Assembly: GCF_020921035.1 (NCBI RefSeq)
Contig: NC_063157.1
Span: forward strand, 20,911,015 to 20,975,014
Reading direction: 5' to 3'
DNA: 64,000 nucleotides
Source: Rhodamnia argentea
Lineage: Eukaryota; Streptophyta; Magnoliopsida; Myrtales; Myrtaceae
Below the pieces are notes generated by a model. It saw only the letters and a list, made by a program, of their open reading frames with translations, did not search any database and was not told where the DNA came from. The position numbers were made by a program, and so were the translations under genes. Shown here piece by piece: positions 1-64,000 of the stretch; within the stretch, counting starts at the first letter, position 1; each line of letters begins with the position of its first letter.

Positions 1-125
1 ATGTAACACGATATTGCTATTGCGTCAGATTAACTTATACGCAGAGACATGGATAAACACCCTACTAACATAGATCTATTCCAAGCAAAAACTTCAGTAA
101 GGCAGGGGAAAGGGAGAGAACTTAC

Positions 126-2741
126 CTGCCTTTTTTGCCATTTTATATATGCCTTCTTGTCAGAAAATTCTGTACGGGAAACACAGCATAGCAATTCCAG
201 TGGAATTAGCAGGGTGTCCATTCTCTTTCCAACCTTGCCCGCAAGCGCATTTAACAGCCCTTGTCTTGTTCTGATGTCCATTGCCTCGGAGATCTGCCGT
301 CGCAGTAAAGAGAGTAACAACAGATATTTTGTCTCACTTTAAGTAGTGACAAAGCAACAGAAAGGCAAATAAGAAAAAATGTGCCAAAAAAAAAGAGAAG
401 TTGTAAGTCTCTCCAAAGTACCTCCATCTGTACACGCATGGACTCCAACAAACCAACCAATCCTGGCGCTCGTTGAGATTGGGACCCCAAATTTTCACTT
501 CTACTGCGTCCAAGCTTCCTCATCAACCTGGACCTCTTATCCTTCTTTTTCTCTTTAGATGGAACAATAAGACCCCTGTTTTGGTAATATTATAGACGTG
601 GGCAAGAGGCATGATTTTAGGTGGGGTAATGTGCCAATTCAAAAACGAGCTATATCACCATGTGAAGAAAAGTACTGCAAAAGAAATGAGATTATAAAAA
701 ATACCCTGCAGCACCAGCGCAAGCCAGAAGGATTTCATACGCACTTTCGCGGAGATCGTCATCAGTGATACCTAACAAAACGAGAAATTAAAGTTCAGTT
801 ATATCATTTCATGCATTTGGTTTCCTGCAAAGTTAGTAGAATAATGCCCTCCAGTTCTGATAATCGCAGTCAGTCCAAGATTCTAACCAAAAGATTAGAG
901 CATACCGTTATGCAAGCAACATAAAATAATTTCCTTTTTGGATAAGTTAAGAGAAGCATCACTCAAACGGCACCAAAATGGTAACAAACTATGCATAGAA
1001 GCATAATTTACAACTAAAATGGGCATGAAACTTAGCATTGCAAGGGTACCGCAACATTCTCATTTATGTGGATAGTGAAAAATTTTGGGTTCATCGACCG
1101 CCGACCCCAACTAGTTTGGGATTAAGGTGATTTGATGTTGATGAGGATAGTGAAAAATGTAATGCTTGGCTAGTATAGATGGAAACTTAAAACCCTTCCA
1201 CTTCCCTTAGTACACATGACATCTCTGCAACCGAAAAGAAGCTCCGCCAAGCTATTAACTCCTTCTCACACCCAACAGGGAGGAAACCACATTGCGGAAG
1301 TGCAGATCCACAAGGACAAGAAGGAGAAGGGACAAACAAACTCAGCCATGCTTCTGTCTAACACAACCTATCCTTCTTCCCCAAAATCTTAATAAAATGT
1401 GCCCTGAGAGCCTATCCGAGACTCATACCGAAATTATGTATCTCGCTCATCAGAGTTATCTAAACCCACACAAATTATGAAATTTCAAAAGGCAAGTAAA
1501 CTAGAGACATATGCTATTTGAGTTACCTGTTGCAAATGGAGGCAACACTGGCACGAGATCCGCTGCATCATTGATACTCCGTCGCGACATTCTACGATTG
1601 TCAACTTCCTCAATCTCTTCATCATCCTCAAAGTCATCAATGTCATCTACAGTGAGTTCTCGTACTTGCGGAGAGTTGAAAGACTCTGCTCTAGATACGC
1701 TTGACAAAATGGGTGATGGAGCGATATCAGGAATTGTAGATGGTGCAGAAGGAATGGGTGATGGCATGAAAGAAGAGACTGTCGGTGTCATAAAAGCAGG
1801 AAAGGGTGGAGGCACCCTTCTCGGAGGTGAACCTGAAGACTCGAGATTTGTAACCAGAAAGAACTCATCACTGGAACCGGTATTATTCTACAAAAAGGGA
1901 AAAAAGGGGGGTAAAGCTTTAAAACCAGATCAGCATAATGAAATCGCGATGACAAGATAAAGCTTCATACAAACACACTATGCGCGTGCTGCGCGCGTGC
2001 GTGAGAGAGAGAGAGAGAGAGAGATGTGTGTCAAGATGACATAGGGGATAGAATCGCCGTCAACCAGGCATCTCTTTGGAAAGGAACATCAGTAACAAAA
2101 AATTAATTACGGAAAAGAACTGGACACAAAATTAAGCTTCATGAATTGAACAGTAAAGTACGCCATATCAGGATGCCAGTAATAAATCACATGTTTGACG
2201 GTACGCAGTTGCCAATTACCCAACTATCTGCAGGAAAAGAAATTTCTAATAAGTTGAGCAATGCAATGACAAATGAACAGCAGGCCATAGCTTACCATAT
2301 GTGGTAAAACAGTATGATCGTGATAGTCTCTGATAGCTTCGGATAGTTCAAGCATTTCGCCTGCATCAACAAAGCGCAATGCAGATAAGAACGCTATCAG
2401 GGAACAACAAACTGCAATGAACTAGAAAGCTGAGCACCTCTTTTAGCACAATTGAGAACATAATCGACACTGACTTGGTCAAGATCCACATCATCTAATG
2501 AAACAGCACCAGGAGGCATTGTGACTTTCTTGATTAAGCTGCCAGAAAGTATGAAGCTAAGAAGAATACGCCTGTCTCGTCGATACCGTTGAAGAAGCTC
2601 CAGTGCATTTTCCCTAAATCAAATAAACAAGCGACAATGTCTTTGAAGTCCAATTTCTGGGGAATATGACAAATTTGGCATCAACTTAAAAAGAACAAAA
2701 AAGAAGACATGGAGAAGATATAGGGACACATACTCTTCCAT
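126..2741 (-). CDS. PATROL1-like MUN/DUF810 protein, 5' part (7 coding exons, partial)
   Basis: This is the N-terminal 333 codons of a PATROL1-type protein. The family is plant Munc13-like (MUN/DUF810) and is known for plasma-membrane delivery of proton ATPase in guard cells. I traced coding exons on the minus strand at 2741-2734, 2613-2438, 2360-2296, 1887-1527, 771-705, 575-422 and 293-126. Every junction is GT-AG and the reading frame is kept throughout (999 nt). Recognisable blocks are NALELLQRYRRDRRIL after the start, DDVDLDQVSVDYVLNCAKR, a Pro-rich linker, an acidic DDIDDFEDDEEIEEVD stretch, SRLMRKLGRSRSENLGSQSQ, and EAMDIRTRQGLLNALAGKVG. The ATG at 2741 fits because its 8-nt coding exon (MEE) splices in frame into exon 2. 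The MUN domain itself lies off the left edge. No lesion is seen in the visible part. Confidence 0.88.
1096..1145 (+). repeat. SINE-tail-like motif in a PATROL1 intron
   Basis: Inside the 1526-772 intron there is a CCGACCCCAACTAGTTTGGG motif followed by ATTAAGG and a TTGATGTTGATG tail. This resembles the 3' ends of several plant SINE families. No tRNA-like head is obvious upstream, so only a fragment is claimed. Confidence 0.3.
2001..2026. repeat. (GA)n microsatellite
   Basis: About eleven GA units sit in a PATROL1 intron beside alternating GC-rich purine/pyrimidine (GCGCGTGC...). It is a simple repeat with no coding role. Confidence 0.9.
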
Positions 2742-3500
2742 TGCAGTTGCAACAGTAATTTAAACTCGAATCAACTGAATTTGATTGTCACTGTAAAAAA
2801 AAATGCGTGATCAGATTAAGAATACACAGCTAACATCTTACATCCATCCACACCCAATTAAATGTGGTTATCCCTCCGCAAGAATAATGAAGACGGTACA
2901 CCAGCAGACTCCTCAAGAACCACAACAAAGCACATCATAATTACACAAGCAAGAAATGAAACGACCACACACACATGGCATTGGCCCAAACACAACAAAT
3001 GAACCCTTTTGCTCGAAAGATTCTGCCCTGTTGGTTGTCGATCGATATGACCAACCAGCCCACTTGGTCCCTTCAACTCACTCAACCCACAAAATACCCA
3101 TAACCGCTAAAGAACTCCACCTAGTTTCCTTTACCTACTTCGCCAAAAACCAACAGAGCTCCTTCTTCCTCAAATCCAAAGCTGGTCCCAGAAACTAAGT
3201 ACCCCAGAGCCAGTTAAATCAACGTGGCCATGTGAAAAACCAAGCAAGCCCACTACGAATCTTGCATTAGCACTCGCGTTGAGCAGCTAACGATCGCTAA
3301 ACTGAAAATTGGACAATGTGAAAGCAAAAGGATCAGTTCACATACAGTTCCGAGGCTGAATCTGCGAGAGAAGATCGAGGGTGGGGACTGAAGCGAACAG
3401 CCCGCGAGCGCAGGCGAGAGCGGGCGGGAGAGGCTTAAAAAGGCGAACTTTTTGCGGTGAAGAAATGAGAAGGGAGAGAGATCGGCATGGGAACATAGAA
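2742..3500 (-). promoter_or_regulatory. 5' UTR exons and promoter of the PATROL1-like gene
   Basis: On the minus strand a good acceptor (poly-T then ACAG) ends at 2791, so a UTR exon runs from 2790 into the start codon. A matching donor (GTATGT) lies near 3350, after a GC-rich leader at about 3350-3430. This implies a UTR intron of roughly 560 bp, a common layout for this type of housekeeping gene. The transcription start is not defined; a purine-rich GC stretch at 3360-3490 is the likely core promoter. Confidence 0.5.
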
Positions 3501-4608
3501 AGAAGCTGCGTTTTGGTTCACATCGGAGAGTCCTGAATCGGTATGCTTCTCTGAGGAAAAAATTTCATGAGAGGCTGAGGAAGTCAAATCTGTGGAGAGA
3601 CTAGACATTGATGTTTTCCTTTTCTTTTCTTTTCTTTACTTATTTTTTCTTCTTCTTCTTCCTTTTTTTTTTAGTGGGGAGGTAGAATTTTTCTTTTCCT
3701 ATTTAATTTTTTTACTAACATATTTACCTTGCAGTTCCCGCCCAATGCAAGTAAAAAAAAAAGTATCCGTTACAATTAAGTAGAAATTACAAAATAACTG
3801 GGTGATATCGTGAAATTATGAATTTTTTCAAAAATTGATGTCGTGTATAAAAATTAGTGTGTTTTATATAATAAATATAGATTCGTTAACAATATCATCC
3901 TAATAATTGTACCTCAATCAAATCACTTGAAATCGAGTTTCAAAAGTATACACAAATCAATAGTACCAACACGACCTTATATCTATTTGATGTCTATAAT
4001 TTATACCTAGAATGGGATTTTTTGTAACATTAATGTACTGTATTAATATTCACTTCAAGTTGTTATTCCTTATGTTATGAATTTAGCACAATGAACATGA
4101 AATTATATAGGACTACAGAAAACGATGTTCTTATCTTAAAGTTGGAGTTGATTTTATCTTCAAAATTGATTATAGTTGGAGTGTGAATGCATGGGTGAAA
4201 TCTCAATTTATTTTGCCTTTTGCTCTTGGACAGTAATGGACCTTCTTTTTTTCTGACTCTTTAATCTCTCTTTTTAACATGAATATTCATTTTTGCCTTT
4301 TTACTGAGGCATTATTGGAACTTAATTGACATTTGATATCTTTGTCTTTAAAAATGCATCTTCAGTAGCTTGCCAAAGGGCAAAATCCAATCAAAAACTT
4401 CCGATTTTTCTCTTTTCTATATTGGCTCTAGATCACATGTTTTACAGATATCAGGTGGCCTAGAGTTAATAATTTAGTGCTGAAATTTGCAGCACCTTCT
4501 CAACAGAAATATATATGTGTGTGTGTAATTTGCTGCTGGAATTTAGAAATATTGCAACACAATCATATGATTTGATTGATTTCTTGAAAAGTCATGTAAG
4601 TCGTAAAC
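3501..4608. other. AT-rich intergenic DNA, no gene seen
   Basis: The stretch starts with T-rich low-complexity DNA (about 3610-3680) and continues as AT-rich sequence with stops in all frames. A short TG repeat lies near 4515. I see no coding or element boundary. Confidence 0.6.
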
Positions 4609-4860
4609 TCCAAGGCTGGCACAATTGGTTAGGGTGTTGAGGATATTTAGCTTGGAATTTGGCGGTCACCCATTTGAATCCCATCAATTTCGTGCGGCAT
4701 ATATTTGCTCACAGGGCCGAATGTGAATATTAAATGCCAATGAGCACGAGGATCGGTGATTTTAGTTGTTCCTAGATCGAATATACTACATTTTCATGAG
4801 TGAAATGACTCAACTTCAACATACATTCGAATTGTCGAGACATGAACCTCTTCTTGTCAA
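4609..4860 (+). mobile_element. tRNA-derived SINE-like unit
   Basis: A pol III type-2 promoter layout is visible: an A-box-like TGGCACAATTGGT at 4617-4629 and a B-box-like CATTTGAATCCC at 4671-4682, about 45 bp apart as in tRNA-headed SINEs. No cloverleaf closes well, so it is not a tRNA gene. The 3' end and target duplication were not found; the end given is approximate. Confidence 0.4.
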
Positions 4861-5649
4861 CTGCAATGCAAAGATTGTTCTTGGTCCTAGTTGATGAGTC
4901 AATTTGATTCTTGTGAAGGCTTACAAGTGTTTAGCCTTCAAACCATTTCTAGCCGATTGGGTAGCTACGGCCCATAGAATAAATTCTCTACTCTCCTTTC
5001 GGTTAGTCCGGTTCCCCAACCTCTTTGGAATTTGCTTTGTTTAGTAGCTCTTATGGCGGGTTTTTTTGTTTAAGAACTATTAAGTATAATATTATCATCT
5101 TTTTCCAAAGGGAAAAAAAAAAGGGCTTAAATACAGTATTTGAGCGACGAAAACCACGTTAAATGGTGTTCTGTAAATGTCAAATACACTTCCAAAACAT
5201 TGGGTGGAACAGTGAATAATACCGACGAATGCCCAAAAATGGAAAGAAGCCAAAAACAAAAATTCTCTCTTTCAAAGGAGGGTCTTGCATTTGCACAAGT
5301 AGTCAATACTTGGTCTGTTTGCAAGGGGTTTAGTTAAACTCAAGCCATATTCTTTGACATAAAGTAATTTGTTAAAAGACTTTTATTTCTTACAAATCTA
5401 ATTAATTGTACCTTTTGGATTTCATGTTTTGATCTCAACCCGCTACCCCGTTTGTGTCCCATCAGGTTTGGACGGGTCGAATAACCGTATAATAGCCATC
5501 CCACTTCCATCCCTGATCTCGTTCCTAATTGTCCTCAAAATTTGTACTTTACCCCTAACGTTTTGTAATTATGCAACTTTTCTTTAGAGCTTGTAATTTC
5601 CCTTACGTTATCGTAGGTTTGCATTGGATAGAATAAAAATCGGCTAGGA

Positions 5650-5970
5650 TAATTGTTAGTGTAACGGTCCGAGACTAGGATAATTGTTAGTCTAACGGTC
5701 CGAGCTCACCACGCTTCCATTGTGTCACTTGCAAGATATTATCCGCTTTGGACACATAGTCCTCACGATTTTGTTCTTTCTAGGGCCGCCCATACAACCC
5801 TCGAAAAACGTGTCTTGCAAGTCAAGAGGGTCCATTGCCATATAAACTAGCCCAATACTCTCCTCCTAAGTAATGTGGGACAATGGATGTCACATAATCC
5901 TCCCTCAATGGCACCAACGAGCGTCCACTGCAGTCCACACATGCTATCGGAAGTCGGCTTTGATACCAAT
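5650..5970 (-). mobile_element. TRIM-like retroelement remnant
   Basis: It begins with two copies of an AACGGTCCGAG motif (5663-5673 and 5694-5704), separated by GACTAGGATAATTGTTAGTC. It ends with GGCTTTGATACCA (5956-5968), the complement of an initiator-Met tRNA primer-binding site. This arrangement matches small terminal-repeat retrotransposons in miniature, read on the minus strand. It carries no ORF. Boundaries are approximate. Confidence 0.45.
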
Positions 5971-6700
5971 TGTTAAAATTATGTCTGGAGTTTTAAATCA
6001 TATGCGAAAATCGATGCTCTTTGGATGAGAAACGGTGACGATATCGTAAATACGAGAACTCTCACGGAGGATGCACTTCTTTGTCGTGGAGAAGAAGAAG
6101 GGTGGGGACCACGTTTGACCATTAATCAAGATTTGGGGATATATATCTTGAACAGAAAAGAGATTTCAGTGGGTCCCAATCCAAAGAAAACCTTCGTTAG
6201 AGAGGAAAGTAATAAATAAAAGGAAAGAAGGGTTTCTTTTCTTAATGAGCACCCAAAAACAGAGACTCCACCGTGCCGCGCAAAAAAGATTGAATAGAAG
6301 TCGCGAACAGGGGAGGCTCTGAGAAGGACGCCTCGCGAAGACGGAAAAAAAACGGTGAACGAAAGGTGACGTTCTCTTGATCGCGCGAGGAGCCTTGACC
6401 ATAGTAGATTTGCGCGTGAGTTTTATTATATCCAATTAAGTTGTTTATTTGTGAACACTTTGGATTTGGATATAATCTAGGTACGGGAAATACGAGCGTA
6501 TTGAGCAATTGTAATTCCGATTCTCCGATTATAGTTGATTATTCTTGCTGGCTCTTCCGTGGATGTAGGTATCGATATTCGGACCGAACCATATAATCTC
6601 TAGTATCTTTTATTGTTCATCCTTATTTCTCTGGGCTTTTCGCATTGATTTATTTGTAAGATCTTAGTTAGTTTCCGCGCGTTATATTTCAACGGTTAGA
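5971..6700 (+). mobile_element. copia-like LTR fragment
   Basis: The start TGTTAAAATTATGTCTGGAG resembles the start of the solo LTR at 19,635, and both contain a GTAGGTATC/GACCGAACCA block (here 6566-6590) followed by TTCCGCGC near 6676. I infer a related but older LTR. No target duplication could be assigned and the right end is uncertain. Confidence 0.35.
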
Positions 6701-6954
6701 GTGTGATTTATACTTCCCATCGAGAGGAAAGCACTAGGTCCCGCTCCCCGATGGTTAGGCGAGGGTCCGCGAGAGTTGCTTCGGCAGGATTGTAGAGGGC
6801 AACACCCCTGGACGCCAAAGCCTATATTTTATTAATATTTCGGGCTTGCGCACATAAATAGCTACTACTTATATAATTTCTTTCTTTTGTAATTGAGAGT
6901 TGTAAGAGAAAAGTGTGAGATGCTAATTATAGTGAAATCATCTGTTCAATGTAG

Positions 6955-7415
6955 ACCATTCAAAATGGGTCATAAATCCAATTCTTAAACAATATATGAT
7001 GAGGTGAGTTATTATACGGGCTAGTTATATTTAATAAATGGATCATAAGTGGGTTCAAACCTAATATGAGTATTAAATAGATCATAAATAGGTTTACAAT
7101 TTATTTAGACTCAACCCACTTCCCTCGCCCTCACTTGATCTCGCGCTCACTCACTTCGTACTCACACTTCGGTTTGGGTAAGAGTTTTCCTAGATTTAAT
7201 TAAATATGTAAGTGTTTCGGGAATATGAGCCAAGTTACGTATGTGTTGCATCGGGTATGGGTCACTAAATTTATATTGTGATAAATGAGTCCTAAACAGG
7301 ATAAATGATTCGACCAAAAAAAAAAAGATTAAATAAGTCTACTTGGGTAGGACTATTTATGACCCGATCTAAAACCAAACCGGTCTGACTCACCTATTTG
7401 ACCAATCTAATTGGA
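6955..7415 (+). repeat. Dispersed repeat, family also in the SOT duplication
   Basis: The block begins near AAAATGGGTCAT and includes an AACCCAC...CTCACTT segment and a CGGGTATGGGTCACTA-like segment. The same order of motifs recurs at 28,137-28,465 and 40,330-40,660, so it is a dispersed non-coding repeat. Termini are not resolved and no coding capacity is seen. Confidence 0.5.
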
Positions 7416-7686
7416 TGTGGACCTAATTTAAGGGTGAACCAAGATAAACAATATCTCGATTTTTTTTTTTTACTTTTACTCTTTTATTTCTTTGTAATTT
7501 ATGCACTGAATCCTAATAATAATGATGGGACTTGGAATCTTGTACGATGTTTGGTATATGTCAAGACATGGATAAATGATAGTGAGAGTAAGGTAAGGAA
7601 ACTGCACTGTCTACAAAGAGACCTGTTGCTCTCAACCACTGTCAACGATCCATTCGTCTTCACACCACACACCCCAAATTAATTTT

Positions 7687-7872
7687 AATGTCACAAAAAA
7701 TTTTAAACTGGTACACTAGTGCCATATTTGCTCCAAGAAAATCTAAAATTTAGCACGAATTTGAGGTAAATGCGACATAAGTGTATCAATTTGAAATTTT
7801 TTTATAACACAAATATTAATTTGAGGTAAATATGGCATTAGTGTACCGGTTTGAATATTGGGACACAAAAAT
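7687..7872. repeat. Short internally repeated, partly inverted element
   Basis: Three diverged copies of a motif containing GGTAAATATGGCATTAGTGT or its complement sit head to tail or inverted (7705-7735, 7765-7795, 7825-7855). This looks like a small MITE-like repeat with no gene. Confidence 0.35.
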
Positions 7873-8501
7873 TAGGTTTGGATAAATGTGGCACATGCAT
7901 GCTTATTTGAGTTTTTTGTGGTATTAACTTTAGAAATTGTTATGATGAGCTTTTTAGTCATTAAATGCAAGAATCAAATTAACTTGTACAGAATTGAGTT
8001 GAACCTCGATCCAATGAGTGAGTTTACACATATAGTATCTTATTTGGCCGCCGTGTCGATAATTGGTTTTGTAATGCAGTAGAAATGACAGCTGTGACAA
8101 GATATGGTTGTGATTGTATTATAAGGAATTGAATTTAGTACTGGTTTTTTTTTTGTCCAATATTTAGTGTTGTTTGAAATGATATAAAATGTCCGTCATG
8201 CATTAACTTCATAACCAATTTGTAATTCGTAGTATGATTTTTCCAATCTAAATCAAGTAGGTTTTGCATGGGAAGATTTGGCTTAGCATATTTTATTCAA
8301 TACGGATAGAAAAAATAATATTTTTATTGAGAAAATAATGGAACAGAACCAAGTCATGTAGATAGGGGTCAAGCCCTTCTTCCTGCGTCAAAGATCTTAC
8401 GATTTTCAGAAAAAATTGAGTGTTTCTTATTCCAATCTTTTTACGTAGTAGAATGGTAAAAGTATTTATCGATTTCCTTGACTTATACGATGATATATTA
8501 A
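7873..8501. other. Intergenic DNA, no gene seen
   Basis: AT-rich DNA. The short ORFs show no recognisable domain. The last three bases (TAA, 8499-8501) are the left target duplication of the neighbouring transposon. Confidence 0.55.
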
Positions 8502-9875
8502 GGCTCTGTTTGGCGGTGATTCTGATCATCCGTTTCTGTTCCCATAAACAAAAAGGATCAGAAACATGTTTGGTAATAAAAAAAAATGATTTTGATTCTG
8601 GTACCGAGAATACTTTTGAACCACTTTTCAGAAGCAAAAAAAAGATGATTCTGGTATTTTGGAATACTTTTGGGGATTACTTTTTTGCACGATATACCTA
8701 TGACTTATCCCTCATATTTATAATTAAATTTTAATATAAAATGGTATTATTTTTAAAAAATTCCACGTGAATTTTCAACTTTACATAAATTAAAATAAAT
8801 TAAAATTCAATTTTAAAAATTGCTAAAAACTAATTTTCTTAAATTAAAAATTTTATTTGAGGTAAATTTAAAAATTTAAGAAATGGGGGAAATAAACAAA
8901 ATTATATTTAGATTTTTAATTTTATAATTTAAAATTAATTAAAAAAATTAAGATTGAAAAAAGCTAAAATTTTGAGAAAAAATTCTCGTCACCAGATTCT
9001 TCCCTCCCCTTTTAAAAAAAATTAGTTTTTTTTTGTAAAATTTTAAGCCTATATTTAAATTCAATTTATATTTATATTTAAAAAATAAAATTTTGGAAAA
9101 TTTTTAAATCTAATTTTTTTTTATATTAAGGGACCTCTAATACGTATGTTTTTTTTTTTCGAGTTTTTATCTATTTTATTTTTTATTCTAATTAAGCTTG
9201 TATTTTTTTTTTATTTCCTATTATGTTTTTTCAACTTTTATCTTTTTTTTTTTTTTATTAAAGACTGGAGTCAACCCTCCACGTCACAAACTAAATCTCC
9301 ATTTTTCGAGCCGCACAAAAAATTTGTCCGAGTCGGGTGAAAAAAAAATCAATGTAGTTGAGTTGCAAGTTTTGTAAGCTTGTACGATGTGTAATTACAA
9401 GAGTGCAAAACTATAGGCGGTTGCACAATGAGGAGCTTTCTTTCATTTTTTTTTTTTTGGGTAATCAATCTAAAAGTCACAAGAAATAATAACAAACAAA
9501 TGATTTAGACAAATTTTGTAAATGTAATATGAATTACTTTTCAAATAATATAAACGATTGCATACTCATGACAAATCAACAAACGAATTGGGAACGGAAA
9601 TTTTGTTGCTTTTTTTTTTTTGCTCCATACTCACTATTTGATTATTTTCCCTATTCTTTGCTATCAAATGTGATTTTATAATTATTTGATTTAAATGACA
9701 AATTGAGAACGAAAATTTTGTGCAGCTACCAAACGCGTTTCTGTTCCAGGAACAAAAATTTTAAACAATTACCAAACGCATTCTAATTCTCAAAAAATCA
9801 TCCAGGGAATAGAATAAAAAAAATGATTTTGATCGGAATTAATTTTGGGAAACAGAATCACTGCCAAACAGAGCC
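8502..9875. mobile_element. Tourist/Harbinger-like non-autonomous DNA transposon
   Basis: The terminal inverted repeats are GGCTCTGTTTGGCGGTGATT on the left and, read inverted from the right end, GGCTCTGTTTGGCAGTGATT. Both flanks are TAA (8499-8501 and 9876-9878), the 3-bp target duplication expected of PIF/Harbinger elements. The 1,374-bp interior is very AT-rich and encodes no transposase. Subterminal TTTCTGTTCC and ACCAAACG motifs are also inverted. Its size is large for a Tourist MITE. Confidence 0.75.
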
Positions 9876-9878
9876 TAA

Positions 9879-10420
9879 GAGCTAACTTGGCTAAAGGTAT
9901 GGGTCACAATTATTACTAAGAACCCCGCACCTTTACTTGCATCATATTATTCAATATGTGTATAGAAATTTATAACATTCGAAATTATGCCATTTACAAA
10001 GAAATCCTTAGGTCCGTGATGGGGTCTCATTTTCTTTCCATCTCCGACAGCATATCCTTTTTTTTTTTTTTTGGGGGGAAAAAGAAAAAAAAAGTTTTTT
10101 AAAATAATTACGAATTTTTTAATTTTTTTTTTTTTTGTTTTTTTTTTTTTTTAGACATGCGTGAGGAATTTACAGATGACTTTGATTTGACACCAAAAAA
10201 AAATTGTTGAATATTGAGTGGGGCCACATTCACGTGAAAACCTCGCCCTTCGTTAGTTCGTAGGAGCTCCACGGACGACATAGATGAGTGAAATATTCTG
10301 CTTCCGCGATCTTCTTCTTCTTCACCTTTTGCCCTTCTATAATCTTAACGTTGGGAATGAAAAGTGCAGCAGGGTTTTACTTTGAATGGTGGAGACAGAC
10401 CCCTTGAGGCATAGGCAAAA
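9879..10420. other. Low-complexity intergenic DNA
   Basis: Several long A and T homopolymers (10,055-10,150) are followed by about 170 bp of unique-looking DNA. No gene or element ends are recognised. Confidence 0.5.
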
Positions 10421-10424
10421 TAAG

Positions 10425-10715
10425 GGATAATGATACAAATGATTCTTGAATTTTTCATTTGCTCAACGTGATCCGTGAATTTTTTATTTGTTCAATGTGG
10501 TACTTGAACTTTCGGTTTGAAGGTCTTTGAAGATCTTCAAAGTAAAAGTTCATGGACCATATTCATATAATTCGGGGACTACATTGAATATGTATCGAAA
10601 GTTCAGGGATTACATTAAACTAATCAAAAGTTCAGGATCAAATTGCACATTAAGTTAAAGTTCATATACTACATTGAACAAAATGAAAAGTTCGGGGATA
10701 GCATTAGTTTAGTTG
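10425..10715. mobile_element. MITE-like repeat with ~40-bp internal periodicity
   Basis: The left end GGGATAATGATACAAATGAT is followed by alternating blocks of the type AAAGTTC...ATTGAACA at roughly 40-bp spacing in both orientations. Related repeats occur at about 23,490-23,650, 30,432-30,822 and 35,690-35,840. The last of these motifs ends with an inverted form of the same terminus. Confidence 0.45.
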
Positions 10716-11180
10716 GTTTGTTCAAAGACATTTTCGCATGGCCTCTGTCCGGACTCGGGTGCCTGGCAAGTGATACTACGGTGTGGACGATCATTGAGCA
10801 GATCTCCAGCATTGTAAGCAACGTCTTTTGAGTTTCGGAAGCCAATCTCAATCTCATGATCATGGATGCGGACTTGCCTCTCGGTCCGCATCCTTAAGCG
10901 CAGCTCTGATGCCGCAGACCAACCATGGAGTACCTCGCACTTGAAGAGAAAGGGATCAGCAATGCGCAGATGAATCCACAATGTAAGTCAGGTACAACAG
11001 AGAGAGAAAGGAAGTAAATGATTCTGGTGAATGAAAAAGAGGCGGGACGGGATCAATGGCAGAAAGGCCAATTTGCTAAGGAGGGAGAGAGAGCCGTGAA
11101 AAATGGTATTGGGCCTCCACAAGTCCAAAGCCCAACATATACCAGCACTGACTTTTCCTCCCTTGACAGGCCGAATCCGC
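10716..11180. other. GC-richer intergenic DNA upstream of LNK-like gene, no assigned gene
   Basis: The stretch has a higher GC content than its surroundings. A 90-codon minus-strand ORF (10,709-10,981) has an even composition but no domain I recognise, and it could be a decayed exon. Nothing else is supported. Confidence 0.35.
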
Positions 11181-11186
11181 GCACGC

Positions 11187-11265
11187 CACGTGCAAGCAAG
11201 GGCTCTCGGTGGTCCGCCACGTGTCGCCCTCTCGAAACCTGGAATGATGGATTGAGCGCCACGTG
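11187..11265. promoter_or_regulatory. Cluster of three G-boxes upstream of LNK-like gene
   Basis: Perfect palindromic CACGTG hexamers lie at 11,187-11,192, 11,218-11,223 and 11,260-11,265. The last two share the longer context GCCACGTGTCG, an ABRE/G-box form. They sit about 0.6 kb before the likely leader exon of the clock-gene homologue. bHLH (PIF) and bZIP factors bind this motif in plants; the link to this gene is inferred from position only. Confidence 0.5.
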
Positions 11266-11799
11266 TCGCTCTATGAGTCCCGAGCAGGAGGCGCCGTGTC
11301 TGGGGATTTTGATTGCCTTTGGGATTTTCGCGTGCACTTCACCTCCTCACAGGAACCGCAGAACCTCCCTCGGTGGGCCCCAGGTTCCTCCCCCCGGCAT
11401 GAGGGTGGGACCCGCCGCCCCGCCAATCAGATGGCAGTTTTAGATGGAGTCCTCTCAGCCACGAGTCTCCACCATTGCTTCTCCGCCGTGCAAATTCGAG
11501 ATATTCTTTTATAATTTTGACTTTTCTGTATTTATCTGAAACACAAAAGCTGGAAATATAAAGGCTCCCTCCCCACTTACCTTCTCATCAAATAAGACTT
11601 ATTCATTTAAATATTTTTCTCATAGAATAAATCCAATCTATTTACGTAGCCACAAGTTCGTCGAATATATATTATATAGAACGCACACCATATTTTATTA
11701 AAATTAATTATCTGAAATATCTCACAAATTCGAAAGTTAAAATATAAAAAAAAGAAAAGAGAGAGGAAATTATAAAGTGCGGAAGCTAAATACTACAAG

Positions 11800-12708
11800 T
11801 AGCCGCCACCCTCCTCTGCTTCTCCTCCTCAGCTGAAACAGAGAGAAAAGCAGAGTTTTCATTAGCAGATCTCAATCTTCCATCGCCTTCCGTTCTCCGT
11901 CTGGCTCGATTAAGCTCTTCCTAGTTGAGTAACCGAGTGTCTTGCTGCTCTCTGTTCCTCCTTTGACAAGGTAGGCTTTGGTTTCCTCTGTTGTTGTTGT
12001 TGTTGTGTTTTTTCCATTGTTGAACGAGCAGCTAAGGTCGTGTTATTTGTGATTGTGCCGATTGTTTGTGCGCGCCTCTGACCTCCTGGTTGTTTCAAGG
12101 AGGGAGAAATTTAGTGGAGAACATCGACCTGAGCCTTTTTTAGGGTTGTTTTAGATTAATTATGAGGGTTTGTGGGGAACCGGTTTTGTGGAGATCCTGG
12201 CAAAAGCAACTTCGTTCTGATCCTAGGAGTACCCACCATTCTCATGCTTATCGCTTTCCTTAGATTGTCGTGTTTGATATTCGTTGTTGAATCTGCGTGG
12301 AGTTTTTGTTCTGCGGTGAGGATCGGTTGTTTCTGTCATTCACTATTTCAAGAAACATCTTTAGCTTGATGGTTGCGTGGTTGGAACCACGGTGATGATG
12401 GATGGTGGAAGGAGAAAATAAAAAGTCAGTAGTTGCAGTTGCACATGATCGATACGCCACTCTTCAATTTCGATATAGTGAAAATGCGAAAACTTTAGGC
12501 ACATGACAGGTTTGAAATAGCTCGTTTTTGTTTCCATGTTTTCGTCAAGTGAGCTGTGTGACTGGCATCAACTAGTAATTGTTTTGGTGAGAGGATGAAT
12601 AGTTGCTTGCATCCTGTTTTCTTGTTTGCGGTAGTTAAACATGTGTATCGAATTTAGAGACCTTTTGAATCATGAACTTCACTTTGCAATTTCGTCCAGA
12701 TAAAACTG
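11800..12708 (+). other. Leader exon and 5' UTR intron of the LNK-like gene
   Basis: A pyrimidine-rich leader ends at ACAAG (11,970) with the donor GTAGGC. A poly-pyrimidine/CAG acceptor ends at 12,699 or 12,700, nine nucleotides before the start codon. The 730-bp UTR intron contains no convincing coding exon. The leader start (about 11,800) is a guess. A GAAATATCT element at about 11,713, one mismatch from the clock evening element, lies just upstream. Confidence 0.55.
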
Positions 12709-14782
12709 ATGGACCGGAATTATGGGAACGGCACCGATGTTCTTGTTGTCCCCAAGGATCAAGAATTCTCAGATCGGCTCCCATCACCAAACAGTTGGCA
12801 TCATTGGGGAATATATAGCCGCCCAGCTTTTGGGTCACCAAACAAATTCCTCATCGCTGATGAGGAAGAAAGCCAATTGAATATTATGAGTTGCAGCGAA
12901 GTGGAGACGCAACTTTCGCCTCGCAGTCGGCACCATTCTAGCGCGTCCAGCACATGTGAGGGCTTGTCTAGCGGGGAGTTTCATCGGAACTTTCGCTCAG
13001 TCGACATGCCAGATTGCCAGCTTGACTTAGCCAGAGCAGATCAGATGGACGACATTTTCTTGTACAAGCACTACTTATGGGATTAAGATACTTGATTTGA
13101 TGCACGTAGGAAACCATGTAGCTCTTTAAGTTCTGCCTGGTCTGGTCAATTGCTGTTGATTTTATCCATCTATAGAACTTAGAGCGAGCATAGTGCGCTA
13201 GCTATGTAGAAACACCAGACAGTAACTGTACTTTGGTTGACACCAGAATAGACTTTGATAGACAGATAAATAGCTGATACAAAATTATGAAATCAAAATT
13301 GGAACCTTCTTGTGTAAATTTCTGTTGACATGTAGAGCATATGGCATCTAAAATTACTTAAATCACTTTATAGGTGATTTTGCTTATGCGGGCTCCGAAT
13401 AGCGTCTCCTGATGCTATTGATTCTTTTATGCAGAAACTCCTTACTGGTAGATTCGCCAGGGAATGAAACTCTTGACAGAGCATATTGCTGGTGTCCTTC
13501 ATGCAACCATGGCATGTTAACTGCTGATGATTCGCGCTTAAAGGTGATGGATTCTCAGAGTATCTCAAGGAACAGTTCCCCTTCAACATCTTTCGAAATT
13601 GATCAAGGAGTTACCATGCCACAGTTTAACTCGTGCGACATGGATGATGACAATTTTCAACCAGCAAAGGTGAGATTGTCCACATTTTATCAGTTGGAAG
13701 GTATGGCAAAGGCCAGGACTTGCAGTTCTTGCTTCTGAACTTCTAAGGTTAATAAATTGCAATCTATTTTTTGGAAGGCTCTGGCTCAGCTGGTGAAAAT
13801 TTCGTGCCCTTCTGAACAATGTGAAGCGTATCAACCTATGGTTGAGGAAACAATGTCAACTGAAGAATATGTTTTGTGGGAGCTTGAAACGGTGATGGCA
13901 CAGGTGCATATTCCAAAGCTAAAAAATTTCAATTGTGTGGTCTGTCTGTATAATAGTCTATTGATCTTATGATATAAATATGGACAGTTAAGTGAGAAAA
14001 TGAGGATATGCTTTCGTGATGCTCTGTATCGCCTTGCCGATAATTCGAAGCAGCACCCTGTTGAAGCCGAGAGTCACAGCGGAAACTCCACCCCAGAAAG
14101 CTCACCACTGTGGACACTCGGTGCTACAAGGAAAAGGTATTCTTTTTCTGTTGAATGCTTTTACGCGAGTTGTTGTCTTTCTTTTAGAAGGAGACTATTT
14201 CTTCCTCTTGCTACTGAGGTAGGTAGGTGAATCCGATCAACACAGATCTGTGACCGGAAAAGCCTCCAAGGATATGTGAATATCCCGATCTTACAAACTG
14301 AGTGAGATTGTGGAAGGCATGGTTTGTTTGGAGTTTTGAGTTTGTCTTTTTCCCATTGTGACATAAGACCTGACTTAGTTCGTGTGACTTTAATAGGACC
14401 AGTACTTCTTAAAGTGCTGATTGCCATTATAATTAGCTTAGAGTAGGATGATATTCAATATCTCGACTTTTCAACGTCCCCTGTTATGTGGGAATTTTTG
14501 TCAAGACAAAATGATGGCACTCTTGTGGTGATATTCCATGCGGCAGTAATTTCTAACCAGGACTCCGATTATTATAGGTCGAGGAATGTCGCAAAGGAAT
14601 CAGAGACGAATGTCATTGACCGAGCCATTGCTAATATAATGTTCAACAAGATGGACTTCAATCTACAAGATTCTACTGCCATAGGATCAGACAGTTTCGA
14701 GCATGACATCGTTGGAGATTGTGATCCTTACACCACGAAATGGTCGAATGATTTCGAGGTTCCAGTCTTCGGAAAGATGTAA
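12709..14782 (+). CDS. LNK-type circadian clock coactivator (LNK3/LNK4-like), 5 coding exons, 355 aa
   Basis: LNK proteins are plant nuclear coactivators that partner with RVE MYB factors to drive evening-phased clock genes. I trace exons 12,709-13,061, 13,435-13,669, 13,778-13,903, 13,988-14,136 and 14,578-14,782 (1,068 nt, all GT-AG). The junction of exons 1 and 2 joins DDIFL to NSLLVD in frame, which decides the exon 1 end. The C-terminal hallmarks are LSEKMRICFRDALYRLADNS (exon 4) and NVIDRAIANIMFNKMDF (exon 5). The short length and the WHHWGIYS-type N-terminus fit the LNK3/LNK4 branch rather than long LNK1/LNK2. The upstream G-box cluster and evening-element-like site agree with clock or light control. 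No disabling change is seen. Confidence 0.82.
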
Positions 14783-15992
14783 CCGTTCAAGGAGCGGTAG
14801 ACTGGCCTGAACTCTTCTCGGATGCTGCAAATCACCTGGTGAATTCGTGTATGCCAGATATGACATTGGTTTATTCACAATTTCAGTGATGGCAAAGAGA
14901 CAGGGACTGGTCCGCAAAGGCACGTAGCTTTTTGCATTTTCGAACTGTATATATCGCGGCATAATAAACTACAAGTCTTGCTACAGGCTTTCTAGGACTA
15001 GCAAGTATGTTTCCAGACGAGACAAGTTCATGTAGAAATTTCAGGATGTCTTTTTCTGTTGGTTGTAGAGTAGATCTCAGACTGAATGAGCAGTCTCTGA
15101 TGAATAGGGACGGTTTTTTTCCCTCTTCTAAGGACGGGTTTGCCCCTCGCCTGTAGTTATTTTATTTTTTCCTAGTGTCTGTAAGTAAGGTTTCTGCTTG
15201 GCCTTTTGGACATCTGCTTATATCGAGCCTTCCTAAAACTGGGATCGTTTCTCGGCTCATAAGATGATAACCTCAGAAAGTGGAGTATGTTCCCGCATCG
15301 ACGAGATGCTACAATCGTCAGAAGAAATGACAAAGAAGCAGTAATAAATCTGTTGGAATTAGGGCGAGGGAAACTTCCTTAGAATGCAAACGATGTTGTG
15401 CCAAGGGGAAAATGTCATGGATAGACGTCGGTCCGGCAAGATGTTTGGTGCGTTCTTGTCGATCGTGTCGAGCCATTGGAAGGGGCTTGTGATTGTTGTG
15501 CTTGAAACATAGACAATGCTGGTTCTTTTCTGGAAACAAATACGAAGTGCGTAGTCGACTTTTCTACTCTCCTGATGGGAAAAGAACCCTATCGAGCCTT
15601 TTTTTTTTTCCGGTGTGGTTAGACACTGGCAAGATCATGGGACCATGAGATTTTATGAAGCATTCAATGTCATAAAGTGGGAGTTCGTGGTCGCACATGT
15701 TCATAAGTGAAAGAAATGAGACGGGTCTGTTTTTGGTTCTGTCCCAATGGGAGCTACTGATATCTGCCGTTCCTCTAAAAGTCAACTCATTTGTTTGGTA
15801 AGCAGAATCCGCAAGAATATGCAAACCCAACTGCTATTCAACCTTAACTCATGATCTTCACGACCAAAACAATAGCAAGTTAAAAAGAAAAATACCCAAC
15901 TTCTCTCAAATTTATTAAAAAAAGAAAGAATGCCATACTGTGTACTCAGTTAATACGTGTGAACCAATAATTGGTCCTGCCACTTACATTTG
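14783..15992. other. 3' flank of LNK-like gene and intergenic DNA
   Basis: The LNK-like 3' UTR probably occupies the first 200-400 bp; AATAAA occurs at about 14,962. The rest has short ORFs on both strands without recognisable domains. Confidence 0.45.
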
Positions 15993-16493
15993 TTAATACA
16001 GCAAATTTCTACTGAACGCTGCAGAAAAATCGGCCATCACTGAGTTAGTAACGTCCTTGATGATCCTAAAAATCTTGATAGTGTTGATGAAAGAAGGAAC
16101 TGATCCAAACACCTCGTAGATAACAAATTCGGAAGTGTCATAGTTGTGGATGATGACACGTGACTCGGACGATGATCCCCAATCACTTGGCCAAACTGGA
16201 ATTACGATGATCTTTGTTTGCTCCTGCAAGAGCGAGCATAATGCACGTGAGTATCATCGGCCGACTCCAACGCGTTCATCACCTCTCGGCGTTCGCGGTG
16301 CATATCTCGGTGCAGAATTCAATTTCCAGTGAGATGGTCTTCCTTTTTGGCGCCTCTTTCTCTTACCTGGATCCCCTTCTTTTAGCGGACATATGATGCA
16401 ACTTCCTATGCTTGCGTTGTGTCTTGTCGAGTTTGACATCAACTTCTTGCCTATGCTTTCACCCCCTGGTAGACCAGACCATACAATTTGCAC
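15993..16493 (-). other. Possible two-exon gene fragment of unknown function
   Basis: On the minus strand an ORF from 16,493 runs into the donor CCAG|GTAAGAG (intron from about 16,373). A good acceptor, CTCTTGCAG, near 16,226 opens a 76-codon exon that ends in a stop at 15,993. The exon has a normal-looking composition (for example VIPVWPSDWGSSSESRVI and SVMADFSAAFSRNLLY). I do not recognise the family. It could be the 3' end of a small gene or a pseudogene; no start or promoter is assigned. Confidence 0.3.
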
Positions 16494-16499
16494 GTTAAA

Positions 16500-17045
16500 A
16501 GATCTTTAAAGAGGCGAGTACGGACAAAAACTGCCTTAGTGCAGTCCATTCACGTGACAAAGCATCTTCTTTCCATGCCATTTTGTCTCGTTTGCGGGGA
16601 AGAAAAGTCACATTAGGGCAAAAGGGGACACGGACTGATGAGTGAAAAGGCGCTTGGCATCTCTGCCGTCCAGTGCTGCATCAGCAGTCGCAACAAATTA
16701 CAAACTGTTCCTGAATGATCTTTGGCGCGAAATTTTGCCACAAGCGTACAGCTAAAAATGATTTAACTACAGCAACCCAAGTTCTAAACATGTTATGGTA
16801 TCGATAATGCCTGCTTAAAAAAGATCTCTTACTCGATGTCGACGACAGAAAAGCCTTTCTCAAGATTAAGGTGCACTTCATTTGACATGTCATTGAAAAT
16901 TCTGATAAAAATAGTAAAAGTTGGACCGTGCTTTCGAGCCATTTGTTATATATCGCGTTTCGAGGACGTCTTGCAAAATTAAAATTCTGTGTGTAGTATC
17001 TTGAGGCGAAACCTTGACAAATGCGGATAGGGCATGATCCACGTG

Positions 17046-17076
<31 letters not shown>

Positions 17077-17198
17077 TCATGGTACTGTTTGGTGTGAAGT
17101 TCAGCAGTGGCATAACAGAGGGAACCGTCTCTACATAACTAGAGGCCAATTCCACCATTTCTGCATGCCATCCACAACCACTACCACAACCAACAGAA
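16500..17198. promoter_or_regulatory. Upstream region of SOT-A
   Basis: No gene is seen. A TATATATC stretch lies at 16,946-16,953 and a (GA)n run of about 13 units at 17,048-17,075. The sequence next to the start (ACAGAAATGGCT) is a good plant initiation context. Confidence 0.4.
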
Positions 17199-18224
17199 AT
17201 GGCTATCACACAGTCCCCAAAGAAGCAATCAACAGCTGAGGGAGCAGAAGACGATCAAGATCTGAGCAATGAGTGCAAGGAGTTGATTCTCTCTCTCCCC
17301 AAAGAGAAGGGTTGGAGAACAAGGCATATCTATCTCTTCCAAGGGTTTTGGTGCCAACCCAAGGAAATCCAATCCGTATTGTCATTCCAAAGGCATTTCC
17401 AAGCCCAGGACAGCGACATAGTCCTCTCCACCATCCCGAAATCGGGCACCACCTGGTTGAAAGCGCTCGCGTTCGCCATTGCGAACCGCGACAAGCACCC
17501 GATCTCGCAGAAGAAGAGCCATCCTTTGCTCACTTCAAATCCACATGACCTTGTGCCTTTTTTTGAGTACAAGGTCTATGCAAGTAATGACCTCCCTGAT
17601 CTCTCAAAATTCCCTCAGCCGAGAATCTTCGGTACCCACATCCCGTTTCCGGCATTGGCTGAGCCCGTAAAGAGCTCCCAATGCAAGATTGTTTACATTT
17701 GCAGGAACCCTTTCGACACTTTTGTTTCTTCCTGGATCTACCTCAACAAAGTGAAGCCGGACTCGCTGCCCGTGCTCCAGCTGGAAGAAGCCTTCGAGAT
17801 GTACTGCAACGGCGCCATGGGCTACGGCCCCTTCTGGAACCACATGTTGGGGTACTGGAATGAGAGTTTAAAGAGGCCCGACAAGGTCATGTTCTTGAAG
17901 TACGAAGAGATGAAGGCAGACATCGTGTCGCACTTGAAGAAGTTGGCCATCTTTCTTGGGTATCCGTTTTCAGTCCAGGAAGAGAAGGATGGCGTGGTTG
18001 AAGATTTAGCTGAGCTGTGTAGCTTTGAGAAGATGAAGGAGCTTGAAGTGAACAAATCTGGGAAATCCATCATGAACTTTGAGAACAAGAACTTGTTCAG
18101 GAAGGCTGAGATTGGAGACTGGGTCAATTACTTGTCCCCACCGATGGCGGAGAGGTTGTCAAAGGTCCTGGAGGAGAAGCTGAGCGGTTCTGGCCTAACT
18201 TTCAAGGCGGCAAAGAGGGCATGA
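17199..18224 (+). CDS. Cytosolic sulfotransferase SOT-A (hydroxyjasmonate-sulfotransferase-like), 341 aa
   Basis: PAPS-dependent sulfotransferase of the soluble plant SOT family, which transfers sulfonate from PAPS to a hydroxyl group in the cytosol. It is intronless and of normal length. Motifs: PKSGTTW (80-86) for the 5'-phosphosulfate, catalytic His147 in GTHIPF, YICRNPFDTFVSSW (166-179) for the 3'-phosphate, and FRKAEIGDW (300-308). The KEKGWRTRHIYLFQGFWCQ N-terminal block is typical of the AtSOT15 (12-hydroxyjasmonate) group, so that is my best guess for the subfamily; the substrate is inferred. The last motif has Ala303 where Gly is usual (RKGxxGDW). It stands outside the tandem duplication and differs clearly from SOT-B to SOT-E. 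Confidence 0.9.
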   Translation: MAITQSPKKQSTAEGAEDDQDLSNECKELILSLPKEKGWRTRHIYLFQGFWCQPKEIQSVLSFQRHFQAQDSDIVLSTIPKSGTTWLKALAFAIANRDKHPISQKKSHPLLTSNPHDLVPFFEYKVYASNDLPDLSKFPQPRIFGTHIPFPALAEPVKSSQCKIVYICRNPFDTFVSSWIYLNKVKPDSLPVLQLEEAFEMYCNGAMGYGPFWNHMLGYWNESLKRPDKVMFLKYEEMKADIVSHLKKLAIFLGYPFSVQEEKDGVVEDLAELCSFEKMKELEVNKSGKSIMNFENKNLFRKAEIGDWVNYLSPPMAERLSKVLEEKLSGSGLTFKAAKRA

Positions 18225-19629
18225 ATCGAACCGGTCATCTCACAAATCAGTTTGTGCTTGTATTTTCTTTTTATTTAGTCAAGGTGGATTGCCTTCTTGT
18301 CATGGCAAGAGAAGAAGATATATCAAGATGATGCAGACAATCAGCCAATGGCGCTGAAAGCGCGAATTTGATATGCTAGGTCTCCTAGTTTCTTCTCCTC
18401 CGCCACCTACTGGATTTACCAGTTGAGTCTTCCAGGTGTTAATGTTAAGGGTATCACGTTATGATAATTTATTCTTGGGTCTTATATTAAAAATGAGCAG
18501 CATTCATAGGTATCATTGTTTAAATAGCCTGATTAGGAAGTTAATGTCTTGATATAGTTAGATTTGGTTTCAAGATCTCTCCCTCATGCGCACAGTTACA
18601 TTGCATGGCTCCTGTGAATCATGTGATACACCGGTACGGCATGTCTATCAAGTAAATAAGTAAATACTCAGCTTAACGTAGATGTCTAGGGCCTAGGCCA
18701 CTGATTCAGGAGTTAAAAACTAAAATCATGAATCACATGGATCCGCCTTTGTCTCCTTAATAGGATTAGAATTACCGACTGGGGAATAATTCATGCCTAG
18801 CTTTCTCCACTATACATCTGCATGTCCATGTTAATCCTAGGAAACCAGATGATCTATTGCAGCTTCCTTATGGAAACAGAACTGCTTTCCACATTATCTT
18901 CTACTTGCAGAAAGAGTTCTTCGAAGCATCGACATAATGAGATACAAGGGTAGCTTTCTTGCACTTACTCGATAGCACATACTGCGCTGGCTAGATGCTA
19001 TTAGAATTTGCAATTATCCCGCACAATTTGAGCCGACCCATATCAGTAGCAATCACTTCAAATTGGCTGTGTGGAACCAAAGAGAAAAGGCGAGTTTGGT
19101 GTCTGTTGCGTGGCCTAAACTGGATAGTTAGTCGCTTCGTCTGTCATCATCAATATGAAGAGCTATGTGAGTATGACCTTCAAGGAAGGTGGTTTCAAGA
19201 TGCTGGACCTTTCCAATGTATGACGTCCAGCGGCACGGAGGATGACCATAGAACATGATCCACTTGTGGTTTAAGCATGGTAAGAATCCAGTGTTGCCCT
19301 TTAGGGAAAATTACAAAATAGCGCATACAGGTGAAGGGATTGTCGTTTCAGCAAAGGGGTTTGGATCTGCAGCTGATTTGCACTAGGAATTCTGTGCATA
19401 AAGTACGAAACGCACGCTCGGCGGCGCACGTATAGCGAAAGAACGCCGATTTGTACAGGTATTACCCCACGGTCGACGACGATGTGGCAAGCAAAACAGA
19501 TCACATCGCCAAAAGAATACGAAGATTCGTTTCATGTTGAGTGGGGTAATATGTTGGGTCTCATTATTTCTCTTCCCTTTTCGATCCCCATTATTCTTCG
19601 AAATTTGACCAACTTGGTCTGTATGGAAT
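18225..19629. other. 3' flank of SOT-A and intergenic DNA, no gene seen
   Basis: The SOT-A 3' UTR probably lies within the first 200-250 bp. The remainder carries only short ORFs without recognisable domains and no clear repeat termini. Confidence 0.5.
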
Positions 19630-19634
19630 CTGTG

Positions 19635-20576
19635 TGTTAGAAATATGTCTCGAGTTTGAGCCTGAAGTGAAAATTTGAATTTCGAAATAATTATATCTTG
19701 ATCGTGAAAGTTATCTTAACAGATTTTATTTTGAAGATGCGATCAAGATTGGATAAAGCTTGGTTCGAACCCATGATAATTATTCTCCGTTCGGTAATAT
19801 CCCAAGTTGGAAAATAAAAGATATTTCAGAGGATATCCTGCGAAGCTAAATTGTGAATATTTCGAATCGAATATTTGTGGACGACATCCGTGGAAATTTT
19901 TTTTTGTGGATATAAAATCTGTGTGCAAGATTTGTAGGGGTCTGCCGTGGAGATATATTCCGTGTTCGGTAGTCGAAGATTTCCTACATTGTTAATTAAG
20001 GAAAGGAAATTAAAAAAGAAGAAGAGATAAGGTCAACAGATAACAACAAAAGACGAAGCGATGAGCTTTTCTTCATGGACGGGTCAAGTCGAATATATTG
20101 AATATATATTCTGTTGTGGCAGCATACTTTTTGGGGTGGGGCTTTCTTGCATGAGTTTTGCAATTAGCGCCGTTTGTTGATCCAAACGAAGAGGGACTTT
20201 TTGAAGCGCCGTTTGTCGAGTGCTTGCTCGTGGGGTTTATCCCGCGGAATTACATCAAGAATTCAAGTAAGCCGATTAAATCTTGAGGTTAGATTTATGT
20301 TAATTCTTTTGCGATATTGAGAGATTGTTTCACTAGGAATTGGAGGCTAAACATTGTGTGCGTTCTTGAATGTAATTGGGGTTGAGAAACACCGAGAGTG
20401 TTTGAGTTACTCGAATTTGGTCTGTAATCTCCGTGCATTGCTCGTTCTATAGTGAAATTCGCTGCTGCTCTCTCCGTGGACGTAGGTCTCTATGACCGAA
20501 CCACGTACATTTGGTGTTTAATTTATTTTTCTTGTTCTGTCTATTTTATTGTTCGATCGCTTGGTTCCGCGCAACA
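19635..20576 (+). mobile_element. Solo LTR, Ty1/copia type
   Basis: A 942-bp segment begins TGTTAGAAATATGTCTCGAG and ends TTCCGCGCAACA. It is flanked by a perfect 5-bp target duplication CTGTG (19,630-19,634 and 20,577-20,581). TG...CA ends and a CCGCGCAACA terminus are typical of plant copia LTRs. No internal region is present, so it arose by LTR-LTR recombination of a full element. Confidence 0.85.
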
Positions 20577-20581
20577 CTGTG

Positions 20582-21416
20582 GCTCCCAGTACAAATGCAT
20601 AAAAATGATCTTGCAAGTGGAGCAATCTCTGATACCAGAGAACCAACCATCAGGTTTTTACTTTTTACTGCTAGGAAGCTCGGTCATACTTACCTGTTTG
20701 TGGCTGCACCTCTCAGTTATTATGTTTGCCTTCTTCTGGGGACCAGTTGCCCACCTGGCATTCTTGGATCTAACCTACATTCACTGATTTATCAATTACA
20801 ACTGACCGTGACTCTCGAGGTTGCTAGAAAGGTTGGTGGCTTGGCTATCATATATAGATGGTTGTTTTTTTTTTTTTTTTTTTTTTTGTGCAGGCTTTGG
20901 TTGCCAGGATGTACGAAGCCAGGTTGGCCAAGATCAATTCCTTTTAAGAGCCTTTAATGTGGACCTCTTGAAATAGGCCTAAAGGCGCTCCAATCTGATC
21001 CTTTGCCACTATTTCTTGATGAACGGTCAAAACTCTCATGGTTTTTGGAGGAAGGGGTCTAGACTTGGGATAGATTTGTAATATGAGTTCAAAAGCTGAG
21101 TATGTGTTTTGGTAACCTAAAGAGGTGGGGACATAATTGAAAGGGAAACGATAGGCTGACAGGGTCACATGGTTATGACCGAGCTATGCTTGCCATACAG
21201 ATTTTTCTCAATTTCTCTCTTTTTTTTTTTTTATTTGCCAGCAACAAACTTGTGGCAAGAGCATTAATTGAAAATAAAAAAATGTTGAGTGTTTTTCTTT
21301 TTCGCTAGATGTTAAATAAGGAGCCGCGGATATAAATAGGGATGAATAGTCCTTGATTTCGTACAGGTTTCATCTGGAACCTGAAACATGCCCATCGGAG
21401 GAAGTTCCTCATTTTT
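20582..21416. other. Intergenic DNA with a possible degenerate exon pair
   Basis: A reading frame from 20,582 to 20,830 ends at a donor-like AAAG|GTTGG. A long poly-T tract with GTGCAG at 20,893 opens a short frame (ALVARMYEARLAKINSF) that stops at about 20,947. Joined, they keep frame, but I do not recognise the product. The solo LTR lies directly upstream, so any gene here would be interrupted. Treat as weak. Confidence 0.2.
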
Positions 21417-21934
21417 TGGAACTTAAAACCTACCTTACATACTCTGGAATCCGGAATCTACCTTGTCACAGATTTAAGGTCCTACTCGGGTTTTACCTAT
21501 ATTGTTAATGGATCGATTGTAGTGAATCATCATCACCTTTAATGATCATCATTTCTTGCTAAAATCCACTGACCACAATTGATATTTAAACACAAATATA
21601 AATATGAAACATTAATAAAGTAAAAATCTCAGTCATAAATATCGCCTGAAATATAAGATCAGACTAGTGGTTTCTGATTACACACTCATCATCGAAAGCT
21701 ATGGAATATTGTACGATCCTGCGAAGACATATATATACACACACACACACGAAAACTTGTTCCAAGTTCTGGGTTCTAGGTTTCAGGTTCCACCTATCTG
21801 GAATTTGGAACTTACCTATCATAATAAGTTTCCTAATTTTTTGAATCTGCAACCTACCCTGGAATCCCAAACTGGAGCAGTTTCCCACCAGTTCCATTCC
21901 AAGTTCTACCTTGAGAACACGCTCAACCCCTAGA

Positions 21935-21940
21935 TATAAA
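21935..21940 (+). promoter_or_regulatory. TATA box of SOT-B
   Basis: TATAAA within TAGATATAAAGGAG, 50 bp before the start codon, followed by a pyrimidine-rich leader. The same segment is missing upstream of SOT-D. Confidence 0.65.
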
Positions 21941-21989
21941 GGAGCGAAGTTTCCACGTTCTTTCTTTCTCAACCCTCAACGTTACCACC

Positions 21990-22943
21990 ATGGAACACCA
22001 CCCGGAGGAAATCGATGAAGTAATTGCTTCACTTCCTAAAGAGAGGGGGTTCCTGGCTCCTAATCTATGCCTTTACCAAAACTTTTGGCTCCCAGTGACC
22101 GTCCTTCCAAATGTCATCACATTCCAGAGGCACTTCAGAGCCAAAGACAATGACATTGTCCTAGCCTCTCAGCCCAAAGCTGGAACCACTCTAAAAGCCC
22201 TGGTGTTCTCGATCGTAAACCGCCGCTACTTCGATATCTCGAACACGCCCTTGCTCACCTCCAATCCCCATGAACTCGTCCCTTTCTTGGAGTTCACCTT
22301 GTATGCGAATAACACCAAACCCAATCTCGAGGACTTCCCGGAACCAAGGATCTTCTCTACACACTTTCCTTACTCATGCTTGCCTGAATCCGTGAAGCGA
22401 TCGAATTGCCGGATTGTCTACATTTGTCGTAACCCATTAGATACTGTGGTTTCCTCGTGGCACTTTTTCAAGTCTCCGGTGCGGTCGGAGAATCAACCGG
22501 AGAGGTCAATGGAAGAGCATTTCGAGACCTTTTGCGAAGGCAAAACAGGGTTCGGACCCTTTTGGGATCACACGGTGGGGTACTGGAAAGAGAGCTTAGA
22601 GGAGCCGCACAAGGTGTTGTTTTTGAAGTGCGAGGACTTGACGGAAAATGTCGTAGCACAGGTGAAGAAGGTGGCCGAGTTCGAGGGGCTTCCATTCTCT
22701 ATGGGGGAAGAGGAGGCAGGTGTGATTCAAGGAATAGCTGAAACGTGTAGCTTGAGGAAGTTGAAGGACCTGGAGGTGAACAAGTCCGGCAAATTCATGC
22801 CCAACTTCGAGAACAGAAGCTACTTTAGGAAAGGAGAGGTGGGTGACTGGGCTAACAGTCTCAGTCCTCCCATGGTGGCGCGTCTCCATAGCATCATGGA
22901 AGAGAAGATGAGCCCGTTCGGGTTGGAGTTCAAAACGCGCTAG
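21990..22943 (+). CDS. Cytosolic sulfotransferase SOT-B, P-loop Trp deleted, 317 aa
   Basis: Intronless PAPS-dependent sulfotransferase, full length for the family. It has PKAGTT (62-67), catalytic His125 in STHFPY, YICRNPLDTVVSSW (144-157) and RKGEVGDW (280-287). Its twin SOT-D reads PKAGTTW; SOT-B lacks the Trp through an in-frame 3-bp loss near 22,190 (ACCACTCTA against ACCACTTGGCTA). That Trp packs against the PAPS adenine in known SOT structures, so activity may be reduced or lost. Other differences from SOT-D are few, including Glu233 for Val and His194 for Gln. The substrate is unknown; the group resembles flavonol/SOT5/SOT12-type enzymes only in a general way. Confidence 0.88.
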   Translation: MEHHPEEIDEVIASLPKERGFLAPNLCLYQNFWLPVTVLPNVITFQRHFRAKDNDIVLASQPKAGTTLKALVFSIVNRRYFDISNTPLLTSNPHELVPFLEFTLYANNTKPNLEDFPEPRIFSTHFPYSCLPESVKRSNCRIVYICRNPLDTVVSSWHFFKSPVRSENQPERSMEEHFETFCEGKTGFGPFWDHTVGYWKESLEEPHKVLFLKCEDLTENVVAQVKKVAEFEGLPFSMGEEEAGVIQGIAETCSLRKLKDLEVNKSGKFMPNFENRSYFRKGEVGDWANSLSPPMVARLHSIMEEKMSPFGLEFKTR

Positions 22944-24660
22944 TCCTCCTTCCCATATTCATTTTTCCACTTCAGTTAGTTTTTGGTACTGAGAATATCG
23001 GCCGTACGTTTCTTCTGATTCTGAACTCAATCTTTCTTTACCTTGAATCTCCCCACAAATACTATAGCGTGTGGAAAAGATTCAATGAGCAATTGCAGCG
23101 GGAGGGAGACCTCGATTTTTCTGTTGCAGGACGACTAAACGATGACCACAATGAGATGCGGACAAGATATAAGGAAAGCAAGCTTTGTCCGTCTCTCTTG
23201 CATTGAACCTAAGGAAGATCAGTTTACTCCAACATCTCCGTTACAACAAGCTCTATATATCAATTTATCTAACCAAGAGCAGGAGCAAACGATAATCAAG
23301 CTTTTGGTATGCCAACTTTTTCCTTTTTTACCTAATATGGTGATCCATCAAGCACGGAATATAAATTTTGAAATTTATCGATTAGAAAAAGAGACAAGCT
23401 CTCCGCTTATTTCGCAAAAAAAAATATGACATTTTTGGAAGTTATTTACCGGAAACTCATTTTCCAAGAAAATGATAATATTTTTCAGGCCTAATAGTTT
23501 AGGTACCATATTGAACAAATTAAAAGTTAAGGATGACATTGCATATTGAAATTAAAGTTCATAGGCCATATTAAATAAATTAATAATTCATAAACCACAT
23601 CGCATACTATATCAAAATTCAGAAATCATTTGTGTCATTATCCCCACATGAGAGAGAAAGGGAGAGAGAGCTGCGAAAGAGTCGAGCAGGTGCTAGGCAG
23701 GAAGGGACCAATGTCGAGCGATCATGGGCTCCACGACGAGCCTGCCCAACCTAATCCAACCGAGACAAATGGGCCCGAATAGCAGTTTGGGCCAAGCCCG
23801 AGTTGCCTGATCCAGGCCCACCCAGTCCGAGTAAATGGTAAGTTGGCTATTTTCTTGATGAGGCCTCAAATATGAGTAGCTCACTTAGCTCTACAATGTA
23901 TGACTATGCTCGCTTTCGATATGGACCCACCCGTGGAACGTGCCCACGTTTTATGCACTTGTAACATTTGATTGGGGTCTTGAGACTTGTGTACTCCTCC
24001 CACAAATGTATGAAAGTTCAATGCCAACTGGCCGTCCAATCATTCTGGCTTAGTCACTGGTTAGCTTTCTGAACATGTGATGTGTAGAACGCGGACCCCG
24101 GAAACGCCACAGTTCCAATCTTGGCGACATCCAGATCCACGTAAAAATCAACCGAGTCGTCGCAATCGAAGACAATCGTCCCACTTCCAACCGACAATCG
24201 TACGTCTGTCTGCTTTTTCATTTTGTGGCCTGAAATCTCCGTCGCAAGCAACAAGGACGAATAGGAATCTGAGAAGAAGACATTATTGCTAAGATATATA
24301 TTTAGAGCAAGATGCCGATTTATCACATGGGTTAATGCTAAAATCACTTAATCCCCAAAGATTTTGTTAAAGAATGACTGTTCACGAGACAGCCTTCGAT
24401 CGACACTAACAGTAGAGTAAATAATAATCTTGTTCGTAAGTTGTAATAGTTAACCGACAGAAACAGTAAGGTAGATAAGCAATTTGTGATTCTGTAGCAA
24501 AAAAAAAAAACAGTCCACTTGGAAATTTTTTAACATAATTGGTTATCTTAGAGACAATTGGCTGGACCAATAAATTACCAATCATTTTTCTTATGAACAA
24601 TATTTTAATTTTACTACCGGTTATTCAAATTTACCACGGAGGGAACAAATTTCCATTAGG
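22944..24660. other. Spacer between SOT-B and SOT-C
   Basis: The start is the SOT-B 3' flank. 23,490-23,650 carries the periodic MITE-like repeat ending CATTTGTGTCATTATCCCC. 24,054-24,347 holds a 97-codon minus-strand frame (VDFYVDLDV, GTVAFPGSAFYTSHV) that is open in both units but changes mostly at amino-acid-altering positions between them. I do not recognise it; it may be an exon relic. A diverged form of 24,110-24,560 recurs at 31,472-33,130. Confidence 0.5.
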
Positions 24661-24674
24661 GGTCTGGGATCATT

Positions 24675-24690
24675 CTTCACGTGTATAAAG
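24675..24690 (+). promoter_or_regulatory. G-box plus TATA box of SOT-C
   Basis: TTCACGTGTATAAAGCGG places CACGTG directly against TATAAA, about 95 bp before the SOT-C start. The identical arrangement precedes SOT-E at about 36,864-36,880. A G-box beside the TATA box suggests stress-, ABA- or light-responsive control (inference). Confidence 0.6.
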
Positions 24691-24781
24691 CGGTGACCAA
24701 AAAAGAAACTAACGCTCACTATCCACAAAAAGATCAGCACTTCACGTTCATCTCCTTGTTTCGATTCTTACTCGAACATCC

Positions 24782-25762
24782 ATGGCACACCAGCAACTTT
24801 CTTCACTGTCCGACGTCGCAAGTAGTAAAGAGCATGACCAGGAGGATGCCATTGATGAACTAATTGCTTCACTTCCCATAAGCAAAGGCTTGGTTCGTCC
24901 TGTCCGTAGCCTTTATCAAAACTTCTGGTGCCCGACCTACCTGCTTCCGAACGTGATCGCGTTCCAGCGGCACTTCGAAGCCAAAGACAAGGACATTCTC
25001 CTGGTCTCTCATCCCAAATCAGGGACCACCTGGCTAAAGGCCCTAGTTTTCTCTGTCATCAACCGCTCCCGCTTCGACATCTCCAACACGCCCTTGCTCA
25101 CTTCAAACCCCCATGAAGTAGTCCGTTTCATCGGGCATAGGTTGTTGCCTGGCCTCGACGGTATGGTCGAGTCGAGGCTCTTGGCGACGCACATCCCTTA
25201 CCCAGCCTTGCCTGAGAGCATCCGGCGGTCGGACTGCCCGATCATTTACATCTGCCGGAACCCGCTGGACATCGTGGTTTCCTCTTGGCACTTCCACCGC
25301 CAGGTGGCACGGTCGGAGTGGTCCTTGGAGGAGCATTTCGAGACCTTTTGCCAAGGGGAAATCATGTTCGGGCCCTTTTGGGATCACATCACGGGGTACT
25401 GGAAGGAGAGCTTGGAGAGGCCACGGAAGGTGTTGTTCCTCAAGTACGAGGACTTGAAGGAGGATATAGTAGGACAGTTGAAGAAGGTGGCTGGGTTTGT
25501 GGGGCTTCCCTTCACTGAGGAGGAAGAGGAGGGCGGCGTGATTGAAGAGATAGCCAAAATGTGTAGCTTGAAGACCCTCAAGGGCCTGGAGGTCAACAAA
25601 TCCGGCAAATTACTGAACACAATCACGGAGAAGAGAAGCTTTTTCAGGAAAGGGGAGGTGGGTGATTGGGTTAACCATCTCACTCCTTCCATGGTGGATC
25701 GCCTCAACAACATCATGCAAGAGAAAATTAGCCCATTAGGGTTACGCTTCAAAACACGCTGA
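24782..25762 (+). CDS. Cytosolic sulfotransferase SOT-C, 326 aa
   Basis: Intronless PAPS-dependent sulfotransferase. Motifs: PKSGTTW (78-84), catalytic His137 in ATHIPY, YICRNPLDIVVSSW (156-169) and RKGEVGDW (289-296). It differs from its duplicate SOT-E at about 14 residues. At residue 115 it has Arg in EVVRF where SOT-E and the other cluster members have Pro (VPF), caused by a CCT to CGT change. The ORF is otherwise intact and has a clear G-box/TATA promoter. It belongs to a subgroup with SOT-E, distinct from SOT-B/SOT-D. The acceptor substrate cannot be predicted from sequence. Confidence 0.9.
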   Translation: MAHQQLSSLSDVASSKEHDQEDAIDELIASLPISKGLVRPVRSLYQNFWCPTYLLPNVIAFQRHFEAKDKDILLVSHPKSGTTWLKALVFSVINRSRFDISNTPLLTSNPHEVVRFIGHRLLPGLDGMVESRLLATHIPYPALPESIRRSDCPIIYICRNPLDIVVSSWHFHRQVARSEWSLEEHFETFCQGEIMFGPFWDHITGYWKESLERPRKVLFLKYEDLKEDIVGQLKKVAGFVGLPFTEEEEEGGVIEEIAKMCSLKTLKGLEVNKSGKLLNTITEKRSFFRKGEVGDWVNHLTPSMVDRLNNIMQEKISPLGLRFKTR

Positions 25763-26223
25763 GTGTTAATCACTTCCGCTTTCTCTATGCATGTCAGTAG
25801 AAATAAGCGAAGTCAATAATGGATAGATCTGCAATCCTCCTTCCTCGTTGGTCTAGTACAGAGATCTCAATAATCATTGACTTCTCTGTCGCTAGAGACC
25901 AAACAAGTATTTGATGTTGATCAGCTGTAAGGAAAGGAAAAAGAGAGAGGATGTTTGGAGTTCGAAATCACAATCTGCTCTATAGTTCACAATCGCCTCT
26001 CATGTTCTATTTGTTTTTCCAATAGGATTGTTCTTTGAGAACTGCATAGGAATTTTGAAATCAGGGGATGAGAAAGAGAAAAACAGGGAGGAAAAAAAAA
26101 TTATACTAAAACTGTCTTACTTGTCACTATGATGCCAATGGTTCACATACAGATTGGGAAATTAAAATGAAGTAAAGAATCAAGAGTTTCGACTAGATAA
26201 CCACTTCATACTTCATCGGCACT
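25763..26223. other. 3' flank of SOT-C
   Basis: Unique-looking DNA in which no gene is seen. The same sequence with small changes follows SOT-E at 37,952-38,411. Confidence 0.5.
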
Positions 26224-27034
26224 AAGCCTCTATTTGTTTCGCTGAAAATAAATGATTTCGATAATATTTTGCTAATAATATCACTCGTATTGCTTGAAGT
26301 AATTAGTCAATAAAAAATATATATTAACTATTAATAAGAATATATCTCTAAAAATTTTCGTAGACAATGAAAATATTTTTCGTTAGTTCATTTTTATAAG
26401 TGATATGAGCCACCATTTTTAGTATAATCGATTACCATACTGAAAAAAAAAATATATCGCAAAACCTTATTCATTTTTTTCCGGCCTTAACTTTTGAGTA
26501 GGCTACTCACTAAATGTGAAATGCACATAGACTTTGTCCCCGATTTGGTTCATGATGGACATAAAACGATTATGATCCAACCGAATGTCACAAAATCATG
26601 GAAGGGAACCTATTTACTAATTATTCGATTTCTTGCAAATTTCCTAATCTAACGTGGGTGTCCTACTTTGATTACATGTGAGACGTGGACTTACTTTGAT
26701 ATACAAAATGATCAGAAATTATGGGGGTTTCAATCCCATCCTATTGTAAATTACAAATCTGTTAATCATGAGAAACCAAACCGAAATATGGATATATGCC
26801 AATTTTGACTAAACCTTGCTTATGAAGCACCTGCGAGTACCCCAAAATAAAGGCCTTCCCAATTATTAAAATGCGCGATCATGTGTTTGGCGCAATCAGC
26901 CATAAGAGGTTTACCTAGCACCATGTTAAGAAATTGATGAAGGTGCGTGCACAAGAAATTAATAAAACTAACTTGCTAGGAATTGATTAGGGGGTCCGTC
27001 ATCACATGTGTTTCAAGGATATGCGACGCCTATA

Positions 27035-27143
27035 AAGCAGTGAACTTGCCAGACTCTCTTTGTGTGTGATGCACGTTCCTTGCTCATCCATGTCGTTCAA
27101 CGTCAAGCGGTCGGACTGTCGGATTATCCGTCGGAATCCATTG
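27035..27143 (+). pseudogene. Sulfotransferase pseudogene fragment (unit 1)
   Basis: A TATA-bearing promoter-like stretch (CCTATAAAGCAGTG, about 27,038-27,051) is followed at 27,072-27,143 by 24 codons matching the middle of a sulfotransferase. The frame reads from the catalytic-His region (HVPCSS) through VKRSDCRII to RRNPL, lacking the YIC residues that precede CRNPL in the active genes. Everything else of the gene is gone. It looks like a promoter joined by deletion to the mid-CDS of a third SOT gene. Confidence 0.7.
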
Positions 27144-28136
27144 CACATTCCTTACTCATATGAGTTAGTCACCGACTTTCTTTTTTCGATTAAGTTTTCC
27201 AAATAGAAAAGTTGTTAAATTGACCAAAAAAAAAAAATACATATGGTTAACTAACTCATAGTAGAGTTGGTAGCCAACTAGTCAACGGTTTGATCAAAGA
27301 AATGTTGATAATGCATTTAAATTTAAAGTGAGTAATGTCATTATAACAGTTGGTAAATTTAAGTATAGTTAACAAATGTAAATAAAAATTGGTAAAAGGG
27401 AAGAAAAGTTTGTAATTGAAAAAGAGAGCAACATTGGAAAATAACTCAAATGGGAGTTGGTAATCGAAAACTAGTTGATCATTTAATGTGAGAAAGCCGT
27501 TAGGTCGCTTTAATTAAGTTTAGTAAATTCGGAAAAAAAAATTGATAAATTTAATCGGTTGCTAAGAAATGCAAACAAAAGCTTACAAACGATAACAAAA
27601 GTTGGCATATTATAAAGAGAATAAACATCGATAGTAAACTCAATATGAGAGTTAACAATAATATGTTATATTTCAATAAAAATATGCGTTGAGTAACTAA
27701 TATGAGAGCTAGCGATAATGGGTTGGCAGTAACTCAATTAAGAGTTGATAATGTAGATAGGTAATTTAGATTGATAATTTGTAAATATAGAAAATGGATT
27801 GCTAAACAAGCAATTTGATACATAGAAATTGGTAACATAAGAAAAAAATGTGCTCGTAAGTAATTCAAATGAGAATTGGTAATACCAAATTAGTCGGCAA
27901 TTCTATCTGACAAAACTTAGTAAATTATTGGGGTCTTACTAGCTGGCTAGATATAATGTTTGGTGGCTTCTTGATCAATAAATCAAGAAATGAGAGCGAC
28001 ACCATATGGACCCACGTAGAAGGGGTCTAACCTCTCATGTACATTTGAGATATGCTTGGAGTACGTGAGAAGGTGATAAATGCGCCAACTATATAATCGT
28101 GTTACAAAGATGTGGCCAACAAAAATTAAACCTGTC

Positions 28137-28465
28137 AAAATGGGTCATGAACATATTAAATTAGTTATATTCACTAAATGGGTAATAACTGAGTTTTGAC
28201 TTGCTTAAACCTAACCCACCTCTATGACTCTCTCTTGTCTGCACGCGATCTTGCGCTTATTCACTCTGTGCTCTCACTTCAATTTGGATATGAGTTTTCA
28301 TAGATTTTGTTAAATATGAAAGTATTTTAACAATATGAGTCAAGTTGAGTATGGATCGGGTCAATTATATGTTACTAGATTTGTATTGTATGAAAAAAAG
28401 TCACTTTGGGCCGGACCATTTTCAATCCAACCCAATCTACCCGTTTGACGGGTCTAGCAGGAACA
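28137..28465 (+). repeat. Dispersed repeat (copy in unit 1)
   Basis: Same motif order as 6,955-7,415: AAAATGGGTCATGAACATAT, a CCTAACCCACCTC block, GATCTTGCGCTTATTCACTC, and a GGATCGGGTCAA-type block. It is non-coding. Confidence 0.5.
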
Positions 28466-29160
28466 ACTCAAAAACCCAATCAGCTATTCAATTCATTGCA
28501 CGACAAGGGACTCAACATGATGCCTTTGGTTCAGCTTTGGGGCTCTAAAGATCTTTGGGTAAATGTTAGGGCGTTTGGGAAATTTTTTCGGTATCATTTT
28601 GAGCAAATGCAATTATTGGCCAAGCTGAAAGTCCAAGTCAGGTGGGAATCTCCTTCGGCTTTCAACATTTTTTGAAAGGTAACTTTTAGGGTTTTAATGA
28701 ATTTTTCATTGTCCTGCTTACCCCTCACTAGTTTTATTTTCCTATAAAAAAAGAAAGTGTGAAAGAGAAAAAAGATAACAAAATACTTAAAAAATTATTT
28801 TAAAACAAATAAAAAATTATTAAAAGATGTGTACAGTGAAAATTGATTTTCCTGTGAAAAATATTTTCTAATTTTTTTTTAGGTTTCGTCCAAACACCGA
28901 AAATATAGTCATTTTCCTGTAAAATGATTTATTGAAAAAATTTTCCAAAAACGCTTTATTTTTCGCGAAATAAATGGAACCTTAGCTCCTTTCCTTTCCT
29001 TTGTGATACTAACCGAATAATAAAAGTCTCCATTTCCCTTGTGCTATCTTGCCGACAATAACCTCTCATACATTCATCCTTCCCGTGTTTTGGCTTAATT
29101 CCCTTCCACATACTAACATATAAACCAAAGACTAACGGCTATCCATCAAGCATGGAGTAC

Positions 29161-29748
29161 AAATTTTCAAATAAAGGCATAAAATGCTCTCATTTTCTCA
29201 AACAAGAGCATAAAGTGAATTTTATTTCAGAGAAGGGCTTGAAGAGACCATATCATTATCAAATTAGGGCCTGAAGTGGCCATGACAATTTTAAATAAGG
29301 GCTTGACACCGACTAGCTAAATATTCCAACCGATCAAGGACATTTTGATCCAAAAACAATTGTAATTCAAAATTATTATTTTATTTTTTTCCTTTCTTTA
29401 TTTTTTTCCTTTGTTGCAGCCTGCAAGGCTCACCTTCTCGATCATGGCCAATGGCTGGCCTTCAACCACTGAAGAAAAGGAAAAAATAGTAAAAGGGAAA
29501 AAGAAAGAAAAAAAAGGAAAAAATTTCAAAAATAAAAATAAAAGACGAAAATACCTTTAACCAGCTTAGATGTTAGGCCCTTCATTGAGACCGACATAGC
29601 CGCTTCTGGCCATTATTTGAAATAAAATCCACTTAAGACGTTATTTGAGAAAAAGATAGCACTTTAAGCATTTATTTGAAATAAAGTCCACTTCATGTAC
29701 TTATATGAGAAAATAAGAGCACTTCATGTCATTATTTGAAATTTTTCC
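29161..29748. mobile_element. MITE with long terminal inverted repeats (unit 1)
   Basis: Arms of at least 150 bp are inverted copies. The left begins AAATTTTCAAATAAAGGCAT and the inverted right end reads AAAATTTCAAATAATGACAT; both continue with ...GCTCTNATTTTCTCA... repeats. The centre holds A-rich low-complexity DNA. It has no ORF. In unit 2 the same element is cut at 41,762 by a retroelement. Confidence 0.6.
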
Positions 29749-30431
29749 CATAAAATTTGTGGATCGGAAAGAGGGAGAGAGACTAAAGCGTGTTACTGTG
29801 ATAACAAAGGATTGACATGAACTTAAGGATCATCAAAGAAGTGGGAATTCTCTTGACCTCCAACAGGATCTAAAGCAACCTTAAAGTTTGAGAAACTGTA
29901 CCCATCATATAGGTCCGGAGTCTATTCAAGCGCTCCCAAACGAACATGCAACATCGGAGGTGATCCCATATGGGCTTGCTGATTCGATAATTAGGACAAA
30001 CAATCTCGGTTCTAACATCAATCGGCAATCTTGGACAATAAGATCGTGAAACCCGAGGCTAATTTCTTCCCCGCCATAAGTGGGAGTAGTCTACACATCC
30101 AAATGTCTACTCCTCTTGGTCCCGGAGCCAAAACAATAGGGAACACGTCTCAAAGCTCATGCAGTTTCCTCCATGAATGAATGACAATCTAGTGAAGCCA
30201 AAAATCTCGCAAACTCATGAAAGAAACTCAGACCACTATACCCTCTTGCCCGGTAAGGAGCAAGCATAAGTAGTACTCCCGCTCGGACACGGAGATTTCG
30301 GGAGGCGAGCACTACGTTCCACTTTTGGACTGAACCAAATCGGGTGATACAATGAACTTCATCGATAGATTTCGGGAAGAGCTTTGCTTTCATTTTTACT
30401 GGAATTCAAAGTAACACGGGTTTACAGCTTT
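29749..30431. other. Intergenic DNA unique to unit 1, no gene recognised
   Basis: A 78-codon minus-strand ORF (30,157-30,393) has no domain I recognise. Nothing else is supported. Confidence 0.4.
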
Positions 30432-30822
30432 GAGGAAAAATGACACAAATGGTCCATAAACTTTGGCAAAATATGTAATGTACTTATGAAACTTTTAATT
30501 TGTTCAATATGATCCATAAATTTTAGTCCAATGAGCAATATCGTCTCGGAACTTTAAATTTGTCAATGTAATTCCTGATTTTTTTTATACATGTTCAATA
30601 TTGTTCTTTCATTAATTCAAGTTCGGGGATAATATTGTTAGTTCAAAGACTAGATTGAACATAAACAAAAAATTTAGGGACCATATTGCACAAATAAAAA
30701 ATTCAAGGGTGACATTGCACCTTAGAATAAAGTTCGGGGCCACATTGAGCAGATTAAAAGTTCAAGAACTACATTAGACATCAGACCAAAATTTAGGTAT
30801 CACTTGTGTCACTATCCCCCAG
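30432..30822. mobile_element. MITE-like element with ~40-bp internal periodicity
   Basis: The left end AATGACACAAATGGTCCATA and the inverted right end GGATAGTGACACAAGTGATA match as terminal inverted repeats. The interior repeats ATTGNACA/AAAGTTC blocks. It is the most complete copy of the family also seen at about 10,425 and 23,490. Confidence 0.55.
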
Positions 30823-31471
30823 CCGAGTGACTCTTTCTTTTAAGAATATTTGTTTCTTATAATTTATTCAAAAAAATGATATTGCTAAAACACTCTCATG
30901 CAATTGAAATATTTTTAATTTTTTTAAAATATGATTTTTTGTTATTAAAAACATTATTTAGTTTTTTTTATAAAAACTGTTATTTATTTTTTACTATGGC
31001 AGCGGGGGTGAGCGGTGGTCGACAGAGGGCAACGGCGGCCGGTGGGGATCGGTGGTGGGCAACGGCGGGTGGTGGCCACTACGGTGTTCGACGGTTGGCG
31101 GCGGTGGACGACTATGGCGAAGACGTGGTGGGGAGTGAGTATAGAGAGCGATTCGCAGTGAAGAGAGATAGAAAGGGACATAGAATGAAAAAAAGGCTGA
31201 AGTGAGAGAGAGTTAGGGCGAAATGAGAGAGATATTGATGTCGAGAGATTTTTACTTTGAAAAGAGCAGTAATTTTTTTTTTACTTTTAAAGTGGGTCGA
31301 AAATAACTTCTAATGCAAAAAAATTATTTCAGAAGTAGAAAAATGAAGTTACATAATCAAACGAATTTTTGCATCTGAAGTTGCAATACCAAACAAATTT
31401 CTATTTCAAAAGTACTTATAAAGTAAAAATTCTGCTTTAGAAATGTAATCATGCGCGGCCTTAAATATGTT
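30823..31471. other. Intergenic DNA with a GC-rich low-complexity patch
   Basis: 30,995-31,130 is rich in GGCGGTGG/GGTGG motifs and gives spurious Gly/Arg-rich ORFs on both strands. No gene is claimed. Confidence 0.45.
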
Positions 31472-33130
31472 ATCTTGGCGACATCAAGATGCACTAAAAA
31501 ATCCATCCTGTCGTCGCAATCAAGGACAATGACGCCCCTTCAACCGACAATGGTTGGCCTGTCTTTTGATTTTGTGGCCTGAAATCTTCTTTGCAAATAA
31601 TAAGGACAAAAGAGAATCGGAAAAGAAGATATCATTGCTACGATATAAACTTAGAGCAAGATGCGGATTGATCAGTTGGGTTGATGCTAACATCACTCAT
31701 TCTCCAAAGATTGTATAAAAAAATCTTTTAATGGTCAATGTCTTAGGAAAAACCGAGTCCACCCATCATGAGAATAATGGTGGTTCCATGGAAGCTGAAG
31801 TGAGCTCTCAAAACATAATTGAAGTTAATGTTGGTTGTTTTCCGATTGTTTATTGTTGGGAAAATTATAAAAAAAAAGTTTTAGATTTATTGTTACTATG
31901 TCAATTCAATCTTATATTCCTTTTTTTTTGGTCAATTCAGCTCTAAATTTTTGTAAGAATGTTTACTAAATAAAAGCATATTTCATTCCAATAAAAGAGG
32001 GATTACAGATGGGCTATGTTCGCTGCTAAAAGCTGCACACTTGGTAATCTACTGCAAGATACTAGATTTTCATAATGATATAATATCGCTATCTTTATTA
32101 ATAACCTACTAATTATTTGTCAGGTCTGGCTGCAATATCTTAACATACTTGGTAGTCCACTGCCAAGTCTAGAGTGGTAACATCATTATCTCATAGGTAA
32201 CTGATGGGCTCACTCATTAAGTCACAAACTACTTGGTAATCTACTACTAGATCCAAGGATTTTACTAGGCATTTATATTTCCATCATAATAATTTTGTTC
32301 ATAAGTAAAACAATCCAACTGGTAAAGTATGAAAACCATTAATAATTTATTAGTGGAAGAATGCTCCCACTTGTAAAAGCGAATGATTTTTTGCAATTAA
32401 AGGGTAATTCCACTTAGTAAAGTAACTATTTCAGTAGTATGTCACCGACAAATAGAATTTGATGCTCGTAAAATCAATATAATGTTAGCAATCTACTAAA
32501 AATTTGAAGTGGCAACATAGTTTTTCTTTTTTTCAAACAACAACTCTTAATTGACCACCACACTAGGAAAGTAAGCGATTCTAATGGGAAAATGTGTTGA
32601 CTTGGGAAAAAGATTTTATGTTTTATTCAACAAAGATATGTCAATATTGTAAATCGATTATTTACTTAGTATGTTATTGATAAACAATTGTTACTACTTG
32701 TGAAATCGCAACAATGTGAATAATCCACGAATATAGTGGTAAAAGAGTATTTATTTTTCACAAGACAACCATCAATCAACATTATCAATATAGTATTATG
32801 AAACTAGTAATTTACTAGCGAAAATATATGCCCAATTGTAAAAAAGAAGGATTGTTGTAATTTAAAAGGATATTTTAGCTTGGTAAATGGATGTCATAAA
32901 TACACGTTGTTAATCGCTCGTCAATTCCCAAAACAATCAAAAAATAATTCTTAAAACGATGTTAATAATCTACTAGGAACTTATAGTGTTAAAACAATTA
33001 TTTAGTCCGTAAGCTATTGTGATTTAAAACTAGGAACTTATTGAGATTACCCGACTAGATAAGCAATTCGCGATCCCGTATCTAAAAACAGTCCACTTGA
33101 AGAATTTAAAACTATTGGTAATTTAAATAT
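31472..33130. repeat. Older, diverged copy of the SOT-C upstream region
   Basis: 31,472-31,725 matches 24,110-24,370 with many changes (shared blocks include ATCTTGGCGACATC, GTCGTCGCAATC, TTTTGTGGCCTGAAATC and TTAGAGCAAGATGC). 33,060-33,130 resumes with AAGCAATT...CAGTCCACTTG, as at 24,478-24,530. About 1.25 kb of extra AT-rich DNA separates the two matches. No SOT coding sequence follows. I read it as a relic of an earlier duplication. Confidence 0.55.
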
Positions 33131-33556
33131 TCAAGCAAGTTACATTTATTATTTCTTTGTTAGCGGAAAATTTTCAAAAACATATGAAATCTACTCCAAT
33201 TATGCCAATTCAGCCCGAAATATTTTTTTATCAATCGAGTCCTAAATCTTTTACAATCGTGTCAATTCAGTCCATTTGGTAGGCAAGCGTTGATGGGACA
33301 GTTTTTTTTAATAATGTTTTAATATCTTTCGAATTTTTAATTACTTTTTCATTTGTTAATAGTTTTTTTGGTCTTGTTTTTTTCTTTTTCATTTTCTTTT
33401 TCTTCGCATTGTCGCAGTGGGGATTGTGTAAATCTGTCTATTGTAGAACGAGCTCAAAATAGCTCTTTAACCAAACTTCCTTTACTGTAGAAGTTGAATT
33501 AGATGGGAGAGCTGTTGAGTGTTAATTAGTCCATTCCACTCAAATAAATTTATGGC

Positions 33557-33587
<31 letters not shown>
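33131..33587. other. AT-rich DNA at the unit 1/unit 2 junction
   Basis: Contains T-rich stretches and ends in an (ATT)n microsatellite (about 33,560-33,587) directly at the boundary where the duplicated sequence begins. No gene is seen. Confidence 0.55.
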
Positions 33588-33899
33588 TGGAACTTAAAAC
33601 CTACCTTACATACTCTGGAACCTGGAATATACCCCGTCACGGTTCTAAGGTCTTACTCGGGTTTCACCTATATTTTTAAAGGATCGATTGTAGTGAATCA
33701 TCATCACTTTTAATGATCACCATTTGCTGCTAAAATTCACTGACTACAATTGATATTTAAACACACGAATAAATATGAAATATTAACAAAATAAAAGTCT
33801 CGATCATAAATATCGCCGGAAATAGAAGATCAGACTAGTAGTTTCAAATTACACACTTATCATTGAAAGCTATGGAATACTGTACGATCTTGCGAAGAC

Positions 33900-33943
33900 A
33901 TATATATATACACTTATATATACATATATATACATATATATAC

Positions 33944-33983
<40 letters not shown>
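33900..33983. repeat. (TA)n(CA)n microsatellite
   Basis: Alternating TATATACA tracts are followed by about twelve CA units, upstream of SOT-D. The unit 1 counterpart (about 21,729-21,751) is much shorter, so it expanded or contracted after duplication. Confidence 0.85.
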
Positions 33984-33986
<3 letters not shown>

Positions 33987-34176
33987 TGTTCCAGGTTCTG
34001 GGTTCTAGATTTCAGGTTTCATCTTTCTGGAATTTGGAACTTACCAGTTATAACAAGTTTCCTAATTTTTTGAATCTGCAGTTTACCCTGGAACCCCAAA
34101 CTGGAGCAGTTTCCCACCGGTTCCATTCCAAGTTCTACCTTGAGCAGTTTCTTACTCAACCCTCAACGTTACCACC

Positions 34177-35133
34177 ATGGAACACCACCCGGAGGAAATC
34201 GATGAAGTAATTGCTTCACTTCCTAAAGAGAGGGGGTTCCTGGCTCCTAATCTATGCCTTTACCAAAACTTTTGGTTCCCAGTGACCGTCCTTCCAAATG
34301 TCATCACATTCCAGAGGCACTTCAGAGCCAAAGACAATGACATTGTCCTAGCCTCTCAGCCCAAAGCTGGAACCACTTGGCTAAAAGCCCTGGTGTTCTC
34401 GATCGTAAACCGCCGCTACTTCGATATCTCGAACACGCCCTTGCTCACCTCCAATCCCCATGAACTCGTCCCTTTCTTGGAGTTCACCTTGTATGCGAAT
34501 AACACCAAACCCAATCTCGAGGACTTCCCGGAACCAAGGATCTTCTCTACACACCTTCCTTACTCATGCTTGCCTGAATCCGTGAAGCGATCGAATTGCC
34601 GGATTGTCTACATTTGTCGTAACCCATTAGATACTGTGGTTTCCTCGTGGCACTTTTTCAAGTCTCCGGTGCGGTCGGAGAATCAACCGGAGAGGTCAAT
34701 GGAAGAGCATTTCGAGACCTTTTGCGATGGCAAAACAGGGTTCGGACCCTTTTGGGATCAAACGGTGGGATACTGGAAAGAGAGCTTGGAGGAGCCGCAC
34801 AAGGTGTTGTTTTTGAAGTGCGAGGACTTGACGGAAAATGTCGTAGCACAGGTGAAGAAGGTGGCCGAGTTCGTGGGGCTTCCATTCTCTACGGGGGAAG
34901 AGGAGGCAGGTGTGATTCAAGGAATAGCTGAAACGTGTAGCTTGAGGAAGTTGAAGGACCTGGAGGTGAACAAGTCCGGCAAATTCATGCCCAACTTCGA
35001 GAACAGAAGCTACTTTAGGAAAGGAGAGGTGGGTGACTGGGCTAACAGTCTCAGTCCTCCCATGGTGGCACGTCTACATAGCATCATGGAAGAGAAGATG
35101 AGCCCTTTCGGGTTGGAGTTCAAAACGCGCTAG
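34177..35133 (+). CDS. Cytosolic sulfotransferase SOT-D, 318 aa
   Basis: Intronless PAPS-dependent sulfotransferase, the tandem twin of SOT-B. All family motifs are present: PKAGTTW (62-68), catalytic His126 in STHLPY, YICRNPLDTVVSSW (145-158) and RKGEVGDW (281-288). The coding sequence looks intact. Its upstream DNA lacks about 42 bp present before SOT-B, including the TATA box, so expression may be weak or altered. The start codon context (CACCATGG) is identical to SOT-B. Confidence 0.9.
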   Translation: MEHHPEEIDEVIASLPKERGFLAPNLCLYQNFWFPVTVLPNVITFQRHFRAKDNDIVLASQPKAGTTWLKALVFSIVNRRYFDISNTPLLTSNPHELVPFLEFTLYANNTKPNLEDFPEPRIFSTHLPYSCLPESVKRSNCRIVYICRNPLDTVVSSWHFFKSPVRSENQPERSMEEHFETFCDGKTGFGPFWDQTVGYWKESLEEPHKVLFLKCEDLTENVVAQVKKVAEFVGLPFSTGEEEAGVIQGIAETCSLRKLKDLEVNKSGKFMPNFENRSYFRKGEVGDWANSLSPPMVARLHSIMEEKMSPFGLEFKTR

Positions 35134-36863
35134 TCCTCATTCCCATATTCATTTTTCCACTTCAGTTGGTTTTTGGTACTGAGAATATCAACAGTACGTT
35201 TCTTATGATTCTGAACTCAATCTTTCTTCACCTTGAATCTCCCCACAAATACTATAGCGTGTGGAAAAGATTCAATGAGCAATTGCAGCGGGAGGGAGAC
35301 CTCGATTTTTCTGTTGCAGGACGACTAAACGATGACCACAATGAGATGCGGACAAGATATAAGGAAAGCATGCTTTGTCCGTCTCTCTTGCATTGAACCT
35401 AAGGAAGATCAGTTTACTCCAACATCTCCGTTACAACAAGCTCTATATATCAATTTATCTAACCAAGAGCAGGAGCAAACGATAATCAAACTTTTGGTAT
35501 GCCAACTTTTTCCTTTTTTACCTAATATGGTGATCCATCAAGCACGGAATATAAATTTTGAAATTTATCGATTAGAAAAAGAGACAAGCTCTCTGCTTAT
35601 TTTGCAAAAAAAAATATGACATTTTTGGAAGTTATTTACCGGAAAGTCATTTTCCAAGAAAATGATAATATTTTTCAGGCCTAATAGTTTAGGTACCATA
35701 TTGAATAAATTAAAAGTTAGGGATGACATTGCACGTTGGAATTAAAGTTCATAGGATATATTAAATAAATTAATAATTCATAAATCACATCGCATACTAT
35801 ATCAAAATTCAGAAATCATTTCTGTCATTATCCCCACGTGAGAGAGAAAGGGAGAGAGAGCTGCGATAGAGTCGAGCAGGTGCTAGGCAGGAAGGGACCA
35901 ATGTCGAGCGATCATGGGCTCCACGATGAGCCTGCCCAACCTAATCCAACCGAGACAAATGGGCCCGAATAGCAGTTTGGGCCAAGCCCGAGTTGCCTGA
36001 TCCAGGCCCACCCAGTCCGAGTAAATGGTAAGTTGGCTATTTTCTTGATGAGGCCTCAAATATGAGTAGCTCACTTAGCTCTACAATGTATGACTATGCT
36101 CGCTTTCGATATGGACCCGCCCGTGGAACGTGCCCACGTTTTATGCACTTGTAACATTTGATTGGGGTCTTGAGACTTGTGTACTCCTCCCACAAATGTA
36201 TGAAAGTTCAATGCCAACTGGCCGTCCAATCATTCTGGCTTAGTCACTGGTTAGCTTTCTGAACATGTGATGTGTAGAACGCGGACCCCGGAAACGCCAC
36301 AGTTCCAATCTTGGTGACATCCAGATCCACGTAAAAATCAACCGAGTCGTCGCAATCGAAGACAATCGCCCCACTTCCAACCGACAATCGTCCGTCTGTC
36401 TGCTTTTTCATTTTGTGGCCTGAAATCTCCGTCGCAAGCAACAAGGACGAATGGGAATCTGAGAAGAGGACATTATTGCTAAGATATATATTTAGAGCAA
36501 GATGCCGATTTGTCACATGGGTTAATGCTAAAATCACTTAATCCCCAAAGATTTTGTTAAAGAATGACTGTTCACAAGACAACCTTCGATCGACACTAAC
36601 AGTAGAGTAAATAATAATCTTGTTCGTAAGTTGTAATAGTTAACCGACAAAAACAGTAAGGTAGATAAGCAATTTGTGATTCTGTAGCAAAAAAAAAAAC
36701 AGTCCACTTGGAAATTTTTTAACATAATTGGTTATCTTAGAGACAATTGGCTGGACCAATAAATTACCAATCATTTTTCTTATGAACAATATTTTAATTT
36801 TACTACTGGTTATTCAAATTTACCACGGAGGGAACAAATTTCCATTAGGGGTCTGGGATCATT

Positions 36864-36881
36864 CTTCACGTGTATAAAGCG
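36864..36881 (+). promoter_or_regulatory. G-box plus TATA box of SOT-E
   Basis: Same CACGTGTATAAAG arrangement as before SOT-C, about 95 bp upstream of the start codon. Conserved without change after duplication. Confidence 0.6.
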
Positions 36882-36970
36882 GTGACCAAAAAAGAAACTA
36901 ACGCTCACTATCCACAAAAAGATCAGCACTTCACGTTCATCTCCTTGTTTCGATTCTTACTCGAACATCC

Positions 36971-37951
36971 ATGGCACACCAGCAACTTTCTTCGCTGTCC
37001 GACGTCGCAAGTAGTAAAGAGCATGACCAGGAGGATGCCATTGATGAACTAATTGCTTCACTTCCCATAAGCAAAGGCTTGGTTCGTCCTGTCCGTAGCC
37101 TTTATCAAAACTTCTGGTGCCCGACCTACTTGCTTCCGAACGTGATCGCGTTCCAGCGGCACTTCGAAGCCAAAGACAAGGACATTCTCCTGGTCTCTCA
37201 TCCCAAATCAGGGACCACCTGGCTAAAGGCCCTAGTTTTCTCCGTCGTCAACCGCTCCCGCTTCAACATCTCCAACACGCCCTTGCTCACTTCGAACCCC
37301 CATGAAGTAGTCCCTTTCATCGGGCGTAGGTCGTTGCCCGGCCTCGACGGTATGGTGGAGTCGAGGCTCTTGGCGATGCACATCCCTTACCCAGCCTTGC
37401 CGGAGAGCGTCCGGCAGTCGGACTGCCCGATCATTTACATCTGCCGGAACCCGCTGGACATCGTGGTTTCCTCTTGGCACTTCCACCGCCAGGTGGCACG
37501 GTCGGAGTGGTCCTTGGAGGAGCATTTCGAGACCTTTTGCCGAGGGGAAATCATGTTTGGGCCCTTTTGGGATCACATCACGGGGTACTGGAAGGAGAGC
37601 TTGGAGAGGCCACGGAAGGTGTTGTTCCTCAAGTACGAGGACTTGAAGGAGGATATAGTAGGACAGCTGAAGAAGGTGGCCGAGTTTGTGGGGCTTCCCT
37701 TCACTGAGGAGGAAGAGGAGGGCGGCGTGATTGAAGACATAGCCAAAATGTGTAGTTTCAAGACCCTCAAGGGCCTGGAGGTCAACAAATCCGGCAAATT
37801 ACTGAATACAATCATGGAGAAGAGAAGCCATTTCAGGAAAGGGGAGGTGGGTGATTGGGTTAACCATCTCACTCCTTCCATGGTGGATCGCCTCAACAAC
37901 ATCATGCAAGAGAAAATTAGCCCATTAGGGTTACGCTTCAAAACACGCTGA
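36971..37951 (+). CDS. Cytosolic sulfotransferase SOT-E, Met beside catalytic His, 326 aa
   Basis: Intronless twin of SOT-C. Motifs: PKSGTTW (78-84), His137, YICRNPLDIVVSSW (156-169) and RKGEVGDW (289-296). Residue 136 is Met (LLAMHIPY), whereas all four other cluster members have Thr directly before the catalytic His. The change is one C-to-T transition in an ACG codon, a CpG site. The rest of the ORF is intact and the promoter matches SOT-C. Whether activity survives is unknown. Confidence 0.9.
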   Translation: MAHQQLSSLSDVASSKEHDQEDAIDELIASLPISKGLVRPVRSLYQNFWCPTYLLPNVIAFQRHFEAKDKDILLVSHPKSGTTWLKALVFSVVNRSRFNISNTPLLTSNPHEVVPFIGRRSLPGLDGMVESRLLAMHIPYPALPESVRQSDCPIIYICRNPLDIVVSSWHFHRQVARSEWSLEEHFETFCRGEIMFGPFWDHITGYWKESLERPRKVLFLKYEDLKEDIVGQLKKVAEFVGLPFTEEEEEGGVIEDIAKMCSFKTLKGLEVNKSGKLLNTIMEKRSHFRKGEVGDWVNHLTPSMVDRLNNIMQEKISPLGLRFKTR

Positions 37952-38411
37952 GTGTTAATCACTTCCGCTTTCTCTATGCATGTCAGTAGAAATAAGCGAA
38001 GTCAATAATGGATAGATCCGCAATCCTCCTTCCTCGTTGGTGTAGTACAAAGATCTCAATAATCATTGACTTCTCTGTCGCTAGAGACCAAACAAGTATT
38101 TGATGTTGATTAGCTGTAAGGAAAGGAAAAAGAGAGAGGGTGTTTTGCGTTCGAAATCACAATCTGCTCTATAGTTCACAATCTCATCTCATGTTCCTTT
38201 GTTTTTGGAATAGAATGTTCTTCGAGAACTGGATAGGAGTTTTGAAATCAGGGGATTAGAAAGAGAAAAGGAGGGAGGAAAAAAAAATTATACTTAAACT
38301 GTCTTACTTGTCACTATGATGCCAAGGGTTCATATACAGATTGGGAAATTAAAAACGAAGTAATGAATCTAAGAGTTTTGACTAGATAAGCACGTCATAC
38401 TTCATCGGCAC

Positions 38412-41180
38412 TAAGGCTCTGTTTGTTTCGCCGAAAACAAATGATTTCGATAATATTTGCCTAATAATATCACTCGTATTGCTTGAAGTAATTAGTCAAT
38501 GAAAAATATCTTAACTATTAATAAGAATATATCTCTAAAAATTTTCGTAGACAATGAAAATATTTTTCATTAGTTCATTTTTATAAGTGTTGAGAGTGAC
38601 CATTTTTAGCATAATCGATTACCATACTGAAAAAAAAAAAAAAATATCGCGAAACTTATTGATTTTTTTCCCACCTTAACTTTTGAGTAGGCTACTCATC
38701 TAAATGTGAAATCACATAGACTTTGTCCCCGATTTGGTTCATGATGGACATAAAACGATTATGATCCAACCAAATGTCACAAAATGATGGAAGGGAACCT
38801 ATTTACTAACTATTCGATTTCTTGCAAATTTCCTAATCTAACGCGGGTGTCCCGCTTTGATTACATGTGAGACGTAGACTTACTTTGATATACAGAATGA
38901 TCAGAAATTATGGGGGTTTCAATCCCATCCTATTGTAAATTACAAATCTGTTAATCATGAGAAACCAAACCGAAATATGGATATATGCCAATTTTGGCTA
39001 AACCTTGCTTATGAAGCACCTGCGAGTACCCCAAAATAAAGGCCTTCCCAATTATTAAAATGCGCGATCATGTGTTTGGCGCAATCAGCCATAAGAGGTT
39101 TACCTAGCACCATGTTAAGAAATTGATGAAGGTGTGTGCACAAGAAATTAATAAAACTAACTTGCTAGGAATTGATTATGGGGTCCGTCATCACATGTGT
39201 TTCAAGGATATGCGACGCCTATAAAGCAATGAACTTGCCGGACTCTCTTTATGTGTGATGCACGTTCCTTGCTCATCCATGTCGTTCAGCGTCAAGCGGT
39301 TGGATTGTCGGATTATCTGTCGGAATCCATTGCACATTCCTTACTCATATGAGTTAGTCACCGACTTTATTTTTTCGATTAAGTTTTCCAAATAGAAAAG
39401 TGGTTAAATTGACAAAAAAAAAAAATACATATGGTTAACTAACTCATAGTAGAGTTGGTAGCCAACTAGTCAACGGTTTGATCAAAGAAATGTTGATAAT
39501 GCATTTAAATTTAAAGTGAGTAATGTCATTATAACAGTTGGTAAATTTAAGTACAGTTAACAAATGTAAATAAAAATTGGTAAAAGGGAAGAAAAGTTGG
39601 TAATTGAAAAAGAGAGCAACATTGGAAAATAACTCAAATGGGAGTTGGTAATCGAAAACTAGTTGATCATTTAATGTGAGAAAGCCGTTAGGTCGCTTTA
39701 ATTAAGTTTAGTAAATTCGGAAAAAAAAATTGATAAATTTAATCGGTTGCTAAGAAATGCAAACAAAAGCTTACAAACGATAACAAAAGTTGGCATATTA
39801 TAAAGAGAATAAACATCGATAGTAAACTCAATATGAGAGTTAACAATAATATGTTATATTTCAATAAAGATATGCGTTGAGTAACTAATATGAGAGCTAG
39901 CGATAATGGGTTGGCGATAACTCAATTAAGAGTTGAAAATGTAGATAGGTAATTTAGATTGATAATTTGTAAATATAGAAAATGGATTGCTAAACAAGCA
40001 AATAGAATTTGATACATAGAAATTGGTAACTTAAGAAAAAAATGTGCTCGTAAGTAATTCAAATGAGAATTGGTAATACCAAATTAGTCGGCAATTCTAT
40101 CCGACAAAACTTAGTAAATTATTGGGGTCTTACTACCTGGCTAGATATAATGTCTGGTGGCTTCTCGATCAATAAATTAGGAAATGAGAGCGACACCATA
40201 TGGACCCACGTAGAAGGGGCCTAACCTCTCATGTACATTTGAGATATGCTTGGAGTACGTGAGAAGGTGATAAATGCGCCAACTATATAATCGTGTTACA
40301 ATGATGTGGCCAACAAAAATTAAACCTGTCAAAATGGGTCATGAACATATTAAATTAGTTATATTCACTAAATGGGTAATAACTGAGTTTTGACTTGCTT
40401 AAACCTAACCCACCTCTATGACTCTCTCTTGTGCGCACGCGATCTTGCGCTTATTCACTCTGTGCTCTCACTTCAATTTGGATATGAGTTTTCATAGATT
40501 TTGTTAAATATGAAAGTGTTTTAACAATATGAGTCAAGTTGAGTATGGATCAAGTCGATTATATGTTACTAGATTTGTATTATATGAAAAAAAGTCACTT
40601 TGGGCCGGACCATTTTCAATCCAACCCAATCTACCTGTTTGACGGGTCTAGCGGGAACAACTCAAAAACCCAATCAGCTATTCAATTCATTGCACGACAA
40701 GGGACTCAACATGATGCGTTTGGTTCAACTTTGGGGCTCTAAAGATCTTTGGGTAAATGTTAGGGCGTTTGGGAAATTTTTTCGGTATCATTTTGAGCAA
40801 ATGCAATTATTGGCCAAGCTGAAAGTCCAAGTCAGGTGGGAATCTCCTACGGCTTTCAACATTTTTTGAAAGGCAACTTTTAGGGTTTTAATGAATTTTT
40901 CATCGTCTTGCTTACCCCTCACTAGTTTTATTTTCCTATAAAAAAAGAAAGTGTGAAAGAGAAAAAAGATAACAAAATACTTAAAAAATTATTTAAAAAA
41001 AAATAAAAAATTATTAAAAGATGTGTACAGTGAAAATTGATTTTCCTGTGAAAAATATTTTCTAATTTTTTTTCGGGTTTCATCCAAACACCGAAAAATA
41101 TAGTCATTTTCCTGTAAAATGATTTGTTGAAAAATATTTTCCAAAAACGCTTTATTTTTCGTGAAATAAATGGAACCTTG
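38412..41180. mobile_element. Candidate TIR-bounded element enclosing a SOT fragment (unit 2)
   Basis: Counterpart of 26,224-28,985. The left end TAAGGCTCTGTTTGTTTCGC is closer here to the inverted right end than in unit 1. It contains the second copy of the dispersed repeat (about 40,330-40,660) and the SOT fragment. The same doubts apply. Confidence 0.35.
39224..39332 (+). pseudogene. Sulfotransferase pseudogene fragment (unit 2)
   Basis: Same remnant as in unit 1. The 24-codon stretch at 39,261-39,332 keeps Cys in CRNPL (Arg in unit 1) and has Leu for Ser in VKRLDC. So the fragment was already truncated before the tandem duplication and has drifted since. Confidence 0.68.
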
Positions 41181-41356
41181 GCTCCTTTCCTTTTCTTTGT
41201 GATACTAACCGAATAATAAAAGTCTCCATTTCCCTTGTGCTATCTTGCCGGCAATAACCTCTCATACATTCATCCTTCCCGTGTTTTGGCTTAATTCCCT
41301 TCCACATACTAACGTATAAACCAAAGACTAACGGCGATCCATCAAGCATGGAGTAC

Positions 41357-41762
41357 AAATTTTCAAATAAAGGCATAAAATGCTCTCATTTTCTCAAACA
41401 AGAGCATAAAGTGAATTTTATTTCAAAGAAGGGCTTGAAGAGACCATATCATTATCAAATTAGGGCATGAAGTGGCCATGACAATTTTAAATAAGGGCTT
41501 GACACCGACTAGCTAAATATTCCAACCGATCAAGGGCATTTTGATCCAAAAACAATTGTAATTCAAAATTATTATTTTATTTTTTTCCTTTCTTTTTTTT
41601 TTCCTTTGTTGCAGCTTGCAAGGGTCACCTTCTCGATCATGGCCAATGGCTGGCCTTCAACCACTGAAGAAAAGATAAAAAATAGTAAAAGGGAAAAAGA
41701 AAGAAAAAAAAGGAAAAAATTTCAAAAATAAAAATAAAAGACGAAAATACCTTTAACCAGCT
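41357..41762. mobile_element. Long-TIR MITE, truncated by LTR insertion (unit 2)
   Basis: Left arm and centre of the MITE described at 29,161. The sequence diverges from unit 1 immediately after AACCAGCT, where the LTR start TGTCGCGACC takes over. Confidence 0.6.
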
Positions 41763-43148
41763 TGTCGCGACCTAAAAAATCAATTTTTCAAGCTAATGGA
41801 TTATGAGGTTAATTTTGATGACTAACCTAATACGGACTCTCCCAAGTCCTACCAAATCGCAACTTTGGTTAATTAGAATGATTTAGGATTCGGAGTCGCC
41901 ACTAACCATTTTGGGTAGGTTGATTAGAGAACTAAATAAAAATAGCGGGAGGACTATTCTTATTTCTACGAACCGGAGATTGTGGATTCGGGGACTTGGT
42001 TACATTAACTAATCAAAGCTAATGCCCTTTCGGTACCTTAATTCCATGAAAATCCTATATTTGACAACTTGATTGAGTTCACTTCAAAGTTTAGAAGATG
42101 GGGTTCTTTTTGGGGTTCGCTTATTTAAATGAATGCAATGCATGTATGCTTGCAATGACAATGAATTCTACCTAAATGACAATATGATATGCTCATGCAA
42201 AAATGCAAGACAAACAATGATATGCAAAGTTTAAATGACTAATTAGTGCATGCAAAATGATGTAAGATAATCTATCCTAATGGCGTGCAAAAAGCATGAA
42301 ACTAGCTATCCTATGACGCCGACTACATTTGACACGAAAACTATATTTAGCCTAAGTGACATGCAACTTTAGGTTAAATGATTTAAACATATAAATTAAT
42401 TTTAACTGACCTAGAATGCATGGTCCTAAACGCGATACTACATGACATGCGTATGACGTGGTAAAAAAAAAACATGAACATGCAACACATGATATGCGAA
42501 GTTATATGATATGTAGATGTGCAAAATGTTATTTTTAGAACATGGAAGACAACCAATGGGATATACAAAAGTATGAATGCATGGATGATATATGCTAATG
42601 TCCGAAAATATGGATGAAGGACTAAATGGTATACGAAAATATGATGCGATCAAAAGATAAAGCAATATCTCAAACGAGCAGATTTTTATTTTTGGAAACA
42701 CAACTTAAAGATATGCAAGTGATATTTCGAAAATATGGAATGCAATATATGATACTCGAAAATATATGAAGTGAATTTGGCTAGATAAATGAAATAATGC
42801 AGAATAGATATGCATGGAACGTGAGATATGTGAAAAATAACATGAAGATATGCATGGGATTTTTTTTGTAATTTTTTCGTAAATAAGATGAGATATCCAT
42901 GAAATCACACAAGATGACAATGAACTGATTTTCGTTCCTTTTCTTTGAATTTTCGACTAGATTAAGAATATTCTGATTTGATTCTCTTTACCTAAATTTT
43001 CAAGATAAACTTAATGAGATAAAGTTTTTAGGAAACCTTATCTTCCTAAAGATTTAATCAGACATGGCTTATAAGAAACCATATCTCACTAATTTTTAGG
43101 ATTTTTTTTAAAGTTTATCAGGAAATTTAAATCAAACAAGATCCCAAT
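41763..43148 (-). mobile_element. Diverged Tat-type LTR, left part (outer element)
   Basis: Begins TGTCGCGACCTAAAAAAT and keeps, in the same order as the inner LTRs, GGACTCTCCCAAGTCC, GGAGTCGCCACTAA, GGTAGGTTGATTAGA, GCGAACCGGAGA-like and GCCCTTTCGGTACC blocks, with many differences. It is a relative, not a copy, of the inner element. From about 42,120 it becomes rich in ATGATATGC/ATGCAAAA motifs. The inner element inserted at 43,148, leaving CCAAT on each side. Confidence 0.65.
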
Positions 43149-44549
43149 TGTCGCGACCTAAAAAATAAACAAGTTAATTTTCGGGCTAATGGATTATCAG
43201 GTTAATTAATTAACTAACCTAACTCGGACTCTCTCAAGTCCATACCAAATCGCAACTTAAGGTTCAAATAATTAACATGCAATGTGTTTTGAATTTGGAG
43301 TCGCCACTAATCATTTTCGGTAGGTTGATTAGAAACCTAAATAAAATAGCGGGAGAAGACTATCTTATTTCCGCGAACCGGAGATTTTGAATTCGGGGAT
43401 TTGATTACGCTAGATTACTCTAACGCCCTTTCGGTACCATTTTCATGAAAAATATTTGATTTGGCAATTTTGATGGATTTTACTTGAAATTCAAAGATGC
43501 AATTTTTTGATTTTTTCTTCTTTTTTATGGGGATGTAAAACATTGAACTTTGTACGATATACACCATGGGTGATTTAGAAAGAAAGAAAACACAGCCAAT
43601 CACGAGTATTTACAAAAATAAATTAACATGTAATAATGCTAAATTTTGGGACACGTGACATGTCTAAAATAAACAAACAAATGTTCACACCAAACGATTA
43701 CATTTTTGTAGATCGAGATGGAAAGGGTTACCTTCTATTACACAAAATCTTACTCACGTACACGTTATGGCTTCCTTCAAGATCTCGGAGTTGGAAGAAC
43801 GTGGCTATCGTCGAAAAAAGGCAAGCAGTGGCGTTGTTGGATGGCGAGAGGCGAAGTACGTGCCGGGACTCGTCGAAGATGATGCTCGACTAAAACTCTT
43901 TTCTTCACTCTCAAATTTTCTCTTACGATTTTTCTCAAGAACTCTCTTTTTTCCTCTCTAAAGAATTTCTCTCACAAATTCTCTCAATTCTCTTCCACTC
44001 TAAAACTCTCTCAATTCTCTCTCACTCTCCCCCTAAAACTCTTCTCAAGAGCTCTCTTTTATAGGCAAAGTTCTCCATCCTTCATTCTTCATCTTCACTT
44101 CTTCACCTTCCATTTTCATCTTCTCTTTTTCATCTTCATTTCTTCACCTTCCATTTTCATCTTCCCTTCTTCATATTCATCTTCCCTTCACCATCTTCCT
44201 TTCATTATCTTCTCTTCTTTATCTTCTCTTCACCATCTTCCTTTCATTATCTTCTATTCACCATCTTCCTTTCTCCATCTTCTTTTGGTATTTGCAATGC
44301 AGTCCCCGAAGTTTCAAGTATTTGCAATACAGTCCCCGAAGTTTTAAGTATTTGCAATACAGTCCCTGAAGTTTCAAATCTTCTCGGTGTATTTTTCCAT
44401 CCCGTGCCTAGTCTAGACGCATGCTAAATTAAGTGTTACGCTTGCCCAATTATATGCCAATGCAATGTACGCTAAAAATAAATATGTGAGATGATTTTTT
44501 TTATAATTTTTATGCAAAAAATAGATTAGTCAAAATTTAGGCGTCAACA
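43149..44549 (-). repeat. 3' LTR (element orientation), 1,401 bp
   Basis: Starts TGTCGCGACC and ends GCGTCAACA on the plus strand, preceded by CCAAT. It is slightly shorter than its partner through a 14-bp loss in the TTCATCTTC repeat near 44,170-44,190. Confidence 0.92.
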
Positions 44550-44563
44550 GTTGCCCCTCTTTG
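44550..44563 (-). other. Polypurine tract
   Basis: CAAAGAGGGGCAAC on the minus strand, directly upstream of the 3' LTR. It confirms the element's orientation. Confidence 0.7.
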
Positions 44564-44920
44564 AGTGGAGGCTCGTAGAGGTTCCGCTCAAAGATAAAAT
44601 TGAACCCTAAATTTTGACAGTGCAAATGATGAATGAGCTTTTTAGCGGGAGTTTTAATCCCATTTTTTATGTAATGAAGTGATGCAGATATGCAAGACTG
44701 TAAATAACATGTGTCATAATTCCTCTTTTCCATGTTAGAGAAACCTGCACATGGATCGCATACAAGAATACCTGTTTTACCAAATTTCTCGTAAGCTAAT
44801 GGTTCTCTTAATTTCCAAGTTTCTTTTTGCGGATGCAAGGATTTTAAGGTATCGGTGCCTTATACGTTACCGGAGGCTTCTTTTCGGTGCGAGACAACGC
44901 AAAATATGTGTGTCGTTTGA

Positions 44921-45212
44921 GATCACAAGAGCTACGTCGTTGTGAGTCGAAAGAAGTGGAATCAAGTTCACAAGAGCTACGTCGTTGTGAGTTGATTAAA
45001 TGTTGAAATCGCAAGTGCATATGTCTTCACGATTCGACAAAGGGGAAACAAAATCATAAGAACTACGTCATTATGATTTGGTTTGGATCAAAACCATGGG
45101 TGCTTATGTCTTCATGATTTGATAAAGGAGCCGAAAATCATAGGAGCTATGCCATTATGATTTGATAAGATGTCAAGATCGCCAGTGCATATGTCTTCAC
45201 GACTCGATAGAA
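44921..45212. repeat. Tandem repeat, ~85-bp units, Tat 3' region
   Basis: About three and a half diverged units, each with an ATCACAAGAGCTACGTCGTT-like block (partly self-complementary) followed by GCATATGTCTTCACGATTCG. It lies close to the polypurine tract. Confidence 0.7.
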
Positions 45213-47739
45213 GAGGCATATTGCCCGAATTGAACAATATTTGATAGGAGCACCGTCGAATAGAATTGATAAGTACAAAAGGGGCATATTGCACGAATTG
45301 AATCATAACAACTATCATCAGAAGAGTTGTTAATTTGAAAAGGGGTTTAGAAAACTTACCCGGGTTCTCCAAACGATTAATCAAGGAACGAAACAGATTG
45401 CTCGTATCGCGTACTGGTAGGCATTTGCCAACAAAACTTGCTCATTCAATAATCCTTGGATGAATTTCGAGACCTTGGGAGGGAACTCGAACATCGGGAA
45501 TGTATTACCTATCATAGAATGTCAGAGGTAACACACACAAAAATGCAATCACTCATACTATGGTTCATGCATAACCATTCCGTCAAGTTTGCATTACCAA
45601 TTTTGTCCAGGGAGGTTCTCACATGACGAATACCTCGAATGTGAGCTGAATGGGGGGACTTCAGTCCGAAAGGGCTTTCACTCACTCTCGAGAAAAGCTT
45701 TTTATCCTGTTTGCAGGATTCAAAAGAAATCACTCAATCTTTCCAGCATCGCATTCGATAAGGATCCGAGTAATCTCGCAATTGATACAACCGAGCCGAT
45801 CCGGAGGTCTTGATTAGGACCGTAATGAGAGCTAGGTCAAAGGTTTACAAAGGGGACTCTAGTTGAGTCAAGGCTGCTGAAATGAATTTCTTCATCATCT
45901 CGCTCGCATTTACAAGTCAAGAGCCCCGCAAAAATGAGAGAAATAATTTTGCTCGAACTTCTTCGAGTGATGCTTAAAATCATTTAACTCTATGTTAACT
46001 CAAATGCCCTAATCGGAAGAGACTTTGGAGGGTTATAACGTAGGCTAGGATTGGGGACCGAGGAACGAAAAGGCTCGTTTTGGCTCAGAAATTAAATGAG
46101 AAGGGGCTTGACGTTGGTGATCATCATCGACTAGTCACCGATCTTGGTCTTCCGGAAATGTCTTGAGAAAGAATACCATCATTGAATGAGGGATGGTAGT
46201 TTTCTACCGAAAATTGCACTTTGCAAATTGATTTCTTGGGGAGTCTTCTTCACAACAAGTGTCCGTCAAGGATTTGCAAGAGACACAATGCAAACATGTA
46301 CATGGAATTTACAACTTAACGTGCAAAAATGTACATTCAAAATTCAGAAGTACTTTACAAATGAGTGTGCATTGGCCTTACTTTTGGTAGGCACTTTGCT
46401 TTTTCTATGCTTGAAATTTTCATATGAGATCGGTCTTTGCTTTTCTTACTCCCGACTCTCATTTTTCTTTTTTTTTTTTTTTTTCGAGAAGAGATTTCTT
46501 TTCCCCTTTTTTTTTTTTTTTCGAGAGCGGGCCCTTCTCCTTTAAACCGAGTTTGCCTCTCCCCCCCTTTTTTTTACAATCCCATGATTTTTAACCAGGA
46601 ATTACAACAAACATAAACATTTACAAAGAAAAATTATGTAAACATAAAAAATCTAGCATACAAGAAATGAGTCCATTCGGGAATTTTCTGTTGACCCGAC
46701 CATCTCCAATTCTAATCCTTGGGAAAATGCTATCTTCGTCTTTGGAATGAGCAAATGATCACCAACGGGGGTTTAAGAAATGAATTTGCGAGGCTCAAGT
46801 GGGCTATGCAAAGAATGAAGTGTATAGGATAGAGAAGTGAATGCTCTTCATCATCCTAAGGCACTTGAATTAAAATTCGAGTATAAATGCAAAAGAAACA
46901 CCCGAAGATTAATGTCGATCCGAGCAAGAAAATTTCTAACCATTTACCTCGTGTTGCTGCTGGAATTAACTCGTCTGGACCCCGATGTGGGGTGGTTCTT
47001 GACAGGGGTAAAGAAATGAAACCACCGCTCAAAAGGGGTAATCAATGGATCACCCGTAGTGTTTGGGATAGAGAACTGAATGCCTCTGTCATTTCGACTA
47101 TCGTACCTTTTGCGAGAAAACCTTTTACCTTGTGAAATGCGGAACTTAGCCACCGTTCAACTCTCCTGAAAAAATGGGACGTGTTTGGGAAAGGATTGCC
47201 TTTCATCATCCCGCTCTGCCCCATTCTATACATTCGATGTATCTTATGTAGTTCATGTTCCTTATTCAGAGTTGGTAAATTAAACATGAGGAACAGTCAT
47301 GCGCAAACTATGCAATGTATGAGTGTTTTTGAGCATATAAAATGCAGCAACTTTTTATCTTGGTGGACGGAATTCGCAAGCACATAAGAAACTTCTTAGG
47401 GGCGTGGATTGGGAGTTGCCCCTGCTCATGCAAATGAGTTGCAAAACTTCATTATCTGGTTCGAGACATGAGATTGTCAAAGGCTTCAAAAATTTCTCAT
47501 TTCATTAATTTTAGAGAGAAGGGATACTTCCCTATCCGGAAAGGTAGTGACCCCTGTGAAAATCAAAAGGGAAAGCGTCAATGTACGTTCTCACGTTCTA
47601 AACGAGTTGAAACGATACCGCTTTACCCTTGTACGTATTCCTTGCAAACTTTGAATTGAAAAGATCAATTCATCCGGATCGAGCTGTATGTCCGGGATGT
47701 TATCTCTCCAGGTTTTGTAACCATCTTGGCTGAGTTTCA
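45213..47739. other. Non-coding filler of the Tat 3' region
   Basis: Only short, unrelated ORFs on both strands; T and C homopolymers at 46,460-46,570. No further captured domain recognised. 47,881-48,699 is similar and may contain the decayed tail of the response-regulator piece. Confidence 0.4.
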
Positions 47740-47880
47740 ATCGGCACCGAACTGCGAAGCAAAAAAGTTTTTATTAATCTTTGTACATTGATGCCAAATC
47801 CCAGGATCGAACCCGGGATGCCTCGGACCCTTGTCATTCCCCCAACCACTAGGTCGTGGTGATGTTGGCGTCCATGGTTG
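47740..47880 (-). mobile_element. tRNA-derived SINE-like unit inside the Tat element
   Basis: The minus strand has an A-box-like ACCTAGTGGTTGGGG (RC of 47,841-47,855) and a perfect B box GGTTCGATCC (RC of 47,804-47,813), followed by a short tail with TTTTTT. Spacing fits a tRNA-headed SINE. It does not fold as a complete tRNA. Ends are approximate. Confidence 0.45.
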
Positions 47881-48699
47881 GTTCGCTTTTGCTATATTGT
47901 TCTCAAAACAGGTTGGCAATCCCCCGTCGAGAATAAAATAAGCATAATTTAGAGGTTGAAATGATCGAGAGCCAATTGGGACGATACGGAGTTACCCATC
48001 TTTGAGCCCGCTTGGCCTTTTACTCGTATTCTCCCAAGTAAGGCTATTCGGAATTTCTCTTTACGGGCGTTCGGAGGCGTCGTCCACAAATTGATTTGCT
48101 ACAGGCCTAGCTTAGTAAGGAACTTACGCATTTGACAAGAGAGGAGAAAATTCGTCCTTTAACTCTAGGCAAATTCTAGACAGTTAGAAAGTAAAAAATA
48201 TCCCATGTAGGGGAACTATACATGGAATTAAAGGAGTATTCATGCAAGATTGGTTCCACCTCTCTTGCTGGCCACTTCAACGATCAACCGATTCTGTCTT
48301 GGACTAAACACCAACAATCGTTGTTTGAAGACCCATAATAACTTGCTTCGGATCACGGCTCCGGAGGTCCTTCATTTCCAAAACGGGCTCATCAAGGTAG
48401 CAAGCTCATCATCAAAGTAATCTTCTGATTTTTCGAGCAATTGATACTCGAATTGGGCATTGTTACTTGCTAACACCGGTGACGATTGCTTGTGAGCGAT
48501 CGACTCCTTAAGCTTGAGCCTCCGTCGTTGCTCGGGAACTTGTAGGGATGATCAACTCGGTGCGCTACTAGAACCACCAGCGGAAGGTTGGTATGACCTG
48601 TATTCTTGATTGGGAAGTGGCCGGGTACCTTTTGCTCGGTAGGTTTTCCCGGAATTGATCTTCCACCAACTCTAGTCCGGTCGCCTTGGTCCCAAGCTG

Positions 48700-49364
48700 C
48701 ATCGTGCTTCCTCGCCTTATCTCTAACCCTTTGAAGGTGATTTGTGACACTTTGCATGGTGAGTCTGTCTATATTCATCATTTTGTGTACAGCCGGTGGT
48801 CGTCTTGAATTGATTCCTAGCTATCGAACCGCCTCAATGAATATAGAATGAAGCTTGGCGGACCAAAGGGGCCTTTTCTTTTGGACAAAATCGTCGTCGT
48901 CGCCTTGGTCGTGGTTTTTTTGTACGAGTAATTGCTTCCTTACAGCATGCAGCCAAATGTTTTGGAGCACTTGAACGCAGACCGGCTTCTGTAGGACGTC
49001 TCGAGCACCATGCGATATGGCCCTCGTTATGAACCGCTGATCATTACTTGCCGATACTACGATGACCTGTATGTCCAACTCGGAATCAATGATCTTTAAG
49101 AGACTGAAACCGTCCATGTCGATCCCTACGACGGCCTGTGCGACGACGATGTCAAAATCATATTTGTCTTGCCTCAAGCACTTCTAAGGCATCCGTTGCC
49201 TTCGCATAAGCAAAAACCCCGTACATGCAACTTCTCAGCATAGCAACGAGGATTGAGAGGGAAACGGGGTTGCCATCAATGGCCATGACTCGCAGATCCT
49301 CGGGATAGGAAGGTTCCCATACTTCCGCTTGGAATGAACGTGTTTTTCTTTTAAAACCTTCCAT
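48700..49364 (-). pseudogene. Captured type-B response regulator fragment (receiver + GARP domain)
   Basis: The receiver starts at YPEDLRVMAIDGNPVSLSIL and runs through ATDALEVLE, DKYDFDIVVAQAVVGIDMDG, LDIQVIVVSASND and HGARDVLQKPV. A GARP (B-motif) DNA-binding domain follows (KKRPLWSAKLHSIFIEAV, then MMNIDRLTMQSVTNHLQRVR). In plants this pair defines type-B ARRs, the cytokinin-signalling transcription factors. Lesions are a frame change near 49,175 and an in-frame TAG inside the GARP domain near 48,820. The phosphoacceptor position (SDV-type) reads AQA, and the acidic pair reads DG, so phosphorelay is impossible. The linker is very short and no intron is present. It lies sense to the element. 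Confidence 0.8.
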
Positions 49365-49667
49365 ATGTAGACCGAAAATGGCTGTTTCGACTAGAGAGCG
49401 AGCTTTAGATGTTCTCGGACTTGCAAAACAATTTGCCCGAAAATCACAAAGTGATGGTGGTCTTTCGTGACGAGTTCGGTGATCATTAGGTGCATGGAGA
49501 CTTTATAAACTTTTTCGATATGTTAGTCTCGCATATAGGTTCACGTTTTTTCTACGAAAGATGACAGCTTTTTCTCTCCTTTCCGGTCTTAGTGCCTTGG
49601 ATCCATTTCGTAATAACTCTTACCTCTCACTCAATCTGTCATCTTTTTCTTTTCTGATATGGAGGAG

Positions 49668-49828
49668 CCCTCAAATCTTTTCGCTTTCTCTACGAACGAG
49701 GCGGTTATTTCCCTCCTCAAATCTTTTCGCTCCCTCCTACGGAAGAGGCGGTTATTTCCCTCTTCAAATCTTTCCGCTTTTTCCTACGAACGAGGCGGCT
49801 ATTTTTTCTCAAATCCTTTTGCATCTAC
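49668..49828. repeat. Tandem repeat, ~47-bp units, Tat 3' region
   Basis: Three and a half units of the form CTCAAATCTTTTCGCT...ACGAACGAGGCGGTTATTTC. Tandem repeats in the 3' region are a known trait of Tat elements. Confidence 0.75.
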
Positions 49829-50279
49829 CTATGTGAAGGCTTTTAATGCTTCTCCTTTCGGCGTTCAGTCAAATCTGACAAGGAATTTACGCATTTAAGC
49901 ATGATAACATTCTCGAATAGTATTGTTCTTTGCCCCTTGATTAACTCTAGGCGTAAAAAGAAGAATATCTCACATGGGGACTTTGTAACAGTACATTCAT
50001 TCACGCATGTCTCTACTTTTCTTGAGGATTCATAAGGGTTGGCTAGTAATGCTCAAAAGAGCGACATTTCGAGAGCCCCTAATAAAAAAACTCAAGCTTC
50101 ATGTAGATTCAGAGTTTCATCGGCGTTGAATTGGCTGGATCGTGACACTAGGGAAACTCCAATTGTAGTGATGCATGTCTCTTCCCTCGAAGGGCATTGG
50201 TTCTCGCCTCGCAAACCGACTTTCGGGATGCATCCCCAACGAAATCGATTGTGTGAGAACCCGCTCTCGGGGGATGAAT

Positions 50280-50787
50280 TGACAAATGAGCATTTTCAAT
50301 GCTCGGATGTGGCTCATCAAGGAACATGTCACCAAAGGTTATGGGGCTGCTACAAACATGGCAAACAGCGGTGTTAAGAGCATCCCTATACCTCTTGTTT
50401 TTCGCTCGAAGCTTTTTGTTTTCATCCCTCAGAAACGCAAGTTCATGACTTTCACTTTGAACCTTCAATCGGGCCCGCTTGTTTTGAAACCAAAACTTGA
50501 CCTTCAAGGGCTCCATTCCTAGCTTCCGGCTCAATTCATTTTTTCATTTCCCGTTCACGTAAGGGCACTCCTTGAAGGCAGCTTCGAGCTCTCTAATTTG
50601 ATGTTTTCTTTCACAGGGTTTGACTGCATGTCTTGCTACCTTTGTTGCGGTCGAGATCTTGAATTTCACCGCCAAGGGAGTTGGGTTTTACTGCTTCAAT
50701 GCCGGATCTAGCCTCGAAATCCAGCAGTTCGCTCTCGGGGATGTCTAGGTTGGTTCCCCCTAGTAAGTACCGGTAGCCTCTAAACAT
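50280..50787 (-). pseudogene. Captured HD-ZIP class IV fragment (homeodomain + zipper-loop-zipper)
   Basis: The minus strand shows, in order: an N-terminal segment (GGTNLDIPESELLDFEARSG) like the start of PDF2/ATML1-type proteins, homeodomain helix 1 (HQIRELEAAFKECP), helix 3 (LGMEPLKVKFWFQNKRARLK), a leucine zipper (SHELAFLRDENKKLRAKNKR) and a zipper-loop CxxC (CHVC). It stops at an IENAHL motif, before the START domain. There is a frame change near 50,600 and a TGA inside the homeodomain at about 50,550. No introns interrupt it, although host class IV genes are spliced, so it probably came from an mRNA. It lies sense to the retroelement and is not a working transcription factor. Confidence 0.78.
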
Positions 50788-51279
50788 GTTGGATTGAAAT
50801 ACCTCTTACTGCCTTTTGTTCACTCTACTCTCTGCTGTATGCTTACTCTTTCCAAATTCTTTTGAGTAAACATGTATGTTCCAGAGCCTCCCTTTTAACG
50901 TGGATGAAAACTACTAAGCCGGTGCTTCTCCCAAGATTTCGTGTTTCCCGCTCTGTCTTCTTCATTTCCTTCTGACATGGTGGGACCCTCAAATCTTTTC
51001 ACCAGTATGCTTGTCCCTCTTTTAATATGGCGGAACCTTTAAGTCATTTCGCAACTTTTTTGAATTCGTGAGCCTCGAGATGGTAGATCCGCGATTCACG
51101 GACGAAACGTCTGTAGTTTTACCCGGATAATTAACTCGGCCCCCACAATAATTATTGCTATGACTTTTTCTGCCCTTTAAATTAGGATTTAACGCCGAGA
51201 TGATCATCGCTTTCATATCTTCATCTCCAACCTTCTAAGCGCTCTTTCGCATCCATTCTTTTCGGTTGCTTCAACAACA
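50788..51279. other. Non-coding part of the Tat 3' region
   Basis: Contains a diverged CCTCAAATCTTTTC unit (about 50,988) related to the tandem repeat at 49,668, and the presumed leader of the antisense ORF. No other coding signal. Confidence 0.4.
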
Positions 51280-52011
51280 ATGGCCTCCCTCCCTGCACAC
51301 GTCTTCTCGGCTGAGGTTTTGGCCAAATGGGAGAAACTTTATAATCTCCTAGGCCAGGGCTACTCTTATATAGCCAACCATCCGGAGGTCGAAACTGAAA
51401 TTCGTCTTATGTTTAGGGATATGGACACTACTTCTATTCAAGGTACCAAGTTAGAAGAGGAATATAGGATCTTCCCTACCCTCTTCACTAACTTCCCGGA
51501 GGCTTACAATCATGCTCATCAAGATGTTACTTTGGCCTATCTTGTGAGGGCACGCTATCAGGATCGGACAGATAACTTGGTGTTGGCCGGTCTTGTAGCC
51601 GACAATTATAAGAAGGCCCTTGACTACGGTAATGATCAAGTCTCCTTGCTGGTTCGTGAGAGGGGAAACTTGGTGGAACGTTTGGCCATGTCCCAAACCA
51701 TCTTCGAGCGGGATCCGCTCAATATTGTTTTGAAATTCCAATGCTCATGGCTCGAAGAAAGGATGGACGATCTGACCCTGGATATAGCCCGCGGGAGAAT
51801 GCTGATCCATGACTTGGAATCTGCTGTCGAGTATCACGAGGACAAGGTAGCCGAGCTTAAAGAGAAATGTGAGCTCCTCCTCTTTAAGCTGGCGGATCTT
51901 GATTCTCGAAGCGATCGGTGTAGGCGGAGCATCAATTGTATGGAGGACCAGTTAAGCTCCTTTGTGATGCTCATTAGGGCTCGGTTTGGCTTTACGTTCC
52001 CACCCCGATGA
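51280..52011 (+). CDS. Antisense ORF inside the Tat element, 243 aa, unknown function
   Basis: Uninterrupted ORF on the strand opposite to gag-pol, placed just beyond integrase. The start context AACAACAATGGCCTCC is a strong plant initiation site. The protein is acidic to neutral and mostly helical in look. Residues 1-110 contain YSYIANHPEVETEIRLMF and FPTLFTNFPEAY; residues 150-230 are heptad-like (DLESAVEYHEDKVAELKEKC) and may form a coiled coil. No known domain is recognised. Extra ORFs, sometimes antisense, are known from Tat elements, but I cannot say this is one of the described types. Its intactness contrasts with the broken gag-pol. Confidence 0.6.
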   Translation: MASLPAHVFSAEVLAKWEKLYNLLGQGYSYIANHPEVETEIRLMFRDMDTTSIQGTKLEEEYRIFPTLFTNFPEAYNHAHQDVTLAYLVRARYQDRTDNLVLAGLVADNYKKALDYGNDQVSLLVRERGNLVERLAMSQTIFERDPLNIVLKFQCSWLEERMDDLTLDIARGRMLIHDLESAVEYHEDKVAELKEKCELLLFKLADLDSRSDRCRRSINCMEDQLSSFVMLIRARFGFTFPPR

Positions 52012-52302
52012 TCTATTTGTAAGGCTTTCTGATGGATGAAATGAATGCAAGTTTTTACCGATTTCATCTTGGTCGTCATATTTTTTCGCAAGATAACCCC
52101 TTTTACTCTGTGAATATGTAAATCTCACGCTACGATGGGCTGATTCAATTGGGCCAGAGAGACCCCCCATTCGAAACGATCTCTCAGCAAAAATTGGTAG
52201 CGATGAAACAAACGAATGCCCAAATGTGAACAACTTGTGAATCCGTATTAATATTATAACTCGATTATGAAAACATCAGAGTAAATCAAGTATAATATTT
52301 CT
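52012..52302. other. Spacer between integrase end and antisense ORF end
   Basis: The integrase (minus) and the plus-strand ORF converge here. No further coding signal. An AT-rich stretch near 52,240-52,300 could hold poly-A signals for either. Confidence 0.45.
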
Positions 52303-53310
52303 TTACGTAGTCGAATTCACTGGGTTGGTAAATACACGACCATCCATCTCGGCCAGAATCAAAGCACCACCAGGGAGCACCTTCTTTACTATATATGGAC
52401 CACCATAGTTTGGAGTAAACTTCCCTTCTGAGAGTGGGACTATTGGCAACAATTTTCGCAAGACCAGGTCATTGATCTGAAAATATCGAGGCCGAACTTT
52501 TTTGTTGAATGAATTAGCAACCCTCTGCTGATAACACCGGCCATGACATATAGCCTTAATTCTCTTTTCATCGATCGATTCAATTGGCTTGCCCTCTTGG
52601 ATCCATTCAGCTTCCGTCAAGATAGCTTGAGACAGTATACGTAAGGAAGGAATTTCCACCGCAACCGGTAGAACAGCCTCCATTCCATATACAAGAGAAT
52701 ACGGGGTTGCCCCAGTAGATGTCCGGATTGAGGTTCGATATGCCATAAGTGCAAATGGCAACCTCTCATGCCAATCGCGATAATTTTCAGCCGTCTTCGC
52801 CAAGATTTTCTTAATGTTCTTATTGGTGGCTTCTACTGCTCCATTCATCTGAGGACGATATGGGGAAGAGTTCGGATGCTTGATCTTGAATTCCTTAAAC
52901 AATTTGTCCATTAGTTTGTTGTTTAAGTTCGAGCCATTGTCGGTGATTATGGCTTCGGGTGAACCGTATCGAGTAATGATGTCTCGATGGATAAATTTCA
53001 CGATATTTCGTGCCGTGACCGCTAAATAGGATGCGGCTTCGATCCATTTGGAGAAATAGTCAATCGCCACCAAGATGAATCGATGTCCATTGGATGCTTT
53101 AGGGTTGATAGGGCCGATAACATCAATGCCCCACATAGAAAACGGCCATGGTTCGGATAAGCGATGCAACTCATTTGGAGAGATATTAATTTTGTCACCA
53201 TGAATCTGACATTTGTGATGACTTCGGACATGCTGAATACAATCTCTTTCGAGCGTGAGCCAATAATAACCCAATCTCATAATCTTCTTAGCTAACAAGT
53301 GGCCGTTCAT
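52303..53310 (-). CDS. Integrase (degraded pol C-terminus)
   Basis: Open frame of about 335 codons. The zinc-binding part has HMNGH, but only one Cys of the usual CxxC remains (SHHKC). The catalytic core shows GIDVIGP (Asp), ITDNGSN (Asp) and GAVEATNK (Glu), the D,D35E triad. The C-terminal part has FTPNYGGPYIVKKVLPGGAL, a GPY/F module of gypsy integrases. Two stops and a local frame change at 53,311-53,376 separate it from RNase H. The ORF ends normally at 52,303. Confidence 0.8.
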   Translation of the reverse strand: MNGHLLAKKIMRLGYYWLTLERDCIQHVRSHHKCQIHGDKINISPNELHRLSEPWPFSMWGIDVIGPINPKASNGHRFILVAIDYFSKWIEAASYLAVTARNIVKFIHRDIITRYGSPEAIITDNGSNLNNKLMDKLFKEFKIKHPNSSPYRPQMNGAVEATNKNIKKILAKTAENYRDWHERLPFALMAYRTSIRTSTGATPYSLVYGMEAVLPVAVEIPSLRILSQAILTEAEWIQEGKPIESIDEKRIKAICHGRCYQQRVANSFNKKVRPRYFQINDLVLRKLLPIVPLSEGKFTPNYGGPYIVKKVLPGGALILAEMDGRVFTNPVNSTT

Positions 53311-53376
53311 GTGTGGACCACGATCCCTTCATGTACTTCCATCATCGACGAATCGCTCCGGTTGAGTCAACGCATC

Positions 53377-54408
53377 TTAGCGGTGACGAGAATCGAATGA
53401 CCGTTTATACAAATTTTCTCCATTCAAGAAGAACTTCGAGGCCATCTTCCTTATGTACTTTTGGTCAGATACGGTACTTTTTTCGGGGAACTCCCGCTTT
53501 CGAATATAAGTCTTGATGTCATAGTACCACGGCTTACCATCGGGTTCATCGATTATGGCCATACAATATGCTGGCTTTTTAAATACCTCGATCTTCGGTG
53601 GGTCAACCTCAAGTCCATTGGCGACTTGTAACATTGAAGACAAGGTAGCCAATGCATCGGTGAATCGATTATGAGTCCCGGACAGATACTCAAATGAGAT
53701 ATCCTCAAATTTCTCCACCAGTTCATCCAGATACTCATGGTAGGGCATCAATTTAGCATCTCTTGTCTTCCACTTTCCAACAGTTTGAAGGATAATCAAA
53801 GCGGAATCTCCGAACACCTTGAGTCCGGCTATCCCCATTTCAATCGCAGCCTGCAAACCGAGGATGCATGCCTCATATTCTGCTATGTTATTTGTGCAAG
53901 AGAATACCAATTTTGCTGCCATAGGATAATGTTGACCACTTGGAGATATCAGAACCGCGCCCGTGCTCGATCCCGATAAATTGACAGCTCCGTCAAAATA
54001 CATAGTCCAAATGTAATCCTCCACCGACATGATTCGATCTTGAGAATGATAGGCATCATCATCTCGCCCCGGATTTTTAGCTAGGACATCTGCTATAGCT
54101 CGTCCCTTGATTGACTTTTGGGACAAATATTGAACATCAAACTCGGAGATGAGGATTTGCCATTTGGCAAGTCTACCAATCAAGGCGGGTTGATTTAGCA
54201 AGTATTTGATAGGATCGCACTCTGTCACCGTAAGCACCTGGTAATGCAAGGTATATTGCCGAAGCCCGTGCAGTACCCAGACTAACGCCGCACATGTTTT
54301 CTTTGCTTCGGAGTATTTCATTTCCGAAGCTGTGAATTTCTTGCTCGGATAATAAATGGCTCGTTCTTTTCCATCCTCTTTCCTCTCTTGGGCTAACATA
54401 GCACCCAA
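53377..54408 (-). CDS. Tandem RNase H domains (RT-linked RNH plus archaeal-type aRNH)
   Basis: One open frame of about 343 codons. The first half is the usual gypsy RNase H (AIYYPSKKFTASEMKYSEAK, ending in GRAIADVLA). The second half is a distinct RNase H fold: MYFDGAVN, then NNIAEYEACILGLQAA, GDSALIILQ and a late TDALATLSSM Asp. The catalytic-type residues D, E, D and D are all present. Two RNase H domains in this order are a known feature of the Tat group. It is part of the broken pol and has no start of its own. Confidence 0.75.
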   Translation of the reverse strand: MGAMLAQERKEDGKERAIYYPSKKFTASEMKYSEAKKTCAALVWVLHGLRQYTLHYQVLTVTECDPIKYLLNQPALIGRLAKWQILISEFDVQYLSQKSIKGRAIADVLAKNPGRDDDAYHSQDRIMSVEDYIWTMYFDGAVNLSGSSTGAVLISPSGQHYPMAAKLVFSCTNNIAEYEACILGLQAAIEMGIAGLKVFGDSALIILQTVGKWKTRDAKLMPYHEYLDELVEKFEDISFEYLSGTHNRFTDALATLSSMLQVANGLEVDPPKIEVFKKPAYCMAIIDEPDGKPWYYDIKTYIRKREFPEKSTVSDQKYIRKMASKFFLNGENLYKRSFDSRHR

Positions 54409-54411
54409 GGA

Positions 54412-55665
54412 CTAACTAAGGATTGTGAGGTAGAGGATTAAAGGTTGCCCCGGTGTTGGAGGAACAAGCACCGGTGGATTCATGAGATGCTGCTTCAGTT
54501 TCCCAAAAGCTTCTTCACATTCGCTATCCCATTGAACTAGCGCATTCTTCTTTAACAGCTTGAGGAATGACTTAGCGGTTTCTGATAACCGAGAGATGAA
54601 TCGAGCAATATAGTTTAGCCTACCCATCAAACTTCGAACTTCTTTAACCGTCGTCGGCGGCTTAAGCTCACGAATAGCCTTGACTTTAGAAGGGTCGACT
54701 TCGATGCCCTCTTGCCGCTACCACGAATCCGAGCAACTTGCCCGAGCTGGTCCCAAAGACACACTTAGCGGGGTTGAGGCGTAACTTGTACTTTCGGAGT
54801 CTGTCGAACAATTTCTTCAGCGTTTCGACGTGATCTTCTCCATGCCTTGTTTTTGCTATCATGTTATCGACGTAAACCTCAATCTCATTATGCATCATGT
54901 CGTGGAAAAGGGCAACCATGGCTCGTTGGTAAGTAGCTCCAGCGTTTCTGAGACCGAACGGCATCACTCGGTAATGGAACATTCCCCATGGTGTGGTGAA
55001 AGTGGTTTTCAACTTGTCATTGACATTCATCAAGATCTCGATTGTACCCGGAGAAACCGTCCATGAATGAAAACAATTCAAACCCCGCAAGATCGTCAAC
55101 AAGTATGTCGATATGTGGGAGGGGAAAATCATCTTTAGGATCGGCCTTATTCAAATCTCGATAATCGACACTGACCCGAATACGCCCATCCTTCTTCATG
55201 ACTGGGACTATATTGGCAACCCAATCAGAATATTCTGTAGTCTCAAGGAATCCGACGTTCAAGCGACTTCATGACTTCCTCTTTGATCTTCCGGACCAAT
55301 GCTGGTCCGGCCCTCCTTGACTTTTGCACTACCGGCTTAGCCGAAGGATCGATCGGCAAACAATGTTCGACAATGGAACGGTCAAGACCGGGCATATCTG
55401 CATAGGACCAGGCGAAAATGTCATGGTAATCCTTCAAGAGCTTAATCAAGCGCTCGGTCATCTCTTTGGAAAGGTTTGCCCCGATCTTAACTTCTTTAGG
55501 GTTTTCCGCATCGCCTAGGTTGACCGAGATAGTTTGTTCACTTGTCAAGGGCTTGATCTCCTCATGTCGTTCGAAATCTCGACGAATTTCCTCATAATCT
55601 GGACTGGACTCATCTAGGTCGTATACTTCTAAATCCACTAGGTTTCCCTCCTCATGTATCCCCAT
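54412..55665 (-). pseudogene. Reverse transcriptase, frameshifted, catalytic motif YVDN
   Basis: Four ORFs cover the domain: 55,665-55,243 (pre-RT, KDYHDIFAWSYADMPGLD), 55,262-55,017 (RVSVDYRDLNKADPKDDFPLP), 55,132-54,686 (GMFHYRVMPFGLRNAGATYQ and the active-site segment) and 54,630-54,412. The frame changes near 55,255, 55,040 and 54,720, and a stop separates RT from RNase H at 54,409-54,411. The active site reads YVDNM (codons GAT AAC at about 54,862-54,867) where Ty3/gypsy enzymes have two Asp. The enzyme cannot be functional. Confidence 0.8.
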
Positions 55666-56042
55666 GAAACATAAAGTAACAAAATCGGAAGGACAAACAG
55701 GGCTTAATTGCGGTGTGATCTTTTTTTTTTTTTTTTTTTTTTTTGAAGAACTTTATTTATTTATTTTTTATTTTTCAAAACCGTGGGACATGAATTCTTG
55801 AAGAAGCCCAACCCTCGGTTCTTACCATGATGACAAACTTGTTGGTCGTTGGTTATCGTCATCGGGTTAGTTTGGGATACTTCAACAAGATTCGAAAAAT
55901 GGTGCAATTTTATTGATATGAAATTACATCTTCTAGGAAAGAAAATCCAAGAGTGCAAGACAGAATAGAAATCCAAATGCGATCCAAAACCTAAAGGAAA
56001 CAGAAAATGTCCCACGTAGGGGATTGCATAAACATAAAGATG
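55666..56042 (-). other. Gag-RT spacer; protease domain not found
   Basis: Only about 380 bp separate Gag from the RT region. The spacer contains a 24-nt T run (plus strand, 55,721-55,744) and no DTG/DSG-type aspartic protease motif in any minus-strand frame. The protease appears deleted. Confidence 0.5.
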
Positions 56043-57678
56043 TTACTCCGAATCTAAACCCTCCAGTGGATCATCACACATGGCGTTAATGAATGATTTG
56101 GAAGGTTTAGGCGCCGGGTAAGGTTCCTCTTTATGCGCTCCGTCTTCAGATATAGCAGCAATGGTTACATCATCAAAACAACCGGCGATATCGAAGACTC
56201 CTTCATCCTTACTAGCACCAACCTGTCTGATTCCCAGCCCGAATACAGCATTAACTTTACTAGAATGATCCGGCAAAGGATTATTCTGGACATTTGGCTG
56301 TTTGTTGCCTTGGAATGAGAATGCCTTAGAATCAAGAAGATCTTGAATCCGATGCTTCAACACGAAACAGTTGTCGGTGTCATGTCCGGGCTCCCTACGG
56401 TGGTAATCACATTTCTTTGATGGATCATATTTTGGCGAGCTCGTGTTACCGGATCGTAGAGGCTCGAAGTCGTAAACCTCTCTTATGTAGAACCGCGAGT
56501 ACTGTGACGGGGTTCCCGGTAGAGGAGTAAACCGCCGAGGGGGCCGTTGATTCCCTCTTTGTCGTTGTGCGCCGAAATTAGCCTGCTGGCGATTAGGAAT
56601 CTGCACAATTGGCGTCCGGGTCATGGGTTTCTAGCTGTAGGTCATGTTAACCTGTGGAGCCGGTTCCTTATCTTTCCTTATCGCAAACCTCTTAGTCGTC
56701 GTGGTGACATCATCGTACCAACCTTTCTTCATACCGTTCTCGATTTCTTCAGCCATTGCGATGAGATGGCTGAATGACGTAGCAGACGGATCCCGCACTC
56801 GGGTTTTCATAATTCGCGGCAGAGTGGAAACAAACAACTTCATGAGCTCCCTTTCCGGAGGGACTGGTTTCAGCCGAGATGCCACATTCCTCCACCTGGT
56901 GGCATACGCTTGATTGTTTCTCCTTTCTTCATCTCAAGTCGTTCAAGATCTTCTCGGTGGTGAGCACGTCCAAGTTAAAGCTGAAATGTTTGATGAAAGC
57001 ATTAGCTGCCTTCTCCCAATCATCCATCCGATAGATCTCGTAGTCCGTATACCACCTCATGGCAGCTTCTTTTAAACTAGCCTGGAAAGTCTGGACCATT
57101 AGGGGGCCGTTGGTCCCGTGCTTATTCATTCTTGCCTGGTACATCCGGACGTGCTGAACCGGGTTAGAAGTCCCATCATACTTCTCGAAGTCGGGCATTT
57201 TGAACTTCTCCGGCACCGTGACCTTTGAAAAGACAAGACAAGTCAATCTGGGTATGTTGTGAGTCCCCTCGACCTCTCGGATCCTCTGTTCCATTTGGGC
57301 CAACCGCATGGCCGTATCACCATTCAATCCGGGGGCCACGGGGCTGGCTTGGGGGATTGGGACTACGGGCGGCGTGCTCGAGCTCACGCCCGTGAAGATC
57401 ATGTCTTCTAGCGGCATTGTCTGATAGGGAGCGGTTTCCGGGGCTTTACCGGAGTTGTCCATAGGAGGAATTGGAGCAGGAATGGTTAGCGGCGGGCTGG
57501 TGGTGGATGATTGAAGTTTGGCGGCGAAGGCAGCCATCATTTCTTCCATCTTTCGGGACATCATCCCTTCGAAGCGCTCGGTCAAGGAGCCAAGTTTCTC
57601 GTCTAGGGCAGCACCGACGGTGGCGTTGATGTCGGCCATCTTCCTTGCGATCGATCGAGTAATATGTGGAGGATCCAT
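56043..57678 (-). pseudogene. Gag, broken
   Basis: The first frame (57,678-56,929) starts MDPPHITRSIARKM, has a Pro-rich linker and enters the retrotransposon gag core (DFEKYDGTSNPVQHVRMYQA, then WEKAANAFIKHF). It is lost by a frameshift near 56,930. The core continues in another frame at 56,885-56,631, then meets an in-frame TAG, and the same frame goes on to 56,043. The last part has a CDYHRREPGHDTDNC zinc-knuckle-like motif typical of Tat Gag. There are at least two lesions, so no full Gag can be made from this copy. Confidence 0.75.
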
Positions 57679-58941
57679 GATAAATTACCTGTACGTAGTA
57701 ACAAACGCAAAATGAGTACAGAGAGCAAGAATATCGAGCCGGTCCATGGCATCCCTCTAGACTCAAACGAACAAAGTGATTATAGCCAAAGGATTGAAAC
57801 ATGTAATTTTCAGTTTATCCGCTTTTTAAAAAAATCCGTATTAATTCACACGTTGACTGAAATTCGTCCAAATTTTACGAGCTTATAGTTGAGAAGATGG
57901 TGAACAACTTTCATGTTGGCCAATCAGACTAGAAATGAGCGGATCAAATCAGTTTAATGTGTCTTTCCGAAAAATCGCATTCAGAAAACTGTTATAACCG
58001 CAGGTAGTTGAAAAAACGAAAGGCCATCTTAAATTATGAATTTAATTCTGAAATTTTGTAGGATATTAGTTGAAACATAGGTCTACAACTTTCATGTTTG
58101 GCACTTACTCAAAACTCGATCGTAGAATTTAGTAAAAATCGCACAACAAGAACAAGCCAAATCAGAATGGAGGACAACCGATGAAATTGTAAAAGCTACG
58201 GAAGCAAAGTGTGAAATTGGAAATAAGACAACGATACTCCTAAACCATGGACCAGCTCAAAATAAAAATGAGATAATAAGATAAAAGAGACAAGAAATTA
58301 CCGTTCATATGAAGAAAATGTCAATCACAAAGACATGCGCATGAATTGTGAGTTTAAATCTTATTCTATCTATCCAAAAGGCTTTTGCAAAGTGAAATGA
58401 TGAACAAGCGACATGTCGCAGCCTCGCGCGCAATCATCATGACTAGTCGCAGCCTCGCGTACAATAGTCATGACTAGTCGGGTTCAATCACTTCGGCTTT
58501 GTTCGTCGACAAGGGCAATTCTCATGCATCGTAGCCTCACGTGCATAAGAACGACCCTTGAGCCATTTTTTTGAAAAATTTTCGGGATCCAGGATGGGAT
58601 AACCTTTAGCGAAGCCTTACCGCCAAGGTTAAAGGACCATCTAAATGCCATCTTAAAACTATTAGTGTGACCCAGGTTCGGTCACGGGTTGTGTGCGATG
58701 TAGTGCAAAGACGATAAATCATGCACAACAATTAAAAGCAAACACCGCTTCAATGATTCAAAAGTTAAATCACAATTCCAATTCACCAAGCCTCGCAAAA
58801 CAAAGGGTTAGCCAATCACTCCTCCCCTTATAACTCCCAATCTGCAAAAACATTTAACACCTAAGAATGAGAATTCAACCAAAGTTTGCCAAATCAAGTG
58901 ATTCCTTTTTCATGAAATTATCCGGCCTAAGTCCTCTTAAA
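57679..58941 (-). other. 5' untranslated region of the Tat element
   Basis: No coding region is recognised. A short tandem repeat (GTCGCAGCCTCGCG...CATGACTA, two copies at about 58,415-58,479, with a related CGTAGCCTCACG at about 58,530) lies here. Confidence 0.5.
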
Positions 58942-58962
58942 TTCCCAATGAGTCGCTAAGTC
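58942..58962 (-). other. Candidate primer-binding site
   Basis: Directly after the 5' LTR, the minus strand reads GACTTAGCGACTCATTGGGA. The TAGCGACTCATTGGG part resembles a plant gypsy primer site that starts TGGCGACTC, with one change in the TGG. The match to a specific tRNA was not checked. Confidence 0.3.
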
Positions 58963-60377
58963 TGTCGCGACCTAAAAAATAAACAAGTTAATTTTCGGGC
59001 TAATGGATTATCAGGTTAATTAATTAACTAACCTAACTCGGACTCTCCCAAGTCCATACCAAATCGCAACTTAAGGTTCAAATAATTAACATGCAATGTG
59101 TTTTGAATTTGGAGTCGCCACTAATCATTTTCGGTAGGTTGATTAGAAACCTAAATAAAATAGCGGGAGAAGACTATCTTATTTCCGCGAACCGGAGATT
59201 TTGAATTCGGGGATTTGATTACGCTAGATTACTCTAACGCCCTTTCGATACCATTTTCATGAAAAATATTTGATTTGGCAATTTTGATGGATTTTACTTG
59301 AAATTCAAAGATACAATTTTTTGATTTTTTCTTCTTTTTTATGGGGATGTAAAACATTGAACTTTGTACGATATACACCATGAGTGATTTAGAAAGAAAG
59401 AAAACGCAGCCAATCACGAGTATTTACAAAAATAAATTAACATGTAATAATGCTAAATTTTGGGACACGTGACATGTCTAAAATAAACAAACAAATGTTC
59501 ACACCAAACGATTACATTTTTGTAGATCGAGATGGAAAGGGTTACCTTCTATTACACAAAATCTTACTCACGTACACGTTATGGCTTCCTTCAAGATCTC
59601 GGAGTTGGAAGAACGTGGCTATCGTCGAAAAAAGGCAAGCAGTGGCGTTGTTGGATGGCGAGAGGCGAAGTACGTGCCGGGACTCGTCGAAGATGATGCT
59701 CGACTAAAACTCTTTTCTTCACTCTCAAATTTTCTCTTACGATTTTTCTCAAGAACTCTCTTTTTTCCTCTCTAAAGAATTTCTCTCACAAATTCTCTCA
59801 ATTCTCTTCCACTCTAAAACTCTCTCAATTCTCTCTCACTCTCCCCCTAAAACTCTTCTCAAGAGCTCTCTTTTATAGGCAAAGTTCTCCATCCTTCATT
59901 CTTCATCTTCACTTCTTCACCTTCCATTTTCATCTTCTCTTCTTCATCTTCATTTCTTCACCTTCCATTTTCATCTTCCCTTCTTCATATTCATCTTCTC
60001 TTCTTCATCTTCCCTTCACCATCTTCCTTTCATTATCTTCTCTTCTTTATCTTCTCTTCACCATCTTCCTTTCATTATCTTCTCTTCACCATCTTCCTTT
60101 CTCCATCTTCTTTTGGTATTTGCAATGCAGTCCCTGAAGTTTCAAGTATTTGCAATACAGTCCCCGAAGTTTTAAGTATTTGCAATACAGTCCCTGAAGT
60201 TTCAAATCTTCTCGGTGTATTTTTCCATCCCGTGCCTAGTCTAGACGCATGCTAAATTAAGTGTTCTGCTTGCCCAATTATATGCCAATGCAATGTACGC
60301 TAAAAATAAATATGTGAGATGACTTTTTTTATAATTTTTATGCAAAAAATAGATTAGTCAAAATTTAGGCGTCAACA
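58963..60377 (-). repeat. 5' LTR (element orientation), 1,415 bp
   Basis: Matches the other LTR across its whole length. By eye there are about a dozen substitutions and one 14-bp indel in the CTTCATCTTC-rich tract. A minus-strand TATA box (CTATAAAAG) lies at 59,870-59,877. The short plus-strand ORFs inside are repeated in both LTRs and are not genes. Confidence 0.92.
59870..59877 (-). promoter_or_regulatory. LTR promoter TATA box
   Basis: TATAAAAG on the minus strand within the 5' LTR, about 500 bp from its outer end; the same site is at 44,057-44,064 in the 3' LTR. It is the expected start region for the element transcript. Confidence 0.55.
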
Positions 60378-60382
60378 CCAAT

Positions 60383-61882
60383 CAATTGTAGAATATCAAT
60401 CCAATCGGATAATTCAAAATAGCAATCCAGATAAGTCGAAACGAATCAAACCCCATCCTCTTGCATTTTTTTCGAAAAAAGATATTCCTAAATCTAAATT
60501 CGGCGTTTTGAAGATAGCAAATCGGATCTAAACGGCGATAGATCAGATTAACTAAATTCCCATCTTTACTAAGTTGGAGGGTCGTATCCGAATGGCGACG
60601 GATAAGTTTATCCAACTTAACATAGATGTTGCCTATTAGGGAATAAAATTCCCTAATTTACATTTAGGACTTTTTTATTTTGAAAACATATCTAGTGATT
60701 CCAATTAATGTCAATTTTCGAAATTTGTATCAAAATTAGGGTTTTGATATGCGAAAATTGTTCTTTGAGTTTCTTCAAAAAGAATCGATTTCTTAGTCGA
60801 AGAAACCAGCAAACAAGCAGCAATTAATTCATGCCAAATCAGCAATAAAATAGTCAAAAGACTTACCTTTAAGCTTGGTGAGATTCTGCATGGTTAGGGA
60901 CACGTATGATGCAAAACAAAGGACAATTCCAAAAAAAACAGCACTTTCACAGCACTTGAACAGCACTCGAACAGCATCTAAGGCATGTCAAACAACGTGT
61001 TTTCTATCCCAAATCAGCAGCAAAACAACGTTGATAAATGTGAGAGAGTTACCTTGATATGTTGCGCTAAAATTCCACACACCGTGGGCTCGTGTTGCCA
61101 ATTCAAACTCGACGCCGCCAATCCGCGGATGAGAGTTCACGGGATCAACGCACGTACAACTTGGAAGATCACACTTGTGCAAGGCTTCGGACTATGAATC
61201 GCCTCGTCGCGGCCGGCTTAGGAAACTCACGAACAGCGAGGGAGTTGCTCGCAAACAATGCTAGATCAGCCCTTAAAACGCAGGGCAAAAATTCGAGCTG
61301 AATTGTGGTGAAATCGCCTAAGAATCAACCCCGAACAGCATTGTTTTGATTGTTGATTTGCAGCAGAATTAACCCCAAATAGTGCAGCGAACAATGGAAT
61401 GAAGACTCCCTCACGTTCTCACGTTTTCTCTAAAAAAAAATTATGCATGCCTTCCTTTCTGCCGTGTGATAATAATGTCCCTTATATAGTGGATTGCTAG
61501 GGTTTTTTCCAAATAATATAATATATTTTATTTGCTTTTCCCCTCACCGGCCTTACATGTCATGCGTTTATCTTCTGGACACCAATATGGGCTCAATATT
61601 GTGCCAATTTTCTCTTCATATTTACCCACGTTTTTCACTTCAGCCACATTAAATAATGGGCTTAAGATCAATGCTTCTTTTTTATTAGCCCAAATTCACG
61701 TGAGCGAACATCTTAATTGAGGTTCGATGAGGTCCATTCCCTTCTTCAATCTCGGCCATAGGGCCTGTAGTTTGCCCGAACTCCGCTTTAATGGCAGCCC
61801 GATCAACGCGTCCATTTCAAGTTCCCCTTTTTCATCGTACCGCAATTGAACAAAGTTTAAACTATCCTATATGCAAACTATA
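60383..61882 (-). mobile_element. Outer Tat-type LTR, right part
   Basis: Continuation of the outer LTR beyond the CCAAT duplication. A minus-strand TATATAAG box is at 61,481-61,488. Its expected outer end (TCAACA on the plus strand) is not present before 61,882, so it is truncated or interrupted by the next LTR. Short ORFs here have no recognisable domains. Confidence 0.45.
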
Positions 61883-64000
61883 TGTTGACACCTAAATTTT
61901 GATTCATTTCAAGCATAAAATGAGAACTAGTCATAGTTCTCACCAAAAATAATTTTCTTATGCATTACATATTTACTTTTCGTCAGTCGTTGCGTATCAT
62001 TGTATTCGGACTAGAGAAATTAATTGAGCTTAAATTGACAATCAAATGGATTAGGCATCACATGGAAAATTCGGCTAAGCATGAGGAGATTACCGAAAAA
62101 TTCTAAGAGGGCTTGAACTTATTTTTCATGTTTAATTCAGCTCATTTATGCTCATTTAAATGTTAAAGGCTCTTAATTAGTTATTTAATTAATTAAAGCC
62201 CAATTTGAGCCCGAGAGTGTGCGATCAAGCCCGCAAGAGGATGAAATTCGGATAGCCCATGATAGTCCGGTTTGTGAGGAATTTTAATGGGATCGGACTC
62301 TTGAAGATCATAAATTTAATCCTACGGTCATTAACGAGTCATATTAGTTTATAAATACCTCGTTATAGCTTAGGGTAAAGGGGGCCAATTCATTGTCAAA
62401 CACAGCACTTTTTGAGGTGTACCGGGACCAACCACGCCCACATGGTGTGCTCGGGCTGTGATTGCTTGAAGAGCAAACAAAATAGAAAGGCCACATTATT
62501 GGGAATCATGGGAGAAGAGGACAAAGTGGGCGGTTGTCGTGATTCAAGTCTTGTCCCTCTTGTGGTTTGCTCTTTGAAAATCCTTGGTGATTGTAGTTTT
62601 GTCCATGAATAAACGAGTTCAACAAGTCCACGTCCATGGTCAAGATCAGTGGTGTCCTTGCTTCCCAAGTCTACGGTCAAAGAAAGCAATTGGGGTTGCG
62701 GCTACTCAAGCTTAAATTCTATGCGATTATTGCAAGTTTTTGCCAGCAGCTTCCGACCCTGTTCGGTGGGGCTGATTTAGCATCGTTTTGCTTGGAATTC
62801 AACGACTAACTTGTTTGTATTTGGTGCTAGATTGCCTTGCTGTTTAGAGCCGAATTCAGCTCAAAGGAGCAAGCTTTTGGACTAATTGAGGTTTATTCGA
62901 AGCTGGTGGTTGTGAATAACGAGCACACGAGTTTCGGCAATTCGGGTTGATTTTGAAGCTGTTCATCATCGTTTAACAGCTGTCCATCCAAAACAGCAGC
63001 TGTTGTGCCCAGTTTATTTGCTATTTTGTGCAGATTTTTGTCTCACTGTTTAGGGACAATTACTTCGTTGTCTCACGCAAAAGTTTGCTATTCGGTGCTG
63101 GATTGTAGGTGTATCCATGCTCAAAGTTGCTGTTGCGAAACAAGCCTTTCGAAGCACAAAACCACCCTTGGCGAAGCTCTAGGTAGTGATCGTCCCTTTT
63201 CGAGCTTGGTATGCAATCTTTGAACAAAGTTCAATTAGGAAATCGCAATCGCAAGATAGGTAAAATTCTACCCTTGAATGTTAAGATTATCTTGTTTTCT
63301 AATTTGATTTGTTTGAATTATTTGAGCATATCTACAGGATTTAATTGCCTAATCTGAATTGGATAATATCTATGTTGTGGATAATCCTTTTGCTCTAGAT
63401 AATTTTAAGCTCATTGAATTGATTGAATTGAACTTATTGTTGGCTATTTGATGTTATCTCTATGTTGGATGAGGTTTAATAATGACTTTATCTAATCTTT
63501 GAATACATTTGAATTGGATAAAATCATATTTGTATGGATAATTTTGGCTTTGAATGTTTATCTTTAACATGTGAGTTAGTTGGATGCCTTGTTTGATCTT
63601 ATCTTTGTGGTTTGAATGGATATCTAATCTTAAAGATAATGTTTGAGTTCAAATAGACAATATCTGATTTCTTTTTGAGAATTATCTGAAATTAAATTTT
63701 CAAATCCTAAAGATAATTTTTCAAATTAAAAGTGGATCAAGTTATTTTAGATGAGGAAAGGTGGACCCCAATCTCATATTTTGGCCACCCCTCTAAATTT
63801 TGTAATTTCAAGCTCATTGTTTTCTTTTCTTTTATTTTGTCATGCTTGTTTGTTTTGATTGTCTTTTTTGATTTGTTATAAAATTTGCATCTTTAAACAA
63901 ACATGCCCATAATATACGCTCCTATGTGCCTAGACCCTTGAAAAATTAAATCACGCCTTAGCCACGATCTCGTGGAATGGGATGTGTTTGTACAGTCGTG
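61883..64000 (+). mobile_element. Further Tat-type LTR, plus orientation (runs off the window)
   Basis: Begins TGTTGACACCTAAATTTTG, nearly the same terminal sequence as the start of the inner LTR read on its own strand, but in the opposite orientation. A TATAAATA box lies at 62,350-62,357. The rest is AT-rich with GATAATNT-type motifs and no recognisable coding sequence. The LTR end is not reached or not recognised. Confidence 0.55.

Follow-up and report, generated by a model that had tools for sequence, protein, structure and literature searches.

Plant retrotransposons catch host sequences, mostly in single events, and keep extra open reading frames (ORFs) of unclear origin. In the LTR retrotransposon transductions of plants, such as maize Bs1 (PMC7264820, PMC13317346), captures are described as occurring in one or a few copies (PMC7264820). 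A survey of Retand elements covered recently active copies in 617 assemblies and, in the part of its account drawn on here, reports an antisense TRP28 ORF in 97% of clusters and sense ORFs without any known domain in the region between pol and the 3′ LTR, which measures 2,933–6,566 bp (PMC11963269). Orchid Ty3/gypsy elements are described as having acquired an m6A demethylase domain, with tested protein activity (PMC9289625). Among open-licence PMC papers, no report of response-regulator or HD-ZIP cargo in retrotransposons was found by title or abstract. Here we describe an element from the myrtaceous plant Rhodamnia argentea with both kinds of cargo, and consider it probable (approximately 0.82 for origin history and presumed function taken together) that it represents a Tat family equipped with two sense accessory genes derived from its host.

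The window, a stretch of 64,000 nucleotides (contig NC_063157.1, positions 20,911,015–20,975,014, forward strand), holds a single LTR retrotransposon at 43149–60377, flanked by the target site duplication CCAAT (43144–43148 and 60378–60382). A purine-rich tract adjoins the lower LTR, which places the element on the minus strand; its genes, domains and flanks given below have this orientation, except the antisense ORF. In the LTR–LTR comparison, the 3′ LTR (43149–44549) was 98.2% identical to the 5′ LTR (58963–60377); over 1401 aligned sites the two differ by 11 substitutions, and they are further set apart by a single 14-nt indel (K2P 0.0079). If about 1e-8 substitutions accumulate per site each year, this would amount to a few hundred thousand years. 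A gag region with several broken frames (56043–57678) was assigned by position and order and had no Pfam hit at E < 0.03. It is followed by a piece of reverse transcriptase (54686–55132; RVT_1, 1.7e-17), an RNase H (RT_RNaseH, PF17917) with a second RNase H-type domain behind it (RVT_3, PF13456; together 53377–54408 by Pfam) and, next after this dual RNase H, the integrase (52303–53310; rve, 2.5e-11). The two LTRs, the target site duplication, the PBS/PPT region and the order reverse transcriptase, RNase H, integrase are those of a Ty3/gypsy LTR retrotransposon. Elements of the Tat clade typically have an additional RNase H of archaeal type (RVT_3), placed after the first RNase H and before the integrase, and the domain order assigns the element to this clade.

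The region between pol and the 3′ LTR is about 7.75 kb long (52302–44550). It begins with a 243-aa ORF on the plus strand (51280–52011), antisense to the element and located between integrase and a flank that we call B2. This ORF had no Pfam family at E < 0.07 and no TRP28 match at E < 0.1; as TRP28 occurs in 97% of Retand clusters (PMC11963269), we file the element as Tat clade only. At the other end, pieces of the three minus-strand frames in 44550–48380, scanned for further cargo, gave no Pfam hit. A tRNA-like stretch suspected near 47800 was dropped, as the tRNA scan of 43000–61000 found none and Rfam had no match in the window. Outside the element, 41762–42100, at the end of a duplicated segment and 1 kb from the insertion, is 78% similar to the LTR start. 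The window also contains a 7.6-kb tandem segmental duplication (21961–29567 and 34148–41763, 97% identical) with sulfotransferase-like genes, including an open frame at 36971–37951; older tandem copies are visible as well.

Two genes lie between the integrase and the 3′ LTR in the orientation of gag-pol. The one nearer to the LTR (RR, 48375–49364) is, by Pfam, PDB matches and alignments, a processed type-B response-regulator-like gene with a pseudo-receiver, a GARP domain and a shortened C-terminal part. Its receiver matched Pfam Response_reg (3.3e-8) and ARR1 in PDB (3e-21); the GARP end by itself had a weak match to ARR10-B (E 0.49) and was covered in alignments to the full-length relatives P0002–P0005. 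Together they form a receiver plus GARP/Myb-like domain homologous to type-B ARR proteins, and the match extends down to 48381, the C-terminus of the donor. The phospho-acceptor Asp is absent from the element copies, which have A or a Q/T-A stretch in place of D, so that the protein could at best function in the manner of a pseudo-response regulator. In the window, RR is decayed: its frame changes near 49177 and again near 48500, and a stop lies between these at 48821–48823.

The other gene (HD, 50148–50802) matched the Pfam Homeodomain (8e-6) and PROTODERMAL FACTOR 2 in PDB (4e-16), and comprises a homeodomain and the adjoining zipper of PDF2/ML1 type. START and HD-SAD are absent: homology to the HD-ZIP IV protein P0010 stops at residue ~177, and an RR-derived tail follows, the start of which lies at 50153–50188 of the window copy in a shifted frame. 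This copy, too, is decayed: its frame changes near 50620, and 50544–50546 is a stop codon. In four diverged copies, the sequence just after the HD domain corresponds exactly or nearly to residues 515–546 of the Eucalyptus response regulator P0005 (E 3.5e-10 in L031, 2e-8 in L034, 1.7e-7 in L032 and 1.6e-6 in L033), and by coordinates it is in frame with the HD match in all four. The HD gene is thus, judged from these alignments, a chimera of exons 1–3 of a processed HD-ZIP IV gene (MERISTEM L1/PDF2 type) and the last ~30 residues of an RR protein. No poly(A) remnant was seen 3′ of RR or HD on unscored inspection by eye.

Both genes are framed by similar flanks. Downstream in the sense direction, A1 (48117–48268) follows RR and A2 (49880–50024) follows HD (alignment score 56, against 41 for the best of 200 shuffles); upstream, B1 (49635–49838), which contains a ~47-bp tandem array, precedes RR and B2 (50952–51061) precedes HD (61 against 53). 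Neither flank recurs elsewhere in the window, and a host origin of A and B is unsupported, as the flanks of the host RR gene on C4 are not similar to them. Because the HD gene is chimeric and shares its flanks with RR, an RR cassette would have been captured and duplicated, and the front of one copy exchanged for HD-ZIP. By eye, each A flank shows, in sense, a pyrimidine-rich stretch with CTAG at its end, followed at some distance by GTAAGT or GTAAAT, resembling splice sites around a small exon. The B1 array has three AGATHY sites, compared with 1.1 expected, a number reached by 10% of shuffles.

Donors of both genes were located in the same genome. With the Eucalyptus protein P0005, a host RR gene was found at C4:18643073–18647384, with exon breaks at residues ~58, 110, 228, 254, 460 and 538 of P0005 and visible GT..AG ends; it has introns in at least five places, four of them within the part kept by the element, and the element RR is contiguous across these four. 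The HD donor is a MERISTEM L1-like gene on C3, with exon boundaries at residues 77, 114/115 and ~179 of P0010. The element HD runs without a break across the first two boundaries, and its similarity stops (~177) at the end of the third exon. With four RR and two HD junctions lacking the donor introns in the element copies, comparison with the host genes confirms that both are processed, that is spliced. For comparison, 8–11 exons are reported for Eucalyptus HD-Zip IV genes (PMC7528242), 4–11 introns for pear type-B RR genes (PMC5312876) and 2–11 for those of B. napus (PMC9408017), as given in these sources. The synonymous distance of HD to the ML1-like gene was 0.58–0.73 in five of six copies and 1.18 in the sixth (L024, C11:19040532–19050529), and it was saturated against two HDG2-like paralogs. 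The HD of L024 is a distinct form, perhaps an older or exchanged allele.

Protein relatives of RR and HD were collected with a joined query. In the RR tree, 19 element copies and P0001 form one clade (support 100/99). Its sister, with 86/78, consists of P0002 and P0003 (ENA proteins of 5 and 86 member sequences, respectively); P0004 (Syzygium), P0005 and the C4 gene stand apart. P0001, an R. argentea protein annotated as a two-component response regulator ARR12-like, is by its position within the element clade probably a copy of the element that entered the annotation as a gene, which should serve as a warning to annotators. P0002 and P0003 have lost the same C-terminal segment as the element RR, and could be ORFs from elements in a different plant. 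At the phospho-acceptor position, A is found in P0004, P0005 and the C4 gene, and D in the type-B protein P0030; as the donor line already had A, the RR was blind to phosphorylation before its capture. A type-B-like response regulator without this Asp is present as a Myrtaceae host gene on C4, and also in Eucalyptus (P0005) and Syzygium (P0004).

The original prediction had taken this cargo for pieces of an ARR-B and an HD-ZIP IV regulator, two unrelated host families in the orientation of a Tat element flanked by a target site duplication. Pfam, PDB and the alignments to relatives bear out both identities, both genes share the strand of gag-pol, the LTRs, the CCAAT duplication and the Pfam domains agree with the element as described, and the proposed intron-less, spliced origin holds against the C4 RR and C3 ML1-like genes. 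What was described as fragments within one insertion turned out larger: RR runs from its start to the C-terminus, HD is a HD-ZIP/RR-tail chimera, and the cassette is multi-copy.

The genome of R. argentea (346.66 Mb in 74 contigs) was searched with RR, and 150 matches were scored among 467 candidates, the best of them (99%) being the window itself. From these 150 we drew 20 loci of ten kb, a non-random set of the top-ranked matches and of others chosen for their spread of identity and long open frames. The sense order integrase, antisense ORF, B2, [HD], [A2], B1, RR, A1, 3′ LTR was seen in all 20, each with the antisense ORF and with A1 about 3.5 kb from the 3′ LTR, spaced as in the window; HD and A2 were present in 19. 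RR frames of 333–351 aa from the first Met were open in 12 of the 20, and HD frames of 229–248 aa in three. Both genes were also found in each of the four diverged copies (3.4 kb each), where L033 gave no A2 or B1 match at E 1e-3. In the RR-first survey HD accompanied RR in 23 of 24 loci. Starting from HD (query P0010), RR was found in all 44 element HD loci listed: in 30 of them by coordinates, on the same strand and 0.5–2.5 kb downstream (chance ~0.0005 per locus), and in the remaining 14 by sequence, with A2-B1-RR-A1 in each; the two locus sets partly overlap. The mean p between copies was 0.074–0.090 from HD to A1 and 0.077 in the LTR, compared with 0.051–0.061 in integrase, antisense ORF, B2 and the 3.5-kb stretch, so that the cassette region is a little more diverged than its neighbours. 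RR and HD are a fixed cassette of a multi-copy family and no one-off. The search for further elements with this cargo and for its donors, suggested together with the original prediction, has thus yielded many loci and both donors, and the alternative that these are host genes present at the site without the element is answered by their being found again at many other places, each time within flanks that belong to the element.

Selection was examined at two depths. From host to element, raw dN/dS was 0.29–0.43 for the receiver and 0.33–1.06 for GARP (higher in younger copies) in seven copies that share history, and 0.15–0.45 for HD against the ML1-like gene in six copies (0.15 in L024), to be read beside the NG86 expectation of 0.62–0.65 under a context-matched neutral null, which applies to copy pairs. 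Values below one imply past constraint on the protein. Between recent copies, pN/pS was 0.343 for integrase (null 0.620; 11 of 20 copies) and 0.431 for the antisense ORF (null 0.648; 12 of 20), compared with 0.574 for RR (null 0.630; 11 of 14 open copies, L011, L021 and L028 omitted) and 0.631 for HD (null 0.620; 6 of 11). By these values integrase and the antisense ORF are under constraint, RR hardly so and HD not. Shared and singleton changes gave a similar picture: N/S was 0.47 versus 1.59 in integrase (p 0.0024) and 0.74 versus 1.30 in the antisense ORF (p 0.089, a trend), and 1.95 versus 1.86 in RR, 2.33 versus 1.79 in HD and 2.08 versus 2.47 in the noncoding control. Amino-acid constraint on RR or HD was thus undetectable among recent copies, where the pattern resembles noncoding DNA and not integrase. 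Whole-RR pN/pS was not consistently below the null in eight old-young or between-subfamily pairs, and pairwise tests by domain were mixed. We read this as constraint in the past, with relaxed or diversifying change now.

As regards the origin of the cargo, which we regard as shown or strongly supported in outline, two other routes may be considered. Helitrons, Pack-MULEs and other DNA transposons that carry gene fragments are classically recognised by parts of unrelated genes lying next to each other, and such a transposon could have inserted into the element; however, both genes are processed, the inverted repeats in 44400–52400 are short and scattered with none bracketing the cargo as terminal repeats, and the cargo sits at one place with element flanks in 20 of 20 ten-kb loci, no empty version being among them, so that we hold this to be highly improbable. 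That RR and HD were captured independently, the similar flanks and tail being due to chance or to a second capture of an RR tail, would agree with the modest similarity (~60–80%) of A1 to A2 and of B1 to B2, and with an EGRDMYHH-like segment that the HD tail keeps and that is gone from the element RR, P0002 and P0003. Yet tail, A and B surround both genes in matching order, each of them scoring higher than the shuffles or matching with E values of 1e-6 to 1e-10, and the retained segment requires only that the duplication be older than its loss from RR; we consider independent capture unlikely. Of the stepwise or joint capture envisaged at the outset, the stepwise form is supported.

The origin being the same, RR and HD may now be roleless passengers copied along with the element, a serious rival that we place only a little short of an even chance. 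It accords with their noncoding-like amino-acid evolution among recent copies beside a constrained integrase, with the stops found inside the 118-residue RR match in 31 of the 150 scored rows, and with the splitting of RR over two or more frames in several HD-first loci. It sits less well with host-to-element dN/dS well below one for receiver and HD, with the presence of both genes in old and young copies alike, and with the rarity of shared stop codons (1/113 in RR and 0/80 in HD, compared with 10/250 in the noncoding control), a low count that may partly reflect the choice of loci with long open frames. Alternatively, as the original prediction had suggested beside a decoy action, the cargo could act through RNA: small RNAs made from it might silence the RR and ML1-like genes of the host, or small RNAs of the host might use the cargo. 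All 21 copies tested share exact stretches of 19–25 nt with the host RR gene, and 20 of the 21 share 13–21 nt with the ML1-like gene (L026 has lost HD), which would allow this; but the remaining shared stretches are short only, flanks and frames fit protein genes, and the deep dN/dS below one implies past protein constraint, which makes the RNA route improbable.

Under the reading that we prefer, host-derived genes in a Tat family, the spliced transcript of a Myrtaceae type-B RR-like gene, its Asp already lost, would have entered the family ancestor, probably by template switching during reverse transcription. The cassette of flank B, gene and flank A would then have been duplicated in tandem, and the front of the upstream copy replaced by exons 1–3 of a spliced MERISTEM L1/PDF2-type HD-ZIP IV transcript, so that this copy retained its two flanks and the RR tail; in the modern copies, RR would later have shed further pieces. 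Both proteins would be translated from the element's sense transcripts. The HD chimera, with homeodomain and zipper kept and START gone, and an RR protein unable to take phosphate at the usual Asp could bind DNA as regulators or compete with host proteins, a tentative suggestion to which we give somewhat less than even odds. More doubtful still is the fuller picture of a two-gene regulatory module made from the host, a phosphorylation-blind RR and a homeodomain-zipper protein, in which both products are made, meet meristem and epidermal regulators and steer element or host expression in those cell layers from which the germ line arises. The LTR showed no excess of sites for the HD-ZIP IV L1 box or the type-B RR motif, both in their generally known forms, which counts against the explanation with its function included and argues against a simple loop. 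Jumping-gene elements rarely keep host genes family-wide, and here intron-less regulators are standard equipment. A single genome shows the donors, the introns that were lost, the succession of events and numerous descendants, which makes it possible to date and test the steps of capture, duplication, domain swap and trimming.

Compared with the described systems, the present family resembles Retand elements, as the survey presents them, in being Ty3/gypsy with a long region between pol and the 3′ LTR that holds an antisense ORF and tandem repeats, and differs in two sense genes with recognisable host domains, in the length of this region (~7.75 kb) and in that TRP28 was not found (PMC11963269). 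Like Bs1-type transductions, it carries processed host sequence in sense orientation, for which template switching is the proposed means (PMC7264820, PMC13317346); unlike the captures described there, the pair is family-wide, with an internal duplication and a domain swap (PMC7264820). As in the orchid elements, a host-type domain has been retained through the diversification of a Ty3/gypsy family; the domain there is an enzyme, whereas here two transcription-factor genes, one of them chimeric, are recognised from sequence (PMC9289625). The family-wide pair and the sense genes with known domains in this region differ from what PMC7264820 and PMC11963269 describe. Should the functional reading hold, these would be DNA-binding or transcription proteins encoded by an element, as are the accessory regulators HBZ and Tax of complex retroviruses (PMC11963269), an analogy without homology, and the module would be the plant counterpart of such retroviral regulators.
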